Origin: a virus
Strand: one strand, 5' to 3'
Length of the DNA stretch: 64,000 bases
IMG/VR virus record: IMGVR_UViG_3300017917_002762
Coordinates: 1-64,000 of that record
Positions 1 to 64,000 of the stretch are shown here, piece after piece. Within the stretch, counting starts at the first letter, position 1. The number at the start of each line of letters is the position of its first letter. Made by a program: the position numbers and the translations under genes. Below the pieces are notes generated by a model. That model did not search any database. It was not told where the DNA came from and saw nothing but the letters and a program-made list of their open reading frames with translations.

Positions 1-828
1 ATCCATCATTTTTGGAGCAATACCAGCTTCTTCATGAAAAAAATAAGTTACTGGTCCACCGACACCATTAGTAGGATCTTTTTCAAAAGATGTACCTGTA
101 ATAATAGATTTATTACCTTTATATGTATCTCTACCACCAATTCTTACTTTAATACGTTGTTGCCATGAAAATACTTTATCTGGTTCTGAAGGTCTATACC
201 ATGCTGTATGTTCATTTAAAAAATTACGATATTCATTAAGCATTCTCCAAGATCCTTTTTCTGATATATAATCTTTAAGACTTGCTCCTATTTTATTAAC
301 AGATCCTTCTTCAAACCAATAAGTGTTAATCAATTTTGCCATATGAAAATAAGAACTGGCAATCTGACGTTTTTTAAGAATTGGAATATGTTTATAATTT
401 AATTCTGCTAAACATTCATAAAGAGCCATATGATATTGAGCATCTCTTACTTTAGCAAAATCAAATCTTTTTTCTTCTTTATCATAAATAGGTAGAAAGT
501 TTAACCACATGTAATAATCTCTAGTGAGATACCATGTTTTTCCATTATTTTTATATATAACTCCATTTCTACATTTATGTTTTTGTTCATCCCAATAAGC
601 AATATAATCTTTAGATCTTACAGGAAAATTACAATAATATCCATTTTTTTGAAAAGATTTAGCTTCTTTATTAAATACAAAACTTGTTTCATCAAATTTA
701 TAACCTACATCTGGTCCAGCATCAATAAAAATACTTCTAACAAAATCTTTAAAATCTTCTTTAGAAGAAAAATTAGTTATTGTCCAATTATTGTTTTCAT
801 AAGTATATATTTCAATATAATTACTCAT
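1..828 (-). CDS. terL: Phage terminase large subunit, N-terminal part (runs off left edge)
   Basis: ATPase/nuclease motor subunit that pumps phage DNA into the prohead. 276 codons are visible from the ATG at 828 and the frame is open to base 1, so the nuclease domain lies outside the window. The Walker B-like motif FHEEAG is at residues 264-269. The usual GxxxxGK[ST] Walker A is not seen; LKKRQIASSYF at 151-161 occupies the expected place, as in divergent terminases. An aromatic-rich N-terminal region precedes it. The start overlaps the end of the upstream small gene by 8 bp, which supports this start and translational coupling. The family call rests on motif order and neighbours. Confidence 0.8.
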   Translation of the reverse strand, partial: MSNYIEIYTYENNNWTITNFSSKEDFKDFVRSIFIDAGPDVGYKFDETSFVFNKEAKSFQKNGYYCNFPVRSKDYIAYWDEQKHKCRNGVIYKNNGKTWYLTRDYYMWLNFLPIYDKEEKRFDFAKVRDAQYHMALYECLAELNYKHIPILKKRQIASSYFHMAKLINTYWFEEGSVNKIGASLKDYISEKGSWRMLNEYRNFLNEHTAWYRPSEPDKVFSWQQRIKVRIGGRDTYKGNKSIITGTSFEKDPTNGVGGPVTYFFHEEAGIAPKMMD

Positions 829-997
829 TTTTTTCTTTAATTAATTTTATTAATTTATCCATTGAGGAGGCATACAAGTAATTGTCTTTTCCCATTCCAT
901 TAAAGTAGTTATTGTAATGTTCTCGTAAAAAACCGTACCACAATCCTGTGTGATGGTTGAAGTGAAATACCCAATCGTATAAGTAATCATTTTTCAT
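821..997 (-). CDS. Small conserved-looking protein upstream of terL (58 aa)
   Basis: 58 codons from an ATG at 997, ending in a stop that overlaps the terL start (ATGAGTAA arrangement). The N-terminal half is rich in aromatic and histidine residues and the C-terminal half is a basic, lysine-rich helix. It fills what would otherwise be a gap in a tightly packed minus-strand operon. Function is unknown; a packaging accessory role is only suggested by position. Confidence 0.6.
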   Translation of the reverse strand: MKNDYLYDWVFHFNHHTGLWYGFLREHYNNYFNGMGKDNYLYASSMDKLIKLIKEKNE

Positions 998-1010
998 ATA
1001 TTTTTTTAAT

Positions 1011-1520
1011 TTATTGATCGTATGCTAAATTTTGTCCACCTCTTACAATAGATTGTTCTTCTTGTAAATCACGAAGTGTTCCTTTAAAACTTTGTCTTAT
1101 AGCTTCAAATTTAGAAGCTGCATTAATAAGAGCAGTGATGTTTCCATCTCTTCCATGTTCTATTTCTGTAGTTTCCATATATTTAGCTAATCTATCAAGC
1201 ATACTTTTAATACCCATATATGCTCTAACAGTAGGTGTTTCATATAATTTCATAGTTATTTCTAATGCATCTTGAATTAATTGATCTTCTGCATCAAAAT
1301 CACCACCCACTTCTCTTCTAATTAATTCTTCTTTATCTATTTCAGGAACATCAAAAAAGGGATTATATTCTGGACTAGGACAAGATAAATAAAATAGATA
1401 AGCAAATATTTTAGTATTATCTTCTGGATAATTATCTATAATTTGTTTATATGTATTTATTGTATAACAATGTTCAGAAGGAATTACTTTATTGTTGCTT
1501 ATATCAAATAATTTTATCAT
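1011..1520 (-). CDS. Packaging-region protein of crAss-like type, function unknown
   Basis: 169 aa, mostly helical and acidic, with a central segment (about residues 80-160) predicted to be long amphipathic helices and a glycine-containing tail. It overlaps the next gene by 4 bp and lies two genes upstream of terL in the operon. Proteins of this appearance recur beside TerL in crAss-like phages (family memory, not searched). A small-terminase or head-completion role is conceivable from position and helical make-up, but no DNA-binding motif is clear. Confidence 0.6.
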   Translation of the reverse strand: MIKLFDISNNKVIPSEHCYTINTYKQIIDNYPEDNTKIFAYLFYLSCPSPEYNPFFDVPEIDKEELIRREVGGDFDAEDQLIQDALEITMKLYETPTVRAYMGIKSMLDRLAKYMETTEIEHGRDGNITALINAASKFEAIRQSFKGTLRDLQEEQSIVRGGQNLAYDQ

Positions 1521-1708
1521 AAATTGTTGTATGTTTTATTTTTAGTTATTTCAAATTCATAACATCTAATTGTTTCTGTATTTCTAGTGACAAAATATAT
1601 AATTTCATTTTTACTAATTAATATGTTAGTGATTATACAAAGATATTGATCTATATCTGTTTTAATATAAACCATTTCTCCAATTTCATATTCATTATCT
1701 ATAATCAT
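1517..1708 (-). CDS. Hypothetical protein (63 aa), beta-rich
   Basis: Short protein with alternating hydrophobic strands (residues about 10-55) that could form a small SH3-like barrel, ending in a basic stretch. ATG/stop overlaps of 4 bp on both sides place it in the terL operon. No family recognised. Confidence 0.55.
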   Translation of the reverse strand: MIIDNEYEIGEMVYIKTDIDQYLCIITNILISKNEIIYFVTRNTETIRCYEFEITKNKTYNNL

Positions 1709-1938
1709 AAATTTAAAAAATTATTTATTTCTTTTTCAGATTGTTTTAATTCAATAATATATTTATTACTATATTCAACAGGAATAAATGTAATAGAATC
1801 AACAATTAAAGATTCATCATCATGAGTTACTATTTTATTCAAATATAAGTTTTTTAAATCATTAATCGACATATTTGATTCAATAGTCCATTTGTTATTT
1901 TCTTTAAATAACACATTATCAATTTTTATTTTGCTCAT
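1705..1938 (-). CDS. Hypothetical protein (77 aa)
   Basis: Small protein with central alternating hydrophobic strands and an acidic, lysine-containing C-terminus. It overlaps its downstream neighbour by 4 bp and starts inside the last 20 bases of the PD-(D/E)XK gene, typical of coupled phage genes. No recognisable domain. Confidence 0.55.
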   Translation of the reverse strand: MSKIKIDNVLFKENNKWTIESNMSINDLKNLYLNKIVTHDDESLIVDSITFIPVEYSNKYIIELKQSEKEINNFLNL

Positions 1939-2740
1939 TTTTTAAATGATTTATAAGTGAAACAATTTCTGATTTTAAATAAGGTATATTATACTTTACA
2001 ATATCTTTTACTATAGGATTACCATCTGAATCTATTGCAGTGATTGGATTACCCCAACGATCTTTATCAACTTCTTCAAAAATAATATGATGTAATGTCA
2101 TTTCTCCAGGTTTGTATATATAATTATGTTTTAATATAATATACATATACATACTTAATTGTAAAGCATAATGATTAAAATTACAATCATCTAAATGAGA
2201 AATTGGTGGTAACATTTTTTGTTTAACACCATCCCAATTTTTAAAAGATTCTTGTTTTATTTCTTTGTTTGTTTTATAATCAATAATATTAACCTTACCA
2301 TTAATTATTTCTACTAAATCAGATTGACCACATAATCCAGCTGATTTTAAATAAATCATATGTTCTGGATAAATACCCTCTGTTAACCTTTGATCAGGTG
2401 CTATTTTTACATCACCTTCCATAATAGGTTTAATAATAGGAATATCAACACCATTTTTACCTATAGTAGAAAGACCACATAAATCAGTTTCTCTTTGATT
2501 ATGGTACCAAGTACCAAGATCTGTTGCTCTTTTTGCTTCTAAAGTCCAAGCTTTTTTTATATCTTCTGGTTTCATACCAAACCATTTAGAATTTTTAGAT
2601 TTGCTTACTTTTAATGCTGTACCTTCTGCATCAAAAGGTTTTTTAAATTTAGAAATAAAACTAGTTACAGATGTCCATTTAATATCATCACTATCTATTG
2701 ATGAATATTCATGGTATTTTGCTTTAAATTGTATAGCCAT
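1919..2740 (-). CDS. PD-(D/E)XK superfamily nuclease (Cas4/RecB-like)
   Basis: 273 aa. The motif series of Cas4/RecB-type nucleases is visible in order: a helix with GTWYHNQRE (histidine) near residues 97-105, GQSDLVE (Asp) near 139, IIDYKTNKE (the (D/E)XK core) near 153, and a QLSMYMY helix near 193. Such enzymes cut or trim DNA ends with Mg2+. It sits in the packaging operon rather than the replication operon, where a second, different PD-(D/E)XK protein occurs (45172-46185). That suggests a DNA-end processing role during packaging or maturation (inference). Fold call is confident; substrate unknown. Confidence 0.8.
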   Translation of the reverse strand: MAIQFKAKYHEYSSIDSDDIKWTSVTSFISKFKKPFDAEGTALKVSKSKNSKWFGMKPEDIKKAWTLEAKRATDLGTWYHNQRETDLCGLSTIGKNGVDIPIIKPIMEGDVKIAPDQRLTEGIYPEHMIYLKSAGLCGQSDLVEIINGKVNIIDYKTNKEIKQESFKNWDGVKQKMLPPISHLDDCNFNHYALQLSMYMYIILKHNYIYKPGEMTLHHIIFEEVDKDRWGNPITAIDSDGNPIVKDIVKYNIPYLKSEIVSLINHLKNEQNKN

Positions 2741-2741
2741 A

Positions 2742-3053
2742 TTAATAAAATTTTAATTTATTTTCTTCTTCTTCTGTAAGAACAGCTTCCCATTTAGGTT
2801 GTTCTAAAGGGCAACTTGAAGAAAGACTCCTTGTTTTAAGAGAAAGACTACAACCACACCCACCTGTATTTTTATTACAACAAGGACTTGTACCAGGAAC
2901 TAAACATCCTTCACCATTTGTATCATAATGTTGACAATTATTACAAATTTTTAATCTTTCTTTTGCTATAATTTCAACATGTTCTTTTTTAAAAAGATTA
3001 TTAGAAATACCTTCTAATATTTGTTTTCTATTTTTGTATATTTCTTTTAACAT
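2742..3053 (-). CDS. Cysteine-rich zinc-binding protein
   Basis: 103 aa. After a basic helical N-terminus come about ten cysteines between residues 36 and 82 (CNNC, a CC pair, CGC and a final C-P-L), the pattern of a small treble-clef or zinc-ribbon protein. Such proteins are common in Bacteroidota phages with no known role. It overlaps the IHF-like gene by 26 bp and is followed directly by the PD-(D/E)XK gene. Confidence 0.7.
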   Translation of the reverse strand: MLKEIYKNRKQILEGISNNLFKKEHVEIIAKERLKICNNCQHYDTNGEGCLVPGTSPCCNKNTGGCGCSLSLKTRSLSSSCPLEQPKWEAVLTEEEENKLKFY

Positions 3054-3417
3054 TTTTTAATATTTTTTTATGGTTTTTAATAAAAGATTTTCTTTCATTT
3101 TCTTTTTCCAACTCTCCTTTTATTTTATATAAAAGTTCTAATTTATCAGAATAACTTTTTTTTAAAATTTGTTCATTAAAAGAATTATCTAAAGAATCAA
3201 TAAATTTTTTAGTTTTATCTATCTCTTTATCTAATAACCAATGTTTAAATGTAAAATCTCCAAAATTGCTAATATGAATAATAGGATTTTTTAATTCAGA
3301 TAGAGCAATTCTTACATCTTTCCAGTATGTAAAAACAATTGTTTCTACAACATCAACTGGTAAATTAAGTTCTAATGCTGTAGAAACAATCAATTCTTTT
3401 GCTTTAATTGGTTTCAA
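3028..3417 (-). CDS. IHF/HU-like DNA-bending protein
   Basis: 129 aa. The N-terminal 60 residues follow the HU/IHF layout: two helices, then a strand with IHISNFGDFTFKHW at about 47-60, which matches the conserved IxGFGxF region of the family. The C-terminal half is a lysine/glutamate-rich helical extension. Crass-like phages usually carry IHF-type proteins near the packaging genes (established for the group). It probably bends DNA during packaging, replication or transcription. It overlaps the upstream gene by 14 bp. Confidence 0.65.
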   Translation of the reverse strand: MKPIKAKELIVSTALELNLPVDVVETIVFTYWKDVRIALSELKNPIIHISNFGDFTFKHWLLDKEIDKTKKFIDSLDNSFNEQILKKSYSDKLELLYKIKGELEKENERKSFIKNHKKILKNVKRNIQK

Positions 3418-3766
3418 GAAATAAAAAATTATAATTTAACAATATATTACCTTCATAAACAAGGTTTATATTTTCATAAAAATAAATCTTTTTTTTCTTT
3501 TTTCCTGTTTTATATATTAACCCTAACACTTCGCATTTTCTTAAACAATTTCTAATACTTTGTTCTGATTTAAAATACTTTAATTTTTGTTTACAAAATA
3601 AATTTAAATCTCTGTCTTTAGATAGTACTAAAGTAGTAAGACAATCAAGATCTGCTTCTGTAAGACTAATATCTTTAATAAAACAATAAGTAATAAGCTG
3701 ATATTGTACTATATCATACTTAGTATTTAAAACAGTCTTTTTTTCTATTTTATTTACTTCAGCCAT
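3404..3766 (-). CDS. Winged-helix-like DNA-binding protein
   Basis: 120 aa. Residues about 68-105 (helix with SIRNCLRKCEVLGLIYK, then a basic KKKKIYFY strand) look like a recognition helix followed by a wing, as in small winged-helix regulators. The N-terminus is a strand and acidic helix. The adjacent IHF-like gene and possible promoter at 4108-4136 suggest an early regulatory or structural DNA-binding role. Fold assignment is tentative. Confidence 0.6.
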   Translation of the reverse strand: MAEVNKIEKKTVLNTKYDIVQYQLITYCFIKDISLTEADLDCLTTLVLSKDRDLNLFCKQKLKYFKSEQSIRNCLRKCEVLGLIYKTGKKKKKIYFYENINLVYEGNILLNYNFLFLETN

Positions 3767-3770
3767 TTTA

Positions 3771-4091
3771 TTATTTTTTTAAAGATCTTTTTTTATTTTC
3801 TTCTTTAGGAATACGCACTACATCTCCTTCTTTAAAATTATCTTTTAATTCAGGATTGTTTTCTAAATCTTCTTTAGAAATAGTATGCATTTCATCATCA
3901 CCTGATTCAGGTGTTGTGTATTGAGATAGTCTATACAATGCTTCTGCATACCTTAAATTTTGTTCTGCAATAGAAGCATCTATAGTTCTTAATTCTAATT
4001 GAACTTTTTTAAATTCAATTTGATCGTTCATCCATTTAATAACATCTTCTTTAGAAGGTGTTTCTGGTGTGTTTGTTTCTTGGTTTTCCAT
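3771..4091 (-). CDS. Coiled-coil hypothetical protein
   Basis: 106 aa, acidic, with a proline/threonine-rich first 20 residues, a helical or coiled-coil segment (about 20-60) and a charged tail ending in a basic run. It is the first gene after the promoter-like boxes at 4108-4136. No family recognised; scaffold-like or adaptor function is possible but unsupported. Confidence 0.6.
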   Translation of the reverse strand: MENQETNTPETPSKEDVIKWMNDQIEFKKVQLELRTIDASIAEQNLRYAEALYRLSQYTTPESGDDEMHTISKEDLENNPELKDNFKEGDVVRIPKEENKKRSLKK

Positions 4092-4107
4092 AATAAATTA
4101 TTTTATG

Positions 4108-4136
4108 CAAATATAAAATAATTTATTAAAAACAAA
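4108..4136 (-). promoter_or_regulatory. Bacteroidota-type promoter for the 4091 operon
   Basis: On the minus strand a TTTG (-33) box is followed after 17 bases by TATATTTG (-7), matching the Bacteroidota consensus TTTG / TAnnTTTG. It sits 17-45 bases upstream of the start at 4091. Confidence 0.5.
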
Positions 4137-4157
4137 AAAAAATTAAATTTTTAAAAT

Positions 4158-4223
4158 TTAATTTTCACATAAACATTCGCTTGCTTCACATTCAGGACAG
4201 CATAATTTTACTTCTTTTTCCAT
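4158..4223 (-). CDS. Very small cysteine-rich ORF (21 aa)
   Basis: 21 codons from ATG to stop containing five cysteines (CC, C and CLC pattern) among acidic residues, as in a minimal zinc knuckle. It sits alone between the coiled-coil gene and the RepL-like gene. The high cysteine content in such AT-rich DNA argues against chance, but expression is unproven. Confidence 0.4.
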   Translation of the reverse strand: MEKEVKLCCPECEASECLCEN

Positions 4224-4292
4224 AATTTTATATATGATTTATATTAATAATTTACTAAAAATATTACAATTTTCAAACTAAAAAATAACCTT

Positions 4293-4332
4293 TTGTCCCG
4301 TTTTGGGACAATTTTGTCCCATTTTGGGACAA
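4293..4332. promoter_or_regulatory. Two tandem palindromes, probable operator pair
   Basis: Two copies of TGTCCC-N5-GGGACA at 4294-4310 and 4315-4331. Each is a perfect 6-bp inverted repeat with a 5-base spacer, and they start exactly 21 bp apart (two helical turns), so a dimeric protein would dock twice on one face. They lie just downstream of the RepL-like gene and upstream of the 4091 operon. A weak terminator function is also possible. Confidence 0.55.
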
Positions 4333-4390
4333 GCTTTCCTTTACTGGCAAGGGTTTCAGCATATTCCCTATTTAATATTTCAAAACAACT

Positions 4391-4888
4391 TTAAGTAGAT
4401 AATAATTTAGCAATTTTAGTTTTAGAAAAATAACTAAAAATAGAATCAGATTTTAATTTTCCTTTCCATGATATATAAGGATTTAATATCCAATATTCTG
4501 AAATAGATTCTTCATGCACCTTAATATGAGCATAAACACCCCAGTCAAAAAACTTTTTAAAAATCACCCCCACCTTATTTTTACCAATATTAAATTCTTC
4601 AGCCAACGTTCTTATAGATGTTTCATCAGAAAATGGTTTAAGACTATTTGTATTAAAATCAGATTTTTGTATCATTTTATAAACAATTCCCATTTCTTCA
4701 TTAGAAAAGACAGATGACAATAATTTAATAGCATCATCATTAACTATAGAAAAAGTAGTGTAATTTAATAAAGATTTATTTTCAGGTAGATTATTACTTT
4801 TTTTCTTAATAATAGAAACCTCCCCTGTCTGCGCGTTCATTTTTGCAGCAACCTCATCATCATTTAATTTTAAATTAATATTATACAT
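4391..4888 (-). CDS. RepL-like winged-helix replication protein
   Basis: 165 aa. The central region (about 65-125) carries a helix-turn-helix (SIRTLAEEFNIGKNKVGVI) and the C-terminal part a wing ending in YWILNPYISWKG, resembling the I/L-NPYI-x-x-G motif of plasmid RepL-type initiators. RepL-like proteins have been reported in crAss-like phages and linked to plasmid-like replication (group knowledge). It is the first minus-strand gene left of the divergent control region and has a TATATTTG box at 4904-4911. A transcriptional regulator of similar fold cannot be excluded. Confidence 0.55.
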   Translation of the reverse strand: MYNINLKLNDDEVAAKMNAQTGEVSIIKKKSNNLPENKSLLNYTTFSIVNDDAIKLLSSVFSNEEMGIVYKMIQKSDFNTNSLKPFSDETSIRTLAEEFNIGKNKVGVIFKKFFDWGVYAHIKVHEESISEYWILNPYISWKGKLKSDSIFSYFSKTKIAKLLST

Positions 4889-5035
4889 ATAAAATTATTT
4901 TTACAAATATAAAAAATTTTGGGGAAAAAATAATTTTTTTTTAAAAAAATTTACTGTGTAATCGAGGGTGTTTTTGAATCCCCATAAAACCATCCCTTCA
5001 CTTGCTTTAGCGGTATAAAACCCCCGCTTTCGCAT
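4889..5035. promoter_or_regulatory. Divergent intergenic control region
   Basis: The minus-strand packaging block and the plus-strand block diverge here. The minus strand has TATATTTG (4904-4911, a Bacteroidota -7 box) 16 bases before the gene at 4888. The right half is unusually GC-rich for this window, with short CCC/GGG runs at about 4965-5030 upstream of the plus-strand gene. No clear -33 box for the plus direction was found. Confidence 0.5.
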
Positions 5036-5311
5036 ATGTTGAAACTAATGTTCCAATCTGCTAGCAAAGCTAGCAAAGTAGCTAGTTCTATTGAACAAGC
5101 TACAACTATACAGGGTACACCTGTTCAAGCTGCCATTGTCAGTTTCACTGATGGCAGCAAATGCCTTGTAAGTGCAAAACACTTCCAAGCAGATGGCACT
5201 CCCAAATTCCTTACTCAGGAATTAGGAATTGCCAATGGATATGATATATCCTCAATCCAAGGACAACCTTGGATAGTTGAGAAATCTCAACGCAGTAGCA
5301 TTAAGTTCTAA
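5036..5311 (+). CDS. Hypothetical protein (91 aa), first plus-strand gene
   Basis: Alanine/serine-rich N-terminus (about 8-22), then a strand-rich region (28-60) and a loop-rich end. Codon use is richer in G and C than its neighbours, as for the gene at 7487. A strong terminator follows directly (5322-5342), so it is a single-gene transcript. The same start codon region could use the in-frame ATG four codons in. No family recognised. Confidence 0.6.
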   Translation: MLKLMFQSASKASKVASSIEQATTIQGTPVQAAIVSFTDGSKCLVSAKHFQADGTPKFLTQELGIANGYDISSIQGQPWIVEKSQRSSIKF

Positions 5312-5321
5312 CCTCACGGTT

Positions 5322-5342
5322 AGAGCTTATGCTCTTTTTTTC
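5322..5342 (+). terminator. Rho-independent terminator
   Basis: AGAGC-TTAT-GCTCT stem-loop followed directly by a run of seven T, just after the stop of the gene ending at 5311. Confidence 0.75.
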
Positions 5343-5394
5343 GTAATGTACGTAATTACAGCATTCTGTAATTTAAATTTACATTATTTACATT

Positions 5395-5410
5395 TGTTTC
5401 ACGTGGAACA
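5395..5410. promoter_or_regulatory. parS: parS-type ParB-binding site
   Basis: TGTTTCACGTGGAACA; on the minus strand this reads TGTTCCACGTGAAACA, the consensus bacterial chromosomal parS. All 14 specified positions of TGTTnCACGTGnAACA match. It is intergenic, between two terminators, beside iteron-like repeats. No parA or parB gene is in the window, so the likely binder is the host ParB. Confidence 0.75.
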
Positions 5411-5430
5411 TAAATTCTCATTTTATATCA

Positions 5431-5527
5431 AAGTGGGAATTTATGTTTATCTACACGGTGATAAATGTATACGAAGTGGGAATTTTATATCAAAAAACAA
5501 CCATTTTTGATGCTCAAGTGGGAATTT
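5431..5527. repeat. Three direct repeats AAGTGGGAATTT (iteron-like)
   Basis: Copies at 5431-5442, 5474-5485 and 5516-5527, each an exact AAGTGGGAATTT, spaced 43 and 42 bp apart (four helical turns). The first also pairs with TAAATTC at 5411-5417. Adjacent to the parS site and downstream of a RepL-like gene, they look like iterons of a replication origin or operators. Confidence 0.6.
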
Positions 5528-5538
5528 GTGTTTATTTG

Positions 5539-5572
5539 ATGGTGTGGGAATAACCACTCACACCATTTTTTT
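5539..5572 (+). terminator. Rho-independent terminator
   Basis: ATGGTGTG (5539-5546) pairs with CACACCAT (5559-5566), followed by a seven-T run. No ORF precedes it after the terminator at 5322, so the 5343-5570 interval with parS and repeats may be transcribed as a short RNA or simply be insulated. Confidence 0.65.
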
Positions 5573-5657
5573 ATTCCAAATAATTTCCAATAATCACACA
5601 AAAATTTTGCATTAAATAGCTAAAACTCTTTTATGTTCCTTTCATAGAGTATAAACA

Positions 5658-5954
5658 ATGATAAATACAAGGAGTGCATGGTTGCTCAAACTCAAAAAAC
5701 TTAACAAAATGGACATTACAGAAGCTTTTAGAATTTGGGATAATATGGGTAATACCATACAATCTCGTGATGATGAAAATAACAACTATGTTATTGAATT
5801 CATCAACAAATCAGGTAAAGTTGTAGGTAACATTATAACTTATCCTGGACAGGGTATTAGTTGGAATTATCCTCAAGAACTAATGGACAAAAAAAAGCAA
5901 TTAGATGAAATTGCTAATATGTCTTTAAAAGAACTTGAAGAATATTCTTATTAA
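5658..5954 (+). CDS. Hypothetical protein (98 aa)
   Basis: A basic leucine/lysine-rich start, a central strand region (about 45-70), and a lysine/glutamate-rich C-terminal helix. The next 345 bases are non-coding and highly structured, so this gene may be co-transcribed with RNA-A. No recognised domain. Confidence 0.6.
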   Translation: MINTRSAWLLKLKKLNKMDITEAFRIWDNMGNTIQSRDDENNNYVIEFINKSGKVVGNIITYPGQGISWNYPQELMDKKKQLDEIANMSLKELEEYSY

Positions 5955-5960
5955 ACCATT

Positions 5961-6241
5961 TGAGTTCACCTGAGATAATATCAAGGGTGAACTTTCTTTA
6001 AGGTTGATAAACCTTGATAAGTCCGAAATACATGATGACTTTAAACTAGGTGTGGTAAACGGTCTGCTAATATACCAGTCGCAAAACAATAGTATATTAA
6101 TTTCTCTTTGCACTAACCCACAAGGGTGAGCAGTTGTAACAAGCGGGTCTCTCATGTAATATTGAGGCAAGTCTAACCGTAAACAGAAATGCTTGTATGT
6201 TACAACTGAGTGCAGAGGGGATAAATAGAGTAAACTATTCA
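5961..6241 (+). ncRNA. Structured non-coding RNA candidate A
   Basis: The stretch between genes (5955-6299) has no ORF but many paired segments: AGTTCACC 5963-5970 with GGTGAACT 5986-5993; AAGGTT/AACCTT closing a GATA loop (6000-6015); TAATATAC 6068-6075 with GTATATTA 6092-6099; ACCC/GGGT (6116-6127); GTTGTAAC 6133-6140 with GTTACAAC 6199-6206, extended by AAGC/GCTT; closed by TGCACT 6109-6114 with AGTGCA 6209-6214. The G+C content is above the neighbouring genes. No group I core (R or S element) is present. Strand is assumed plus from the neighbouring genes. Confidence 0.6.
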
Positions 6242-6299
6242 AATCAGGAGTTCAACACAGCCTATATTAAAATGTGTTGTAAAATTAAATATTAAAACA

Positions 6300-6545
6300 A
6301 TGATAGTTGAAAATAGAGTTGAGTATAATACTGTTTATTCTAATTTGGTTTATCCAGATTGGACAAATAGAGATAAATTTGTTGTAATAGGTAAACTAGA
6401 CAATGAATTTGTAGAAGAAGAACTTGAAAGATTATTTCAAGCTACTTCAATAGCTAATAAATATGCTATACAAATGCCTGATAATATTTTATGGTATAAG
6501 CATGATTTTTCAGTATTTGCTCTTAAAGTTGTAGGTAATCTATAA
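6300..6545 (+). CDS. Hypothetical protein (81 aa)
   Basis: Acidic small protein with a glutamate-rich helix in the middle (about 35-55) and an aromatic C-terminal strand. It lies between structured RNA A and the zinc-binding gene. No family recognised. Confidence 0.6.
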   Translation: MIVENRVEYNTVYSNLVYPDWTNRDKFVVIGKLDNEFVEEELERLFQATSIANKYAIQMPDNILWYKHDFSVFALKVVGNL

Positions 6546-6596
6546 ACCTTCATTTTTTATTTACTCACTTAACAACCAACAAGCATGTTGTAAAAT

Positions 6597-6887
6597 ATGC
6601 AAACAATTATGATAGTACAACATCCAAATGGTAATTCTTATCTATTTATAGATAATAGAGTGTTTGTTTCATCTTATTATGAAAAAACAAATTCAGTAAT
6701 AACTGTTGAATTAGATTTATCTTTACCTTTAAATGATTGGGAAAAAGAACAAATTGCTAAACAGCCCAATCATGACTGCAACAATCCAAGTTGTCATACT
6801 TATGATGTTCCTTTTGGCGAATTGTATTGTAGTTCTTGTAATGCTCATTTTGAAATGTTAGAAAAATACATATTAGAAAATGATTAA
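6597..6887 (+). CDS. Hypothetical protein with C-terminal zinc site
   Basis: 96 aa. The N-terminal half is strand-rich (about 5-45). Four cysteines plus histidines occur near 60-85 in CNNPSC and YCSSC pairs, the spacing of a zinc ribbon. A second ATG four codons downstream is an equally good start. It directly precedes structured RNA B. Confidence 0.6.
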   Translation: MQTIMIVQHPNGNSYLFIDNRVFVSSYYEKTNSVITVELDLSLPLNDWEKEQIAKQPNHDCNNPSCHTYDVPFGELYCSSCNAHFEMLEKYILEND

Positions 6888-6890
6888 AAA

Positions 6891-7450
6891 AATACACCAA
6901 TTTCTTTGATATAGGATAAATGTAAGCCCTATAAAATGCTAAATATCTTAATTAGGATTAAACAGCAGCTATCAAAGTTTTAGGTGTAAAAAACATTGCA
7001 CAAAGTTGTAACTGAATCAATACTTATAATGACGTCTAAATAGTAATGATAGCAGTGCTAGAGACAAAGGTTAATGGTTTTAAACCAGGTTAGCTACTCC
7101 AATGTATGGTGGAGAATAATCCATGCTAAAATCCGTGTATACTATAACAAGCTGCGGATTACAATTAAGTGCAAAAACAGGTAGTTTGTTTGAAAGTTGT
7201 TCTGCCTTGGAGTAATCCTAAATTCAGTGAACTTTCAATGATGGTGAATTCTATCTAGGCTGATATATCTGAATATATATCCATTAAATATATTGTGACC
7301 AAAAGCGTCTTGACGAAGGGTAGCTCCCTTAGTTGCAATGTATTTAATGTCTAAGCATACAAGACTACCTACAGAGTTGTAAAAAATACTCACGGTGTAT
7401 GCGTTAAACCTTTATGGTGAACTAACAGTCAGCAAATCTTATTTTTAACC
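6891..7450 (+). ncRNA. Large ornate structured RNA candidate B (about 560-600 nt)
   Basis: A 599-base gene-free stretch with at least ten helices. Domain 1: TACACC 6893-6898 with GGTGTA 6983-6988, CTTTGATA 6904-6911 with TATCAAAG 6970-6977. Domain 2: TTGCAC 6996-7001 with GTGCAA 7169-7174, TTGTAA 7006-7011 with TTACAA 7159-7164, AATCCG 7130-7135 with CGGATT 7155-7160. TACTCCAA 7095-7102 pairs with TTGGAGTA 7207-7214, which lies in the loop of TGAAAGTT 7191-7198 / AACTTTCA 7230-7237, a pseudoknot. Domain 3: CATTAAATA 7282-7290 with TATTTAATG 7341-7349, enclosing CGTC/GACG and AAGGG/CCCTT hairpins. Size and complexity recall phage ROOL/GOLLD-class RNAs, but identity was not established. Confidence 0.65.
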
Positions 7451-7486
7451 TTAAATTTTTCTGTTTCTGAAACAGTACCAAAAACC

Positions 7487-8407
7487 ATGAGAATACATTC
7501 TCTTTCAACAAAAGGCTTATCTTTGAGCCAAGCACAATCAATTAGTAACTTGTGTTTTCAAAGAGCTCAAGACATTTCAAACCTAATTTCAGGTTTAAAT
7601 AATGCTACTAAGTCTCTTAAAATAGGTCAAGAAACCTATATTGAGACTGTTGGTAAACCTCTTCCTGTAAATATTGTAGCATTATTGCAGGAAAAAGCAT
7701 TGCTACATTCTACTCAAGCTTTTTTAATGGAAAACATTAAAGCTAAAGCAGAAATGTTAGAAGAAAAACAAAAAATGAGCTTTAAAAGCACCATTGTTTG
7801 TCCTGAAATACCTAAGTTAGTTAAATTTGATGATTTTCTTCAAAATGTTAATGAATTTTGGGGATGGCAACAGTTATCTGTATCTGAATACAACGAGTAT
7901 TTAGAAGCAGAAGCTTATGCAGCACATATTGGTCAATTTATTCATAAAAATAGTCCTTTGGATGATCTTAGAAAAGAATTGTCTACTATGAAAACTCTTG
8001 AATGGATTACTATTAAAGATGGAGAAAAAACTCCTCTTAAAGTAGAAATTCATCATACTCCTGAGCAATTGTTAAAAGTTCACGAAGAACTTGCAGCATT
8101 GCATAGAAAGTATGAGCAACGTGTAAATTACTTCAAAGCTAAGGTTAAAAACCTGGTTACTGAACAAAACGCACGTATTGCAAAAATTAATGCAGAAGCT
8201 CAAGCTGAAATGAATGCACAAAACGCTGTTATTTCTAACAACTATGATACTGCTTATGGTATGTATCAACAAGAAGTTCTTAGAGAGCAACAAGAGTTTG
8301 AAGCACAAAGACAGAATGATATAAAAACCATTGCTGCTTTGAGAATTGATGTAGATCCACGCTTCCAATCTGTTATAGATACGTTTCTAAAACAGTTGGA
8401 AGATTAA
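7487..8407 (+). CDS. Coiled-coil protein (306 aa), function unknown
   Basis: Helical protein: an N-terminal helical region (residues 1-95) with leucine repeats, a short loop, and a long coiled-coil segment (about 195-285) rich in A, E, Q, K and N. Codon use is more GC-rich than the surrounding genes and similar to 5036-5311, suggesting high expression or different origin. It lies between RNA candidates B and C; a strong hairpin follows at 8420-8454. It could be a structural or RNA-binding protein, but nothing in the sequence settles this. Confidence 0.7.
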   Translation: MRIHSLSTKGLSLSQAQSISNLCFQRAQDISNLISGLNNATKSLKIGQETYIETVGKPLPVNIVALLQEKALLHSTQAFLMENIKAKAEMLEEKQKMSFKSTIVCPEIPKLVKFDDFLQNVNEFWGWQQLSVSEYNEYLEAEAYAAHIGQFIHKNSPLDDLRKELSTMKTLEWITIKDGEKTPLKVEIHHTPEQLLKVHEELAALHRKYEQRVNYFKAKVKNLVTEQNARIAKINAEAQAEMNAQNAVISNNYDTAYGMYQQEVLREQQEFEAQRQNDIKTIAALRIDVDPRFQSVIDTFLKQLED

Positions 8408-8419
8408 TATATTAAAGGT

Positions 8420-8457
8420 GAAAAGAGGATAAGCACAAGCTGATTCCTCTTTTCTTT
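8420..8457 (+). terminator. Hairpin, probable terminator after the 306-aa gene
   Basis: GAAAAGAGGA (8420-8429) pairs over 10 bp with TCCTCTTTTC (8445-8454), followed by TTTA. The T-run is short, so a processing hairpin at the 5' side of RNA C is an alternative. Confidence 0.55.
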
Positions 8458-8460
8458 ATG

Positions 8461-8728
8461 TCTGAATAACAGATTTAAATATATATAATGTAAAAAACTA
8501 CTAAGATAAGTTTTTCAGATTTGATCTGAAAAACAAAACCGCTTTTCTTACAAATTAAACAAAACTGAGATAGAACTCATCGTTAAACCAAGTTACTGAA
8601 ATCTTATTAAGTAAGCAGATAATTGGTTAACACAATGAGTCTTGGTTTTTGTCTTTGCCTTTGTAGTAAGAAAAGGTCTTTGATCTTGTTGTTGATTTTG
8701 ACATTTTCTATATATCTGTTATTCAGAT
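8461..8728 (+). ncRNA. Structured non-coding RNA candidate C (about 265 nt)
   Basis: Closed by a perfect 13-bp helix, CTGAATAACAGAT 8462-8474 with ATCTGTTATTCAG 8714-8726. Inside: GTTTTTCAGAT 8510-8520 with ATCTGAAAAAC 8524-8534 (11 bp, 3-nt loop); CTTTTCTTAC 8542-8551 with GTAAGAAAAG 8666-8675; ACTCAT 8575-8580 with ATGAGT 8635-8640; and AAACCAAG 8585-8592 with CTTGGTTT 8641-8648, which crosses the previous helix (pseudoknot). No ORF of note. The nested long helices make a stable folded RNA very likely; function unknown. Confidence 0.65.
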
Positions 8729-8786
8729 AACTTTTATGTTTTTTGCAAATTTTTAAAACTTCATAAAATAACAAGATTTGTAACAT

Positions 8787-9017
8787 ATGATTTTTTCAAA
8801 TGATTATCATGCAGGAATTGGTGAAATGGTTAATAATAATTTAATCAATTGTTTTGATAAATTTATTCATCGGTTTGGTCAAGAATCTTTCAATAGAATT
8901 ATTTTTGAAGGAGAAGCTGCTAATGTTGCATATGCATATATTCATCCTTGTGATGAAATGCGTAAAACAAAAAGATTTGATGAAATACAAAAAGCATTTT
9001 TTAATGCTTATGTATAA
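8787..9017 (+). CDS. Hypothetical protein (76 aa)
   Basis: Small mixed alpha/beta protein with many aromatic residues and a basic C-terminal helix. It separates RNA candidates C and D. A shorter ORF overlaps in another frame but has poorer composition. No family recognised. Confidence 0.5.
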   Translation: MIFSNDYHAGIGEMVNNNLINCFDKFIHRFGQESFNRIIFEGEAANVAYAYIHPCDEMRKTKRFDEIQKAFFNAYV

Positions 9018-9059
9018 AACAATTGTAATTTATTCTAAACAATAACCTAAGTAATCCAA

Positions 9060-9350
9060 GATAACTTGAAACACGGTGTTTTAAGTTTTAAAACCAAGAG
9101 GTAACGTACCTCATTATGCAATCCGTTTTTTTAATCTTTAACACTTACACTCATAAGATTTGACCGTTTTATGAGTAAAAAATGTAAGAAATTACCACAC
9201 ATTTAACACCGAAAGGTGTTTAGGCTAAATAAATTTTGGTCAATAATGAGATAATTCATTATTAGATTTATGATGCCTAGTGTGGTCAGTTGAGTAAAAC
9301 TGTAAAATTTACTGCTGTTTAAATCTGTTCAGCAACCACAGATTAGTTGA
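9060..9350 (+). ncRNA. Structured non-coding RNA candidate D
   Basis: Gene-free stretch with clean helices: 9063-9073 with 9077-9087 (11 bp); GAGGT/ACCTC at 9098-9112; CTTACA 9144-9149 with TGTAAG 9183-9188 enclosing CTCATAA/TTATGAG; a three-way junction with CCACAC 9195-9200 closed by GTGTGG 9280-9285, containing AACACC-GAAA-GGTGTT (GNRA tetraloop, 9205-9220), AGGC/GCCT and AATAATGA 9242-9249 / TCATTATT 9256-9263; and AATCTGT 9322-9328 with ACAGATT 9338-9344. The GNRA loop and junction are strong signs of a selected RNA fold. Confidence 0.65.
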
Positions 9351-9400
9351 TTGATGGTGATTATCCACTTGATATTAACGTAAAGTTTTAAGCGTAACAT

Positions 9401-9530
9401 ATATTCATTTTATATTAGTTGTAATAGACTTAGAAACTTTATTGTTTGGTTCGTAGAAGATATATACGAGAAACAATATTGCAAGTATTCTCTATTACAA
9501 CTATATAAATGAATATTTTATTTTTTTTTT
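9401..9530 (+). ncRNA. Very long imperfect hairpin ending in a T-tract
   Basis: ATATTCATTT 9401-9410 pairs with AAATGAATAT 9507-9516 and AGTTGTAATAGA 9417-9428 with TCTATTACAACT 9491-9502. Inside, ATTGTTT/AAACAAT and TCGTA/TACGA continue the stem, giving one arm of about 116 nt. A T-rich run follows at 9517-9532, so it may terminate RNA D or act as a precursor hairpin. Confidence 0.6.
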
Positions 9531-9578
9531 CATTCATCATATTTAAAAACTTTTTTTCACACTTTTAAACATTTTTTT

Positions 9579-10007
9579 ATGATTAGAAACATTTCAAATT
9601 TGCCTTTTCCTCTAACAGTTATTAGTGTTATAACTGCTTTAAATTCTTTTGAAGAAGAATTTTATTTAACTGGTAGTAGATTCTTTGGAACTGAAACTGC
9701 TAATTCTGATTGGGATTTTTTTGTAAGTAAATATTATTTTAATGTTATAAAGAAATTATTAAATTTAGGATTCAAAGAAATTCCTTGTGAAAAAATGGTT
9801 GACTTAAGTTATGATATCAATCAATTTTCTACAATTTTAGAATTACGAGCTGTAGATGGAGTTATTCAAATTCAAATAATAGATAATATTCATTCTAAGA
9901 ATAGAGTGCAAGAAATTATTAAGAAAGAATATCTTTTTGAATTTAATAATATGACTAAGTCAGAAAGAAAGAAATTTTGGAGTTTGCTATTAAATATAGC
10001 AAGATAA
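9579..10007 (+). CDS. MNT-type nucleotidyltransferase-fold protein
   Basis: 142 aa. The signature of minimal polymerase-beta-like nucleotidyltransferases is clear: GSRFFG at 32-37 followed by SDWDFFV at 43-49, giving the two metal-binding aspartates D44 and D46. A third acidic strand near 80-100 is plausible. Members transfer NMPs to proteins, small molecules or RNA ends, and some act as antitoxins. The gene stands right after the long hairpin of RNA D, so an RNA substrate is possible (inference only). The C-terminus is a basic helix. Confidence 0.75.
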   Translation: MIRNISNLPFPLTVISVITALNSFEEEFYLTGSRFFGTETANSDWDFFVSKYYFNVIKKLLNLGFKEIPCEKMVDLSYDINQFSTILELRAVDGVIQIQIIDNIHSKNRVQEIIKKEYLFEFNNMTKSERKKFWSLLLNIAR

Positions 10008-10038
10008 TAATATTTTTAATCTTTAAAACAACAACGCG

Positions 10039-10200
10039 ATGAAAAAACAAAAATTTTCAATTAAAACACTATTGTTTAAATCAGTAGCAGATTTTAAATC
10101 TTGGTTTTGTTACATAACTAAGAAATTTACTGACATGAAAATCATATTTACAAAAAATGTAAATAGAAAATTTCTTTATAAAGTTAAATATAGTATTTAA
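10039..10200 (+). CDS. Small basic protein (53 aa)
   Basis: ATG at 10039, stop at 10200. About a quarter of residues are lysine or arginine, with several phenylalanines and tryptophan, typical of small nucleic-acid- or host-protein-binding phage peptides. It is followed 8 bases later by a near-perfect terminator, which supports it being the last gene of a transcript. No family recognised. Confidence 0.5.
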   Translation: MKKQKFSIKTLLFKSVADFKSWFCYITKKFTDMKIIFTKNVNRKFLYKVKYSI

Positions 10201-10207
10201 CTTTGTT

Positions 10208-10247
10208 ACGTAGTTTGTAATAATACATTACAAACTACGTTTTTTTC
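10208..10247 (+). terminator. Strong rho-independent terminator
   Basis: ACGTAGTTTGTAA (10208-10220) pairs perfectly over 13 bp with TTACAAACTACGT (10228-10240), followed by a run of seven T. Confidence 0.85.
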
Positions 10248-10266
10248 TTATTTAATAATTGTAAAC

Positions 10267-10860
10267 ATGAAACAATACACAAAATTACCAGTACCAAAGG
10301 ATTCTATTTTTGACAGAAAATGGTTTAACTTATACAAAAAAACTATTAACTACAAAATAAGATTGTTTTTTAATGGTGTGAGTAATGTAATTAGATGGAT
10401 ACCCACTATTTATCAAGATGCAGATTGGGATGATTATTATATCTTAAATATATTACAAAAAAAGATAGAAAATCAAAGAAAGTATTTGGTAAATGCTAAT
10501 AGACATACTAAGATAAATGAGGATAATTACTGGATGACAGTTGCTTTAAACTTAATTGAAAGAACCAAATACGAACATTACTCAGTAGAATATTTAGATT
10601 ATGCTGAATTTGATAGTAAGTTTGTTCCTTCTAAAACACGTGAAGGTTGTTTTGAATGGAAACAAGTAGAAATTTCAGAAAATTGGGATGATTACTTATC
10701 AAAATATAAATCAACCGTTAGAAAAATATTAAAAAAACAACCCGAATTAATAAATAATAAACATGATTTATCACATAGAGTTGCTTCTGAAGTGCAATTT
10801 AAATGTAATAATTTAATGTGGGAAGTTTTAAAAAGAAAATTATCACATTGGTGGGATTAA
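10267..10860 (+). CDS. Conserved phage hypothetical protein with IRW-P-xx-DxDWD motif
   Basis: 197 aa. The segment VIRWIPTIYQDADWDDYY (about residues 41-58), followed by a helical region with paired basic residues, is a pattern I recognise from many phage proteins of unknown function. The C-terminal half contains another tryptophan-rich acidic segment and a basic end. Preceded by a strong terminator, so it starts a new transcript that continues into the RNA elements at 10881-11169. Confidence 0.65.
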   Translation: MKQYTKLPVPKDSIFDRKWFNLYKKTINYKIRLFFNGVSNVIRWIPTIYQDADWDDYYILNILQKKIENQRKYLVNANRHTKINEDNYWMTVALNLIERTKYEHYSVEYLDYAEFDSKFVPSKTREGCFEWKQVEISENWDDYLSKYKSTVRKILKKQPELINNKHDLSHRVASEVQFKCNNLMWEVLKRKLSHWWD

Positions 10861-10880
10861 TAAATCAAAAGGTTTTAGTA

Positions 10881-10956
10881 GTGTTGTTCCCTTGAGAAAG
10901 GAATATTAGTTAAGAGGATGATAAGATTCCTACAACACAGGGGATTTCTCATCCTC
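10881..10956 (+). ncRNA. H-type pseudoknot RNA element E
   Basis: GTGTTGT 10881-10887 pairs with ACAACAC 10932-10938, and GAGGATG 10914-10920, inside that loop, pairs with CATCCTC 10950-10956, a classical H-type pseudoknot with two 7-bp stems. A small TTCC/GGAA hairpin lies in between. It ends six bases before the tRNA-like element at 10962, so it may be part of the same transcript or its leader. Confidence 0.6.
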
Positions 10957-10961
10957 AAATT

Positions 10962-11048
10962 GGAGCACAGAATAGAAAACGTGGCAGGGTTACCTATAAT
11001 TAGGATTTAGTTGCCTAAGCCTTCTTGGTTCGACTCCAAGGTGCTCCA
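10962..11048 (+). tRNA. tRNA-like gene 1, atypical interior
   Basis: Seven-bp acceptor stem GGAGCAC / GTGCTCC (10962-10968, 11041-11047) and a perfect T-arm CTTGG-TTCGACT-CCAAG just inside it. The interior is odd: a candidate anticodon arm TTAGG..CCTAA has a 9-nt loop, and about 32 nt, instead of 19, separate the acceptor from it with no clean D-arm. The anticodon cannot be read safely. It may be a degenerate tRNA, a mimic, or carry a small insert. Confidence 0.5.
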
Positions 11049-11053
11049 CATAT

Positions 11054-11169
11054 AGTCAGGTAGCGGAATGGTAGACGCAGATATAATTCTTCGTGAAAAT
11101 CAATGGTATGGTGAGAGTCCATGTAAAATCCTAGATACCCATTACAGGTTCGATTCCTGTTCTTGACTG
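11054..11169 (+). tRNA. tRNA-like gene 2, Leu-type D-arm with oversized interior (116 nt)
   Basis: Acceptor AGTCAGG / CTTGACT (one G-U), D-arm GCG..CGC with the GGTAGA loop typical of tRNA-Leu, and perfect T-arm ACAGG-TTCGATT-CCTGT. Between D- and T-arms are about 65 nt instead of the 35 or so of a class II tRNA. An extra hairpin region, AATGG..CCCATT, encloses ATGG-N7-CCAT. No unambiguous anticodon loop. Either an insert-containing tRNA or a tRNA mimic. Confidence 0.55.
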
Positions 11170-11210
11170 GACAAGATATGTGTAGGAGGTAGAAATATCT
11201 CCTACATTTC

Positions 11211-11241
11211 TTGTTTTAATTAACAAAAGTTCGTATATTTG
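11211..11241 (+). promoter_or_regulatory. Bacteroidota-type promoter for the HNH gene
   Basis: TTG at 11211-11213 and TATATTTG at 11234-11241 with a 20-base spacer, matching the -33/-7 consensus, 22 bases before the ATG at 11263. Confidence 0.6.
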
Positions 11242-11262
11242 TGACTACGAAAATATAAATAT

Positions 11263-11676
11263 ATGCAAAGATTTTTTGATAAAGTAAACAAAACTAATAC
11301 TTGTTGGTTATGGACAGCAGGATTAAGAGGTAAAACAGGATATGGTGCATTTAAATTTAATGGTAAAGTTATAGATGCTCATAGAGTATCTTATGAATTA
11401 CACAATGGAGTTATTCCTGATGGAATGTATGTATGTCACACCTGTGATAATAGAAAATGCGTAAATCCCAATCATCTATTTTTAGGTTCTCCTAAAGATA
11501 ATTGGCAAGACGGATTTGATAAAGAAAGAATTAAACCATTAGGAGGAATAGATATAGAGAAATTAAAAAAACATCCAAGTAGAGGTGCATACCTTAGAGG
11601 ATGTAGATGTGAAGAATGTAAAGCTATTAATAATATGATGGTTAAAAGATATAGAGAAGGATTAAAAAATAAATAG
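11263..11676 (+). CDS. HNH homing-type endonuclease
   Basis: 137 aa. The canonical phage HNH core is present: AHRVSYELHNG (about 46-56), then MYVCHTCDNRKCVNPNHL (64-82) with paired cysteines and the final N-x-x-H, followed by the LGSPKDN segment. A C-terminal basic zinc-like CRCEEC region (about 110-118) may help DNA binding. It is a free-standing gene with its own promoter, inserted beside tRNA-like genes, a common landing place for homing nucleases. Confidence 0.85.
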   Translation: MQRFFDKVNKTNTCWLWTAGLRGKTGYGAFKFNGKVIDAHRVSYELHNGVIPDGMYVCHTCDNRKCVNPNHLFLGSPKDNWQDGFDKERIKPLGGIDIEKLKKHPSRGAYLRGCRCEECKAINNMMVKRYREGLKNK

Positions 11677-11705
11677 TCCTGTCCTGACTGCAAAAAAATA
11701 TAATT

Positions 11706-11906
11706 ATGGTAATAGTAAAATTAAAAAATTGTATTCATCAAAATAGGAAGAATCAAAATACTACATTTTGGTTTTCTAAGAAAAAATATGGTTTTAATAA
11801 AGAATATGTTGTGACATCTGATTGGGTTCTAAATAATTTGGAATTGTTAACCGCTGATATTAAACGTCAAAAGGATACAAAAATTGAAATAGAGTTCCTG
11901 TCCTAA
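11706..11906 (+). CDS. Hypothetical protein (66 aa), basic
   Basis: Basic small protein with aromatic-rich middle (about 20-40) and an acidic last strand. It sits between the HNH gene and a 92-aa gene with short spacers. No recognised domain. Confidence 0.5.
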   Translation: MVIVKLKNCIHQNRKNQNTTFWFSKKKYGFNKEYVVTSDWVLNNLELLTADIKRQKDTKIEIEFLS

Positions 11907-11927
11907 CTACTATAAAATTTAAAAAGT

Positions 11928-12206
11928 ATGGAAAAAAAAGAAAAACTTGAATATTGGTTTTGTGAAATTGGACCAATAGATAGAAGTAAAGTTCTTAGTG
12001 GTGGAGATTATCCATTAAGAATGGCAATTCAAAATAAATTTATCGAAATTTTTGGTAAGCAAGCTGAAAGTTGTTCCAGTGGTTGGGGACTAACTAAAGA
12101 AATGAAAACAAGATTAGATATTATTTCTTTTCTACCTACAATAGACCCAAGTGGCGAGATATTAAAACAAATTGATGAAATATTATCAAAAAGACCAATG
12201 TATTAA
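11928..12206 (+). CDS. Hypothetical protein (92 aa)
   Basis: Mixed alpha/beta protein with conserved-looking segments EYWFCEIGPIDRS (9-21) and SSGWGLTKEM (50-60), then a helical end. The preserved tryptophans and glycines suggest a real folded domain, but I do not recognise it. Confidence 0.55.
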   Translation: MEKKEKLEYWFCEIGPIDRSKVLSGGDYPLRMAIQNKFIEIFGKQAESCSSGWGLTKEMKTRLDIISFLPTIDPSGEILKQIDEILSKRPMY

Positions 12207-12213
12207 ATAAAAT

Positions 12214-12266
12214 GGGCAAGTAGCGGAATTGGTAGTGATGGTCATATAATGACAACTGTTAATCTT
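12214..12266 (+). pseudogene. tRNA 5'-half remnant
   Basis: GGGCAAG-TA-GCGGAATTGGTAG matches the acceptor 5' strand and D-arm of Leu-type tRNAs (compare 11054 and 14967), followed by a GTCA-TATAA-TGAC hairpin. No matching acceptor 3' strand or T-arm follows before the RNA ligase gene, so it is a broken tRNA or tRNA-derived element. Confidence 0.5.
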
Positions 12267-12312
12267 AAAAAAATATAAATTACTTATTATTTATTAAAAA
12301 ATTAATAAAAAA

Positions 12313-13440
12313 ATGGAAAATTTAAATAGCTGCTGCTATGTAGCAAAGATCAAAGAAATTGAATCAATTCCTGGTGCAGATAATATTGAACAAGTACTTA
12401 TTGGAGGATGGAATTGTATTACCAAAAAAGGTGAATATAATATAAATGACCTAGTAGTAATAGCAACCACAGATGCTATCATTCCTCAAAAATTATCAGA
12501 TGGATTAGGTATTACTAATTACTTACGTAAAGGTCAACGTGTAAGAACAGTAAAACTTCGTGGAGTTTATAGCGAGTGTTTAATTATTCCAATCACCTTT
12601 ATACCTGTAAAATACAGAACAGAAGGTACAGATTGTATGGAATTATTAGAAATCTTTAAGTATGAACCACCAGTTAAACAAGTACAATTATCATCAGGTA
12701 AAAAAATTAGATATCAATCTAATCCAGCTTTCCATGTTTATTATAAGTTTCCTAACTTAAAAAATGTACCTGGAATGTTTACTGAAACTGATTTAGTACA
12801 AATAACAAGAAAAATACATGGTACTAATGCTAGATATGGTATAATTAAAAAAATTAAATTATCATTTTGGGATAGAATTAAAAAGTTTTTAAGACTAGCA
12901 GATGAATGGATTGATTATGAATTTGTTGTGGGTAGTCATAATGTAGAGAAAGGTTCTGATTCTCAAGGCTTTTATGATACAAATGTTTGGTATGAAATTG
13001 CTGATAAATACAACATCAAAAAGAAATTATGGGATTATATTAAAGTAAGAAGTTCTATTGATCCTCTAGAAACTGGTGTTATTATTTATGGTGAAATATA
13101 TGGTGCTGGTATTCAAAAGAATTATAATTATGGTTTAAATGATCTTGAATTTGTTATGTTTGATATGACATGGAATAATCATTATGATTCTACAATGGTA
13201 ACAGAATATGCAGCTAATAATATTATAAAACTACCTCATGTACCTGTACTATATGAAGGACATTGGTCACAAAGTATTCAAGATACATTCGTATTTAATA
13301 ATTATATAGAAAACAGTAAAGTGCCTCATGAAGGTATTGTAATTAAACATATATCAGGTGAAAGAAACAAAGTGGCAAAAATTATTAATCCAGAATATTT
13401 AACATATGGTGAAAAACATGATATTGGTGATAATCACTAG
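12313..13440 (+). CDS. RNA ligase, DRB0094/Rnl5-like
   Basis: 375 aa. An N-terminal OB-fold-like region (1-110) resembling tRNA-binding domains precedes the nucleotidyltransferase domain. Motif I is KIHGTN at 167-172 (predicted AMP-accepting Lys167), motif III/IIIa EIYGAG at 261-266 and VMFDM at 281-285, motif IV HEGIVIKH at 339-346, motif V AKIINP at 355-360. This is the order of the Deinococcus-type RNA ligases that seal 3'-OH/5'-phosphate nicks in RNA. It lies among tRNA-like genes and 28 bp before a metallophosphatase gene, which suggests an RNA (tRNA) repair or splicing module (inference). Confidence 0.85.
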   Translation: MENLNSCCYVAKIKEIESIPGADNIEQVLIGGWNCITKKGEYNINDLVVIATTDAIIPQKLSDGLGITNYLRKGQRVRTVKLRGVYSECLIIPITFIPVKYRTEGTDCMELLEIFKYEPPVKQVQLSSGKKIRYQSNPAFHVYYKFPNLKNVPGMFTETDLVQITRKIHGTNARYGIIKKIKLSFWDRIKKFLRLADEWIDYEFVVGSHNVEKGSDSQGFYDTNVWYEIADKYNIKKKLWDYIKVRSSIDPLETGVIIYGEIYGAGIQKNYNYGLNDLEFVMFDMTWNNHYDSTMVTEYAANNIIKLPHVPVLYEGHWSQSIQDTFVFNNYIENSKVPHEGIVIKHISGERNKVAKIINPEYLTYGEKHDIGDNH

Positions 13441-13467
13441 TTAAAAAAATAAATCTAGTTAAAAATT

Positions 13468-14205
13468 ATGAATAAAATAATAATAATAGGAGATATTCAC
13501 GGAAGAGATATTTGGAAACAAATTATCAATATAGAAAATGATTGGGACAAAGTAATATTTATTGGTGATTATTTAGATTCATACGATATTCCAGGAATGA
13601 AACAATTAGAAAATTTAATGGATATTATTGAGTTTAAAAAGCAAAACTTAGATAAAGTTGTATTATTATTAGGTAATCATGATCATCAATACCAAAAGTT
13701 TTCACAAAATGAAATTTATAGTGGTTATCAAGCAGGAATAGCTTCTCAATTTCAATTTAAATTAGATGAATATAAACATTTATTTAAAATAGCACATCAA
13801 GAAGGTCAATATTTATTTTCTCATGCTGGTATAAGTGAAGAATGGTGTAATGATTCATTTGAAAATTGGAATATAGAAAATATTGTTAAAAGAGTAAATG
13901 AACTTTATCATTATCAACCATTTCATTTTAATATACAACCAGGTGAATCTCATTGTGGTCAAGAAACATATCAAGGACCACTATGGATTAGACCTAAGAG
14001 TTTAATGGCTGCTAATAAAAAAAGTGAATTAAAAAAAAGATTTATTCAAATAGTAGGACATACAAGTTATAAAACCATTGATATGGGTAAAGCAACAGGC
14101 GGTAGATATTATTTTATTGATACTTTAGAAAACGATAGAGGTGAATATTTAATTATTGAAAATAATACACCAAAAAAAGCATTTATAAAAAACAATTTAA
14201 ATTAA
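13468..14205 (+). CDS. Calcineurin-like metallophosphoesterase
   Basis: 245 aa. Metal-binding motifs in order: GDIHGR 8-13, GDYLDS 33-38, GNHD 69-72, a histidine in FSHAG (about 117-121) and VGHTS near 193, the PPP-type serine/threonine phosphatase arrangement. Directly follows the RNA ligase in the same direction with a 27-base gap. In RNA repair systems a phosphoesterase heals 2',3'-cyclic or 3'-phosphate ends before ligation; that role here is inferred from the pairing. A protein phosphatase remains possible. Confidence 0.85.
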   Translation: MNKIIIIGDIHGRDIWKQIINIENDWDKVIFIGDYLDSYDIPGMKQLENLMDIIEFKKQNLDKVVLLLGNHDHQYQKFSQNEIYSGYQAGIASQFQFKLDEYKHLFKIAHQEGQYLFSHAGISEEWCNDSFENWNIENIVKRVNELYHYQPFHFNIQPGESHCGQETYQGPLWIRPKSLMAANKKSELKKRFIQIVGHTSYKTIDMGKATGGRYYFIDTLENDRGEYLIIENNTPKKAFIKNNLN

Positions 14206-14212
14206 AAAAAAT

Positions 14213-14428
14213 ATGAAAAACATAGTAGAAAATAATGTTAAAAAATCATTACAAGAATCAAGACCTTATATTACTTCTTTAGAAATAGAAGCTGTAAAAA
14301 AAATAGGTGTCGATGAAAATACATTGTTAAATGAATATCTAAAAGGTAATATTTTAGATATAAAAACTGCTTTAGATATATTAAACATAATTAGAGAACA
14401 AATTAAATTAAGAGAATCTAAATTATAA
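14213..14428 (+). CDS. Hypothetical protein (71 aa), helical
   Basis: All-helical prediction with alternating charged residues; starts 8 bases after the phosphatase stop, so likely co-translated. No family recognised. Confidence 0.55.
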   Translation: MKNIVENNVKKSLQESRPYITSLEIEAVKKIGVDENTLLNEYLKGNILDIKTALDILNIIREQIKLRESKL

Positions 14429-14440
14429 AAATTTAAAATC

Positions 14441-14626
14441 ATGAAAGAAACATTAAAAGAAAGACTTAAAAATAAGATAGATGATTTTAAAAAAGCTAAA
14501 CAAGAATCTATTTTAGCTGCTGAACGATTTTCAAAACACAAAGAATATTCAGAAGCGGCTTTGTGCCAAGCAGTAGAAGAAACATTAACAGCAATAATCA
14601 ATAAATTAGAAGAATTATTAAAATAG
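14441..14626 (+). CDS. Hypothetical protein (61 aa), helical
   Basis: Lysine/glutamate-rich helix throughout with a conserved-looking alanine-rich middle. 12 bases after the previous gene. Resembles many short helical phage proteins; function unknown. Confidence 0.5.
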   Translation: MKETLKERLKNKIDDFKKAKQESILAAERFSKHKEYSEAALCQAVEETLTAIINKLEELLK

Positions 14627-14641
14627 CTAAAATTTAAAATT

Positions 14642-14860
14642 ATGAATAAATATGTAATTCTTTATTTTAAAGAAATAACTGATCAATTTGTTTCTCAGAT
14701 GATAATTGAATCAGATTGTATGTTAAATGCAGTAGAAACATTTAAAAATACAATAAGTATAAATCCTGTAGTTTGTTACGATCAAAATTTACCATTAATT
14801 TATATTTCCAATCCTATTCCTTATAATCTTCAAAAAGATATAATTTTAGATAAAATATAA
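14642..14860 (+). CDS. Hypothetical protein (72 aa)
   Basis: Strand-helix-strand pattern with an aspartate/serine-rich middle; 15 bases from the previous gene. No recognised motif. Confidence 0.5.
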   Translation: MNKYVILYFKEITDQFVSQMIIESDCMLNAVETFKNTISINPVVCYDQNLPLIYISNPIPYNLQKDIILDKI

Positions 14861-14875
14861 TTAAAATTAACTAAC

Positions 14876-14959
14876 ATGGACAAAGTAACACGCTTTTTTC
14901 TTCGCATCCTTATAATTGGATTGCCGCCTTTTATTATTTATCACTTATTTTTTATATAA
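14876..14959 (+). CDS. Tiny membrane protein (27 aa)
   Basis: ATG at 14876, stop at 14957-14959. A charged start is followed by about 20 hydrophobic residues (leucine, isoleucine, phenylalanine), a single membrane span. It ends seven bases before the tRNA-like gene 3. Such mini-membrane proteins are common in phages; expression unproven. Confidence 0.45.
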   Translation: MDKVTRFFLRILIIGLPPFIIYHLFFI

Positions 14960-14966
14960 AATTATT

Positions 14967-15114
14967 GGTCAGGTGGCGAAATTGGTAAACGCTGTGAGAG
15001 TATGTGTATGGCTCTGTTAGGTTCGTGTATCGATATTAACGGGAATTAGTAGATGATTTCAAAGGTAAAAGCACATACAAAATCTACATACAAGTTCGAA
15101 TCTTGTCTTGACCA
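14967..15114 (+). tRNA. tRNA-like gene 3, Leu-type ends with about 60-nt excess interior (148 nt)
   Basis: Acceptor GGTCAGG / CTTGACC plus A, D-arm GCG..CGC with GGTAAA loop, perfect T-arm ACAAG-TTCGAAT-CTTGT. The interior is about 97 nt instead of the 35-45 of class II tRNAs. It contains GTATGTG (14999-15005) complementary to CACATAC (15072-15078), and GTAGAT (15049-15054) complementary to ATCTAC (15082-15087); these interleave and so form a pseudoknot or alternative folds. It could be a tRNA with an intron or a tRNA mimic. Nearby RNA ligase makes the intron idea testable. Confidence 0.55.
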
Positions 15115-15145
15115 TTTATTTTTTAACTAAAAAAACAAACAACCA

Positions 15146-15538
15146 ATGGAAAAAATTCAATTCTATTACGAGTATTTTAAACAACATCCTGAAACTAAAC
15201 TAGAAACTAGGGATGGGGATGAAGTTAGGTTTATTGGCGAGGCTTCTATATGTGAAGAAGAAGATAGTAAACTTATTTTTGAGACAAAACATGAAATATT
15301 AAGAACATTTGTTAATGGCACATACGTTAGAATTGGAGAATCAGATGAAGATATATTCATGTTATTAAAATTTAAAGAAACGGTAGTATATGCTAATGTG
15401 ACAGATAATGGTGTATTTTTTGTTTATAGTAGCTTAAAAGCTGCTATTTATAATTGCTCTATTAATGCTAAATCAGTAGCTAAACTTACCATTGTTGATG
15501 GTGAGATTGTTAAAACAGAAACCGTACATAAATACTAA
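15146..15538 (+). CDS. Hypothetical protein (130 aa)
   Basis: Beta-rich acidic protein; segments around 20-60 and 85-125 look like repeated strand pairs. It begins a new run of genes after tRNA-like 3. No recognised family. Confidence 0.55.
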   Translation: MEKIQFYYEYFKQHPETKLETRDGDEVRFIGEASICEEEDSKLIFETKHEILRTFVNGTYVRIGESDEDIFMLLKFKETVVYANVTDNGVFFVYSSLKAAIYNCSINAKSVAKLTIVDGEIVKTETVHKY

Positions 15539-15541
15539 GCC

Positions 15542-15700
15542 ATGATAACTCAAAACATTTTTATCGTTTGCTCCATTGTAGGCAGCATTATCTTCTTCTT
15601 TATGGGTTTCTTTTTTGGAAGACATGACAAAAAACTAGAGGAAGATTTTTATAGGGATTTTTACGAAGACTATATAAATAAAAACAATAATATAGAATGA
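15542..15700 (+). CDS. Small single-pass membrane protein (52 aa)
   Basis: ATG at 15542, stop at 15698-15700 overlapping the next start. Residues about 5-26 form one hydrophobic span with glycines, followed by GRHDKK and an acidic/aromatic cytoplasmic tail. The type I/III topology and operon overlap support it as real. Function unknown. Confidence 0.55.
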   Translation: MITQNIFIVCSIVGSIIFFFMGFFFGRHDKKLEEDFYRDFYEDYINKNNNIE

Positions 15701-16068
15701 TTAGTCCTTATGTTTTTCAAATATTAATTAAAGAATATCGAGAAAGTTTGTATCCTAATAAAACTAAAAAAGATGTTAATTATGATTATGATATTGTTGT
15801 AAATACAGTTTGTTTACATTTTAACATTGATAAAAAATTATTAGGATCTAATACAAAAAAACCTAAAATAGTTGATGCTAAATTAATTTGCGCTTATATT
15901 TTAAAAACAAAATCTAGATATACTAGTTTAAAAACTATATCAGAAATAATGGGTGGAGGACATCATACAACAATTATTAATAGAATTAAAAAGACAGAAC
16001 GTTATCTTAAAGTAGATAAACAGTTTAAAATAAATTATGATCAGATTTTATATAAATTAAATAAATGA
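15697..16068 (+). CDS. DnaA domain IV-like DNA-binding protein
   Basis: 123 aa. The last 60 residues match the DnaA C-terminal DNA-binding domain: a helix with ICAYILK (64-70), TSLKTISEIMGG (76-87), then GHHTTIINRI (88-97) aligned with the DHTTVLHA signature that reads DnaA boxes. There is no AAA+ domain. Such stand-alone domains can bind DnaA-box-like sites at the phage or host origin. It overlaps neighbours by 4 bp on both sides. Confidence 0.75.
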   Translation: MISPYVFQILIKEYRESLYPNKTKKDVNYDYDIVVNTVCLHFNIDKKLLGSNTKKPKIVDAKLICAYILKTKSRYTSLKTISEIMGGGHHTTIINRIKKTERYLKVDKQFKINYDQILYKLNK

Positions 16069-16265
16069 TTAACCAACAAAAACTACGTTTATTTTTATTA
16101 AATAATATAGATTTTATTAAAATTACTTATATAAGTAAAGATACTAAAATTAATAGGACTACACTTTCACTATTTATTAATCATAATGTTCAGTTATCTT
16201 TAAAAAATGCTGAAATTTTAAAAAATTCTTTAAAAAATATTAAAAAAAAATTTTCAAAATTATGA
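16065..16265 (+). CDS. Small Cro/XRE-like helix-turn-helix protein
   Basis: 66 aa, basic. Residues 20-55 (ITYISKDTKINRTTLSLFI and a following helix) fit a lambda-repressor-like helix-turn-helix. Translationally coupled to both neighbours. Probably a transcription regulator. Confidence 0.55.
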   Translation: MINQQKLRLFLLNNIDFIKITYISKDTKINRTTLSLFINHNVQLSLKNAEILKNSLKNIKKKFSKL

Positions 16266-16765
16266 TGTCAGTAAACTTTTCTCACGAAAAATCAGTTCTT
16301 TCAGATGCATTAAACCTTTCTAAAAATGATGTTAATTTTGCAAATAATTTATTAATTTATTCTATTATGAATAGACATTATCTTGCAAATATACTTTATG
16401 ATAATGAAAATGAAATTCCTGATAATTTAATTAGTAATACAGGTTCTCTTGAATTTATTTTATCAAATTCTAAAAATGATGAAATGAATTTATATTGTAT
16501 GATTAATTTTCTTAATGTGAAAAAAAGAATAGACAATATGCTTGATTCAGTACAAGATATTGAAAATGTAATTAAAAATTTAGATGATATATTTTCAGAT
16601 AAATATAAAAGTTTAATTTCTGAAGAAAAAAAATTATATGTTGTTATGTTTATGTATATAATAAACAATATTAAAAAATCAAATAATTCTTTTGTTAAAT
16701 TTAATTCTTTAATGACAGATAATAATGATTTTTCAAAAGTAGATGAAATTTTAAATAATTTATAG
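16262..16765 (+). CDS. Hypothetical helical protein (167 aa)
   Basis: Asn/Asp-rich all-helical protein; starts with two consecutive ATG codons overlapping the preceding stop. Part of the DnaA-like/HTH operon. No family recognised. Confidence 0.55.
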   Translation: MMSVNFSHEKSVLSDALNLSKNDVNFANNLLIYSIMNRHYLANILYDNENEIPDNLISNTGSLEFILSNSKNDEMNLYCMINFLNVKKRIDNMLDSVQDIENVIKNLDDIFSDKYKSLISEEKKLYVVMFMYIINNIKKSNNSFVKFNSLMTDNNDFSKVDEILNNL

Positions 16766-16842
16766 CTTTATTATCCATAATAAAAAAAATCAAAATAATT
16801 AATTATTTATATTAAATATATATTTGATAAAAATAATTAATT

Positions 16843-17094
16843 ATGATTTATCAACTACCAAATAATAAAATAATAGAATTAACAATTGAACAATATTTAG
16901 AAATGACTGATGATGATATTGAGTATTTTATTGCTTATGATATCGGAGATCATGTTGAAAATCCTTTTTATAATTCATTATTAGAAAATAAAATTCCTGA
17001 AAAAGAAATTGAAAATATAATTTATGATGAAATTATAAATGATGATTTATTAAATATTATTGATGATGTTGATTTTATTATTCCTGATGAATAA
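16843..17094 (+). CDS. Very acidic hypothetical protein (83 aa)
   Basis: About a third of residues are Asp or Glu and few are basic. Small, highly acidic phage proteins often mimic DNA or bind host nucleic-acid enzymes; that is only a suggestion here. Confidence 0.55.
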   Translation: MIYQLPNNKIIELTIEQYLEMTDDDIEYFIAYDIGDHVENPFYNSLLENKIPEKEIENIIYDEIINDDLLNIIDDVDFIIPDE

Positions 17095-17115
17095 TTAAAA
17101 ATCAAATTAAAAAAA

Positions 17116-17595
17116 ATGAATAAAAAAACCAACAAAGTAATCGTTTTAGGTGACGATTTTGGTAATGTAATTACCGCATCACAGAATAATCCAGAGTATG
17201 GATACATTAAATTACAACAAAATGTTTTATTAGTTGACCATAACAATTGGGTGCAACATAAAAAAAGACATTGTATTATCACTGGTAAATTAGAAGATTT
17301 AAAAGCTCTTGATTTTAAAGCAAATCAAGAATTAGAAGGTAAAATTATTGTTAAAGAACAATGTATGCCTTTTTCTGAGTATAATTCAGAAAAAGAACTT
17401 AAAATGGCAGGTAATACAAATGTAGTTTGTAGAATAGATGATCAACCAATCTATAGAAAAGCATTTTTTACAACAAATCTTAATGAGCAAGATATTCTTT
17501 TAGAACATACTAATAGAGAAGAAATTAAAGAAGCTTTAGAAGATTTAAAAAATGTAGAAAAAATTATTAACGAAACAGTTAACCTTAATAATTAA
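17116..17595 (+). CDS. Conserved-looking hypothetical protein (159 aa)
   Basis: An N-terminal beta-rich half (1-70) with the NNPEYGYI segment and a helical C-terminal third. The layout resembles early-region proteins of Bacteroidota phages of unknown role. 20 bases after the acidic gene. Confidence 0.55.
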   Translation: MNKKTNKVIVLGDDFGNVITASQNNPEYGYIKLQQNVLLVDHNNWVQHKKRHCIITGKLEDLKALDFKANQELEGKIIVKEQCMPFSEYNSEKELKMAGNTNVVCRIDDQPIYRKAFFTTNLNEQDILLEHTNREEIKEALEDLKNVEKIINETVNLNN

Positions 17596-17624
17596 ACTTA
17601 TTTTTAACAATTAAATTTATTATA

Positions 17625-18140
17625 ATGATTAATTACAATAAAGTAATAACAGCATCTCATAAAGGTATTTATGTTAAACAAAACAACGTAACCGATTTGA
17701 AATTTATTAATTATGAAAAAAATGATGTAATAGAAAAAAAAGTCATTAATAATAAATTTATTGATAACAAAGGTTTTAATTTAAATCTTAAGCAAGTAAA
17801 ATTATATAGACTTGCTGTATATGGTCTTAAAGCTTTAACAGAAGAAGAATTAAATAATATTTCTTATCAAGATTTAAAAAAAATTGAATTACTTCAAAAA
17901 AAAAGTCAAGTTTATTTAAACAGATTAAAACAACAAAAGACTAATATTTTTGTAGATAATTTTTTAAAATCATTATTTCCAAATTCAAAAATAATTAATG
18001 AATTTAGTAATGATTCTTTAGCTACTGATGATAGTATTATTAATAATTTTGATTTTAAAGATTTAAAAATATCTAGAGCAGATATTATTAATAAACTTAT
18101 AGAGCATAACTGCCTTCCTAAGAATTTTTACAACCTATGA
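17625..18140 (+). CDS. Hypothetical protein (171 aa)
   Basis: Basic, Asn/Lys-rich protein with helical middle (70-115). It overlaps the next HNH gene by 4 bp. No recognised domain. Confidence 0.55.
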   Translation: MINYNKVITASHKGIYVKQNNVTDLKFINYEKNDVIEKKVINNKFIDNKGFNLNLKQVKLYRLAVYGLKALTEEELNNISYQDLKKIELLQKKSQVYLNRLKQQKTNIFVDNFLKSLFPNSKIINEFSNDSLATDDSIINNFDFKDLKISRADIINKLIEHNCLPKNFYNL

Positions 18141-18520
18141 AACAATGTAGTGGTTGTAATTTAACTAAAGTTATATGGAAAAGTGTTGGTAAAAACACTA
18201 AATATTGCAAAGCATGTTGGTTTAAATTAAATAAACCTAAAGCTATATCACCTATTTCTAAAAAAAGAAAGAATGATACAGATGAATATTTAAAAAAAAG
18301 AGATGTTTTTTTAAATTTAAACCAACATTGCCAAGCAAAATTGTTAAACTGTACATTAATTAGTACTGATGTTCATCATCTTTATTCAGGTAAAGATAGA
18401 AATAAGTATTATTTAGATGAAACAACTTGGAAAGCAGTTTGTAGAAATTGTCATAATTATATTCATGATAAATTATCAAAAGAAGATGCAATTAATTTAA
18501 ATTTAAAATTAATAGAATGA
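18137..18520 (+). CDS. HNH nuclease with N-terminal zinc ribbon (NinG-like)
   Basis: 127 aa. The first 30 residues hold a CxxC...CxxC zinc ribbon; a KPK-xxx-SPxSKKR basic linker follows, as in NinG/Rap proteins. The HNH core DVHHLYSGKD (about 79-88) with the later CRNCHNYIHD (104-113) completes the nuclease. NinG-type enzymes resolve branched DNA in phage recombination. Couples by 4-bp overlaps to both neighbours. Confidence 0.75.
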   Translation: MKQCSGCNLTKVIWKSVGKNTKYCKACWFKLNKPKAISPISKKRKNDTDEYLKKRDVFLNLNQHCQAKLLNCTLISTDVHHLYSGKDRNKYYLDETTWKAVCRNCHNYIHDKLSKEDAINLNLKLIE

Positions 18521-18774
18521 TAAAATTAACTAAAAAAACTTTAATACAAGGTAATGGTATGCATCAACATACACTTTATGGAAATTTTGAATTTAATGAA
18601 TCAGAATTTTCTAAATTAAATGTTACTAAAAATAGTATATTAAGACATGAAACACCCGATGGTTCATTTTCAAATGAACATGAACCTTTACAAGTAGAAA
18701 AAGGTAAATGGGTTATGGGAAAACAAGTTGAATACAACCCATTTGATAAAACAATAAGTATGATTTGGGATTAA
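18517..18774 (+). CDS. Hypothetical protein (85 aa)
   Basis: Beta-rich small protein with a histidine-containing segment (10-20) and tryptophans near the end. No recognised family; overlaps the NinG-like stop by 4 bp. Confidence 0.55.
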   Translation: MIKLTKKTLIQGNGMHQHTLYGNFEFNESEFSKLNVTKNSILRHETPDGSFSNEHEPLQVEKGKWVMGKQVEYNPFDKTISMIWD

Positions 18775-18796
18775 AAAATATTTAAAATAATTTAAA

Positions 18797-19192
18797 ATGA
18801 ATCCTTTAATACATGCAAAAAGCTCTGTAAAAAGATGGGGCGGTAAAATTTCTGATTATATTGAATTACATGAATTATTAGATAGTCCTAAAGTTGCTAT
18901 GAATAATAACACTTCAAGATTACTTACTCATAATACATGGTTTGCATATCATATTATGCCTAAAATATTTGGATATAATATAATAAATTCAAATGGTAAA
19001 TCTGTAGATGTAGTAGATATTGCTATGTTACATATTGCAGAAGATTTTAGAATGAAATTTGTTCCAACACCTCAAGATTATTTAAAACATTTGCAACTCC
19101 AACCATGGATGAATAATGGAGTAAAACAACTTGATAACTCTGAAGGATACGAAATTGTTAAAAATTTAAATGAAAAAATACATGCAGATTAA
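18797..19192 (+). CDS. DUF6915-like protein
   Basis: 131 aa. The N-terminal HAKSSVKRWGG-x-x-x-DY (6-20), then a HxLLDSxK stretch and a HN..FAYH helix (45-52), and PTPQDYLKHLQLQPWM near the end match what I recall of the DUF6915 family found in phages and mobile DNA. Histidines in conserved positions suggest a metal site. Biochemical role unknown. Confidence 0.65.
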   Translation: MNPLIHAKSSVKRWGGKISDYIELHELLDSPKVAMNNNTSRLLTHNTWFAYHIMPKIFGYNIINSNGKSVDVVDIAMLHIAEDFRMKFVPTPQDYLKHLQLQPWMNNGVKQLDNSEGYEIVKNLNEKIHAD

Positions 19193-19811
19193 TGAATTAA
19201 TTAAAATTTGGAAAGATCACAATATTTCAATTTGTATAATGGAATTTAGTTGTGGTGGAGATAGTATGAATGATTATAATTTTAAATTTTATGATAAAAA
19301 TAATGAAGAAATTATTTGTTCAGAATTAGAAGATTATTTTCAAAATAGTGTTTTTGATAATATTACTTTTTATGAAGCTTCTGACGGACATTATCAAGGA
19401 GAATTTGGAACTGTAGAAATTACATTAAATGAAGATGAATCAGATTTTTATTATGATAAATATTCTAAATCTGAATTTAATGAATCTACAACCAATGATA
19501 TATATATAGATTTAACAAAAGAAGAACTTGATTTTGTTAATGATTATGTACTTAATATTAATGGTGGTAGTGATACTGATAATATGATTGTAAATTATAA
19601 AAAAGATTTTATATTAAGTAATAAACTTGCAGAAATTAAAGAAAATATAAAATCAAAAATTAATAATGTTACATCTAAATATATACCAGATAATATTGAA
19701 GAAGAAATAAATGATTATTATAATTTTACAACTAATAATATTGAAATTATAAATCATCAATTAAAAATAGAAATAACAAATTCATACACATCTATTGTAG
19801 AAAGCGACTAA
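19170..19811 (+). CDS. Hypothetical acidic protein (213 aa)
   Basis: Starts inside the previous gene. The first 80 residues (ICIMEFSCGGDSMNDYNFKF and a DGHYQGEFG segment) look like a folded beta domain; the rest is Asn/Asp/Glu-rich. It resembles other small phage proteins that carry a short SGGGDS-like segment, but no family can be named. Confidence 0.55.
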   Translation: MKKYMQINELIKIWKDHNISICIMEFSCGGDSMNDYNFKFYDKNNEEIICSELEDYFQNSVFDNITFYEASDGHYQGEFGTVEITLNEDESDFYYDKYSKSEFNESTTNDIYIDLTKEELDFVNDYVLNINGGSDTDNMIVNYKKDFILSNKLAEIKENIKSKINNVTSKYIPDNIEEEINDYYNFTTNNIEIINHQLKIEITNSYTSIVESD

Positions 19812-19823
19812 AAAATATATAAA

Positions 19824-20510
19824 ATGAATATTGTAATATCAAATATAGAATTTGAGTTTAATTTAGGTTGTAAAATACTTAAAATAAAACATAAAGAATG
19901 TCCATATAAAGAACTTGAAGATATTTGGGATAGTATAGAACCAATTACTTTTAAAGAAATTGCAGAATTAAAAAATATAGAACATCGTAGAGTTGCTTTT
20001 TTATCATATGGATTAGATAATTTAATAAAAGAAGTTGATCCAGTTTTAGTAAATAAAAAAATTATTAATAAAACTACTACATGGCTTGATAATAATAATA
20101 ATCCAATAACAAAAACTTTTGAAGATGTTTATGAATTATATCAAGTTAATGGTTCATATTTTGGTAAAACTCAATGGGGTAGATTTGCTGATGATGTATA
20201 TTATATAAAATGTAAAGATACAAGTACAAATAGAGAATACATGATCTGGGTTGATGTTAATAATGTATATAGAACTAAATATCCAGAAGATAAAATATGG
20301 AGTTTTGATTCTATTAATATTAATAAAATTGATGCAATAGATTGTATTGCTTGGACAATTCAAACTGATGTACCTAAAGAAAATATTAATAAAATTATTC
20401 GTCAAGGTGATTGTATATTAATAAATACAAAAAATAAATATACACCATTAGTAACACCAAGACACTTAACTTCGCAAGAATATTTAAATTTATTAGTTGC
20501 AGAAAGTTAA
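19824..20510 (+). CDS. Hypothetical protein (228 aa)
   Basis: Mixed alpha/beta protein with tryptophan-containing conserved-looking segments (WGRFADDVYYIKC near 118-130 and IDCIAWTI near 173-180). The IDCIAWT pattern recurs in proteins of other Bacteroidota phages (memory only). Last gene before a terminator. Confidence 0.6.
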   Translation: MNIVISNIEFEFNLGCKILKIKHKECPYKELEDIWDSIEPITFKEIAELKNIEHRRVAFLSYGLDNLIKEVDPVLVNKKIINKTTTWLDNNNNPITKTFEDVYELYQVNGSYFGKTQWGRFADDVYYIKCKDTSTNREYMIWVDVNNVYRTKYPEDKIWSFDSININKIDAIDCIAWTIQTDVPKENINKIIRQGDCILINTKNKYTPLVTPRHLTSQEYLNLLVAES

Positions 20511-20533
20511 AATAATTATAAGTTTATTTATAA

Positions 20534-20575
20534 ACCGACATTTTAAATTTATTTTTTAGAATGTCGGTTTTTTAT
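20534..20575 (+). terminator. Rho-independent terminator
   Basis: ACCGACATT (20534-20542) pairs with AATGTCGGT (20560-20568), followed by TTTTTT. Ends the operon that finishes at 20510. Confidence 0.8.
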
Positions 20576-20591
20576 TTAACTAATTTTAAAA

Positions 20592-20614
20592 TTAAAACTT
20601 GATATATGACACTA
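20592..20614 (+). repeat. Direct repeat copy 1 (23 bp), with gene debris
   Basis: The 23-bp sequence beginning TTAAAACTTGATATATGACA recurs exactly at 24967-24989. Downstream, 20625-20690 can encode a helical fragment but no complete gene. The pair marks a past duplication or recombination between these two early-gene clusters. Confidence 0.6.
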
Positions 20615-20682
20615 CTAGAAGAAAAGTAAAGAAGAAGCAGAAAAATATATTTGTGAACAAAAATTACCTAAAATAACAATTT

Positions 20683-21027
20683 ATGAAATTAACTAAAGAA
20701 ATTATTTATTTAAGTTTAAAAGATGATCATAATCATCTTTTAAATATTATAGATGTAGAAAAAATGGTATATGTTGAATATGATTTTTTTGTAAGTAAAA
20801 TAGATGTTTATTTTAAATCTGAACAATTTGTATTTACATCAGAACAACTTAACGAATACACTCAAAATGTAATTAAACAAGCACTTGAAACTGCTGCTGA
20901 AAATGCTACTGTTACACCAATAGATCATGAAGAAATATCAGAAGGTTCTTTTAGACCAATTTGGGGAGTAGACAATGATTCAATAACAAACACATTTGAA
21001 GAAACATTTAAAAAATTTAAAATATGA
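20683..21027 (+). CDS. Hypothetical protein (114 aa) of common early-region type
   Basis: Helical C-terminal half with ALETAAENATVTP (about 66-78), a pattern shared with several small proteins in Bacteroidota phages (compare the ATLESAAKNTK segment in 23293-23508). Overlaps the lipoprotein gene by 4 bp. Confidence 0.55.
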   Translation: MKLTKEIIYLSLKDDHNHLLNIIDVEKMVYVEYDFFVSKIDVYFKSEQFVFTSEQLNEYTQNVIKQALETAAENATVTPIDHEEISEGSFRPIWGVDNDSITNTFEETFKKFKI

Positions 21028-21212
21028 AAATAATTTTATTTTTATTATGTTTGTTAACATTAAGTTGTGAAAATAAAAATATTCAATTAAATAATAATAA
21101 AATTAATGATACAACAACATTATGTGATGGACATCTTTATTATTATATATCTACACATTCTGGTAAGCAACCTATACATTCACAATATTGTAAATGTTTT
21201 AAAAAAATTTAA
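21024..21212 (+). CDS. Small lipoprotein (62 aa)
   Basis: Signal: basic start, hydrophobic core and lipobox LTLSC with Cys15 as lipid site. The mature part has CDGHLYYYI and a later HSQYCKC, so at least two more cysteines. It is a divergent sister of the lipoprotein at 22742-22957 (C-x-x-x-YYYI..H..C pattern). Phage lipoproteins in this location often block superinfection from the envelope; that role is inference. Confidence 0.7.
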   Translation: MKIILFLLCLLTLSCENKNIQLNNNKINDTTTLCDGHLYYYISTHSGKQPIHSQYCKCFKKI

Positions 21213-21215
21213 AAT

Positions 21216-21425
21216 ATGACACAAGAAAAAATAAATCAAATGATTTTAAATGGAGAATCTATAAATAATATTATAGAAGCTCAATTAAAATTAAAATCTG
21301 ATAGACAAATTATTTATGATGAAATTCTTAAAGAGAATAAAATTCACAATAAAAAATTTTCAGAACATGAAATATCAATTCCTATGATTATTTTTAATAA
21401 AATATTTGAAAATTTAGATAAATGA
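21216..21425 (+). CDS. Hypothetical protein (69 aa)
   Basis: Helical, Lys/Glu/Asn-rich; sits between the lipoprotein and the FVPY-family pair, overlapping the latter by 4 bp. No family recognised. Confidence 0.5.
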   Translation: MTQEKINQMILNGESINNIIEAQLKLKSDRQIIYDEILKENKIHNKKFSEHEISIPMIIFNKIFENLDK

Positions 21426-21817
21426 TGGAAAAAGAATTTGTACCGTATGATGAGTCATTAGAACTCAAAACATTTGGATTTGATGAACCTTGTGTCTATT
21501 ATATAGACAAGGATAATAATAGTTATATCTATAACTTTCAAACCCATCCTGATGAATTTATTGAAGGGTGTGGTGTAAATGTAATTCCTACACCAACATT
21601 CTCACAAGCGTTTAGATGGTTTAGAGAGAAGTATAATTTAGAAGGTTATCCTATATGTGTTCGAATTGATTCTAAAAGATTAAAAGCTTATCAATATGTT
21701 ATTATATCAAATAATTATCAATCATTTCAACAATTAGGAGACTATAGTACTTACGAAGAAGCAGAATTAGCTTGTTTAAAAAAATTAATTAGTATTGTTA
21801 AAAAAAATAAGTTATGA
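21422..21817 (+). CDS. FVPY-family phage protein, copy 1
   Basis: 131 aa. Starts KEFVPYDESLELKTFGFDEPC (residues 3-23), has PTFSQAFRWFREKY (about 58-71) and ends with TYEEAELACLKKLI. This three-block architecture is frequent and often tandem in Bacteroidota phages and prophages; function unknown. The next gene is a clear paralog, and 25033-25386 and a remnant at 24984-25032 are further relatives. Confidence 0.75.
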   Translation: MMEKEFVPYDESLELKTFGFDEPCVYYIDKDNNSYIYNFQTHPDEFIEGCGVNVIPTPTFSQAFRWFREKYNLEGYPICVRIDSKRLKAYQYVIISNNYQSFQQLGDYSTYEEAELACLKKLISIVKKNKL

Positions 21818-22263
21818 TAGAAAAAGAATTTGTACCATATCAAGAATCACTTGAACTAAAAGAATTAGGATTTGATGAACCATGTTTAAAGGTGGGTAAT
21901 CCTAATGGTTGTATTATGTGGAAATGGATTGAAGTTGATGGTGATCCACCAACTGTAAATATTAATGATGTTATTGAAGTTTCTTATGATGATAAATGGA
22001 TACAAATACCAACATTCTCACAAGCATTTAGATGGTTTAGAGAAAAGTATGATATCCATTATAGCATCGATAGAGAATGTTCACAACACGACTTTAAGTG
22101 GGGGTATAATTGGTCTCTTTATAACTATACAGGAATATTTGACGAGTTTTTAACATCACACCCTGATGCACCTGCTGGAGAATGGGTATATAATACCTAC
22201 GAAGAAGCAGAACTTGCTTGTCTCAAGAAGCTAATTGAAATCATTAAAAACAATAAAAAATGA
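21814..22263 (+). CDS. FVPY-family phage protein, copy 2
   Basis: 149 aa. Shares the three blocks of copy 1 (EKEFVPYQESLELKELGFDE, PTFSQAFRWFREKYD, YEEAELACLKKLIEI) but differs completely in the middle, where copy 1 and copy 2 carry unrelated loop inserts. Tandem duplication followed by divergence of the variable region. Overlaps copy 1 by 4 bp. Confidence 0.75.
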   Translation: MIEKEFVPYQESLELKELGFDEPCLKVGNPNGCIMWKWIEVDGDPPTVNINDVIEVSYDDKWIQIPTFSQAFRWFREKYDIHYSIDRECSQHDFKWGYNWSLYNYTGIFDEFLTSHPDAPAGEWVYNTYEEAELACLKKLIEIIKNNKK

Positions 22264-22745
22264 CATCAATAGAATGGTTAGTAAGTAGAATATATGTATT
22301 AATTCCAGATGATATAGGTAGTCAATTAATGTTTAAAAGTAACATTAAAAAAGCCAAAGAAATGGATAAAAAGCAAATGATTAAATTTACAAATGATTAT
22401 TTAGATGATGATCGTGATATGACTGCTGAACAATATTACAATACTATTTTTGAAAATAAAGAAAATCAAAAACAACTCGTTGTAGAAATAATGGAAGAAG
22501 ATTCTAAAGATGGTTTATATGATACTTCTTTACAAGAATGTGTTAATTGTAATGAACAAAAAAAAGTTCATTCAATGTGTTTAGATTGTTGTATTAAACT
22601 TGGTAATCAAAATCAAACAGAAATATCAGATGAGGAGATAGAAAAAATAATAAATCCAAATAAATTAGATAAAATACCTGAATCTTGGAAATCATTTATT
22701 GATGGTGCTAAATGGTATCGTGAACAATTAAAACAAAAACAATGA
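22260..22745 (+). CDS. Hypothetical protein with zinc knuckle and helical tail
   Basis: 161 aa. Helical N-terminus with acidic DDDRD segment; CVNCNEQKKVHSMCLDCC (about 98-115) offers four to five cysteines for zinc; the end (EEIEKI..WKSFIDGAKWYREQLK) is a helix frequently seen at the end of Bacteroidota phage proteins. It may be a fusion of small modules. Function unknown. Confidence 0.65.
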   Translation: MTSIEWLVSRIYVLIPDDIGSQLMFKSNIKKAKEMDKKQMIKFTNDYLDDDRDMTAEQYYNTIFENKENQKQLVVEIMEEDSKDGLYDTSLQECVNCNEQKKVHSMCLDCCIKLGNQNQTEISDEEIEKIINPNKLDKIPESWKSFIDGAKWYREQLKQKQ

Positions 22746-22957
22746 AAAAATTACTAATAGTAACATTATTCATTACTTCATGTCGTGAACCTAATGTACC
22801 TAAATCAAGTACAAAGTATAGAATAAGTATGGATACTGAGTTATCGATACTTGAACTTGAGGGATGTGAGTATTATTATATTGAAAATGACTATAGTACC
22901 ATAATTGATATGGAACATAAAGGTAATTGTAAAAATATTATACATAAAAATAAATAA
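22742..22957 (+). CDS. Small lipoprotein (71 aa), YYYIEN family
   Basis: Basic start, short hydrophobic segment, lipobox FITSC with Cys14. The mature part carries LEGCEYYYIENDYSTI (38-53) and HKGNCKN, a motif set I recall from many small proteins of Bacteroidota phages. Paralogous to 21024-21212. Followed by a terminator. Likely an outer-membrane or periplasmic lipoprotein acting at the cell surface. Confidence 0.7.
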   Translation: MKKLLIVTLFITSCREPNVPKSSTKYRISMDTELSILELEGCEYYYIENDYSTIIDMEHKGNCKNIIHKNK

Positions 22958-22965
22958 AATTTAAA

Positions 22966-23008
22966 AAAGAATCAAGATTTGTTTAAAGTCCTGGTTCTTT
23001 TTTTTATT
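22966..23008 (+). terminator. Probable rho-independent terminator
   Basis: AAAGAATCAAG pairs (with a G-T pair and a small mismatch) with CTGGTTCTTT, followed by a long T-run; it directly follows the lipoprotein gene. Confidence 0.65.
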
Positions 23009-23036
23009 TTTAGATATAATAAAAAAAATAAAAACA

Positions 23037-23270
23037 ATGGGTATAATTAAAATTAAAAAATGTATTGAAACAATAGATAATTGGGGTAATGTTGAAGTTT
23101 ATAAAGATGATAATCTATATAAATTATTAATTACTCCAGAAGATTGGACAGATGACCAAGTCTTTATCGGTGAAGGTTATGATGAAGGTAGTTATTATAT
23201 TGATGATTTAATAGGAAAACAAGTGCAAGTTGGCCCATTTATATTTAAAATACAAGAATATAATCTTTAA
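23037..23270 (+). CDS. Hypothetical protein (77 aa)
   Basis: Beta-rich, acidic; EDWTDDQVFIGEGYDEGSYY (37-56) is a distinctive acidic loop. No family recognised. Confidence 0.55.
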   Translation: MGIIKIKKCIETIDNWGNVEVYKDDNLYKLLITPEDWTDDQVFIGEGYDEGSYYIDDLIGKQVQVGPFIFKIQEYNL

Positions 23271-23292
23271 TATTTCAAAAACTAAAAAAATT

Positions 23293-23508
23293 ATGATACT
23301 AACAGCAGAAAAATTATTTATTAGTGTTGTAGGAAAAAATCCTGATGAATTTAATGGTTATATTAAAGAATGTATGATTGAATTTGCTAAACTTCATGTG
23401 GAAGCAACTTTAGAAAGTGCTGCTAAAAACACAAAAGAATGGCATGGAAATCATGGTATGCTTAAACAATCAATTTTAAATGCTTATCCATTAACTAATA
23501 TTAAGTAA
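23293..23508 (+). CDS. Hypothetical helical protein (71 aa)
   Basis: Starts at the ATG at 23293 rather than an upstream in-frame ATG inside the previous gene, because homologous-looking proteins begin near TAEKLF. Contains IEFAKLHVEATLESAAKNTK (32-51), a helix pattern seen in several early proteins of Bacteroidota phages. It is the last phage-type gene before the cassette array. Confidence 0.6.
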   Translation: MILTAEKLFISVVGKNPDEFNGYIKECMIEFAKLHVEATLESAAKNTKEWHGNHGMLKQSILNAYPLTNIK

Positions 23509-23624
23509 TATAAATAAAATATCAGATAAAATAAACTATTAACTGTAAAAGAGTAATTAACAAAGAATGCCCTGCTTTTAGCAATACCTTGTTAGGTGCA
23601 GTGCTTCTCACAAAAATTGAAAAG

Positions 23625-23801
23625 ATGAATAAAATATTAATATGCTTGTTATTGCAAATCGTTCTTTTTATACCGTTCTATCTGATTTGGAGGAACGATT
23701 GTAAGAAAATAGGGAAAGACAATTTGGCTGTCAGTTTACAAGAACGATTTTTGTACTGGTTAATATTTTGTCCAATTTGGCTTGCAGGTGTATTGGATTA
23801 G
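23625..23801 (+). CDS. Cassette 1 gene: small two-span membrane protein (58 aa)
   Basis: ATG at 23625; a hydrophobic span at 2-18, a short charged loop (WRNDCKKIGKDN), and a second span at about 38-56. Codon use is unlike the phage. An upstream TTG at 23589 is in frame but overlaps the cassette junction. Ends right at attC1. Function unknown, as for most cassette genes. Confidence 0.6.
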   Translation: MNKILICLLLQIVLFIPFYLIWRNDCKKIGKDNLAVSLQERFLYWLIFCPIWLAGVLD

Positions 23802-23805
23802 CATT

Positions 23806-23864
23806 GCACCTAACGTTTTGCAGCTATGCGCTCGTTTTAATGGCGCATAGGTGCTGTTATACGC
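23806..23864. repeat. attC: attC site 1
   Basis: GCACCTAACG ... GTTATACGC boundaries; inner arms GCAGCTATGCGC (23820-23831) and GCGCATAGGTGC (23843-23854) pair with a single extrahelical mismatch around an 11-base loop, as in short attC sites of Bacteroidota-type cassettes. Confidence 0.75.
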
Positions 23865-23892
23865 TGATTTTTTAACCATTTAAATAAACAAA

Positions 23893-24300
23893 ATGAAAGT
23901 ATTTGTAGCAGAAAAAAGAGAAAAAGGGAACATTTCACCTACTGATTACCACTGGTGCGATGATAATGACTTGCTTATGTTTGGACAATTTCAATTAGGG
24001 AATGGAAACCCATCAGAAGTGTCAATGTGTGGAATCCAAAGCCGAAAATTCACAACCCATATTCTTGTGAAGGATATGAATATTGATACGGACTTTTACA
24101 AAGAATTGCTGACAGAAAGCGTAGAAAAAGCAATGGGTTGTGAAATTGACAGAAATGGCAACTATGAAATTGAAATGGGTTTCTCGCACCATTTTAACAT
24201 CAATGATATTATGAACGAACTTTTAGAAAAAGCAAGTCATTTTAAAGATGGGCAAAAGGTTAAATGTTTTGGTAGAACATTGACGGCTGTTGATGGTTAA
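23893..24300 (+). CDS. Cassette 2 gene: hypothetical protein (135 aa)
   Basis: Beta-rich acidic protein with motifs DYHWCDDNDLL (18-28), FGQFQLGNG (30-38) and a C-terminal helix. The DNA is GC-richer than the phage. It ends 8 bases before the attC2 core. No recognised domain; cassette genes of this type are usually uncharacterised. Confidence 0.65.
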   Translation: MKVFVAEKREKGNISPTDYHWCDDNDLLMFGQFQLGNGNPSEVSMCGIQSRKFTTHILVKDMNIDTDFYKELLTESVEKAMGCEIDRNGNYEIEMGFSHHFNINDIMNELLEKASHFKDGQKVKCFGRTLTAVDG

Positions 24301-24307
24301 AAAATTT

Positions 24308-24442
24308 GCGTATAACGTATCGGTGCTATACGATGTGGCGGATTTTCAGCAGAAAGCCCAATACGAAGCACCAAAGTTGAATTAAAAATAAATGTTTAAC
24401 CAAAGCACGTCAGCCGTCATATTGTATAGCACTTGTTAGCGG
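24308..24442. repeat. attC: attC site 2 (135 bp)
   Basis: GCGTATAACG ... GTTAGCGG boundaries; long arms 24323-24341 (starting GTGCTATACG) and 24414-24432 (ending TATAGCAC) pair with a few bulges; the 70-base loop is unpaired. Size and layout fit a long attC. Confidence 0.75.
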
Positions 24443-24467
24443 TTCGTGCTTCTCAAATCTCAATAAA

Positions 24468-24647
24468 ATGACAGGTAAAGAAGCAATAAAAAAAGCCATT
24501 GAATTGGTTGAAAAAGAAAAAATGATGCGTTACGATAGTCGTAAAGGCAAAACAGATAGACAAAGGTATGCCATTGATGCAGTGGTTTCAACCTTAGTCA
24601 ATGTCCAAATAATGTTGCAAAATCTTGATAAGCAGGTTGTCGAATAG
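24468..24647 (+). CDS. Cassette 3 gene: small helical protein (59 aa)
   Basis: ATG at 24468, stop TAG at 24645-24647. All-helical, charged protein (GKEAIKKAIELVEKE, then a basic loop, then a hydrophobic helix) like a small helical-hairpin domain. Ends five bases before the ACCGCTAAC cassette boundary. GC-richer than surrounding phage genes. Function unknown. Confidence 0.6.
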   Translation: MTGKEAIKKAIELVEKEKMMRYDSRKGKTDRQRYAIDAVVSTLVNVQIMLQNLDKQVVE

Positions 24648-24693
24648 CATGACCGCTAACATCTAAATAAACGAAACTTTTACCAATATAAAA

Positions 24694-24984
24694 ATGAATC
24701 AAGAATATGTAATAATCAACAAGACAGCTATTCAAAAAAGAATAGAGGAATGGGAGTCTGAATTATTAGAATGTTACAAAGCACCTGTTGGAGAATTTAA
24801 TTCTGATTATGTTTCTACTTTACAGCAAGCTATTGCAACAGCCAGAGATGTATTATCCCTATCAACCCCTTTAATTCCTGAAATTGAAAAGGCTTATAAT
24901 GCAGGTAAATTACATAATGAATTATCTATTACATTTGATAATCCACAAGGAAGATACATCTCAAATTTAAAACTTGATATATGA
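24694..24984 (+). CDS. Hypothetical phage protein (96 aa)
   Basis: Begins MNQEYVIINK, a start common to small helical Bacteroidota phage proteins with a following coiled-coil helix (11-55). Its last bases lie in the 23-bp repeat also found at 20592, so its C-terminus was probably reshaped by recombination. First phage gene after the cassette array. Confidence 0.6.
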   Translation: MNQEYVIINKTAIQKRIEEWESELLECYKAPVGEFNSDYVSTLQQAIATARDVLSLSTPLIPEIEKAYNAGKLHNELSITFDNPQGRYISNLKLDI

Positions 24985-24989
24985 CACTA
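24967..24989 (+). repeat. Direct repeat copy 2 (23 bp)
   Basis: Identical to 20592-20614. It joins the end of the 96-aa gene to a fragment of an FVPY-family gene, which points to a deletion or recombination at this sequence. Confidence 0.6.
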
Positions 24990-25032
24990 GCTTGTTTAAG
25001 AAAACTAATTGAAATAGTTAAAAAAATCAAAA
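24984..25032 (+). pseudogene. Remnant of an FVPY-family gene C-terminus
   Basis: Codons from 24990 read ACLRKLIEIVKKIK, matching the ends of the genes at 21422 and 21814 (ACLKKLIEII/V). The rest of the gene is missing; it joins directly at the 23-bp repeat. Confidence 0.6.
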
Positions 25033-25386
25033 ATGAATATAATAGTTAATTTTGAAACAGCTAAGTTTTTAAAAGATGTTAAAGGATTTGAACCTGAAAG
25101 TAAAGCGTTTTATGATGGTTCAGGAGAATTGTTTTATTATAATTATTCTAATAATGTAATGCAAAGATTTAGATACGCAGCTCCAACCATTACAGAAGTA
25201 GTAATGTGGTTGTACGAGAAACATGGTATTTGGGTTAGTGTTACATTTAAAAGACACTCTCAAAATAAACATTTTTCTTATAATATTAGACAAGCAAATG
25301 GAATTGAAACTTATTTATGGGAACATAACTCACCAACAGAAGCATACGAAGCAGCTATTTTATATTGTCTAACTAATTTAATTTGA
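25033..25386 (+). CDS. FVPY-like family protein, divergent copy 3
   Basis: 117 aa. Same block order as the 21422/21814 pair but diverged: ETAKFLKDVKGFEPE (8-22), PTITEVVMWLYEKHGIWVSV (51-70) and PTEAYEAAILYCLTNLI at the end. It follows the remnant of another copy, so this cluster had at least four members. Confidence 0.65.
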   Translation: MNIIVNFETAKFLKDVKGFEPESKAFYDGSGELFYYNYSNNVMQRFRYAAPTITEVVMWLYEKHGIWVSVTFKRHSQNKHFSYNIRQANGIETYLWEHNSPTEAYEAAILYCLTNLI

Positions 25387-25390
25387 CAAA

Positions 25391-25696
25391 ATGGATGATT
25401 TAAAAGATTGGGATAATACTATAGCAGATGGATTAGATAATCCTGATAATGTATATTCACCATATTGCCCTGTATGTTCAGGATGTGGTGAAGAAGGATG
25501 TTGTTCTCCTTTAATTTGTAATCAATCACCTGATGGTCATTATTGTAAAACGTATTTAGCAGATTTACAATTTGGTTATAGAATGTATAAAGATTTAATG
25601 AAATTGGTTTTTAATGATGAAAAATACAAAAAACAAATAGACGATATTTTTGATAAGAATTATGATATAACATACAAAACAAATGAAAATGAATAA
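25391..25696 (+). CDS. Cysteine-rich hypothetical protein (101 aa)
   Basis: Residues 25-60 hold nine cysteines (CPVCSGCGEEGCCSP, then C..C), like a small zinc-binding or rubredoxin-like module; the rest is a charged helix. Related-looking proteins occur in other Bacteroidota phages. Overlaps thyA by 14 bp. Confidence 0.65.
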   Translation: MDDLKDWDNTIADGLDNPDNVYSPYCPVCSGCGEEGCCSPLICNQSPDGHYCKTYLADLQFGYRMYKDLMKLVFNDEKYKKQIDDIFDKNYDITYKTNENE

Positions 25697-26783
25697 ATTA
25701 GATTTAGATTATCAAGATTTATTAAAAGATATTTTAGATAATGGAGTACAGAAAATAGATAGAACAGGTACAGGTACATTAAGTGTATTTGGTAGGCAAA
25801 TTCGTCATAAAATGAAAAATGGATTTCCACTACTTACTACTAAAAAAATGCATTGGAAATCTATTGTAACTGAACTATTGTGGTTTTTAAGGGGTGACAC
25901 AAACATCAAATACCTTGTTGATAATGATTGTCATATTTGGGATGGCGATGCCTATAAGGCGTATCAAAATAGAGATGGGAAGTGCTATTGTGGACACACT
26001 AATACATGCGACTGTGGGGATATATCAAAAGAAGAATTCATCAACAAAATTAAAACAGATGATGAGTTTGCTAAGAAATGGGGTGAATTAGGTCCAATTT
26101 ACGGTGCTCAATGGAGAGGTTGGGGAGAATATGGAGAACCAGACTTTGTAAAAGGTATAGATCAAATCCACAACCTAATCAATGAACTCAAAACAAATCC
26201 AGATAGTAGAAGATTGATGGTGAGTGCCTGGAATGTGGCAGATTTGTCGAGTGTAATTTTGCCCCCATGCCATTTCTCTTTCCAAGTTTATACGAGAGAA
26301 TTAAGTTTAGGGGAGAGGGGTGAGTTATTCACAAAAACATATCCTGGTAAATCATTTGACGATTTTGCATTAGGTGGGATGGAAATACAATCATTAAAAC
26401 ATCAATTAGATACAATTTATAATAATGCTAATATTCCAAAACGAGCAATCTCTTTAATGTGGAACCAACGTTCAGTAGATACATTTTTAGGTTTACCTTT
26501 TAATATTGCTTCTTATGGATTGTTACTTGAAATAATTGCTAAAGAAGTTAATATGGTTCCTGATGAATTGATTGGTAACTTAGGTGATGTTCATTTATAC
26601 AAAAATCATATTGAACAAGCTGCAGAACAATGTGGTAGAATTCCGTATGAACTACCTAAATTAGAAATTAGAAATGAAGTGAAATGGAATGAAGGTGATT
26701 GTTTACCTTATTACTCTGTTACTGATTTTGAAATAAAAAACTATCAATCACACCCAAGTATAAAAGCACCACTATCAAATTAA
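25683..26783 (+). CDS. thyA: Thymidylate synthase (ThyA)
   Basis: 366 aa. Makes dTMP from dUMP and methylene-tetrahydrofolate. Signature segments: DRTGTGTLSVFG (26-37), LLWFLRGDTNI (65-75), RRLMVSAWN (176-184), catalytic PPCH with Cys196, and MWNQRSVDTFLGLPFNIASY later. It is longer than E. coli ThyA because of inserts near 93-130 (with a CxCxxxxxCDC group) and after residue 205. The DNA between about 25890 and 26340 is visibly GC-richer than both ends, so the gene may be mosaic. Two start ATGs lie two codons apart. Confidence 0.95.
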   Translation: MKMNKLDLDYQDLLKDILDNGVQKIDRTGTGTLSVFGRQIRHKMKNGFPLLTTKKMHWKSIVTELLWFLRGDTNIKYLVDNDCHIWDGDAYKAYQNRDGKCYCGHTNTCDCGDISKEEFINKIKTDDEFAKKWGELGPIYGAQWRGWGEYGEPDFVKGIDQIHNLINELKTNPDSRRLMVSAWNVADLSSVILPPCHFSFQVYTRELSLGERGELFTKTYPGKSFDDFALGGMEIQSLKHQLDTIYNNANIPKRAISLMWNQRSVDTFLGLPFNIASYGLLLEIIAKEVNMVPDELIGNLGDVHLYKNHIEQAAEQCGRIPYELPKLEIRNEVKWNEGDCLPYYSVTDFEIKNYQSHPSIKAPLSN

Positions 26784-26791
26784 TATTAAAA

Positions 26792-27883
26792 ATGGATAGA
26801 CAAAAAATTCAAAATGAAGCTATTAAATTATCACTTTTACATAAAAGATTAACATTAGCAATAAGTGTAGGTGTTGGTAAAACTTACATAGGATTACAAT
26901 ATTTAAAAGCTTTAAAATATATAGAGAAAAATCCTTTAAAAATATTAATTGTTTGTCCTAAAAATTCAATTATTGATTCTTGGAAATTAGAAGCTGATAA
27001 ATTTAATTTAACTAATATTTTAAATGAAGTTACATTTTCTACATATTTATCATTAAATAAACAAGATAATGATTATGATGTTATTATATTAGATGAAGTA
27101 CATTCTTTATTATTTTCACATGAAGAATATTTAAAAAATTGTAAATCAAGAATATTAGGATTAACAGGAACACCACCTAAAAATAGTTCTTCAGAAAAAG
27201 GAATTATGATAAATAGGTATTGTCCTATTCAATATGAATATCTTGTTACAGAAGCAGTAAATGATAAATTATTAAATGATTATAAAATATTTGTTCATTT
27301 TTTAAAATTAAATACTGCTAAAGAGTTACAAATAAATTATAAATCTGGTAGTTTTTTAACTTCTGAAGTTTCTAATTATTTATACTGGTGTACAAGAGTT
27401 GACACAGCTGTTTCAAAAAAATCAAAACAAATAGCTTCTGTAATGCGAATGAAAGCTATGATGGAATATCCTAGCAAAGAAAAATATGCTAAAGAATTAT
27501 TAGAAATTCAAAATAATAAAACAATAGTATTTTGTAATACGCAAGCTCAAGCTGATAGAATTTGTTTACATTCATATCACAGCGGAAATAAAGATAGTGA
27601 AGACAATTTATTATTATTTAAAGAAGGAACTATACAAAAATTAAGTTGTGTTTTACAATTAAATGAAGGAGTTAATATTTCTAATTTAAAATCAGGAATT
27701 ATTATGCATAGTTATGGAAATGAACGTAAAGCTCAACAACGTATAGGTCGATTATTGCGTTTAAATCCTAAAGAAACATCTGTTATACACATATTATGTT
27801 ATAAAAATACAGTAGATGAAAATTGGGTAAAAACTGCTTTAGAAGATTACGATCAAAATAAAATTATTTACTTAAACAATTAA
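26792..27883 (+). CDS. SF2 (SNF2-type) helicase/ATPase
   Basis: 363 aa, compact. Walker A GVGKT at 27-31, DEVH at 101-104, motif III GLTGTPPK at 123-130, motif IV TIVFCNTQAQADRI in the second domain, and motif VI QQRIGRLLR near 321-329. Very similar small SF2 helicases are a core gene of crAss-like phages. Role in replication, recombination or transcription remains open. It starts 8 bases after thyA. Confidence 0.85.
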   Translation: MDRQKIQNEAIKLSLLHKRLTLAISVGVGKTYIGLQYLKALKYIEKNPLKILIVCPKNSIIDSWKLEADKFNLTNILNEVTFSTYLSLNKQDNDYDVIILDEVHSLLFSHEEYLKNCKSRILGLTGTPPKNSSSEKGIMINRYCPIQYEYLVTEAVNDKLLNDYKIFVHFLKLNTAKELQINYKSGSFLTSEVSNYLYWCTRVDTAVSKKSKQIASVMRMKAMMEYPSKEKYAKELLEIQNNKTIVFCNTQAQADRICLHSYHSGNKDSEDNLLLFKEGTIQKLSCVLQLNEGVNISNLKSGIIMHSYGNERKAQQRIGRLLRLNPKETSVIHILCYKNTVDENWVKTALEDYDQNKIIYLNN

Positions 27884-27895
27884 AAAATTAAAATT

Positions 27896-28357
27896 ATGGG
27901 TTTAGACATGTATTTATATAAAAAAAATTATGTTAAAAATTGGAGTTTTACAAATCCTGAAGATAGACATGAAATTACTATAAAGAAAAATGGTGAAGAA
28001 GTTAAAAGTATAAATAAAGAAAAAATAGTTTATGTTATAGAAAAACTTGCTTATTGGAGAAAATTTAATGCATTACATAAATGGTTTGTAGATAATTGTC
28101 AAGATGGTATAGATGATTGTAAAGATGCTTATGTAAGTTTAGATAATTTAAAATATCTTTTAAATATTCTTAAAGAAATAAGTTTAGATAATTCTAAAGC
28201 TCATGAATTATTACCATCAAAAGAAGGATTTTTCTTTGGATTTACAGAATATGATGAATATTATTTTAATAAAATAAATGATACTATTAAAATTTTAGAA
28301 GAAATAATAAAAAATCATACATGTATTTCAGATTATATTTATAGTTCAAGTTGGTAA
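27896..28357 (+). CDS. MGLDMYL-family phage protein
   Basis: 153 aa. The start MGLDMYLYKK and a WRKFNALHKWFVDN helix (about 58-71) are hallmarks of a widespread phage protein family of unknown function. The C-terminus is acidic with aromatic pairs. Twelve bases after the helicase. Confidence 0.7.
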   Translation: MGLDMYLYKKNYVKNWSFTNPEDRHEITIKKNGEEVKSINKEKIVYVIEKLAYWRKFNALHKWFVDNCQDGIDDCKDAYVSLDNLKYLLNILKEISLDNSKAHELLPSKEGFFFGFTEYDEYYFNKINDTIKILEEIIKNHTCISDYIYSSSW

Positions 28358-28360
28358 ATT

Positions 28361-28630
28361 ATGATAAAATTAAATATTGAACAATGGGATGAAGAATTTA
28401 TTCCTATTATGAATGGAGAATCGTATAAAGATTTTCATCCAAAAATTGTAAATGATGAAGAAAAAAAGATTTTAGAAAAAGCTTTGTTAGAAGATAGAGT
28501 ATGGACATTATTAGAAAGTGATAATGGTGATTTGTTTTTAGCAAATGGTTTACATTTTGTTAATAGAGTAGATGTTTTTATAACTGAAAAACCTTATAAT
28601 AAAAATGAAATTTATGAAATCTATTGGTAA
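28361..28630 (+). CDS. Hypothetical protein (89 aa)
   Basis: Acidic, with tryptophans at both ends and an SDNGDLFLANGLHFVNR beta segment (50-66). The stop lies within the next gene. No family recognised. Confidence 0.55.
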   Translation: MIKLNIEQWDEEFIPIMNGESYKDFHPKIVNDEEKKILEKALLEDRVWTLLESDNGDLFLANGLHFVNRVDVFITEKPYNKNEIYEIYW

Positions 28631-28916
28631 ACTTAAATGGAAGTATAAACCTTCAGGATTATGTCCTGTACAAGCAGAAGGTTGGTTTTTTGATTGGTAT
28701 TTTTATTTTAGATCTAGAAATTCTACAGCAACAATAGAATTTTCTAAAACAGAAGAAGATTGGCTTATTGATAACTGTATTAAATATGAGCTTTATAAAA
28801 CTAAAAATAAATATAAAGCAGGTCATATTTCAGAAAAATTTGCTTTATTTTTAATATACATAGGATTTGTAAAATTTTTATTTTATTTATTAAAGAAAAA
28901 ATATGAAAGCTTTTAA
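28605..28916 (+). CDS. Hypothetical protein (103 aa) with C-terminal hydrophobic helix
   Basis: N-terminal half has GWFFDWYFYFRSRNS (26-40), the rest is basic, and residues about 80-98 could be a membrane span. It overlaps both neighbours (26 and 14 bp). Function unknown. Confidence 0.55.
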   Translation: MKFMKSIGKLKWKYKPSGLCPVQAEGWFFDWYFYFRSRNSTATIEFSKTEEDWLIDNCIKYELYKTKNKYKAGHISEKFALFLIYIGFVKFLFYLLKKKYESF

Positions 28917-29286
28917 AATTGATGTTGTATCACATTCTGTTTATGAAGTAGAAATTACTAAAGATATTAAAGACATTAATCAACAATTAGAATGTGAAAT
29001 ATTTACGGCTCCTTATTCTTTAGAAAATAATGATTGTCTTTTTGTAGATGATGAAGGATTACTTGTAGATGAATTTGATCTTAAAGGTGGTTTTTATATT
29101 GATAATTTACTATTTTTTGGACACGGTTTATTTATAGGAATTGATGATGAAGGAGATTCCGTAAATGTAAAATCAACTTTAGATGAAATTAAAAATAAAA
29201 TTAATTTTATTAAAAATGATTTGTATTTAAAATATAAATTTAATCAATTAAGAAATAATTCTTCATTTACTATAATATCTTTTTAA
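28903..29286 (+). CDS. Hypothetical protein (127 aa)
   Basis: Beta-rich N-terminal 90 residues with several acidic turns, ending in a basic helix. Similar in appearance to the gene pair upstream. No domain recognised. Confidence 0.55.
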   Translation: MKAFKIDVVSHSVYEVEITKDIKDINQQLECEIFTAPYSLENNDCLFVDDEGLLVDEFDLKGGFYIDNLLFFGHGLFIGIDDEGDSVNVKSTLDEIKNKINFIKNDLYLKYKFNQLRNNSSFTIISF

Positions 29287-29287
29287 G

Positions 29288-29668
29288 ATGAATTATTATG
29301 GAAAACTAGTTAAAAAAAATGATAAGTTAGTACACACTAATAATACTAGTAAAAAATTATATGAAGATTTTATTAAAAACTTACCTGAAGATAGTATTGT
29401 TGAATTTTACGCTGACGTTTCTGAAAACAATGGTACATTAGCTCAAATTGCTAAAATTCATGCAATGATTAGATCATTATCTAATCATACAGGTAATGGA
29501 TTTGAAGAAATGAAATTATACGTTAAAGAAAAAGCTGGGATGTGTTATATACATCCCAGCTCATCAAAAATGATTTGTAAATCGTTTGGTGATTGTTCAA
29601 AAGAAGAATTAAGTTATGTTATTCAAACAATAACAGAAATTAGTCATTTTTTGAATTATCCTCTGTAA
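29288..29668 (+). CDS. NinB/Orf-like recombination protein (tentative)
   Basis: 126 aa. The segment AQIAKIHAMIRSLSNHTGNGFEE (52-74) followed by KSFGDCSKEELSYVIQTITEI resembles the helix and motif set of phage NinB (lambda Orf) proteins, which bind ssDNA and load recombinases. The lambda-type context (NinG-like gene 18137) makes this reasonable. Its 3' end overlaps a convergent gene by 29 bp. Confidence 0.5.
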   Translation: MNYYGKLVKKNDKLVHTNNTSKKLYEDFIKNLPEDSIVEFYADVSENNGTLAQIAKIHAMIRSLSNHTGNGFEEMKLYVKEKAGMCYIHPSSSKMICKSFGDCSKEELSYVIQTITEISHFLNYPL

Positions 29669-29981
29669 CTTCTGAAATAAATTCATCAGCACTTTCTTCT
29701 ATTGATTTATATTCTACCATTTCATTTTTATCAGCTTCTTCAAATACAGCACGAATTAATGTTTGAACAGCAATAACTGCGCTCATCCATAATTCTAATT
29801 CTTTACTTGATTCTACTTTTTCTTGAAACATTTTTAAATCTTCTTCAGATTTATCTTGTAAAATAACAGTTATACAAGAAGATAATTGTTGTAAAAAACC
29901 TGTTCCTATTTTAATGTTTACAATAGCATCTTTTTTAAGAAAAGGCATTAATGTTTGATCGTCTAATTTTGATGTTGACAT
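29640..29981 (-). CDS. Minus-strand gene inside the plus-strand operon (113 aa)
   Basis: Helical, acidic protein (TGFLQQLSSCITVILQ, then a long charged helix and acidic tail). Its composition is protein-like and its own -7 box TATTTTTG (minus strand, 29997-30004) lies 16 bases upstream. It is convergent with the NinB-like gene and divergent from the UDG-like gene, whose start codon is partly in the same promoter. Function unknown; could be a small regulator. Confidence 0.6.
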   Translation of the reverse strand: MSTSKLDDQTLMPFLKKDAIVNIKIGTGFLQQLSSCITVILQDKSEEDLKMFQEKVESSKELELWMSAVIAVQTLIRAVFEEADKNEMVEYKSIEESADEFISEVTEDNSKND

Positions 29982-29996
29982 TTTAAATAATTTTTA

Positions 29997-30004
29997 CAAA
30001 AATA
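29997..30004 (-). promoter_or_regulatory. -7 box for the minus-strand gene
   Basis: TATTTTTG on the minus strand, matching TAnnTTTG, 16 bases before the ATG at 29981; it touches the start of the plus-strand UDG-like gene at 30004. No clear -33 box. Confidence 0.4.
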
Positions 30005-30705
30005 TGGATAATAAAGTAAACAAAGAAGAATTTAAAAAAATATTTATTGAAAAATTAAATAAATCAAATTGGAATTTTTTAAGTTCTTATATTAAAACTA
30101 ATGATTTTGATAATATATTAAATAAACTATATGAATTAAGAAAAGAAAATAAAAGATTTACACCTCCTGTAAAAGAAATGTTACAATGTTTTTATGATTG
30201 TGACTATAAAAGTTTAAAGATAATAATATTAGGAGATAGTCCATTTTCTAAAATTAATTATTCTAATGGTATTGCTTTTGATTGTTCTAAATCAAATGAT
30301 ATCGAACTTGATTTAAAAATTATGTTAGATGAAGTATTTAAAAAAAATAATATTAAAATTCCTAAAAAACATAACACTTCTTTAAAAAAATGGAGTGATC
30401 AAGGTATATTGTTATTAAATTCAAGTTTATCTATAGAAATAGATAAACAAAAAGGTCATTATAATATATGGAATGATTTTATAGTTTATATATTAGACTA
30501 TTTAAATTACAATAATGAAAATTTAATATTTTTATTATTAGGTGATAAAGCTAAAGAATACGAAGATTTATTAGATTCAGAAAAACATTACATATTTACA
30601 TTAAAACATCCTAATGAAACTACTTTAAAAGAAGGATGGGATACTAAAGATACTTTTCAAAAAATAAATACATTATTAAACAATAAAATAAACTGGCTAA
30701 ATTAA
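30004..30705 (+). CDS. Uracil-DNA glycosylase-like protein with altered active-site motif
   Basis: 233 aa. The family 1 UDG framework is visible: an uncommon motif A GDSPFS at 77-82, SNGIAFDCS (87-95), WSDQGILLLNSSLS (130-143, for LLLNxxLTV) and HPNETT (202-207, for HPSPLS). Canonical UDG has GQDPYH at motif A with the catalytic Asp and a His; here these positions read Ser and Ser, so catalysis may be lost or altered. Crass-like phages usually carry a UDG-like gene. It may act as a DNA-binding or replisome component. Confidence 0.75.
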   Translation: MDNKVNKEEFKKIFIEKLNKSNWNFLSSYIKTNDFDNILNKLYELRKENKRFTPPVKEMLQCFYDCDYKSLKIIILGDSPFSKINYSNGIAFDCSKSNDIELDLKIMLDEVFKKNNIKIPKKHNTSLKKWSDQGILLLNSSLSIEIDKQKGHYNIWNDFIVYILDYLNYNNENLIFLLLGDKAKEYEDLLDSEKHYIFTLKHPNETTLKEGWDTKDTFQKINTLLNNKINWLN

Positions 30706-30710
30706 AACTT

Positions 30711-31025
30711 ATGGCAACGACAATAGATTTAAAAATATCTAATTTACTAGAAGATCTTAATATGGGTCTCACTTGGTTAAAAAAAGAAGATTTTGGATAT
30801 GGTTCTATTCAAGAAAAATACAACATGAATGATCTACATGTAAAAATGATACAAAAACATCCAAAATTAATTAATGTTAGCCCTAACATTATTGTTTTTA
30901 ATATTATAGATGATGTTGATGTAGAAGAATATGAAAATAACAGTGATGTAGAACTATCTTTAAATGAAATTACAACTGAAAATATTAATAGTAATAACGA
31001 TTTAGAATTATTTAATACACTTTAA
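30711..31025 (+). CDS. Hypothetical protein (104 aa)
   Basis: N-terminal mixed region with GLTWLKKEDFGYGSIQE (19-35), C-terminal acidic/Asn-rich low-complexity tail. Between the UDG-like and AAA+ genes. No family recognised. Confidence 0.55.
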   Translation: MATTIDLKISNLLEDLNMGLTWLKKEDFGYGSIQEKYNMNDLHVKMIQKHPKLINVSPNIIVFNIIDDVDVEEYENNSDVELSLNEITTENINSNNDLELFNTL

Positions 31026-31056
31026 TAAAAAAAAAATAAATAAAAAATAAAAAAAT

Positions 31057-32160
31057 ATGAAAAAAAATAACATTTTAGATACAAGAAAAATTGAAACATC
31101 GTTAATTAATAAAGAAGAAGTATTTAAGATGCTTGCATTGGCAGAAGCAACTAGTTTACCATTATTATTAGTTGGTCCTCCAGGTACAGGTAAAACTAAA
31201 ACTGTAATAGAATATTCAAAAGCATGGTTACAAAAAAGTAATAATACTGTTACCAATCAAGATTTTATTGATAAATTGTATATTTTAGAAACTGATGAAG
31301 GTACTAAAAATAGTGAAGTAAAAGGAATGCCCGATTTACAGAAGTTATTTACAGAAAATAAATACGAAATATTAGCTCCAATTAGTACAGCTGAAATTAT
31401 TGTAATTAATGAAGTAGATAAAGCTAGTAGTAATATTAGAAATTCTTTTTTAGGTGTAATGAATGAAAAATTCTTATTTAATGGTAAACATAAAATGCCA
31501 TGTAAATGGAAATTATTTGTAGCAACTTGTAATGAAATTCCTAAAGATGAGATCGATAATCCATTTTGGGATAGATTTATGTTAAAAATGAATGTTTCTA
31601 GAATTACTGCTAATGAAATTTCTAAGTATTACAGTAAAGGAGATAAAAATTATAAAGAATATGTAAATATTGCAGTTCCTTCTAAAGCTGAAATAAATAG
31701 TGTTCAATTAAGTGAAAGCAAGTTAGAAAAGTTTTTATCTATTGCTTATACTAATTTATCAGATAGAACTTTAACGTTTGTTCCATTTTTAACTAAAGCT
31801 ATTAGTTTAATTTGGAACATTAGTGTTGATAAAGCATTAATTAAATTAGTTTCTATTATGATAAATACACAAGCTTCTTCAAAGTTAAAAGATTTATTAT
31901 ATAATCAAGAAGTTAAAAATGTTTTAAATAGAATTGAAGTATTAAATACTTATTCAGATGAAAGTAGTTTATCTCAAGGATTAACAGAAATTGAAAACTT
32001 GGTAAGTTTATATGCATCTCAAAATAGAATTACGCAAGAAGATGTTGAAGAAATTGAACAAGTTTTAGCTTATACATTAGAAGAGCATAAAGTTAAAATT
32101 CAAGAAAATCTACAAAAAGAAGATAAAGCATTAGAAGTAATAGATGCAGATGCATTTTAA
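31057..32160 (+). CDS. MoxR-type AAA+ ATPase
   Basis: 367 aa. Walker A VGPPGTGKTK at 39-48, Walker B IIVINEVDKAS (about 111-121), sensor 1 FVATCNE (about 153-159) and the arginine region near PFWDRFM. MoxR ATPases act with VWA proteins as chaperone or metal-insertion machines (RavA-ViaA, CobS-CobT). The next gene is a VWA protein, giving the classic pair; this pair occurs in crAss-like phages. Ends at a terminator. Confidence 0.85.
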   Translation: MKKNNILDTRKIETSLINKEEVFKMLALAEATSLPLLLVGPPGTGKTKTVIEYSKAWLQKSNNTVTNQDFIDKLYILETDEGTKNSEVKGMPDLQKLFTENKYEILAPISTAEIIVINEVDKASSNIRNSFLGVMNEKFLFNGKHKMPCKWKLFVATCNEIPKDEIDNPFWDRFMLKMNVSRITANEISKYYSKGDKNYKEYVNIAVPSKAEINSVQLSESKLEKFLSIAYTNLSDRTLTFVPFLTKAISLIWNISVDKALIKLVSIMINTQASSKLKDLLYNQEVKNVLNRIEVLNTYSDESSLSQGLTEIENLVSLYASQNRITQEDVEEIEQVLAYTLEEHKVKIQENLQKEDKALEVIDADAF

Positions 32161-32168
32161 TTTTATTT

Positions 32169-32212
32169 AAAGTGTGTGTAATAATTTTACACACACTTTT
32201 ATTTTTTTTTAT
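32169..32212 (+). terminator. Rho-independent terminator
   Basis: AAAGTGTGTGTAA (32169-32181) pairs with TTACACACACTTT (32187-32199), then a T-rich run. It lies between the MoxR and VWA genes and may make their amounts unequal. Confidence 0.8.
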
Positions 32213-32229
32213 AATTCAATTTAAATTAC

Positions 32230-33813
32230 ATGGCTAAAATACAAAAAATCAGCACTATTGCTGAAAAAATTAAAAAAAATCAAATAAATGTATCTAACAT
32301 AAAAAAGTTTTCTTCAATTAATTATTATGAAAGAAAAGAATTAATTTCTCCTTATTTACATAATATTGATTCTGATATATTACTTAATATGGTAGATTTT
32401 AATATTAAATATAGATTTGATAAAACTGTATTTGAAAAATTAAAAACAGAAATAAATATTCATAATGAGACATCTTTAAAAAATGAAATTTTTAATGTTT
32501 TTACAAATATTCCAGATGAATTAATAAAAGATATATATAATCAATTATATAATAAAAGTAATAAATTAGATTATAAAAAAAGAGATAATTTAAATAAAAA
32601 TAAATATAATATTTTAGATAAAGCTAATGATTCTATTATTAAAATATTAAGTGAAAACTCTAATATAAAAAGTTCAATTTTTACAAATAAAGTAATGGAA
32701 TATATTATATATACTTTATTAGTATTAAAACATAAAGATAGAGATGCTTATCAAAATATAGTTGATTCTTTAAATAATCAAAAATCTTCAAATAATAATC
32801 AACAACAAGATTCTAACAATAATTCTAATAATGCAAATAACAATCAATCTAATGTTGATGATTCTGATGATGATAGTTTAGATAATAATCAAAACAATAA
32901 TAATCAAAATAATAATACTAATAATACTAATAGTGGTAATAGCGTTAGTAAAGTAGATGTTTTAGAAAAAGAATTAAATAAAAACAATAATATTTTTAAT
33001 GATCTTATAGATAAAGGTAAAGATATAATTGAAAATCTTAACACATTATATAATGAAGATGAATTAAATGATTTATGGAGTGATGAATCAGATATATTAA
33101 CTAATGAAATAGAAAATATTGAAAATTTAAGTAAAAAAATAGAAAAAATACAAGTTAGGTCATCAAATATTAAAAAACATATTCAAAAAATATTAGATAA
33201 ATCTTTATCGTATTTTTCTATTAATGAAATTGTAAAATATGATAATTTTTTAGATGATCCTAGTATTAGCGATATTTTAGATTATACATATTTACATCAA
33301 AATTTAAGAAAAGTATTAATTGATGATGTTCAAATTAAAAACTCTAAAAAAGTAGGTAAAGTAGATATTTATATTGATGTTTCAGGTTCTATGGATTGTT
33401 CAGCTTGTATTGAAGATGACCGCACAATTACTAAATTAGATTTTACAAAAGCTTTTTTATTAGAATTAAAAAAAATAAATATTATAAATGATATTTATAG
33501 ATTTGATACTAAAGTAAAAAAATTTAATTATGATAAAATCAAAGTATTAAGACTTCATACTGGAGGAGGAACTGATTTAGAAAAAGTAATTAAGCAAATA
33601 AAAAATAATGATAAAAATTCTATTGTCATTACAGATTGTGAAGATCATTTAGATATTTATGATAAAAAAGCATTTATTATTGGTGTTGCTGGATCTAGAT
33701 TTCATATGTTTAATCCTGAAACAATAGAAGAATATTCAACTAATAATCAAATACTTTATTTTGATGGAATAAATGTTTTAAAAATTGATAAAAGAGGAAA
33801 TCCTACAAAATAA
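32230..33813 (+). CDS. VWA-domain protein, MoxR partner
   Basis: 527 aa. C-terminal von Willebrand A domain with the MIDAS motif DVSGSM at 383-388, a threonine-containing LHTGGGTD segment near 442-449 and a final acidic strand. The N-terminal 180 residues are helical, and 185-245 is an Asn/Gln/Asp/Ser-rich low-complexity linker. The order resembles CobT- and ViaA-like proteins that work with the MoxR ATPase upstream. The linker may be flexible or length-variable. Confidence 0.85.
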   Translation: MAKIQKISTIAEKIKKNQINVSNIKKFSSINYYERKELISPYLHNIDSDILLNMVDFNIKYRFDKTVFEKLKTEINIHNETSLKNEIFNVFTNIPDELIKDIYNQLYNKSNKLDYKKRDNLNKNKYNILDKANDSIIKILSENSNIKSSIFTNKVMEYIIYTLLVLKHKDRDAYQNIVDSLNNQKSSNNNQQQDSNNNSNNANNNQSNVDDSDDDSLDNNQNNNNQNNNTNNTNSGNSVSKVDVLEKELNKNNNIFNDLIDKGKDIIENLNTLYNEDELNDLWSDESDILTNEIENIENLSKKIEKIQVRSSNIKKHIQKILDKSLSYFSINEIVKYDNFLDDPSISDILDYTYLHQNLRKVLIDDVQIKNSKKVGKVDIYIDVSGSMDCSACIEDDRTITKLDFTKAFLLELKKINIINDIYRFDTKVKKFNYDKIKVLRLHTGGGTDLEKVIKQIKNNDKNSIVITDCEDHLDIYDKKAFIIGVAGSRFHMFNPETIEEYSTNNQILYFDGINVLKIDKRGNPTK

Positions 33814-33825
33814 AAAAATTAAATT

Positions 33826-34182
33826 ATGATACAAAACAAAATCAGTAAAGAAACATTTGAATTGTCAAAGATTTATTCTTTATGTTCTAATGCTAAGTTA
33901 AGAACAGAAGTATTAATGAAATCTAAGAATGTTGAAGGTCAAGCAAAAGATTATTTAAGACGTTCAATTTTTAACAGATTAAATGCTATTGAAAATGATT
34001 TGAAAGCGTTATTCATTAACCATTCAAAAGATTTAGAAGTAATCAAAGAAGAAATGATAAGTGAAGAAGCTAGTCTTCAAAATGAAAATGTGCAAAATTT
34101 ATTTTTAGCATTACCTAAAGGGATTAGAGATGAGATAGAACGATATATTGAACAAAGACATTTTATTTACACTAACAATTAA
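33826..34182 (+). CDS. Hypothetical helical protein (118 aa)
   Basis: All-helical, charged; starts 12 bases after the VWA gene. ALPKGIRDEIERYIEQRHF (97-115) is a distinctive C-terminal helix. Last gene before the fourth cassette. No family recognised. Confidence 0.6.
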   Translation: MIQNKISKETFELSKIYSLCSNAKLRTEVLMKSKNVEGQAKDYLRRSIFNRLNAIENDLKALFINHSKDLEVIKEEMISEEASLQNENVQNLFLALPKGIRDEIERYIEQRHFIYTNN

Positions 34183-34237
34183 AGATTAAATCATGAAGTT
34201 ATTTACAGAATTTGCTATGACGGTCAATTATGTTTGT

Positions 34238-34363
34238 CTATAACGTTTTGCATATAGGCGAAAAATTTGAAACTAAAACTTAATTTAAAACAATAAATTT
34301 GATACTTATGAAAAATATTCTTATGAAACTAAAACGGCTTTTTTGCCTATGTGCTGTTAGCAG
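34238..34363. repeat. attC: attC site 3, next to a fourth cassette
   Basis: CTATAACG..GTTAGCAG boundaries with arms GCATATAGGC (34250-34259) and GCCTATGTGC (34345-34354) pairing over 10 bp (one G-T and a mismatch). The 85-base loop is AT-rich and phage-like. The following cassette start GTTAGCAGTAGTGCTTC resembles the GTGCTTC seen after the first and third cassette starts at 23591 and 24435. The cassette body runs to about 34590. Confidence 0.6.
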
Positions 34364-34382
34364 TAGTGCTTCACGACATTTC

Positions 34383-34586
34383 TTGTTTGCAGCAACATTT
34401 AAGTTAGATACTTATGAAACCGCTACACAGAATTTTGGATACGTTAGAAAATCAGATTTCCCAACAATTACAAACTTAAAAGATGTCGTAAGGTCATATC
34501 ATAAAAAGGTAAATGACATTGTAATACTTTCAATTAGTGAAGTTAAAGAAGATGAATTTAAGCGGTTTTTTTCGGAGCAGGATTAA
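34383..34586 (+). CDS. Cassette 4 gene: hypothetical protein (about 67 aa)
   Basis: Open frame of a folded-looking small domain: FAATFKLDTYETATQNFGYV, then SDFPTITNLKDVV and VNDIVILSISEV, a ferredoxin-like alternation, ending KRFFSEQD. I place the start at the TTG at 34383 because it follows the cassette boundary; in-frame ATGs at 34299 and 34311 lie in the attC loop and would give 95 aa. The base composition is GC-richer than the phage. Function unknown. Confidence 0.5.
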   Translation: MFAATFKLDTYETATQNFGYVRKSDFPTITNLKDVVRSYHKKVNDIVILSISEVKEDEFKRFFSEQD

Positions 34587-34665
34587 CATCTCGCACAACA
34601 CTAAACAAACGAAACTAATTATCCTAAAAAAAATAAATGAAAAATAAAATCGAAAATAAACTAAC

Positions 34666-34695
34666 AAAGCCCTATTAATTTAGGGCTTTACTTTT
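34666..34695 (+). terminator. Terminator between convergent blocks
   Basis: AAAGCCCTA (34666-34674) pairs perfectly with TAGGGCTTT (34681-34689), followed by ACTTTT. It lies between the plus-strand block and the minus-strand endolysin gene. Confidence 0.7.
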
Positions 34696-35197
34696 ATATG
34701 TTTATATATCCTTCTTTGTCAAAATCTTTTTTATTGCGTTTCGCTAATAAATCAGATGCTTTATAGCCAAATGATTTTTGAAAGTGTGGCATATCCTTAA
34801 AACGCCAATCACCACCCCATTCCCATCCATAGTTTTTGAAAACAGCTACTACTTCCATCCAATCAGCAATACCATCACCATCAAAATCTATATTTGTTTC
34901 CCAAGATGCAGATTCAAATACTCCATCTTTATTTGTGTCTTTAAGCAATACAATATCAACAGCTAGCCCATAATTATGTAAACTTAATCCAGCAGGTGCA
35001 TTGGTTACTATCTTACCTTTAGTTGTTCTACCTTGAGCATATAGTGCTTTTTGTTCCTCAAAGGTTCTGAGGACATACGCAAATCGGCAGATAGCTTTAC
35101 CTGTCAACGCTCCGTTGATTTTAGCGAAAATACTTTTAAGCTCAGACCTTAGTTTAGGGTGTGCTGTTTCTATCCTTTGGAGTGAAATTTTATCCAT
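34694..35197 (-). CDS. Endolysin: M15 family D-Ala-D-Ala peptidase
   Basis: 167 aa. Zinc ligands of the M15 family: His74 and Asp81 in SLHNYGLAVD, and His138 in DMPHFQ, with GGDWRF near 128-133. Cleaves peptidoglycan cross-bridges for lysis. Two EF-hand-like loops (DTNKDGVFESAS at 87-98, DFDGDGIAD at 104-112) sit in the middle, so calcium probably stabilises it. No signal peptide; release needs a holin. The next gene (35354) overlaps it by 8 bases. Confidence 0.9.
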   Translation of the reverse strand: MDKISLQRIETAHPKLRSELKSIFAKINGALTGKAICRFAYVLRTFEEQKALYAQGRTTKGKIVTNAPAGLSLHNYGLAVDIVLLKDTNKDGVFESASWETNIDFDGDGIADWMEVVAVFKNYGWEWGGDWRFKDMPHFQKSFGYKASDLLAKRNKKDFDKEGYINI

Positions 35198-35354
35198 TTA
35201 GTTTAACTTTTGATTCGTGAATAGGAAATCTAATTTCTTGAAATTCGACAATATAAACGGGTTCAGAATAGCTTATTTTAACCACATTAGAACCTTTAGG
35301 AATTAAAACTCGTTTCTTGTTGTGCCATGCGTTCACATCTTCAAGTAAGGTCAT
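35190..35354 (-). CDS. Hypothetical small protein of the lysis cassette (54 aa)
   Basis: Start chosen at the ATG at 35354, which overlaps the stop of the upstream spanin-like gene by 4 bp; a longer frame to 35417 would overlap far more. Beta-rich, basic, with KKRVLIPKGS (about 12-21). Between the spanin-like and endolysin genes. Function unknown. Confidence 0.55.
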   Translation of the reverse strand: MTLLEDVNAWHNKKRVLIPKGSNVVKISYSEPVYIVEFQEIRFPIHESKVKLNG

Positions 35355-35866
35355 CGTCTTTGGTTGAAGTGAAACACAACAAATATAGCTAATAGCGCAA
35401 ATGCAATTATAGCCCATTTAACAGCGTTATTCTTGCTATCCAATACTTTGTACATCTCGGAATCTAATCTGTCAGCCTTGCGCTTGTAAAGTCCTAAACT
35501 GAATGTATCTTTCTTTATTATCGTTGTAACCTTTGTAAAGGTATCAACTCTATAACGATTGATGTACTTAGGAACTCTTATAATTCTTTCTTTAGCTGAA
35601 TCACAATCAATTTGAGTAAATAAAGTATCATGCAAATCAGCACCTTTCAAGTAGATAAATGAATCTTTAGTTTTTACTTCAATCTTACTACTACAATATT
35701 CAGCAACATAAAATGGATATTTGCGTTCCATTCTTGCCATCTTCTTAACGGGATTACCACAAGATGAAAGACTAACTAATAACCCTAAAAGAAAGATAAG
35801 GAAGCAAATCCCTATACCAAAGTAAATACCGTATTTAATTCTCTGATTTTGCATAAGTTTCTCCAT
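35351..35866 (-). CDS. Spanin candidate (unimolecular type)
   Basis: 171 aa. N-terminal hydrophobic segment (12-34) ends in a lipobox-like LSSC with Cys36; the middle is a soluble, charged region with a possible coiled coil (about 125-145); and a second span lies at 148-164 before a basic tail. A lipidated N-terminus plus C-terminal membrane span is the layout of unimolecular spanins, which fuse inner and outer membranes. The location in the lysis cassette supports this. A simple two-span membrane protein is the alternative. Confidence 0.6.
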   Translation of the reverse strand: MEKLMQNQRIKYGIYFGIGICFLIFLLGLLVSLSSCGNPVKKMARMERKYPFYVAEYCSSKIEVKTKDSFIYLKGADLHDTLFTQIDCDSAKERIIRVPKYINRYRVDTFTKVTTIIKKDTFSLGLYKRKADRLDSEMYKVLDSKNNAVKWAIIAFALLAIFVVFHFNQRR

Positions 35867-36071
35867 TTGCTAAGATTATATTTAAAACTTCTAACCCCAT
35901 CATTAACCATCCGACTATCAACATTTGGTCTGCATCACTTAACCCGAATTTAGATAATGTACCCGTAAGGACTGAACCCGAAGTAACTAAATAAATAATT
36001 CTCTTTGTCTTACGATACCATGCAGGTGCAGGTTTAGCGTGATTGCTTGTGTTTATTGTTGTCTTTGCCAT
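35835..36071 (-). CDS. Small membrane protein, holin-like
   Basis: 78 aa. Basic N-terminus (about 1-22), then two likely membrane segments (24-45 and 52-68) and a short end. It overlaps the spanin-like gene by 32 bp and the next gene by 38 bp. Lysis-cassette position and two-span topology suggest a holin or antiholin. Confidence 0.6.
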   Translation of the reverse strand: MAKTTINTSNHAKPAPAWYRKTKRIIYLVTSGSVLTGTLSKFGLSDADQMLIVGWLMMGLEVLNIILANGETYAKSEN

Positions 36072-36243
36072 TTCGCATATTGTTTTTAATTGTTAAAATA
36101 TAAGAAGTTAAACCAACAACTGACAAAGCTATCTTTAAAACTAAGTCAATGTTAGTCAATGCAATTACTGGAACAGCGCATATAGTCCCTACAACATTTC
36201 CAATTATATTCAAGAAAATATTGTTTGTATCTTGATGAATCAT
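36034..36243 (-). CDS. Small membrane protein, holin-like
   Basis: 69 aa with two hydrophobic spans (8-30 and 34-50) and a strongly basic tail, a class II holin-like layout. Part of the overlapping lysis gene run. Confidence 0.6.
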   Translation of the reverse strand: MIHQDTNNIFLNIIGNVVGTICAVPVIALTNIDLVLKIALSVVGLTSYILTIKNNMRNGKDNNKHKQSR

Positions 36244-36248
36244 TTTTA

Positions 36249-36503
36249 TTAACTATTATATCTATTATACTCAATTTCATAAAGCCCTTCACATCCTAAA
36301 AATGTATGCACCCCGCAAGGGTTAGGAAAAACCTTATAGTCCGATAATTCTACAATCTCATCATAATCATAATACACATCAACTGCTTGTTTACCTTCTA
36401 TTAATTCACCTATCTCAACAAAATGAGCGTTAGGGTTAGATTCTAATAATGGCTTTAATTCTTGCCACTTATCTATCGGAAATTCGTACTTTAAAAATCT
36501 CAT
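36249..36503 (-). CDS. Hypothetical protein (84 aa)
   Basis: Acidic small protein with several aromatic residues and conserved-looking PCGVHTFLGCEGLYE near the end. Between tail and lysis genes. No family recognised. Confidence 0.55.
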   Translation of the reverse strand: MRFLKYEFPIDKWQELKPLLESNPNAHFVEIGELIEGKQAVDVYYDYDEIVELSDYKVFPNPCGVHTFLGCEGLYEIEYNRYNS

Positions 36504-36507
36504 AAAA

Positions 36508-37908
36508 TTAACTTGTTAGCGATATACATTGAGCTTCTGATAGATGAGTATTCCATAGTGCCATTTGTTGAATGTAAAAAGGAGTGCCTACAGCAATAGT
36601 TCTCAATGTTTCTAAAGCTGTTGGCGTAAATGACGATGTTATTTGTAAACTACCGTTTGCATATACTTTAACATTTAAACCATCCCATGTTATAGCTAAT
36701 TTTATAATACCTGAAGGCAATATATATAACGAGCTTATTGCCCCCGCTACTTGTTTCCACACCCTATTGATAGATGAACCACTATTACCAATCCATATGT
36801 TATCAGCGGCCGCAACAACATTATTACCTAATCCTAATTGTTGTGCTTGAGCAACATCCGTTGGTACAGATTGATTATTCTTCAATTCCACAAACCAAGT
36901 ACCACCACTCGCTGAAATCAAACCATTGGTGTAGATGTTATCACGAGTGTAACTATCTGCATTTCGGGTAGCGGATGTACCATTTGTTGGAATCCATGTA
37001 GTCGTATACGCCCCAAGTTCAATTTGTGGTGCATAAAATCTCATTGTCCAATCATATGCAGTACCACTTACGACATCAATACGAATTTGAACACCCGTAA
37101 ATGCTGTTGATGCATTGTTTAATGTTCTTGTTCCACTAATTCTTGTTAAGGTTGTTATCGTGTTTAAGTTAGCCGTAATACCACCTTGAGCCAAAAACAC
37201 ACCCGATGCATTATATTCAACCGCTTGTATTGCATTTGTTGGAATTGTCCCCGATACCTTTTTGTAATAAAATGAATATGCCCAAGTTTGACCACTTGTG
37301 GCAGCAATCACATTTGTTCCTTCAAACAATATCAAAAAGAATGCACTACTACTTGGAGTACCCGAATACCTAACATCCACATAAGGCAAACCCTTTTCAG
37401 TACCCGTTCCAACAATTTCTTTTGTTAAACCAGGTCGGGTATTAAAAGTCCAGTTTGTTGGGTCTGTTCCTGGTGTACCCGCAACTGCGCCTACCATTGT
37501 GTTATTCCTAATTGAATTAGTCCTTTGCGGTTCATACAATGCAACTGGACAACCGCCTAAAGAATAGTCTAATCTTTGGACTCCTGAAGCTACACTTTCA
37601 ATAACCCCACTTTCATTTGTTCTTGTTGCGGCAGACCCTCTTGTAAATGTTAAATCACCATTACCATTACTTGGAACTTGTGAATAAATAACACCTGATT
37701 TATATCCACTTGGAGCAAGTACAAATGTTGCAGATTGCAAAAGGTTTTTTGAATCTAAATTTGAAAGTGTAGTAACTGCACATGAGTCAGCCTCAACCAC
37801 TCCTGAATTCCATATTACTCTTGATTTGAATATATTAAAAAATGAATGAGAAAAACTCACTACATTACTCAGTAAAACTCTTTTTATTAGTCGTCTCATT
37901 AGATACAA
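36508..37908 (-). CDS. Tail receptor-binding-type protein with carbohydrate-binding-like modules
   Basis: 466 aa, beta-rich, Ser/Thr/Gly/Asn-rich. The segment DLTFTRGSAATRTNESGVIE (85-104) is a widespread module at the start of phage tail and head-fibre proteins. Two jelly-roll-like regions follow (about 125-300 and 330-460), the second with LamG-like strands. The DNA is GC-richer than the core genome. Likely recognises surface glycans. The ATG could be two or three codons downstream. Confidence 0.75.
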   Translation of the reverse strand: MYLMRRLIKRVLLSNVVSFSHSFFNIFKSRVIWNSGVVEADSCAVTTLSNLDSKNLLQSATFVLAPSGYKSGVIYSQVPSNGNGDLTFTRGSAATRTNESGVIESVASGVQRLDYSLGGCPVALYEPQRTNSIRNNTMVGAVAGTPGTDPTNWTFNTRPGLTKEIVGTGTEKGLPYVDVRYSGTPSSSAFFLILFEGTNVIAATSGQTWAYSFYYKKVSGTIPTNAIQAVEYNASGVFLAQGGITANLNTITTLTRISGTRTLNNASTAFTGVQIRIDVVSGTAYDWTMRFYAPQIELGAYTTTWIPTNGTSATRNADSYTRDNIYTNGLISASGGTWFVELKNNQSVPTDVAQAQQLGLGNNVVAAADNIWIGNSGSSINRVWKQVAGAISSLYILPSGIIKLAITWDGLNVKVYANGSLQITSSFTPTALETLRTIAVGTPFYIQQMALWNTHLSEAQCISLTS

Positions 37909-38462
37909 TCTGTTGTAATCTCGATGAAAAATGATTGCGCATTTGTTGGAGTTAAAGTACCAGTAAATGAATCGACCTCTAACATCCCGTAAATTGTGTT
38001 ATTACTTGGTCTGCTTTCAAATGCTAAAGCCCCCGTCCATAATGCTATTGCTGTATCTGAACCCGAACCCTCTGTACTTAATGCATTAAATGTAATCGTT
38101 CCAATCCTATTTGCTCGATTAGCATACAAAATAGTAAATGGCGCATTGTCAGCTATTGCAGTAGGTTGATTCTTATAAAGATGCAATTTTATGATAGCCG
38201 CATTAGTTGAAGCCCAATTGACATTATTAGTCATTAGTCTCACTTTAGTAATATACCCAAATTGCGAAACGTCAGGAGTGATGCCCGAAAAAGTCAATAC
38301 ACTAGGTGAACCAGTTGAATTACTAATTACGTCTTTCGCTGTGTATGCAATTGGACTTGGTGAGTCTGTTGGTCTATTAAACTCGACCGCTATTACTTTA
38401 TTGTAAAGTTGTGTTAAAACACTATTTAATCTAAGTAAATTATTAAATTTTTGATTATTCAT
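37899..38462 (-). CDS. Hypothetical tail-associated protein (187 aa)
   Basis: Beta-rich with Thr/Asn/Ser bias and alternating hydrophobic strands; overlaps the receptor-type gene by 10 bp. Composition and context suggest a tail or baseplate accessory protein. No family recognised. Confidence 0.6.
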   Translation of the reverse strand: MNNQKFNNLLRLNSVLTQLYNKVIAVEFNRPTDSPSPIAYTAKDVISNSTGSPSVLTFSGITPDVSQFGYITKVRLMTNNVNWASTNAAIIKLHLYKNQPTAIADNAPFTILYANRANRIGTITFNALSTEGSGSDTAIALWTGALAFESRPSNNTIYGMLEVDSFTGTLTPTNAQSFFIEITTDCI

Positions 38463-38923
38463 TATTTTTGTTTTTTAGTAAAGTTTTTAAATTGTAAAGT
38501 TAGTAAATTATGCAACCAAGTTAAAGGTCCTTTTGAAAAAGAATCATTTTTATCCATTGCTATAAAATTTTCAATAATAGACAATATTTCAATATAAAAC
38601 AAATAAAATATCAAATATTCTGTAAGTTGTTGAACTTCAATGTTAAAATTACCTAAAGGTAAATTTATAACTTTTACACCTAACATGTTTTGAATAGATA
38701 TTGAAACAACAATACTTCCAAAATAACGTAAAAATTTTGTTACAGTTCTTTGAAAACCTGTGGAAGTTCGCTGAATATTTAGTATCTTTGATTTCCAAAC
38801 TCCAGTTAGCAAATCTATTACCATAGCTATACTAAGCCAAAATATTAAATTAACATCAGGTAAATAAGTTAATTTTAAAGTTGTAAATAATAATAACGAG
38901 CTTAATAATTTCATAAATTTCAT
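38462..38923 (-). CDS. Phage holin family protein (phi29-like/holin_4)
   Basis: 153 aa. Segment MVIDLLTGVWKSKIL (34-48) with the following STGFQRTV is the hallmark of the holin_4 family. Three or four hydrophobic segments (about 4-20, 26-42, 66-85, 102-120) and a basic end fit a holin. It is the upstream gene of the tail/lysis block; its product would let the endolysin cross the inner membrane. Confidence 0.75.
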   Translation of the reverse strand: MKFMKLLSSLLLFTTLKLTYLPDVNLIFWLSIAMVIDLLTGVWKSKILNIQRTSTGFQRTVTKFLRYFGSIVVSISIQNMLGVKVINLPLGNFNIEVQQLTEYLIFYLFYIEILSIIENFIAMDKNDSFSKGPLTWLHNLLTLQFKNFTKKQK

Positions 38924-39001
38924 TGTAAACTTGTTTTATTGTTAAAAATATAAAGAATACATTTAAAATATAACAAAAATAATTAAAATTAAAAAATTTA
39001 T

Positions 39002-39523
39002 ATGGACACAGAAACTTATAAAGATAAATTAATTGATAAATTAATTAATGAATTTAAAACTAAATTTGAAGAAAAAATAGGAATAGCTCCTATAATTAGT
39101 TTTACAAATTTTAATTTTGAACAAAAAAAACCAATTTCTTTAGAAAAATTAATTGAATATGTTAATACATATATACCAGATAATTTAAAAAAAGAATGTA
39201 TTTCTATTGAACATAAAAAAAGTAGAAATAAATATTTGTACGAAATTCAACAATTAAGATATATATATACAGCAATTGCTTTAAGATTAGGTTATGATTA
39301 TGCAGAATTAGCTAGTAAAATAAATATACATAGAACAACATCTTATGTTTTTTATAAAGAACATCTTAATTTATTAGAAATTGATACAAATTATAATAAT
39401 TTTTATAATAATGTTGTTAAAAATTTAATTATATCAAATTTAAAAAATGGAAATAAATTATTACAGTATTCTCCAGAAGAATTCTATAACTCCGAATCAA
39501 CATTATGTATTGTTTTGTATTAA
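39002..39523 (+). CDS. DnaA domain IV-like protein, first gene of replication operon
   Basis: 173 aa. The second half (about 85-120) reads YTAIALRLGYDYAELASKINIHRTTSYVFYK, matching the DnaA C-terminal fold (helix, then IHRTTSY for DHTTV). A helical N-terminus is added instead of the AAA+ domain. Second such protein in the window. Probably binds the phage origin. Starts after the divergent promoter region 38924-39001. Confidence 0.65.
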   Translation: MDTETYKDKLIDKLINEFKTKFEEKIGIAPIISFTNFNFEQKKPISLEKLIEYVNTYIPDNLKKECISIEHKKSRNKYLYEIQQLRYIYTAIALRLGYDYAELASKINIHRTTSYVFYKEHLNLLEIDTNYNNFYNNVVKNLIISNLKNGNKLLQYSPEEFYNSESTLCIVLY

Positions 39524-40010
39524 ATATAATTTAAAATTAGTATTAGTAAATAATCCTACAGATATTAAAATACTATTAAATTTAAAATATATTGATGAAA
39601 ACAATCAAATTACTGAATTAGGAAATACATTATTAGATAATTTAGGAGTTTTATTTAAAAAAACAAAAGTTGCTAATAGTTTAGATTTATTAGGTAACAA
39701 TTTTTTAGATAAAATTAATGAATATAAAAATTATTTTCCTAAAAATAAAAGATCTACTACAAATGAAATAAAAGAAAAGTTTGTAAAACTATTTATTAAA
39801 AATCCTAATTTAAAATGGGATGATTTATTAAATGCTACAAAACTTTATTTTTCAGAAGATAGAGAAGAAAAGTATATATATAAAGCTTCAAACTTTATTA
39901 TGGTTGAAAGAAGTGGGATTAATACATCTCCTATTTTAGAATATCATGAAAGAATTTTAGAAGGAGAAAATATTACAGAATCAAAAGTAAATATGTATAA
40001 ATTTTATTAA
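39447..40010 (+). CDS. Winged-helix protein upstream of DnaB, possible helicase loader
   Basis: 187 aa. N-terminal winged-helix-like part (10-80), then a basic helical region. It overlaps the preceding gene by 77 bp but no later ATG gives a complete protein. Position directly before the DnaB-like helicase is where phages often keep a helicase loader; this is inferred from context only. Confidence 0.6.
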   Translation: MEINYYSILQKNSITPNQHYVLFCIKYNLKLVLVNNPTDIKILLNLKYIDENNQITELGNTLLDNLGVLFKKTKVANSLDLLGNNFLDKINEYKNYFPKNKRSTTNEIKEKFVKLFIKNPNLKWDDLLNATKLYFSEDREEKYIYKASNFIMVERSGINTSPILEYHERILEGENITESKVNMYKFY

Positions 40011-40015
40011 TTATA

Positions 40016-40999
40016 ATGAATAAACCAAATAATCAACCTTTGCAAAAGTGGAGACATGTTTCAGAAATTAGAAATGAAACTTATAGTTATATAATTAAGA
40101 GAAAAGATGGATTAATTAAATCCATAAGGACACCGTGGGCAAAATTAAATAATAATTTGATGGATGGTTTAGAATGGTCTGGTATTTATATTTTTGCTGG
40201 TAGACCAGGTTCAGGTAAAACTAGTATTGTATCTCAGATAACAAACAATGCTCATTTAAATAATCCGAGTCAAGATTTTGCTATTTTAAATTTTCAATTT
40301 GAAATGAGTGATAGATCAATAGGTGCTAGAGAATTAACAAAACCATTAAATATGGATATGAAGAAAATATTTAGTGCAGATCCTACTCAAAAATTGACTA
40401 ATGCTGATTTATCAGATATTAAAAATTATCATCAAAATAAAATAAATGATGAAATTTATTATGTTACTGATCCTGTAACAGCTAAAGATATTACAAAAGA
40501 AGTTATTAATTTTTATAATACAATTAAAAAACCAATTATTGTAACTATAGATCACTCTGTTTTAACTAAAAAAAATGTAGATGAAACAAGTCAACTAGAA
40601 ACTTTATATAATTTATCTACAGAATTAGTTTATTTAAAAAAGAAAATACCAAATAGTCTTTATATAATTTTATCTCAAATGAATAGAACAATAGAAGATC
40701 ATGAGAGAAGAAGAAATGGACATATTGGTAATTATCCAACATCTTTAGATTTATTTGGTGCTGATGCTTTAATGCAAAATGCAGATGCTGTAATTGCAAT
40801 TAATAGACCCGATTTAATGGGTATTACTGAATATGGTCCAGAAAAAATAATAGTTGAAGATGGAATGGTAATATTTCATTTATTAAAAAATAGATTTGGT
40901 GAACAATCAATTTTATTTTTTAAACAAGATTTAAAATATTTTGAAGTTTTTGAAACTAAAATTCCTATATCTAATAAATCAAATAAAATTAAAATTTAA
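40016..40999 (+). CDS. dnaB: DnaB-like replicative helicase
   Basis: 327 aa, only the RecA-like C-terminal domain. Walker A GRPGSGKT at 62-69, a helicase motif NFQFEM near 98-103, Walker B-like IVTIDHS, and sensor LSQMNR. It lacks the N-terminal primase-binding domain of host DnaB. It unwinds DNA ahead of the polymerase. In the same run as primase, polymerase and SSB. Confidence 0.9.
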   Translation: MNKPNNQPLQKWRHVSEIRNETYSYIIKRKDGLIKSIRTPWAKLNNNLMDGLEWSGIYIFAGRPGSGKTSIVSQITNNAHLNNPSQDFAILNFQFEMSDRSIGARELTKPLNMDMKKIFSADPTQKLTNADLSDIKNYHQNKINDEIYYVTDPVTAKDITKEVINFYNTIKKPIIVTIDHSVLTKKNVDETSQLETLYNLSTELVYLKKKIPNSLYIILSQMNRTIEDHERRRNGHIGNYPTSLDLFGADALMQNADAVIAINRPDLMGITEYGPEKIIVEDGMVIFHLLKNRFGEQSILFFKQDLKYFEVFETKIPISNKSNKIKI

Positions 41000-41006
41000 A
41001 AAAAAA

Positions 41007-41546
41007 ATGATTGTAAAAGAAACTATTCAAACAATTAAAGATTTTCATTCAACAGCTTTTATTTTTCTTAATGAAGAAAATCCTGTATTTTATCCAAAAA
41101 AAATATTTTTATTAAATGATGAAGAACATGTGTCATTATTTGAAAAAGAATTAATTTGCGGTAAATTTTATACAGAAATTATAAATGATGATAATCAACC
41201 TTTATCTACAGAAAGAACATTATACAGATTTAAAGGAAATGAATATTCTAAATCAGAATACAGATCTAAAGAAAATTTAGTAAATGGTTCTTTAGCATTA
41301 AAATATTATGTACCTTTAAGTGATTTTGAAAAAATTAATTTAGAAGATTATATTCCTAAAAAAGCTCCTAAAAAATTAAGTTTAAAAAAAATTGAAGAAA
41401 CTAATATTATCGTTAATGAAAATGATAATTCAGAAGAAGAAGATGTATTAATGAGTAAGATGACTATTAGAGATTATGCTGCAATTAAATGGCAAAGACC
41501 AGTTTCTAATAAAAAATGGTTAAACGATTTAATAAATAAAATTTAA
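41007..41546 (+). CDS. Hypothetical replication-operon protein (179 aa)
   Basis: Start chosen at 41007, after the DnaB stop; the frame extends upstream into DnaB. Acidic, with a lysine-rich segment (about 120-130) and a C-terminal helix (DYAAIKWQRPVSNKKWLNDL). Function unknown; genes here usually belong to the replisome. Confidence 0.6.
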   Translation: MIVKETIQTIKDFHSTAFIFLNEENPVFYPKKIFLLNDEEHVSLFEKELICGKFYTEIINDDNQPLSTERTLYRFKGNEYSKSEYRSKENLVNGSLALKYYVPLSDFEKINLEDYIPKKAPKKLSLKKIEETNIIVNENDNSEEEDVLMSKMTIRDYAAIKWQRPVSNKKWLNDLINKI

Positions 41547-41550
41547 AAAA

Positions 41551-42306
41551 ATGGAAAATATTGTATTACCTTTAAAAAAAGTAAAAGCAGAAAATCAAAA
41601 TCCTAAAAACTTAATAATTTTTAGTAAACCTAAAGTTGGTAAAACATCTTTATTGTCTATGTTAGATGATTGTTTAATAATTGATCTTGAAGAAGGTTCT
41701 GATTATATAGACGCTGTTAAAATTAAAGCAAAATCTGTTTCTGATATTAAAGCAATAGGTAAAGCAATTATTGAAAATAATAAACCTTACAAATATATTG
41801 CTGTTGATACAATCACTGCATTAGAAGAAATGTGTATTCCTTTAGCAGAAAGATTATATGCCAATAGCTCTATGGGTGCTAACTGGTTTAAAGAAGACGT
41901 TGGTGGTAAAGCAAAATATGGAAGTATACTTAACATGCCTAATGGTGCAGGTTATCCATGGTTAAGACAAGCATTTGATTCAGTAATAACATACATAAAA
42001 ACATTAGCTCCTTATGTTATTTTATTAGGACATGTAAAAGATGTAATGTTAGAAAAAAATGGTGCTGAATTTAGTTCTTTAGATTTAGATTTAACAGGTA
42101 AATTAAAAAGAATTACAATGTCAAATTCAGATGCTATTGGATATTTGTATAGAAAAGGAAATAAAAACATAATAAGTTTTAAAACTTCAGATGAAATTTC
42201 ATGTGGTGCTAGACCAGAACATTTAAGAAATCAAGAAATCGAAATTTCTATTATGTCAGATGATGGTAGTTTAACTACTAATTGGAATAAAATTTTTATT
42301 AATTAA
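41551..42306 (+). CDS. Sak4-like RecA-type NTPase
   Basis: 251 aa. Walker A SKPKVGKTS (about 26-34), Walker B YIAVDTIT (about 84-91), and a sensor-like ILLGHVKD near 156-163. This AAA_24/Sak4 group of phage RecA-fold proteins anneals ssDNA together with a phage SSB. The next gene is SSB-like, the standard pairing. Two genes after the DnaB-like helicase. Confidence 0.8.
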   Translation: MENIVLPLKKVKAENQNPKNLIIFSKPKVGKTSLLSMLDDCLIIDLEEGSDYIDAVKIKAKSVSDIKAIGKAIIENNKPYKYIAVDTITALEEMCIPLAERLYANSSMGANWFKEDVGGKAKYGSILNMPNGAGYPWLRQAFDSVITYIKTLAPYVILLGHVKDVMLEKNGAEFSSLDLDLTGKLKRITMSNSDAIGYLYRKGNKNIISFKTSDEISCGARPEHLRNQEIEISIMSDDGSLTTNWNKIFIN

Positions 42307-42326
42307 TAACTAAAAAAAACAAAAAA

Positions 42327-42989
42327 ATGAGTTTAAGTATTAAAAACATTAAAACAGAAAACAAACTTAGCAAAACAATTAATCCAGGAAACGTTAAAGC
42401 ACGTATTTATGATTTAACATTAACACCAGGATATAACACAGATTCTTATAACTTAGTGTTGTTTATTGAAACAGAACCTATTGATGATTTTGAAGGTTTT
42501 TATTATGATCCTAAAAATCCTGACATGGGTCGTTTTGAAGGTCAAGTTGGTAGAATAAGATATTCTCAATATGCTTTTGAAAGTAAAACATTACCTAATG
42601 GTTCTGTTATTGATAGAGATCAAAGTATTTTAAAAGCAATTAAAGTTATTTCTGATGCTTTAAATATTTTTGATACTGTATCAACTGTTAATGCAGAAAC
42701 TATTGAAGAATATATTGAAGAAGTAAAACCATTTATTGTAAAAGCTGATAAATATTTATTCTTTTGTGTAGCAGGTAAAGAATATTTAAATAAAGAAGGT
42801 TATACAGCTTATGATTTATTTTTACCAAAATATGAAAAAAATAAAAAATCATCAATTGGTAATGATATGGATGCTGTAATTCAATATGATGAAAAGAAAC
42901 ATATTGTAAATAAAGTAGTTAAAGCACAAGCTCAAGAAGTTTCTGAATTTGATGCAAATGATAAATCTAAAGATTTTGATTTGTTTTAA
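42327..42989 (+). CDS. Probable ssDNA-binding protein
   Basis: 220 aa. Strand-rich N-terminal half fits an OB fold; it ends in an acidic tail terminating in DFDLF, as SSB C-terminal tips do. Adjacent to the Sak4-like gene and followed by a terminator. No sequence signature certifies the fold. Confidence 0.65.
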   Translation: MSLSIKNIKTENKLSKTINPGNVKARIYDLTLTPGYNTDSYNLVLFIETEPIDDFEGFYYDPKNPDMGRFEGQVGRIRYSQYAFESKTLPNGSVIDRDQSILKAIKVISDALNIFDTVSTVNAETIEEYIEEVKPFIVKADKYLFFCVAGKEYLNKEGYTAYDLFLPKYEKNKKSSIGNDMDAVIQYDEKKHIVNKVVKAQAQEVSEFDANDKSKDFDLF

Positions 42990-43003
42990 TTAATTTTTTA
43001 TTT

Positions 43004-43038
43004 AAAAAAGGGAGAAATTATATTCTCCCTTTTTTTTA
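43004..43038 (+). terminator. Rho-independent terminator
   Basis: AAAAAGGGAGAA..TTCTCCCTTTTT stem with an ATTATA-type loop and a T-run, after the SSB-like gene. Confidence 0.8.
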
Positions 43039-43049
43039 TTTTATATATC

Positions 43050-44009
43050 ATGCTAAGTATTAAAAATATATTTTTAAATATTTCTGATATACCATCTTCT
43101 TGGATATTTGAACATTATTGTAATTTAAATTACAAACTTTCTGGACAAAATGTAAAAATTAAAAGTCTTTTTAATAAACATGATAAAATACCTAGCATGT
43201 CAATTTATTATCACAAAAATAATAATTGTTATAAATTTAAAGATTTTTCAAGTGGTAATGGAGGTGAAGGTGTAAATTTAATAATGTTTTTATATAATAT
43301 ATCTTATTCTCAAGCTTGTCAAAAAATTATTAATGATTATAATATTTTTATTAATAATAATTTATATACAAATATTATAACAGATGTTCCTAAGTATAAA
43401 TTAGATTATTATAATTTAAGAAATTGGAACACAAATGATGTTGATTTTTGGACAAAATATAATATAGGAAGTAAATTATTAGAACAGTATAATGTTAAAC
43501 CTTTACAACAATACGTTTTAAATAAAGAAGGTATTGATTCAAATATTGTAGTTAGTGAAAATAATATTTATGGATATTTTAAAAATAATGGAGAACTATA
43601 TAAAATATATCAACCTTATAATAGTAAAAAATTTTTAAAAATATCAGATTATATTCAAGGTACAGAACAGTTAACTGATCATTCAAATTTAATAATCACT
43701 AGTAGTTTAAAAGATATAATGTCTATTAAAAGTTTAAATCTTAAAGTAGATGTTATTGCACCTGATAGTGAAAATTCGATGTTAAGTAAAAATATTATAG
43801 AAAAATATAAACAAAAATATAAACATATAGTTGTATTATTTGATAATGATTATGCAGGAATAGAGTCTATGAAAAAATATAAAACAGAATATAATATAAT
43901 TCCTATATTATTAAATATGAGTAAAGACATAAGTGATAGCATAAAAGATTTTGGTCCTAAAAAAGTTTTATATACTTTAGTGCCTTTATTACAAAATGCT
44001 TTTGATTAA
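43050..44009 (+). CDS. DnaG-like primase (TOPRIM)
   Basis: 319 aa. N-terminal zinc-domain-like region has lost the canonical cysteine set but keeps HDKIPSMSIYYHKNN and FKDFSSGNGGEGVNLIMFLY (67-86), the primase FxxFGxGGDxIxF pattern. The TOPRIM domain follows: LIITSSLKDIMSIKSL (about 213-228) and VVLFDNDYAGIESM (about 258-271). Synthesises RNA primers. Overlaps the next gene by one base. Confidence 0.85.
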   Translation: MLSIKNIFLNISDIPSSWIFEHYCNLNYKLSGQNVKIKSLFNKHDKIPSMSIYYHKNNNCYKFKDFSSGNGGEGVNLIMFLYNISYSQACQKIINDYNIFINNNLYTNIITDVPKYKLDYYNLRNWNTNDVDFWTKYNIGSKLLEQYNVKPLQQYVLNKEGIDSNIVVSENNIYGYFKNNGELYKIYQPYNSKKFLKISDYIQGTEQLTDHSNLIITSSLKDIMSIKSLNLKVDVIAPDSENSMLSKNIIEKYKQKYKHIVVLFDNDYAGIESMKKYKTEYNIIPILLNMSKDISDSIKDFGPKKVLYTLVPLLQNAFD

Positions 44010-44368
44010 TGCCTAGAAAAATTAAGAAGAAAACAAGAAATTGTGGTACAATGACTGATACACAATTTTTTCAATGGTTAAGACAAATATTAAGAAAATC
44101 ATCTTTATATTGGAAACCAATTTCTCAAACAAAGAAAGATGCTCAAGTTCCTTATAAAGGACCAAATAAAAAAAGAAAATACTCTTATATTTGTGGAAAA
44201 TGTAACAAACCATACGCATCTAATGAAGTCAATGTTCATCATAAAATAGAATGTGGAAGTTTGAAATCATTTGATGATTTACCATCTTTTGTAGAAAAGT
44301 TATTTACAGAAAAAGAAAATTTAATTGTTTTGTGTAAAGAATGTCATAATAAAGAACATAATAAATAA
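44009..44368 (+). CDS. HNH endonuclease
   Basis: 119 aa. Basic N-terminus, CGKCNKPY zinc pair, VHHKIECG (H-H) and LCKECHNKEHNK at the end, a treble-clef HNH nuclease. Such proteins next to primase are common in crAss-like phages and may process recombination or packaging intermediates. Confidence 0.8.
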   Translation: MPRKIKKKTRNCGTMTDTQFFQWLRQILRKSSLYWKPISQTKKDAQVPYKGPNKKRKYSYICGKCNKPYASNEVNVHHKIECGSLKSFDDLPSFVEKLFTEKENLIVLCKECHNKEHNK

Positions 44369-44374
44369 TTAAAA

Positions 44375-44761
44375 ATGAAAAATATTAAACAGTTAATTAA
44401 AGCTATTAAAGAAAACAAAACTTTAATTTGGAATAATCCTGATCCTATTTTTAATAAAAATTATATTATTGAAACTATTCAGGAAATAGATGAAACATTT
44501 GATGAAAATAGTCCAATATTAATTCAATATGATAATGGACAAGCTGAAGCTAAAATATTTTTAAAAGAAATAGAATTTAGTCTCTCTACTAAAGAAGATT
44601 TATTAAAAAGTGTAGTATATCAAATAGAAGAAGATATTGAATTTTCAGATTTAACTTCTTTATATGAATTATTAGAATCAACAGATATAATTAATTTAAT
44701 TAATTATTTACCTGAAAATAAACATAAACAATTTAAAAATCTTTTAAATGAAAAAAATTAA
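44375..44761 (+). CDS. Hypothetical acidic protein (128 aa)
   Basis: Acidic, helical C-terminus; overlaps the next small gene by 14 bp. Context is replication. No family recognised. Confidence 0.55.
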   Translation: MKNIKQLIKAIKENKTLIWNNPDPIFNKNYIIETIQEIDETFDENSPILIQYDNGQAEAKIFLKEIEFSLSTKEDLLKSVVYQIEEDIEFSDLTSLYELLESTDIINLINYLPENKHKQFKNLLNEKN

Positions 44762-44909
44762 AAAAATACTATCTAAAATATTAGATAATCGCTGGAAAAT
44801 AAAGTATTATACTATTATATTTGAGTTAGAAGTATTAGAAGCTATTACTGAAGATAAAAAAACAGCAGAACGTATTAAAATGATTTTAAAAAAAGAAAAA
44901 ATATGGTAA
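44748..44909 (+). CDS. Small basic protein (53 aa)
   Basis: ATG at 44748, stop at 44907-44909. Strongly basic ends and a hydrophobic acid-containing centre (YYTIIFELEVLEAI). The start overlaps the previous gene and its stop overlaps the thioredoxin-like start by 7 bases, supporting real expression. Function unknown. Confidence 0.5.
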   Translation: MKKIKKILSKILDNRWKIKYYTIIFELEVLEAITEDKKTAERIKMILKKEKIW

Positions 44910-45172
44910 TAAAAGTTTTAAAATTTGGTGCTACCTGGTGTATGCCCTGTAAAGTATTAAATGAATTTTTTGATGAAATCAAAAAAGAAGTAAGTGAAAA
45001 TGTTATTTATAATTCTTATGATCAAGAATTAGATTCTAAATACTTTGAATTATATAACATTAAATCAATGCCTACTATTGTTATTACAGATAATAATGAT
45101 AATGAATTAGATAGAATTATAGGATTAGCTTCTAAAAATGTTATTGTAAAAACTATAAAAAAATATCAATAA
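44903..45172 (+). CDS. Thioredoxin-like protein
   Basis: 89 aa. WCMPCK redox motif with Cys13 and Cys16, SMPTIVITD cis-proline region (about 55-63), and a GLASKN end. A thioredoxin or glutaredoxin that could reduce ribonucleotide reductase or other phage enzymes. Coupled by one base to the exonuclease gene. Confidence 0.85.
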   Translation: MVIKVLKFGATWCMPCKVLNEFFDEIKKEVSENVIYNSYDQELDSKYFELYNIKSMPTIVITDNNDNELDRIIGLASKNVIVKTIKKYQ

Positions 45173-46185
45173 TGGAAGATTTGATAAAAGAATCAATGTT
45201 TGCAGCTGAGGAAGAATTTTACAATACTCCTTTTTATTTTTCTTATAGCAGTTTAAATAAATTATTATGGAATCCTAGTGTATTTTATTCTATTTACATA
45301 ATGAAAATTAAACCTGAAACAATAGATATGCAGAGTTTAATTAAAGGTAAATTGATTCATTTATTTTTATTAGAGCCTGATAAATTTGAAGATAATTATA
45401 TAATTATTGAAAAAAATTTACCAGCAGATAACATTAAAAATATTATTGATACACTTTATAGTAAACATAAAGTTTATAATGAACAAGGTATTTTAAAATT
45501 TGAACTAGAAGAATATCAAGATGAAATTTTAGAAATTTTAAAAGAAATTAATTTATATCAATCATATAAAACAGATAAACAAAGGATTGATAAAATTATT
45601 ACTGAAGATACTCTTTCTTATTGGTCTTTTTTATTTAAAAAAGAAAATAAACAATTAATTGATCAAGAAACGTATAATTACTGCAATACTGTTGCAAATA
45701 ATTTATTAAAAGATGAAAATTTTGTTGAATTAATTGGATTAAATAAATCTAATGTTTATAATGAACATAATTTAGAATATTTTTTAAAGAATTATGAATT
45801 TGGATTAAAAGGTGTAATTGATAATATTGTAGTTGATCATGATAATAAAACAGTTATTATTAATGATATCAAAACAACTAGTAAAGAATTAAAAGATTTT
45901 TCTGATAGTATAGAATATTATAATTATTGGATGCAAGCTGCTATATACATAATACTAGTTTCTTTTAATTTTAAAGAAATTAATGAATTAAATTACAAAA
46001 TTAATTTTAATTTTGTAGTTATTGATTCATATGGTATGTATTATACATTTAAAGTTAGTGATGCTACTTTAGAAAATTGGTTTAAAAGATTTAATGAAGA
46101 AAGTTTAAAAGCAGCATCTTATCATTTTAATAATAGAAAATATCTTTTACCATATAAATTTTGTACTAATCAAGTAGTATTGTAA
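45172..46185 (+). CDS. PD-(D/E)XK exonuclease of crAss-like type
   Basis: 337 aa. SYSSLNKLLWNPSVFY (26-41), GKLIHLFLLEPD (H motif, about 61-72), GVIDNIVVD (Asp, about 215-223), INDIKTTSK ((D/E)XK, about 231-239) and YWMQAAIYI helix. It resembles RecB/lambda-exonuclease-like phage nucleases working in recombination and replication. Together with the Sak4 and SSB proteins it forms a recombination set. Confidence 0.8.
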   Translation: MEDLIKESMFAAEEEFYNTPFYFSYSSLNKLLWNPSVFYSIYIMKIKPETIDMQSLIKGKLIHLFLLEPDKFEDNYIIIEKNLPADNIKNIIDTLYSKHKVYNEQGILKFELEEYQDEILEILKEINLYQSYKTDKQRIDKIITEDTLSYWSFLFKKENKQLIDQETYNYCNTVANNLLKDENFVELIGLNKSNVYNEHNLEYFLKNYEFGLKGVIDNIVVDHDNKTVIINDIKTTSKELKDFSDSIEYYNYWMQAAIYIILVSFNFKEINELNYKINFNFVVIDSYGMYYTFKVSDATLENWFKRFNEESLKAASYHFNNRKYLLPYKFCTNQVVL

Positions 46186-46194
46186 ATTAAGGGA

Positions 46195-46734
46195 ATGATA
46201 AAATTATATGACAAATATTTTCAAAAAAGTAAAGTTTTTTTATATCCTTTAACAGGTATGTTAAAAAATAATAGCAGTATTATTTTTCAAACATACATTG
46301 AATGGAATGATGAAATTAATTATAATGATTGTAAATTAATTTGTGTATTTGAAAAATCAAATACAGAATTATATAAAAATTATATAAATTTAATACATAA
46401 AAATAATTTTTTAATTAATCATTATGATTTACCAGATAAAGAAATTTTTATTTTTAATTTAAAAAGTTATAATTCCGATTGGAAACATTTTCTAAATGGT
46501 AAATATTCAAAATTTTCAACTAATACAAAAAGCATTATTAAAAAATATAATAATACTAAATCAGTTAATTTTGAATATATTGATTCTTATATTAATCCTC
46601 ATAAATATTACAATGTTTATTCTGAATTACTTGATGTTTCAGAAGATTTATTAGAATCTACTATTGAACTTTGTGATAAATATGACGCGGATAAAGAAAA
46701 ATTAATTTATAATTTAGAAAATTTGACTGTTTAA
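46195..46734 (+). CDS. Hypothetical protein (179 aa)
   Basis: Mixed alpha/beta protein with YKNYINLIHKNNFLINHYDLPDKEIFIF in the centre and an acidic helix end. Frequent in this position in crAss-like phages as I recall; function unknown. Confidence 0.6.
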   Translation: MIKLYDKYFQKSKVFLYPLTGMLKNNSSIIFQTYIEWNDEINYNDCKLICVFEKSNTELYKNYINLIHKNNFLINHYDLPDKEIFIFNLKSYNSDWKHFLNGKYSKFSTNTKSIIKKYNNTKSVNFEYIDSYINPHKYYNVYSELLDVSEDLLESTIELCDKYDADKEKLIYNLENLTV

Positions 46735-46768
46735 AATTTAATTTATATTTTTACAAAAACATAATAAT

Positions 46769-47146
46769 ATGAAAAACATGTTGCTTTATAAAAGTAAGTG
46801 GTCTACAGATACAACAGATCATGATACTTTTAAACTAATTCCTATTAATAAAGAATGTCCTTTTAACGAATGCATTTTTGATCCAGAAACACAAATACTT
46901 GCAGTTGTAGGAATTGAAAAAAAACAATCTTATAGATTTATTCCAAAAATAGATGACAAAGGAAGACCTGTAATTGATAAAAGTACAAATCAGTATATTC
47001 AAGAAAGAAAACTGATGGAAAATTTTTATGAATATTATATTCAAGATATTGAAGATATTACTAATTTTATTGATTTATTTGCAACAAATTCAAAAGAATT
47101 TGATTGGAAATTTTTTATAAAATCAGAAAAAACTTCTGAGTCTTAA
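46769..47146 (+). CDS. Hypothetical replication-region protein (125 aa)
   Basis: Strand-rich, with a conserved-looking CPFNECIFDPETQILAVVG stretch (30-48) and an acidic C-terminal helix. Directly upstream of the terminator and polymerase gene. Function unknown; possibly a polymerase accessory protein by position. Confidence 0.6.
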   Translation: MKNMLLYKSKWSTDTTDHDTFKLIPINKECPFNECIFDPETQILAVVGIEKKQSYRFIPKIDDKGRPVIDKSTNQYIQERKLMENFYEYYIQDIEDITNFIDLFATNSKEFDWKFFIKSEKTSES

Positions 47147-47167
47147 AAAAACCAAAGAAAATAATTT

Positions 47168-47200
47168 AAGAGAGTGTAATATATACACTCTCTTTTTTAT
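47168..47200 (+). terminator. Rho-independent terminator
   Basis: AAGAGAGTGTA (47168-47178) pairs with TACACTCTCTT (47184-47194), followed by T-run, upstream of the polymerase gene. Confidence 0.8.
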
Positions 47201-47241
47201 TTAACATAAAGGGGAAACAGCTGAACTGAATATAAAAAAAT

Positions 47242-48209
47242 ATGGCAAATCATTATGTACATGATTATGAAACACTTAGCAATTGTTTTATTGGAGTTTT
47301 TTCACATTACACAACAGATGAAATTAAAATTTTTGTTGTTCATAAATTAAAAGATGACTTTAAAGAATTTGTAAAATTCTTAGAAAGTAATGTTGCTAAT
47401 AATGAATGGCATATATCTTATAATGGACTTGCTTTTGATTCACAAATCACTCATTATATATTAGATAATAAAAAAGCTTTATTAAACAATGATGGTGAAA
47501 CTAATGCAAAAATCATTTATAATTATGCTCAAAAAATAATTATAAAACATGACAATAAAGAGTTTTTAGATTATCCTTCATGGAAAATGTCTATTAAGCA
47601 AATAGATTTATTTAAAATGAATCATTGGGATAATCCAGCTAAAAGTAGTAGTCTTAAATGGATTCAGTATAATATGGATTGGGAAAATGTATTAGAAATG
47701 CCTATTCATCATACTAAATCAATAAATACATTAGAAGAAATTGATGAAATAATAACTTATTGTATTAATGATGTTTTATCTACTAAGAAAATTATGAGAT
47801 TGTGTAGAGATCAAATAGCATTAAGACAATCTCTTACTAAAGAATATAATATAGATCTTTATAGTGCATCTGAACCTAGAATATCTAAAGAATTGTTTAG
47901 TTATTTTTTAACTAAAAAATTAGATTGGGAAAAACAGGATTTAAAAAGAATGCGTACTAATAGACATCAAATAATATTAAGTGAATGTATTCTTCCTCAA
48001 ATTAAATTTAAAACACTTACATTTCAAAGTGTGCTAGATTATTTTAAATCTAAAACAATTACTGAAACTAAAGGTGCACTTAATTACAGTATTGAACATA
48101 AAGGTGTTATTACTGATTATGGATTAGGTGGTATTCATGGTGCAGCTAAATCTGGTATATATGAAGCTAAACCAGGTTATACAATTATGACATCAGACGT
48201 AAAACCAGT
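47242..48209 (+). CDS. Family B DNA polymerase, exon 1 (exonuclease domain to motif A)
   Basis: Exon 1 of a split gene; joined to 49157-50108 it encodes 639 aa. Exonuclease motifs: DYE (8-10), NGLAFD (61-66) and YCIND (173-177), as in family B proofreading domains. The first metal-binding Asp319 of polymerase motif A sits in SDVKP, immediately before the intron. The frame continues with FYPN of exon 2, so splicing restores DxxxxYPN. Without splicing, translation stops ten bases into the intron. Confidence 0.85.
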
Positions 48210-49156
48210 TGCGTCTTAACTCCATGAATTGCTGGAAACCCTTAAATAAGGGCAATCAGCAGCCAAGTTACAAGTACACTTGTAAAAGGTTCAGAGACTA
48301 CCTGAGCAGTATAGTCTGCTTAATAACAGGAATTAGTTAGGGTTAGTAACCTAATGAAAAAGCGTGGAGCAGTTCTTTGACATTTATAATAACATATTAT
48401 CCTAAAAATTAGGATAAAACGATAATTATTTGTATATTTATTATATGAAAGCAAAATCATGTGATAAAAATAAATCTGGAATATACTTAATTAGAAATTT
48501 AATTAATGGTAAAGTATATATTGGAAAATCTATTAACATTTATGAACGTATAATAGCACATATTTGTGGTTTAACTTCTAAAAGAATTAAAGAAGAAAAT
48601 CTTCATTTTATTGCGGCATGGCATAAATATGGTAGTGAATCATTTGAATATATTGTTTTAGAAGAATGTTTATTTGATAAACTTTCAGAAAGAGAATTAT
48701 ATTGGATGATAAAATATGATTCTATTAATTCAGATAAAGGTTATAATAAAAGATTAGACTCTAAAAGTGGTATGATTCCACATGAAGAAACTAAGCTAAA
48801 ACTAAAAAAAGCCACAACTAATAGATTTAAAAATCCAAATGAAAGAAAAAAAATTGGCGATAAATCTAGAGCTTTTTGGAAAAATAATCCTGACAAAAAA
48901 GAATTAATGGCTTTAAATGTTAAAAAATCCAAACAGAAAAAATATAGATTTTTACAGTTTAATGAAGATGAAAGTTTAGTTAAAATTTATGAAACTGTAG
49001 AAGAAATAATTAAAGAAAACCCAAATTATAAATGGCAAAATATTTATTCCGTATGTAATGGTTATAAAAAACGAATATATGGATATAAATGGAAAAAAGA
49101 ATTGAAGATATAGTCCGACACTTTCAGTAATGAAAGATTACAGTTAAATGAACCAG
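48210..49156 (+). mobile_element. Group I intron in the polymerase gene (947 nt)
   Basis: 5' splice site after CCAGT (48205-48209), which pairs with the internal guide GCTGG at 48231-48235, with the required U-G pair. Conserved core: GGCAATCAGCAGCC (48251-48264), R element GTTCAGAGACTA at 48289-48300, S element AAGATATAGTCC at 49105-49116. It ends in G at 49156. A hairpin TTATCCTAA/TTAGGATAA lies at 48397-48417. The exons join in frame (968 + 952 = 1920 nt). It holds a GIY-YIG endonuclease gene. Confidence 0.9.
48445..49113 (+). CDS. Intron-encoded GIY-YIG homing endonuclease
   Basis: 222 aa from the ATG at 48445; a TTG frame to 48430 adds 5 aa. SGIYLIRNLINGKVYIGKS (about 9-27) is the GIY...YIG motif pair; a catalytic arginine region and an ELYWMIKYDS helix follow. 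The centre has NUMOD3-like MIPHEETKLKLKKA and the end a NUMOD1-like helix-turn-helix and KRIYGYKWKK. The stop codon is inside the intron S element, so coding and catalytic sequences overlap. It would spread the intron into intronless polymerase genes. Confidence 0.9.
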   Translation: MKAKSCDKNKSGIYLIRNLINGKVYIGKSINIYERIIAHICGLTSKRIKEENLHFIAAWHKYGSESFEYIVLEECLFDKLSERELYWMIKYDSINSDKGYNKRLDSKSGMIPHEETKLKLKKATTNRFKNPNERKKIGDKSRAFWKNNPDKKELMALNVKKSKQKKYRFLQFNEDESLVKIYETVEEIIKENPNYKWQNIYSVCNGYKKRIYGYKWKKELKI

Positions 49157-50108
49157 TTTTTATCCAAATTTAGCTATTAAAAATGGATTTGCACCAGCTC
49201 ATCTTCCTGCTAAAGAATTTTTAGAGCAATATGAATGGTTCTTTGAAGAAAGAAAGCTTATTCCTAAATCTGATCCAAGAAACTATGTATATAAGATTAT
49301 TCTTAATAGTACATATGGATTAAGTAATGATGCTAATAGTTTTCTTTATGATCCTAAATTTACTATGCAAATTACTATTAATGGTCAATTATGGTTATCT
49401 AAATTATATGAAATGATATCTTTAGGAATTCCAGATAGTATTCCATTAATGCAAAACACGGATGGTTTAGAAATGATGATTCCTTCTGATTATAAAGATA
49501 AATATTTTGAAATATGTAGAGAATGGGAAGAAATGACTAATCTTAATTTAGAACATGATGAATATTCTAAACTAATACTTAGAGATGTCAATAATTACAT
49601 CGCGGTTTATAAAAATGGTAAAACTAAATGTAAAGGTTTTTTTGAGTATAAAGATTTAGCTCTACATAAAAATAAAAGTTTTCTTGTTATACCTAAAGCT
49701 GTATATGAGTATTTAGTAAATGGAGTTAAACCTGAAGATTATTTAGAAATTAATAAAAATCTTTATGATTATTGTGGTGCTGTTAAAGCTAAAGGATCGT
49801 GGTTTTTTACAGAAAGATTTGTAAAAGATAATCAATATGTAGATAAATCACTTCAAAAAATTAATAGATATTATATTAGTAATAAAGGAACTAAAATTAT
49901 GAAATGTCATAATGATGGTAGAGAAATTCAAGTAGAAGCAGGAAAATGGATGCAAACAATATGTAATGATATCCAACCATTTTTAAATGTTCCTTTTGAA
50001 AGTCTTGATATTAACAAACAATATTATCTTGATAAAATATATAAAGAAATAGAAAACGTAACAAGTAAAATTTCTAAATCTGGATATGTACAAGGTAATT
50101 TATTTTAA
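49157..50108 (+). CDS. Family B DNA polymerase, exon 2 (palm and thumb)
   Basis: Begins T-TTT-TAT-CCA, completing motif A as VFYPNLAIKNG. Motif B KIILNSTYGLSND and motif C QNTDGLEMM (NTDG in place of DTDS) lie upstream of the C-terminal helical region ending VQGNLF. The replaced Asp-Thr-Asp residues in motif C and the altered motif A are unusual and worth structural modelling. The first 207 bases of this exon have no own start codon, consistent with a 3' exon. Confidence 0.85.
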
Positions 50109-50119
50109 ATAATTATTAA

Positions 50120-50434
50120 ATGAAAAGAAATAAATGTCCTGCTACAGGAAAAACTATATTTGAAACTCAACAAGTTGCAAATGAAACAATTATAAAAATT
50201 AAAAATCATAATAAAATAAATTTTATTAACAAAAGAAGAAATGGTAAATCAAATCAAAAAAGAAGTTATTTTTGTTCTTATTGTAAAGGATTTCATTTAA
50301 CATCTTTAGAAAAATTTGAAATTAAAAAAAGAAAACCTAATGATAAAGAAATTAATAAAATTAAGTTTTTAAATTCTTTTGATGTAATGAAATGGAAAGA
50401 AAATAGTTTACCTTTTAAAAAAATAAACGAATGA
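50120..50434 (+). CDS. Zinc-ribbon hypothetical protein (104 aa)
   Basis: CPATGK near the start and CSYCKGFHLTS (about 50-60) form a small zinc site between strongly basic segments. Similar short proteins follow polymerase genes in crAss-like phages (memory). Overlaps the kinase gene by 4 bp. Possibly DNA-binding. Confidence 0.65.
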   Translation: MKRNKCPATGKTIFETQQVANETIIKIKNHNKINFINKRRNGKSNQKRSYFCSYCKGFHLTSLEKFEIKKRKPNDKEINKIKFLNSFDVMKWKENSLPFKKINE

Positions 50435-51204
50435 GTATAATAGCAATTTCAGGTCGTATAGGTTCAGGAAAAGATACTGTAGGTAAAATAATACAGTATC
50501 TTACCTCACCTTGTTCTAAACAAAATTCTAAATATAGAACTTACCAAGAATTTTTAAATAATAATGGAGGTTTTGATGCTAGAAATTTTGATCATCATTA
50601 TCAATCAGAATGGCAAATTAAAAAGTTTGCAGGAAAATTAAAAGAAATAGCATCTATTCTTACAGGAATACCAGAATATAAATTTGAAGATCAAGAATTT
50701 AAAACAACTTATCTTGATGAAAATTGGAATTACTGGTATAAAAATAATCACACTATTATTAAAGAAGGCGAAGCAATAAATGAAGAAATTTTACATCAAA
50801 TGACAGTAAGAGAATTTCTTCAAAAACTTGGTACAGAAGCAATGCGTAATAGATTACATTATAATGTGTGGGTGAATGCTTTGTTTAATGATTATAAAGC
50901 AAAATGGGTTCTTACAGGAGATAGTGTTGCAGAAGAAGATGTTTCTCTTGAAAAAGAATATCCTAACTGGATCATTACAGACATGAGGTTCCCTAATGAA
51001 TTAGAAGCTGTTAAACAAAGAAATGGAATTATAATTAAAGTAATAAGACCAACAGAAAAAAATAAAACTACAGCTCGATTGCATCCTAGTGAAACTAGTT
51101 TAGACAATGTAAACTTTGATTATGAAATTATTAATGATGGAGAAATTGTTGATCTTATTGAAAAAGTTAAAACAATATTAATTACTGAAAAAATAATATC
51201 ATGA
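50431..51204 (+). CDS. Deoxynucleoside monophosphate kinase
   Basis: 257 aa. P-loop GRIGSGKDT at 8-16; LKEIASILTG and the MTVREFLQKLGTEAMR segment (131-146) are those of phage dNMP kinases (T4 gp1 group), with WIITDMRFPNE (about 173-183). It phosphorylates dNMPs to feed dNTP synthesis, matching nearby thymidylate synthase and dCTP deaminase. Overlaps neighbours by 4 bp. Confidence 0.85.
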   Translation: MSIIAISGRIGSGKDTVGKIIQYLTSPCSKQNSKYRTYQEFLNNNGGFDARNFDHHYQSEWQIKKFAGKLKEIASILTGIPEYKFEDQEFKTTYLDENWNYWYKNNHTIIKEGEAINEEILHQMTVREFLQKLGTEAMRNRLHYNVWVNALFNDYKAKWVLTGDSVAEEDVSLEKEYPNWIITDMRFPNELEAVKQRNGIIIKVIRPTEKNKTTARLHPSETSLDNVNFDYEIINDGEIVDLIEKVKTILITEKIIS

Positions 51205-51518
51205 TTGAATGTGTTTGTATAAACGATAAAGATAAACCTAAAGAAATTCCTTTAAATGATTGGATTGTTTTAGATGAAAAATATCATATAACTCATATTT
51301 TTTATCATCCTAATCAAGGAATTCAAGGATGTAGTTTATATGAAAAACCATTGGGAGAACATTGTTCTCCTTATGAATCATTTAAATTAAGTAGATTTGC
51401 TATTGATATAAAAGATTTAGAATCTCTTATAGAACTCATTAAAAATTGTACAGAATTAAATGATTTAGATATTAAAGAATTATTAAAATCATCAGAATTA
51501 GAAATAATAGAACAATAA
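51201..51518 (+). CDS. Hypothetical protein (105 aa) of common Bacteroidota phage type
   Basis: VCINDKDKPKEIPLNDWIV (4-22) and SRFAIDIKDLE with a helical end are segments I recall from many Bacteroidota phage proteins of unknown function. Coupled by 4 bp to the kinase gene. Confidence 0.6.
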   Translation: MIECVCINDKDKPKEIPLNDWIVLDEKYHITHIFYHPNQGIQGCSLYEKPLGEHCSPYESFKLSRFAIDIKDLESLIELIKNCTELNDLDIKELLKSSELEIIEQ

Positions 51519-51530
51519 AAATAAATTTAA

Positions 51531-51722
51531 ATGTTAGAATTTAATAAACCAATTCCTGTAATAGTTGAAGAAAATAAAGAAGGATATGCTATATATGTTA
51601 CTAATTCTGGCATGTTTGAAAACGATGTCTGGTGCGTAGTACATTGTGATAGTGGTATTGTAAGACATTACACTAGTAATCAAATAAAAATATTTTATAA
51701 TAGCACTTTTAAAATAAAATAA
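51531..51722 (+). CDS. Small beta-rich protein (63 aa)
   Basis: EGYAIYVTNSGMFENDVWCVVHCDSGIVRHYTSNQI forms an SH3-like strand series, frequent next to the preceding gene in Bacteroidota phages. Function unknown. Confidence 0.6.
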   Translation: MLEFNKPIPVIVEENKEGYAIYVTNSGMFENDVWCVVHCDSGIVRHYTSNQIKIFYNSTFKIK

Positions 51723-51727
51723 AAAAA

Positions 51728-52096
51728 ATGAAAAAAATATATTTAGCAATACCTTACAGTGGTATAGAAGACGTTAGTTATAAAACTGCTAATGAAGTAG
51801 CAGCAATACTTATTAGTAAAGGATATTGTGTATTTTCTCCAATATCTCATTCACATTCTATTGCAAATACTGGGAAAGATTTTATTAGTAATGATTATGA
51901 AACATGGATGAAACAAGATAAACAATTTATTCAATGGTGTGATGAATTATTTGTTATAGATATGATTGATGCTAATGGATTAGGTTTAATTTATAAATCA
52001 AAAGGTGTAAAGCAAGAAATTGAATGGGCTGTAGAATTTTCTAAAGAAATAAAAATGATTAAATATAATACACAAACAAAACAATTGGATTTATGA
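51728..52096 (+). CDS. Nucleoside 2-deoxyribosyltransferase-like protein (DUF4406/DUF1937)
   Basis: 122 aa. IYLAIPYSG (4-12), GYCVFSPISHSHSIA (about 33-47), WCDELFVIDM (about 71-80) and a GVKQEIEWA helix match the Rossmann-like DUF4406/DUF1937 group related to nucleoside 2-deoxyribosyltransferase. Probably acts in nucleotide salvage or modification, fitting its neighbours. Overlaps DCD by 4 bp. Confidence 0.7.
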   Translation: MKKIYLAIPYSGIEDVSYKTANEVAAILISKGYCVFSPISHSHSIANTGKDFISNDYETWMKQDKQFIQWCDELFVIDMIDANGLGLIYKSKGVKQEIEWAVEFSKEIKMIKYNTQTKQLDL

Positions 52097-52863
52097 TTTT
52101 ATCAGATAAACAAATACTAGACGAAATTAGCAACAATAATATTATTATTGATAATTTTAATTATGCTCATCTTAATCCTAATAGTGTAGATTTAACTTTA
52201 GCTCCTACAGTTAAAATTTATCCTAGAAAATATGAAACAGTAGATGAAGAAAATCAAGTTCCAGATTGGGCAAAAAAACATGCTGTTAAAAATATAATGG
52301 GATGGACTTATGAATTATTTTTAGATCCTAAAGAAAAACAAGAAACAATTGAATTAACTATTCCTGAAGAAGGTTATGTTCTTTATCCTGGAGAAGTTTA
52401 TTTATATGCTTGTAATGAACGTATAGGATGTAAAAATAACATATGTGCTCAAGTACAAGCTAAATCTAGTTTAGGTAGACTTGGTTTAGATATTGTTATA
52501 GGTCCAGCAGGATTTATTGATACAGGATTTGTAGGTAGTTTAGTATTAGAATTAAGAGCTACAAGACCAATTAAAGTATATCCTAACATGAAAATATGTC
52601 AAGTAAAGTTTGAACGCGTAGAAGGTGATATATTAGAAAGTTATGATAAAAAATCTGGATCTAAATACATGAATCAAGTTGGTGTACAAGAATCATTAAT
52701 GAATCTTAATTTTTTTCAAACACACCCAGCTACATGTGATAGACATAGTACAAATTGTGAAATACATCAAGGTAAAGAAGGTGTGTTAGATGAAAATGGT
52801 GTATGTCCTTGTGGTGATTATAAACAAAAATTTATAAATGAAAATAATAAAACAAAAAACTAA
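52093..52863 (+). CDS. dcd: dCTP deaminase (DCD/dUTPase family)
   Basis: 256 aa. SVDLTL (about 30-35), QVQAKSSLGRLGL (the QxKSSxxRxG active-site region) and GPAGFIDTGFVGSLVLEL (GFIDxGF) are the family signature. It converts dCTP to dUTP, which after dephosphorylation feeds thymidylate synthase. Longer than usual: a C-terminal extension (after about 205) has cysteine/histidine pairs (CDRHSTNCEIH, CPCGD) that may bind zinc. Overlaps the next gene by 26 bp. Confidence 0.85.
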   Translation: MILSDKQILDEISNNNIIIDNFNYAHLNPNSVDLTLAPTVKIYPRKYETVDEENQVPDWAKKHAVKNIMGWTYELFLDPKEKQETIELTIPEEGYVLYPGEVYLYACNERIGCKNNICAQVQAKSSLGRLGLDIVIGPAGFIDTGFVGSLVLELRATRPIKVYPNMKICQVKFERVEGDILESYDKKSGSKYMNQVGVQESLMNLNFFQTHPATCDRHSTNCEIHQGKEGVLDENGVCPCGDYKQKFINENNKTKN

Positions 52864-53689
52864 AACATTAGTCACAAGAGATAATGGGAGGAGTGCTGAT
52901 TGCATTTCTCCCAATTTTATTTATGGCTGCGCTGGAGGCTGCCTTCAAAGTTATTGTTATATTGCTAGATATAACAATGATAAAATTTATATAAATTCTA
53001 ATACAAATGATATTTTAAATTCTGTAAATAAATGGATTGAAAAACAACCTATTCCTAAAGTTCCTAATCAATGCGATCCTATATATTATACAGTAGATAT
53101 TGGATGTAGTACAGATGTATCTTTAATGTCTAAACATTATAATTGGCAAGAAGTGTTTGATTATTTTAATAATCATATTCATGCTAAATCTACATTTGCT
53201 ACTAAATATCCTACAAGATTTAAAGCTGAAAATTATAATTTAGCTCCAGGTAAACATAGAATTAGAGTAAGCTTAATGCCTCAAAAATATTCAGATGTAT
53301 TAGAACCTAAAACAGATAAAATAATAGATAGAATTAATTGTATTAAACCATTACAAAAACATATGGAAGTGCATATAAATTTTAGTCCTATTATTTATGA
53401 AGAAACATGGCTTCAAGAATATGAAGAATTGTTTAAGCTTCTTAAAACAGAAAATATAGATGTCCCGTGTGAATGTATATTTTTAACATATAATAATATA
53501 CAACATCAAAGAAATTCTGAAGAAGTAAATCAATTATGTTGGAAACCTGATATTCAAGAAGCTAAAGACTCTCAATATGCTCCTGATAACATTAGATATC
53601 AATGGCAACTTAAAAAACAAATGATTGATGAGTTTAAAAATTTGTATAGTAAATATTTTAACATTAAAAACATAAGATATATATTTTAA
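52838..53689 (+). CDS. Radical SAM protein, SPL-like with unusual cysteine spacing
   Basis: 283 aa. YGCAGGCLQSYCYIARYNN at 29-47 places cysteines at 31, 35 and 40 (CX3CX4C). Canonical radical SAM and SPL have CX3CX2C. A basic KxxxxxR segment and TIM-barrel-like strands follow. SPL-type enzymes repair thymine dimers, a useful function beside thymidylate and DNA genes. Alternatively it binds iron-sulfur for another role. Start overlaps DCD. Confidence 0.7.
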   Translation: MKIIKQKTKTLVTRDNGRSADCISPNFIYGCAGGCLQSYCYIARYNNDKIYINSNTNDILNSVNKWIEKQPIPKVPNQCDPIYYTVDIGCSTDVSLMSKHYNWQEVFDYFNNHIHAKSTFATKYPTRFKAENYNLAPGKHRIRVSLMPQKYSDVLEPKTDKIIDRINCIKPLQKHMEVHINFSPIIYEETWLQEYEELFKLLKTENIDVPCECIFLTYNNIQHQRNSEEVNQLCWKPDIQEAKDSQYAPDNIRYQWQLKKQMIDEFKNLYSKYFNIKNIRYIF

Positions 53690-53690
53690 T

Positions 53691-54077
53691 ATGAAACAAT
53701 ATTATACACCAGAAATTTCAGATATTAGAGTTGGATATGAATGTGAATATAGAGTTGGAGAAAAATATAAATGGAATAAACATATTGTAGAAAATTTACA
53801 TACTGATAGAGAAGGGTATGGAATATCGGAATTAGAAAGTTATTTAAAGGAAGGTAATTTAAGAACTCCCTATCTAACTAAGGAACAAATAGAAGCTGAA
53901 GGATGGGAAAGGTATAAAAAGAATATTGGAAGACTTGAATATTCAATAGTATTTTATAAAAATACTATTGAAATTTATGAAATGGATGAAACAGGGTATA
54001 GAGTATGTAAATATAATGGTAATTGTCCTTCAATAAATGAATTTAGAACTATTTGTAAATTATTAAATATAAAATAA
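53691..54077 (+). CDS. YTPEI-family phage protein (128 aa)
   Basis: YTPEISDIRVGYECEYR (5-21) is the signature start of a common phage family; LRTPYLTKEQIEAEGWER (about 56-73) follows. Function unknown, but usually among nucleotide-metabolism and packaging genes. One base after the radical SAM stop. Confidence 0.7.
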   Translation: MKQYYTPEISDIRVGYECEYRVGEKYKWNKHIVENLHTDREGYGISELESYLKEGNLRTPYLTKEQIEAEGWERYKKNIGRLEYSIVFYKNTIEIYEMDETGYRVCKYNGNCPSINEFRTICKLLNIK

Positions 54078-54080
54078 TAT

Positions 54081-54269
54081 ATGACAACTAATCAAAATGA
54101 TTCTTTTCTTAAAATGAATGAAAAAGAATTTAAAAAATTAAAAAAAGAATATCAAACAGCAGTTAGTAACAAAAATGATATATTTTTGTTTCAAAATGTA
54201 GAATTATTAACTAGTTATGCTAAATATTTAATAGAATATTTAGAAATGAATAAACATAAATTTATATGA
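54081..54269 (+). CDS. Hypothetical helical protein (62 aa)
   Basis: Lys/Glu-rich helix, coupled to the cREC gene by a 4-bp overlap. No family recognised. Confidence 0.5.
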   Translation: MTTNQNDSFLKMNEKEFKKLKKEYQTAVSNKNDIFLFQNVELLTSYAKYLIEYLEMNKHKFI

Positions 54270-54709
54270 TTAAAAAATTAAAGGCTTTGTACCTTGATGA
54301 TGAAAGAACACCAAAAAATGATCCTCCTGAAAAATACGAACCTTGGTGTATAGTAAGAAATTATGATCAATTTAAAGAATGGATTGATACAAATGGTATG
54401 CCTGATTATGTATCTTTGGACCATGATTTAGGAGAAGAACATATGCAAGATTATTATAAATATCAATTCAATGGTATTGCTGCTATAAATTATGAAGATT
54501 TTAAAGAAAAAACAGGACTTGATTGTGCTAAGTATATGATACAATATGCTATAGATAATAATGTAAGTTTACCTAAATTAGTAGGCGTGCATAGTCATAA
54601 TCCTTTAGGAGCTTTAAATATTCAATCAATAATTAACAGTTACAAAAAACATTGTAACGAAGAACAAAACTGCTATATTGCAAAAATACCTTTTGAAATT
54701 ATAAAATAA
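54266..54709 (+). CDS. Cyclic-phosphate processing receiver (cREC) domain protein
   Basis: 147 aa. LYLDDERTP (8-16) and VSLDHDLGEE (49-58) match the cREC group of receiver-like proteins that Burroughs and Aravind link to RNA-end processing. The first acidic DDE and the central D-H-D are the likely metal and phosphate residues. It is far from the RNA ligase/phosphatase pair in this window but suggests the same theme. A simple receiver-type regulator is the alternative. Confidence 0.7.
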   Translation: MIKKLKALYLDDERTPKNDPPEKYEPWCIVRNYDQFKEWIDTNGMPDYVSLDHDLGEEHMQDYYKYQFNGIAAINYEDFKEKTGLDCAKYMIQYAIDNNVSLPKLVGVHSHNPLGALNIQSIINSYKKHCNEEQNCYIAKIPFEIIK

Positions 54710-54714
54710 TAAAT

Positions 54715-54870
54715 ATGGATTATCAAATTACATTTGCGTTATTAGATGCTTATAAATTATTAATAGGATTAAATTATAAATATAGTAAAGAAGAAAATGT
54801 ATATATTTTTGAATTTGGTTTTATTTTTGGTTATATACAAATTGCATTAAAGAAAAAAGAAGAGGAATAA
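54715..54870 (+). CDS. Small protein (51 aa), last gene of the plus block
   Basis: ATG at 54715, stop at 54868-54870. Hydrophobic/aromatic with EFGFIFGYIQIAL (a possible short membrane segment) and a charged end. The final codons are part of the terminator hairpin. Function unknown. Confidence 0.5.
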   Translation: MDYQITFALLDAYKLLIGLNYKYSKEENVYIFEFGFIFGYIQIALKKKEEE

Positions 54871-54885
54871 ACCTCTTCTTTTTTT
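54857..54885. terminator. Bidirectional terminator between convergent blocks
   Basis: GAAGAGG (54859-54865) pairs with CCTCTTC (54872-54878), flanked by A-runs on the left and T-runs on the right. It can end both the plus-strand replication block and the minus-strand 1748-aa gene. Confidence 0.75.
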
Positions 54886-57800
54886 TATCTATTAGATATG
54901 TTAAATCTAATACCCCAATCTTTTCTAAACTCATCATCAAAGATTGCTCTCATTTGTATTCCTTCTTTAAATATAGGTAACATTTTTGAAAGATATTTAG
55001 CAGGTTTTGCAGCATCTAACATATCTTCATCATTAGTTACAAATCCATATCCTTGTTTTAAAGATGCTCCAGTAAATTTATAAAAATCTTCTGCTAATCC
55101 TACCATAGGTAATGGTTTATTTACTAAATTAGACCATGATGGTGCACTATAAAAGAAAGAAAATTCATCAAAATATTTTCTAAATGCTCTTCCTGTATAA
55201 GCTCTCCATCCTGTATTTTCATCATCATCATCATCTTCACCTAAAATTGTAAACATTAATGCTCCAATTCCTAATATCATTAAGAATTCTTTATAAAGAG
55301 ATTTAATATTACCTATATACATGTCTACAAATTCACCTTCTGTAATGGTAAATTCTTCTCCTTTATCGATAGCTTCAGCTTTCATTAATAAATATTTTTG
55401 TTTAGCTGCTTCTACCATATTAGTACCACTTGCTGATATAATAGCACTTAAAAGATTAGGTGCTCTTTTTGTAAAAATTTCTTGAAAGAATAAATTAAAT
55501 TTACCCATAGTATGAACTTCTAAATCTTGATCATATTTTAATTTTCCAAATCTTTCTTGAACCATTTGAGGCATCCAAGATCTAAATTGCATAGCCATAG
55601 ATCCTAACATACCAGTTCTAATATTATTTATATCATCTCTAGTAGAGTTGCCAAGAACACTTTTAGTTACTTTTTTAATTTTTAATCTAAATCTACCCCA
55701 TTGTTCTCCTTGTAAATCAATACCAGGAATTTCTATTTTATCATTTTTAATTTCTGCTATTTTATATATTGATTTAGTTTCTTTTAATTTGGTAACTTCT
55801 TCTTCTATTTTTTTTCTTAAACTATTTTGTTCAGATTTAGAAAGAGAATAAAATGATTCATTATAATTGTATTTAGCTTTAACATAAGTTTTAATATCTA
55901 CAATTTTTCCATTTTCATCTACCATATTATTTTTCATTAAAGCAATAGCAATTGGATATTGTACAGCTTTATCTGATGCGTGCATCATAAAATATGCTTT
56001 ATCTATTGTGTTTGCTCCAATTATACTTGATATTGAAAGTTTATTTATTTTAGAATCTTTCATGTCAGTTAATAAAACATCAGCAACTCCTAATAAACCA
56101 TATGCAATTTCATCACGTTTAGTTAAATCATATATTGAAGATGTCCAATCTGATGTATTAAATAATATACCTTTACTAGCTTGAAAAAATGCATTACCTG
56201 TACCACCTACAAAGTTTGCAGTTCCAGATAAAGGATTTAATGCAAGTGTTTTAAGAGAAAAAAATCTTGACAACCATCCTAAAATTTTATGCCCAGAATA
56301 TTCTTTATCTCCTATTTTTATTTTTTTATCTTCCATTTTACCACTCTGCTTATTATATAAATAATAATTTATAAACTCAGAAAGTAATTTTGAATTAACC
56401 TCATTTCCTGGAATTTCTTTTTTAACTCCACTTTCAAAAACTGGATTACCAAATCTATCAGTTTCAATATGTGGTTTATTTTTTTCAACAAATAATAATA
56501 ATCTAGATTTATCTTCTATTTCTGACATTGATTCGTAGTTAGCAAGTTGTGCAGCCCATACTCCAAACACTTTAAATAAATCCATACTTTTTTGTGAATA
56601 ATCCATAGAACCATCTTCTTTTTCAACACCTATATCTCTTATAAAATGTGCAGGTATTGTGTGTTCTATTTCACCTGTAATAGGATTAATTTGTGGAGAA
56701 AATGGAGACTCACCGTTTTCAACTTCAAGTTTTTCAAATATTCCTTTACTAGAAAACATATCACCACCAAAAACAAATTGTTCAATTTTATTTTTATGAA
56801 GATTTGGAATAAAATTTGGAGAATACTCATCAAGTATACCTACTTTATTAGATCTTTTAATTAAGTTTTGAAAATATTCATATGTTTTAAATGCAATTGG
56901 AGATTTTTCAAGTTCAATCCATTGAGCAGTTTTCCATGTTGATTTTGGTTTTAAAAATGTATTTAAAACTTTTTTACCATTATAGTTATCCATGTTTAAA
57001 TAGGCTTTTTTATTTTTATTTAATCCGCCTAAATTAACATCATGTTCTTCTATCCAATTTTTATATGCTTGTTCTTGAAGTTTTTTATTGTTAGCTTCAT
57101 TTTTGGAATCATAAACAATTGTTTCATAAAATTCTTTTTGTCTTTTAGAAGCTTTTTCAAATTTTTCACTATCAAATTCTGTATTGTTAATTAACCATAC
57201 TACATCTTCTGACTGAATTGCTTCATTCATTAGTTTATAAAATTCAGAATTATATTTCTTTAAAAACTTACCTGTCCATTTTCCATTTTTATCATAGTCT
57301 AATAATGGTTTAAATAAATCTTTATCTGCTAATCCTTTTGATCTGGCCCAATCAATATATTCTTTTCTTAAAGAAGAAAGTTCTTCATAATCTTTATTGA
57401 ATTGATTATCTCTTTTTATTTGAGCATCACTAAGTATTCTACTAAAAACTCTAAATGATTTTTGAGGAATTGTACTTAATGAACTAAATAATCCTGTTAT
57501 TTGTCCTACTACTGTTTCACCTTCTAAAAGATTGGTTATACCAGTTTTTTCTTTTGCAAAATCAACAACCATATTTTTAATAGCTTCTTGCATATCAGAT
57601 AATACAACATCTGCTGTACTATTCATTTGGTTGTAATCATTTATAATTTCATCAATAACATCAATTTCAGCTTGATTTTTAGTTTCTTTTTTATATTTTT
57701 TAAGTTGATTCATATAAATATTAAATACCCTTGTTGTATTTGTAAATACACTAAGTATTTCTAAAGACTCTAATGCATCTTTTTCTGTAAGTTTTTTATC

Positions 57801-60131
57801 ATTAATTAATTTCTTATATTTATTAATTTCATAATTACCAAGTTCAATATACTTTCTAATATCACCTCTAAGTTGTAAATCTCTTACAGCATTTTTATAT
57901 TTAGTTAATTCAATTTTTTTACGTTTTCTTTCTTCATCAGTTTTATATTTTTTATTTTCAAGAATGTCCATAACACTATTAAGTTTTTTAATGTATTCAG
58001 ATAGTTCTCTATCTTCTGATTTTTCATCTCTTAATGTTACTGGAAGTAAATAATTTTTATTATCTGGTATTTCTGATGTATCAAAATTACCTATTTCAAC
58101 TTTATTAATACCATCTATTGTTCTATTATCTCCTTTTCCTTGATATGCATATATCACTTTAATTGGTATTGCTCTAACAAAACCAAAACTTTTAATATTG
58201 TAATGTGTTTGAAGAATTTTCTTATATTCTTGTAACTGAATTCTATACATTGTTTCTTTGTATGGTTTTAATTCATTTTGATCTTTTGCAATTTCTTGAC
58301 TTTTCCAATCATAAATATGTGCCGTTCCATCAGCAGATATTATTAATAAGTCAATACTACCAGCAACATCTTTAACTGGATCATATATTTTAACCTCACG
58401 CATAAATTTAGCACCAGGTTCATTATAGTTATCAATTAAATCTCTAATAAATTTATCAAATAATCTATATGGTTCTGTTCCTTCATATTTACTTCTTGAT
58501 GCTGCTGGTGAACTACGTACAATATGTGTTGTAGGATCAACATATACATCTATAATATCTTGCATTATTTCATGTATAACATCTCCATATTCTGCTTTAA
58601 GTAAATCTATTTTTTTCTGTGTTTCATTTCTATTATCATTTGGAAACTTTCTTTTTAACCAAGCATCTACATATTTAGATGTTACAGAATACTTAATATC
58701 TTTACCATTAATAGTATATACGTGACGTTTTTGACCTGTTTTAGGATCTACACTATTATCTAATTTAATATCTTTTTGATGTTGTTCTAATTTTTCTGCT
58801 CCTTCTAATTGATAATATTCACCTTGTTCTTGAATGTTTTCAGTTGATAAATCAGAAACATCTGCTTTTAATATTTTTTCAGCTGAAATTTGAAATGCGT
58901 CTGTCTGTGATTTTTTAAATATACTTTTTATAAAGTTCCAAAGTTTATTCCACCAACTATTAAAATCTTTCATTTTAGAAGTTGATTCATTCGTAGTTGA
59001 TTGAGCAACAATATGTTGAGCTATGAGTTTACCTATAGCTTCTTTTTTAAGTTTATTAATATTAAGACTACCATCTTTATTACGGTATTGAGGATCATTT
59101 CTATATAAGTCTATTGTTTCTTTATAGATTTGATATCCTGTTATTTTAGACATCATCTCTTTTAATAGAGGATTATTTTCATCTAACATTTCTACAAAAA
59201 AGTGGGTTGCTTCTTCAGGAAGTGTTGTTATATCTGCTCTACCTTCTATAATATCAATTATTTTATTAAGCATATCTGCTTTAGCTATAGCTGATATTAC
59301 ATTACCTTGTGCATCTTTTATTTCATTTACGGTATTAACAGATACACCAATCTTTTCTAAAAAGTTTTTAACTAAACTATTTATTTCTGCATTTGCTTTT
59401 TCAGTAGATTGAGATTCTTTTTGAAGATATATTTCTTGTTTATTTTCTTTTACTTTATTTTTTGTATTAACAAATTCTTTAAATCCTTCTATATCTTGTT
59501 TAGAACCTAATATGTAAGTATCTTTTGCGTTAAATACAACTACTAATTCTCTTTTACTTTCTTCTAAAAATCCATCATAATTATTATTAATCATCCATCT
59601 TTTATATTCCTCATATTCTTTTCTTGAAGATTCATCTAATAGATTTCCTTTTACAAATACTCTTAAATTAGATAGCCAATTTGGGTAAGGATTTTTAAGA
59701 TTTACTAAAGTTGGATATACAATATTTCCTAATTCATTATTAGAATCTTGAGTTTTTATATAATCTTTATCTTTTGAAAAAAAGATACCCATAGAATTAT
59801 CTGGGCTAGCTTTTTCTTTTTTACTACCTATATATTTATTGTCAAAAGCATCAAATTTATTTGGACTTATATGATAAACAATATCTTTAACTTTACTGGT
59901 TTTAAAAATAGTAGAAAGATACTGCATATATTGAACTTTACTGCCAATATTTGCAAGTTCTGGTGAATCTTTAAATACACTATCAATAGCTTCTATTTTT
60001 CTTTTAAATGAATCTATAACATCTTTGTTTTTACTTATAGATGTAGCAAATTCATTTTTATTATTAATAAAGTATTCTTTGAATTGTTGCTCAGAATACT
60101 GTTTTCCTTTATATGTTATTATACAACTCAT
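54885..60131 (-). CDS. Giant multidomain virion/cargo protein (1748 aa)
   Basis: Contains several visible modules: an ADP-ribosyltransferase-like segment VYHISPNKF...GIFFSKD (about 86-130), an LPEE-x2-HFFVEML helix block (about 302-315), an RecB-like PD-(D/E)XK region with GSIDLLII, IYDWKS and QEYKKIL (about 585-630), long helical regions, and near the C-terminus a hydrophobic span LMILGIGALMFTILG followed by EDDDDDE (about 1615-1640). Giant proteins of this build are ejected cargo or tail-lumen proteins in crAss-like phages. Enzyme activities are predicted only. It overlaps the upstream GIY-YIG gene by 4 bp. Confidence 0.7.
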   Translation of the reverse strand: MSCIITYKGKQYSEQQFKEYFINNKNEFATSISKNKDVIDSFKRKIEAIDSVFKDSPELANIGSKVQYMQYLSTIFKTSKVKDIVYHISPNKFDAFDNKYIGSKKEKASPDNSMGIFFSKDKDYIKTQDSNNELGNIVYPTLVNLKNPYPNWLSNLRVFVKGNLLDESSRKEYEEYKRWMINNNYDGFLEESKRELVVVFNAKDTYILGSKQDIEGFKEFVNTKNKVKENKQEIYLQKESQSTEKANAEINSLVKNFLEKIGVSVNTVNEIKDAQGNVISAIAKADMLNKIIDIIEGRADITTLPEEATHFFVEMLDENNPLLKEMMSKITGYQIYKETIDLYRNDPQYRNKDGSLNINKLKKEAIGKLIAQHIVAQSTTNESTSKMKDFNSWWNKLWNFIKSIFKKSQTDAFQISAEKILKADVSDLSTENIQEQGEYYQLEGAEKLEQHQKDIKLDNSVDPKTGQKRHVYTINGKDIKYSVTSKYVDAWLKRKFPNDNRNETQKKIDLLKAEYGDVIHEIMQDIIDVYVDPTTHIVRSSPAASRSKYEGTEPYRLFDKFIRDLIDNYNEPGAKFMREVKIYDPVKDVAGSIDLLIISADGTAHIYDWKSQEIAKDQNELKPYKETMYRIQLQEYKKILQTHYNIKSFGFVRAIPIKVIYAYQGKGDNRTIDGINKVEIGNFDTSEIPDNKNYLLPVTLRDEKSEDRELSEYIKKLNSVMDILENKKYKTDEERKRKKIELTKYKNAVRDLQLRGDIRKYIELGNYEINKYKKLINDKKLTEKDALESLEILSVFTNTTRVFNIYMNQLKKYKKETKNQAEIDVIDEIINDYNQMNSTADVVLSDMQEAIKNMVVDFAKEKTGITNLLEGETVVGQITGLFSSLSTIPQKSFRVFSRILSDAQIKRDNQFNKDYEELSSLRKEYIDWARSKGLADKDLFKPLLDYDKNGKWTGKFLKKYNSEFYKLMNEAIQSEDVVWLINNTEFDSEKFEKASKRQKEFYETIVYDSKNEANNKKLQEQAYKNWIEEHDVNLGGLNKNKKAYLNMDNYNGKKVLNTFLKPKSTWKTAQWIELEKSPIAFKTYEYFQNLIKRSNKVGILDEYSPNFIPNLHKNKIEQFVFGGDMFSSKGIFEKLEVENGESPFSPQINPITGEIEHTIPAHFIRDIGVEKEDGSMDYSQKSMDLFKVFGVWAAQLANYESMSEIEDKSRLLLFVEKNKPHIETDRFGNPVFESGVKKEIPGNEVNSKLLSEFINYYLYNKQSGKMEDKKIKIGDKEYSGHKILGWLSRFFSLKTLALNPLSGTANFVGGTGNAFFQASKGILFNTSDWTSSIYDLTKRDEIAYGLLGVADVLLTDMKDSKINKLSISSIIGANTIDKAYFMMHASDKAVQYPIAIALMKNNMVDENGKIVDIKTYVKAKYNYNESFYSLSKSEQNSLRKKIEEEVTKLKETKSIYKIAEIKNDKIEIPGIDLQGEQWGRFRLKIKKVTKSVLGNSTRDDINNIRTGMLGSMAMQFRSWMPQMVQERFGKLKYDQDLEVHTMGKFNLFFQEIFTKRAPNLLSAIISASGTNMVEAAKQKYLLMKAEAIDKGEEFTITEGEFVDMYIGNIKSLYKEFLMILGIGALMFTILGEDDDDDENTGWRAYTGRAFRKYFDEFSFFYSAPSWSNLVNKPLPMVGLAEDFYKFTGASLKQGYGFVTNDEDMLDAAKPAKYLSKMLPIFKEGIQMRAIFDDEFRKDWGIRFNISNR

Positions 60132-60793
60132 ACTTCTTTCCAGATTTTATTATTTTTGATTTGATTTACAGTAGCTCTTGAACAACTAAATAATTCTGCT
60201 ATTTCTTTATCTGTTTTACTACCTACTAAGGATTTAATTTCTCTAACTTGCTCTATTGTAAGTTTAGAATATTTACCTCCATTAGCTTTAGCTTCTTTCA
60301 TTTTTTGTTTCCACTCATCAGTTATAACCCTACCTTTTAAAGAATTACTTATTTTCTGTAAAGTTTCTTCAGAATGAGTGTAATTACTTCTATTTATTTT
60401 TTGACCAGTTCTAGCTTTACTAATATTTAGTTTAGCCTCTTCTGACATTTTATAACCTCTTCTCCTATTTTTAGGAGGTCTTCCTACTGTTTCAGCTAAG
60501 TTTAATTCAGGTTTTAGTTTATCTACAAACCATTGTTCAGCTTTTAATAAATACTCTTGTGGGCATTTAATTAATATTTCAAATCTAAGATTTTCTACCC
60601 CTATTTTTAAACAAAGTCTTTGAAAGTACTTATTAAAATGTTTTTGTTTTAGTATAGCTCTATTATGGGCTTGTAACCTTTCTTGTAAATCATTAGTAGA
60701 ACCAATATAGAATCTACTATCATTATCAAAATAAAGTTTATAAATAGCACAAACTCCTGTATATTGCCCTTTTTGTAAATTTTTTATAAACAT
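60128..60793 (-). CDS. Free-standing GIY-YIG homing endonuclease
   Basis: 221 aa. VCAIYKLYFDNDSRFYIGSTN (14-34) is the GIY..YIG core with a LQERLQAHNRA helix carrying arginines. NUMOD3-like repeats and a C-terminal helix-turn-helix follow (SLVGSKTDKEIAELFSCSRATVNQI, 188-212). It sits between two virion genes, overlapping both by 1-4 bases, so it probably inserted without harming them. Different family member from the intron HEG at 48445. Confidence 0.9.
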   Translation of the reverse strand: MFIKNLQKGQYTGVCAIYKLYFDNDSRFYIGSTNDLQERLQAHNRAILKQKHFNKYFQRLCLKIGVENLRFEILIKCPQEYLLKAEQWFVDKLKPELNLAETVGRPPKNRRRGYKMSEEAKLNISKARTGQKINRSNYTHSEETLQKISNSLKGRVITDEWKQKMKEAKANGGKYSKLTIEQVREIKSLVGSKTDKEIAELFSCSRATVNQIKNNKIWKEV

Positions 60794-61941
60794 TATTTAC
60801 TTTTAGTTTTAGTTTGATAATTTAATAAAGCAGCTTTAGTTTCATCTCCTAATATACCATCAAATGAACCATCTTTTTTAATAGACTTTTCAAATTTTAC
60901 ACCTCTATTAGCTAATTCTTTCTGTAAAGCTAATGTATCAAAATTTTTTTTATTTACATCTAATTCAGATAGTTCTTTATCAGAATAGTACATTCTTTTT
61001 TGTTTACCATCACCATAATCTTTTACATAAATTCTATCATATATTTCAAAAGGTTTTCCAAAATCCATTGGAGATAAATCCCATTTATCATAAAAAGAAA
61101 CATATTTTCCTTTCTCATCTTCTCCTGTTGACATTTTGTAATCGCCCATTACATTTTTTTCTTGGTCTGGAACTAATCCTTTTACTCCAACATCAAACCC
61201 TTTAGATGAACCATCTGCACTACCTTTAGATTTTACATAAGCATAATTAATTAAATTTTGAACAAAAGCATCGTTTTGGTTATTAAAAGTGTAGTAATTG
61301 ATATTTTCACTTGAGTTACTTGGTTTATAGTTACTTATTTTAAAAGTGTTGTTTTTTTGAGGAATACCTGAATATAAATTTAAAGCATCTAATTTTTCTT
61401 TATCATAAGGTTTTGGGTCTTTATCTATAGCTTTTCTATTTTCTTCTTTTTTTCCCATAACTCCTGCACTCCAAACTCTTTTTTCTAAGCCTTCATAAGA
61501 ATACGGATATATATTTTCTGCTAAATTTTTATTTAATTTACTTCTATTTTGTATTTGTGAATTAGTCAAACCTGTTTCTTTTAATTGTTGTTGAGGAGTA
61601 CCTTTATAATTAGTATTATATCTTTTATCTTTATATAAAAACTCTTTTTCTCCTTTATTTCTTGCATCTGAATAAGCAGTATTAAAATCTTTTCTATCAC
61701 TATAATCAGTTACTCCCCAATTTTTTGGATTCATCCAACTTGGAAACCAACTTCCGTCTTGTGCATATTGACTTGCAACAGGTAAAGTTTCTACTAAACT
61801 ATCAATACAATCATGACAACCTTCTGATAGTTTTTGTTTAACCCAACTTCTTTTATTTGCAGGAATTATTACTGTATCTCCATGAGAATTTTCAAGTATT
61901 AATTCATTATGTTCTGCTTCTACTTTTATATTTTTATACAT
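60793..61941 (-). CDS. Virion protein with C-terminal peptidoglycan-binding-like domain (382 aa)
   Basis: Low-complexity, hydrophilic N-terminal two thirds rich in Asn, Lys and Tyr. The last 45 residues read LQKELANRGVKFEKS..DGSFDGILGDETKAALLNYQ, matching PG_binding_1 repeats that attach to the cell wall. Likely a tail or cargo component that touches peptidoglycan during entry. Its stop shares one base with the GIY-YIG start, and 4 bases separate it from the next gene upstream. Confidence 0.7.
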   Translation of the reverse strand: MYKNIKVEAEHNELILENSHGDTVIIPANKRSWVKQKLSEGCHDCIDSLVETLPVASQYAQDGSWFPSWMNPKNWGVTDYSDRKDFNTAYSDARNKGEKEFLYKDKRYNTNYKGTPQQQLKETGLTNSQIQNRSKLNKNLAENIYPYSYEGLEKRVWSAGVMGKKEENRKAIDKDPKPYDKEKLDALNLYSGIPQKNNTFKISNYKPSNSSENINYYTFNNQNDAFVQNLINYAYVKSKGSADGSSKGFDVGVKGLVPDQEKNVMGDYKMSTGEDEKGKYVSFYDKWDLSPMDFGKPFEIYDRIYVKDYGDGKQKRMYYSDKELSELDVNKKNFDTLALQKELANRGVKFEKSIKKDGSFDGILGDETKAALLNYQTKTKSK

Positions 61942-61945
61942 AATA

Positions 61946-64000
61946 TTAATTTTTAGGAATTACTAATCCATGTTTGGCTGTAAATTCAGTATTACCATTT
62001 CTAATACTTACACCATTTTTACCAATGGTTAAATCTACCCCACCTTCTTTATGTGTGGGATAACCTTTTAAATCTTTTACAAGTTTCCATTTACCACCTT
62101 TAGTAAAGTTAGTTTGTAAACCTTTTTCAGCTTTTAATTTACCTCCACCACAATCTTTTTCTATTTTATTTTCTTGTTCAAGTTGATTTAAAACACTAAT
62201 ATACAAATTATTATCCATTTCTCCAACTTTACTATCAGGAAATATAGTATCAAGATAAGAGCTATAAAGTTGTTGAGCTTGTTGTTTATTTTTTAACTGT
62301 ATTTCAAAATAAGTACCTTTATCAACAGCATAACTTTTATCTAATAAAGATTTCCAAACTCTATTTGCAGCCTCATTAATATCTGCTTTACCAAAAGCTT
62401 CTGATTTTAGTGTCTTACCTTCTTTAGCTAATTGTTCTGCTAAAGCTATATAAACTTTTGTACCAAATCCTTTACCTTGAAATTCTTTTTCTAATTCTAC
62501 TCCAGCCATCCCTATAGAAGATGATATATAGCCTTCGTTATCTACAGAAATAATTCCTGCATATTTACCATCTATTTTAATAGGATAAGATATTGCTTCT
62601 GGATTATCTGGATTAAATCTTGGTTTATCTAGTTGTATTTCAGAAGTATTAATTAACCCTAAAGCTTCATATACAGAATTAGCAAGGTCTTGATTAGATT
62701 CAAATAACTCTTCTACTCCTGGTTTTATTTCTTCTGTAGCTTTATTTTTTTTAGACTGTTGAATTTGAAAGTAAACAAGCCTGTCATTAAAATCAGGAGG
62801 AAGAATAGATTTATCATCGTAATAGTCCCACATTTGATAATCAAATGCATCTTTTGCCCTACCCATCATGTTAAGCTTTTCGTAAAAAGCATAATTAAAA
62901 TGAGCTAAAGAAAGACCAAATTCAGAATCTTCTATTCTTTTATATTGTTCTGAAGACTCTGGACGTAAAAAGAAATCAAACAGATAAATTTGTTTTAGTT
63001 CTTCTTTAGTGAAATTCTCTAAACGCTGATTGAAAGAACCTGTATATGACTTAAATCTATTTTTTAATTCTTGATTTTCACTCCAAATAGCATTGATTGT
63101 AATGTAGAAAGCATTTGCTTTTTCATTATAGAAGGAATATAGAAAGTCAGTTTGAGGAAACTCTTTTTTAAACTCTTGTAAAACTTCTACATTATCAATT
63201 ATTTCATCAATGTTTAATCTAATATTTCCTTTTAATTTATATTTTTTAGCCTCTTGATAATTTCCTTCTGAAACGTACTTGTAATATAATCTACTACTCT
63301 CTAGTTCTTCAGGAGATAAATAATTTGCTTTATTAAGATTAATTTTGTGCACATCAGATGGTACAATATTATCAATATCATGAAGAGCATCTATCTCTGG
63401 TCTATAAGTTGTTCCTTGAAGTCTATAAGCTAATGATCCAGTAATGAGCATTCCTTTTTTAGAGAACCATTGCATAAACTTTAGTGCTTTTCCACCATCT
63501 ATTTTGTTTTGATTTTTTATAGTTTCAGAATAAGATAGTAAGTTGTAATTGGATGTATCTTTCTTTATCCTATCTAACTTATCATAATTCTTATTTAATA
63601 TATCTTTTGCAATAGAATCAACTGTAGTGTTCAAAGAAACATTATCAATTCCTTTAATAAGATTTAGAATATAGTCTATTACTTTTTGAACCTTTGCCCA
63701 AAATTCTGTATCACCTTTTTGAACTTTATAATTTCTAACAAGAGCAATACCAATAGCTTGTCCAATAGCTTCTTTTTTAATTTTATAAATGTCCATATTA
63801 CCTTCTTTGGTAACATATACATTTTTGTAATCTCTTAGCACACGCTGATATCCATCCCATTTATCAATGTTATCAAACATGTATTTGAATAATGGGTTGT
63901 CTGCTTTTTTATTGCTTATACTTCCCAAGAGCTCTACAAACACATGTCCATATTCTTCAGGAAGAGTTAGAAGACTTCTATTTTTAGAATAGTAGATTGT
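61946..64000 (-). CDS. Large virion/cargo protein with NTase-like and GNAT domains (partial, 5' end off window)
   Basis: 684 codons visible; the frame is open to base 64000. Near its visible start is LPEEYGHVFVELL, the same block as in the 1748-aa protein (LPEEATHFFVEML) with a matching downstream IKKEAIGQAI helix. GSLAYRLQG..ALHDID (about 188-213) looks like a nucleotidyltransferase GS..D.D motif. A GNAT acetyltransferase follows (VELEKEFQGKGFGTKVYIAL, about 495-515). The C-terminus has a KEGGVDLTIG motif common in Bacteroidota phage virion proteins. Probably ejected enzymes or structural cargo. Confidence 0.7.
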   Translation of the reverse strand, partial: TIYYSKNRSLLTLPEEYGHVFVELLGSISNKKADNPLFKYMFDNIDKWDGYQRVLRDYKNVYVTKEGNMDIYKIKKEAIGQAIGIALVRNYKVQKGDTEFWAKVQKVIDYILNLIKGIDNVSLNTTVDSIAKDILNKNYDKLDRIKKDTSNYNLLSYSETIKNQNKIDGGKALKFMQWFSKKGMLITGSLAYRLQGTTYRPEIDALHDIDNIVPSDVHKINLNKANYLSPEELESSRLYYKYVSEGNYQEAKKYKLKGNIRLNIDEIIDNVEVLQEFKKEFPQTDFLYSFYNEKANAFYITINAIWSENQELKNRFKSYTGSFNQRLENFTKEELKQIYLFDFFLRPESSEQYKRIEDSEFGLSLAHFNYAFYEKLNMMGRAKDAFDYQMWDYYDDKSILPPDFNDRLVYFQIQQSKKNKATEEIKPGVEELFESNQDLANSVYEALGLINTSEIQLDKPRFNPDNPEAISYPIKIDGKYAGIISVDNEGYISSSIGMAGVELEKEFQGKGFGTKVYIALAEQLAKEGKTLKSEAFGKADINEAANRVWKSLLDKSYAVDKGTYFEIQLKNKQQAQQLYSSYLDTIFPDSKVGEMDNNLYISVLNQLEQENKIEKDCGGGKLKAEKGLQTNFTKGGKWKLVKDLKGYPTHKEGGVDLTIGKNGVSIRNGNTEFTAKHGLVIPKN

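Follow-up and report, generated by a model that had tools for sequence, protein, structure and literature searches.

A recurrent parS sequence in a freshwater crAss-like phage and its relatives suggests use of, or interference with, the host segregation machinery

The source of the window (the 64,000-nt stretch analysed here, positions 1 to 64,000 of IMG/VR record IMGVR_UViG_3300017917_002762) is a freshwater crAss-like phage that carries a perfect chromosomal-type parS sequence. Computation shows that the site is present and perfect, that its recurrence in relatives is non-random, that it is selected at the DNA level, that the phage has no recognisable Par domains and that the motif is the same as the one linked to mnmG in Bacteroidota. 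These results suggest that such viruses exploit, or interfere with, the segregation machinery of their hosts. With modest confidence, we favour a genuine, selected, orphan host-type parS through which host ParB, together with ParA and probably SMC, would tether or segregate an extrachromosomal phage genome.

Results

A perfect parS sequence in a crAss-like phage genome

The sequence TGTTTCACGTGGAACA at positions 5395-5410 is a 16-bp palindrome of the TGTTNCACGTGNAACA type, the type of chromosomal parS centromeres, with 0 mismatches and all 14 specified positions exact. The initial annotation had described the site as perfect, intergenic and very unlikely to arise by chance, and the analysis of the whole record agrees on each point. 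It is the only exact match in 125,946 bp, a record in which a reversed-pattern control gives 0 matches; base composition predicts 0.00021 exact sites per genome; and the site lies between a 91-aa ORF that ends at 5311 and an ORF with a likely ATG at 5709. The first 87 bases of the 125,946-bp contig are identical to its last 87 bases, and because of this direct terminal repeat the contig is probably a complete, circularly permuted genome.

Membership of the crAss-like group is given by PHROG matches of the portal (phrog_6547, 2.2e-77), MCP (phrog_11589, 3.6e-27) and TerL (phrog_6681, 4.5e-43) and by a Pfam match to CrAss_Ring_2 (CrAss tail ring protein 2, 4.9e-18). TerL matches Crassvirales and Flavobacterium phages at ~25% identity, and megablast against named phages returned no match. 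The phage has replication genes of its own (DnaB helicase, primase and DNA polymerase) as well as lysis genes (endolysin and holin), and no plasmid replication gene was recognised in its genome.

The divergent-transcription junction

parS lies at a junction of divergent transcription, where the leftward genes reach as far as 4888, the rightward ones begin at 5036 and the GC skew changes sign (at ~5-6 kb) with the switch of the main gene direction (Table 1). The 91-aa ORF has homologs in L213 (82%) and L130/131 (65%); unrelated genes take its place in L127/L460, L129 and G033, and in G033 a homolog of the 165-aa ORF (77% identical) adjoins parS. The second rightward ORF likely starts at ATG 5709 rather than at 5658, because 5658 falls within the pseudoknot described below. 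A mechanically called TTG ORF at 5277-5510 crosses parS and is unlikely to be a gene.

Table 1 Features around the parS site (positions in the window)
Feature	Positions	Strand	Remark
First leftward ORF, 165 aa	4391..4888	-	Low-confidence model, winged-helix-like helix order
First rightward ORF, 91 aa, no family	5036..5311	+	Ends 83 bp before parS
parS near-palindrome TGTTTCACGTGGAACA	5395..5410	.	16-mer recurs at same locus in relatives
Direct repeat AAGTGGGAATTT, copy 1	5431..5442	+	
Direct repeat AAGTGGGAATTT, copy 2	5474..5485	+	
Direct repeat AAGTGGGAATTT, copy 3	5516..5527	+	Array not conserved in relatives
Conserved leader with H-type pseudoknot	5625..5694	+	Anchor that led to further loci
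Second rightward ORF	5709..5954	+	In frame with mechanical ORF 5658-5954

Two neighbouring features named in the initial annotation, iteron-like repeats and a RepL-like gene, were not supported. Three 12-bp AAGTGGGAATTT repeats do follow parS in the window, but seven relatives have no repeat array, and for 4391-4888 Pfam gives no RepL even at E<=10, the AlphaFold model being weak (pLDDT 52). An overlap of parS with a Bacteroidota -7 promoter (TACATTTG at 5389-5396) was rejected, since relatives do not share it. Two tandem 21-bp hairpin-forming units (TTTTGTCCC[G/A]TTTTGGGACAA; 4291-4332) between a 106-aa ORF (3771-4091) and the 165-aa ORF (4391-4888) form a possible terminator or operator.

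The leader downstream of parS folds into a 5-bp stem (5625-5629/5646-5650) and a 4-bp pseudoknot pairing (5642-5645/5658-5661), and is also present in L129, L213, L440-L443, L445, L446, L448-L455, L457 (two copies), L459 and L460. The stem is paired in 21 of 21 sequences with five different arm pairs, and the pseudoknot is fully Watson-Crick in 20 of the 21 with at least seven arm pairs, indicating co-variation; the loop contains an invariant TGTTCC, and a GGAGTGCATGGTAGCTCAAACTC-like sequence lies downstream. With no credible Rfam match in a scan of window positions 4000-12000, the leader looks like an undescribed phage RNA element. Two further stretches between small rightward ORFs (5955-6299 and 6888-7486), both long, without convincing genes and without an Rfam match, are possibly further structured RNAs.

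Recurrence of parS at the same locus

At least eight relatives have one or two exact parS sites at the junction. L127, L129, L130/131 and L151 belong to a set gathered through the nuclease gene at 1919-2740, with parS ignored in the selection, and in each of them (L127, L129, L130, L131 and L151) an exact parS lies 2.2-2.7 kb upstream of the nuclease gene; other anchors led to junction sites in G033, L213 (two copies), L460 (two) and L440 (one). The initial annotation had proposed conservation at the same locus as a check on the site, and the check is passed by these relatives and failed by L126, which has no parS despite a nearly identical left block. Between junction-type phages the 16-mer stays exact while its flanks and the neighbouring first gene vary, and the promoter-like letters that flank it are not conserved.

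Where two copies are present, they are spaced 125-154 bp apart. In the single copy of L127, the left flank corresponds to that of the first copy of L129/L130 and the right flank to that of the second. This looks like a precise loss, around 10312 (reverse strand), of the 153-154 bp between the two direct parS copies seen in L129 and L130, leaving one exact copy. From one close relative to another, the first rightward gene is swapped among several unrelated small families (window 5036-5311, L127, L129, G033/L333 and L460) while parS stays, an early-gene cassette swap in which one exchanged family shares the motif FAQRTLGENK. Elsewhere among these phages, the divergent 96-kb contig L440 has a 521-aa GroEL-like chaperonin ORF (6097-7662, plus strand) near its parS junction, and L122 contains a single 5123-aa ORF (599-15970, minus strand), the size and place of which suggest a giant crAss-like RNA polymerase.

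parS inside genes and departure from chance

Among 40 records picked by their capsid protein (MCP), 17 have parS with at most one mismatch (reversed control, 0/40). Many of the in-gene sites are in the gene that intervenes between portal and capsid, within an unconserved acidic linker, where parS reads V[PS]R[GE]T. A count over 11 genomes, in ORFs of at least 150 aa, gives four occurrences of the peptide, one of them in a different gene (G012, 122,927); the underlying DNA is parS with at most one mismatch in 4/4 occurrences and exact in 3/4, the probability of exact coding given the peptide is 0.001-0.002 (two forms calculated), and the residue variation falls mostly at degenerate parS positions. 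L312/L317 have a one-mismatch parS in the linker gene that falls in a different reading frame. That V[PS]R[GE]T is always encoded as parS argues that selection acts on the DNA of the in-gene sites, leaving their position free, and coding coincidence is ruled out by the codon test and the peptide count. Across relatives, parS moves between intergenic and coding places and between strands yet keeps its sequence, which points to a trans-acting reader.

Eight near-complete genomes contain five exact parS sites, compared with a mean of 0.0024 and a maximum of 1 for 419 permuted half-site palindromes, these genomes being related and the sites, in at least three unrelated places, partly non-independent. 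Among the 13 records longer than 90 kb, five have an exact parS, one has a one-mismatch site and seven have no site with at most one mismatch; parS is conserved beyond chance in the relatives, though not universal. None of 15 named crAss-like or related phages (11 classed as Crassvirales) has parS with at most one mismatch. Two-mismatch sites, which are mostly chance-like, were left out of use; p-crAssphage has one, in an annotated tail sheath gene, that is not significant.

No recognisable Par proteins and a host-type motif

The initial annotation had also claimed that parA and parB genes are missing, and the larger search confirms it: ParB_N, HTH_ParB and AAA_31/ParA have no domain match across the whole 125,946-bp contig, none of 13 relatives has ParB_N above the cut-off, and a phage-encoded ParABS, with ParA and ParB genes on the element itself, was not found. 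One weak ParB_N match in G012 (17 bits) is below the cut-off, and this ParB_N-fold protein was rejected as the reader of parS, since it has no HTH_ParB and is also present in three genomes without parS.

The exact motif is present in 111 of 148 Bacteroidota genomes (control, 2/148). In five Bacteroidota genomes inspected, mnmG adjoins parS, and parS pairs ~1.9 kb apart flank mnmG in inspected Bacteroidota; we take these mnmG-linked sites, following established parS knowledge, to be bound by ParB. On the second check raised by the initial annotation, whether the host motif is the same, the phage site largely passes: it is identical to this motif and matches that of the likely hosts, which we infer to be Bacteroidota. 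In GTDB assemblies, capsid relatives occur in a Chitinophagaceae bin (80% identity) and also in Campylobacteraceae and Pseudomonadales bins, and the Chitinophagaceae MAG that holds the contig with the 80%-identical capsid gene has the same 16-mer. Host assignment is by bin membership, and because capsid relatives are found in bins of other phyla as well, a Bacteroidota host is likely, not proven. A cyanobacterial host, hinted at by the best local TerL match (Leptolyngbya phage Lbo-JY46), was rejected, that phage having no site with at most two mismatches.

Occurrence in other viruses

Beyond this clade, at least 120 IMG/VR stretches contain TGTTTCACGTGGAACA; two control 16-mers matched to it in composition and core are present in 4 and 12. 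Host contamination was rejected as an explanation of these stretches, no mnmG being present among those listed. Of 43 carriers scanned for ParB_N (contigs of ~15 kb or more, many of them fragments), 39 have no match, and phages may commonly carry an orphan parS of the host type. The 116.7-kb virus contig L045 (65% GC, no ParB_N match) has twelve exact parS sites within 5 kb (8906-13863), a possible parS array or decoy.

Discussion

We infer that host ParB binds the phage site and that the phage gains in partition or positioning. Host chromosomal ParB would load on the phage parS and spread in the form of a CTP-dependent clamp. Acting with ParB, the ParA of the host and probably SMC would tether, segregate or position the extrachromosomal phage genome, giving the phage inheritance or a good position although it encodes no Par protein of its own. 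The exact site (~0.0002 expected), its recurrence, the lack of Par domains in the phage and the identical host motif count in favour of this partition reading. Against it count the patchy distribution of parS, which is missing from 7 of the 13 records longer than 90 kb, from L126 and from the 15 named phages; the phage's own replisome and lysis genes, with no plasmid replication gene recognised; and a host drawn from bin membership, with capsid relatives also in bins of other phyla. A study of P. aeruginosa reports a single parS as necessary and sufficient for chromosome segregation (PMC4368675), and crAss-like phages have been proposed to exist in an extrachromosomal carrier or phage-plasmid state (PMC11844821, PMC11652158).

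ParB titration, SMC-driven compaction and transcriptional silencing share their first step with partition, namely the loading of host ParB on the phage site. Such loading might mainly bring in SMC or cover the junction with ParB, resulting in DNA compaction or in the silencing or timing of early transcription instead of segregation. ParB loads SMC in other bacteria, and the junction-type sites lie where transcription diverges, between the first gene of one arm and that of the other, as would suit this alternative; the presence of parS within structural genes or other ORFs in further relatives speaks against purely local regulation, and we consider the alternative unlikely overall. Somewhat less probable still is a decoy, in which multicopy phage genomes would titrate host ParB off the chromosome and upset host segregation or nucleoid organisation to the gain of the phage. 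A decoy requires the site alone, as observed, phage copy number multiplies parS, and one parS is enough for the loading of many ParB clamps; however, each genome has just one or two sites where arrays might be expected, and the gain is doubtful because many bacteria withstand the loss of parB.

Two further readings fare much worse. An operator, promoter or other site for a phage protein, resembling parS by coincidence or convergence, would agree with an intergenic, palindromic motif near early genes, but is very improbable given the identity to the host motif at 14 positions, the shifts between intergenic and coding places and between strands, and the unconserved promoter-like flanks. We give equally little credence to a 16-mer kept as a recombination seam for first-gene cassette exchange or left as a passive remnant of a lost ParABS: the adjoining gene is exchanged while parS stays, and L127 resembles a precise deletion between two copies of L129/L130, but a seam does not need the host-parS sequence, and a remnant should decay, yet the sites remain exact and turn up again in coding DNA, with constraint at the codon level.

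The use of host ParB for partition, as favoured here, would have both parallels and differences among known systems. The chromosomal ParABS of Bacteroidota (mnmG/gidA-linked) has the identical 16-mer, in 1-3 sites that are often clustered, whereas here the site is on a phage genome without parA or parB. CTX-phi uses host XerCD through dif-like sites and likewise recruits a chromosome-maintenance protein of its host by means of a short, borrowed chromosomal site of the host type, but for integration and resolution, in contrast to the ParB loading proposed here. Phage-plasmid ParABS systems (P1, N15 sop and actinophage parABS; reviewed in PMC11652158) also place a centromere site on the phage genome, but encode their own ParA and ParB and a private centromere, unlike the orphan host-type site described here. 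With the named crAss-like phages, among which Carjivirus communis has been proposed as a phage-plasmid (PMC11652158, PMC11844821), the present phage has in common the terminase, portal and capsid families, CrAss tail ring protein 2 and divergent gene arms; it differs in a TerL only ~25% identical to theirs and in its parS, no site with at most one mismatch being present in the 15 tested. A full-text literature search, with most subscription journals outside it, returned no earlier report of parS in crAss-like phages.

The stable low-level replication of crAss-like phages has been termed a mystery (PMC11844821), and their persistence without integration is an open question for which an orphan host parS offers a specific, cheap and testable mechanism. 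L126 on the one hand and L127 and L129-131 on the other are natural pairs of close relatives without and with parS, ready for comparison. Phages of many kinds may exploit host segregation by a stolen centromere alone, an orphan host-type parS recruiting host ParB, a reading to which we give slightly less than even odds. If general, host ParB recruitment would offer a way of being inherited outside the chromosome that has drawn little notice, and its simple parS sequence signature could be screened across viromes.
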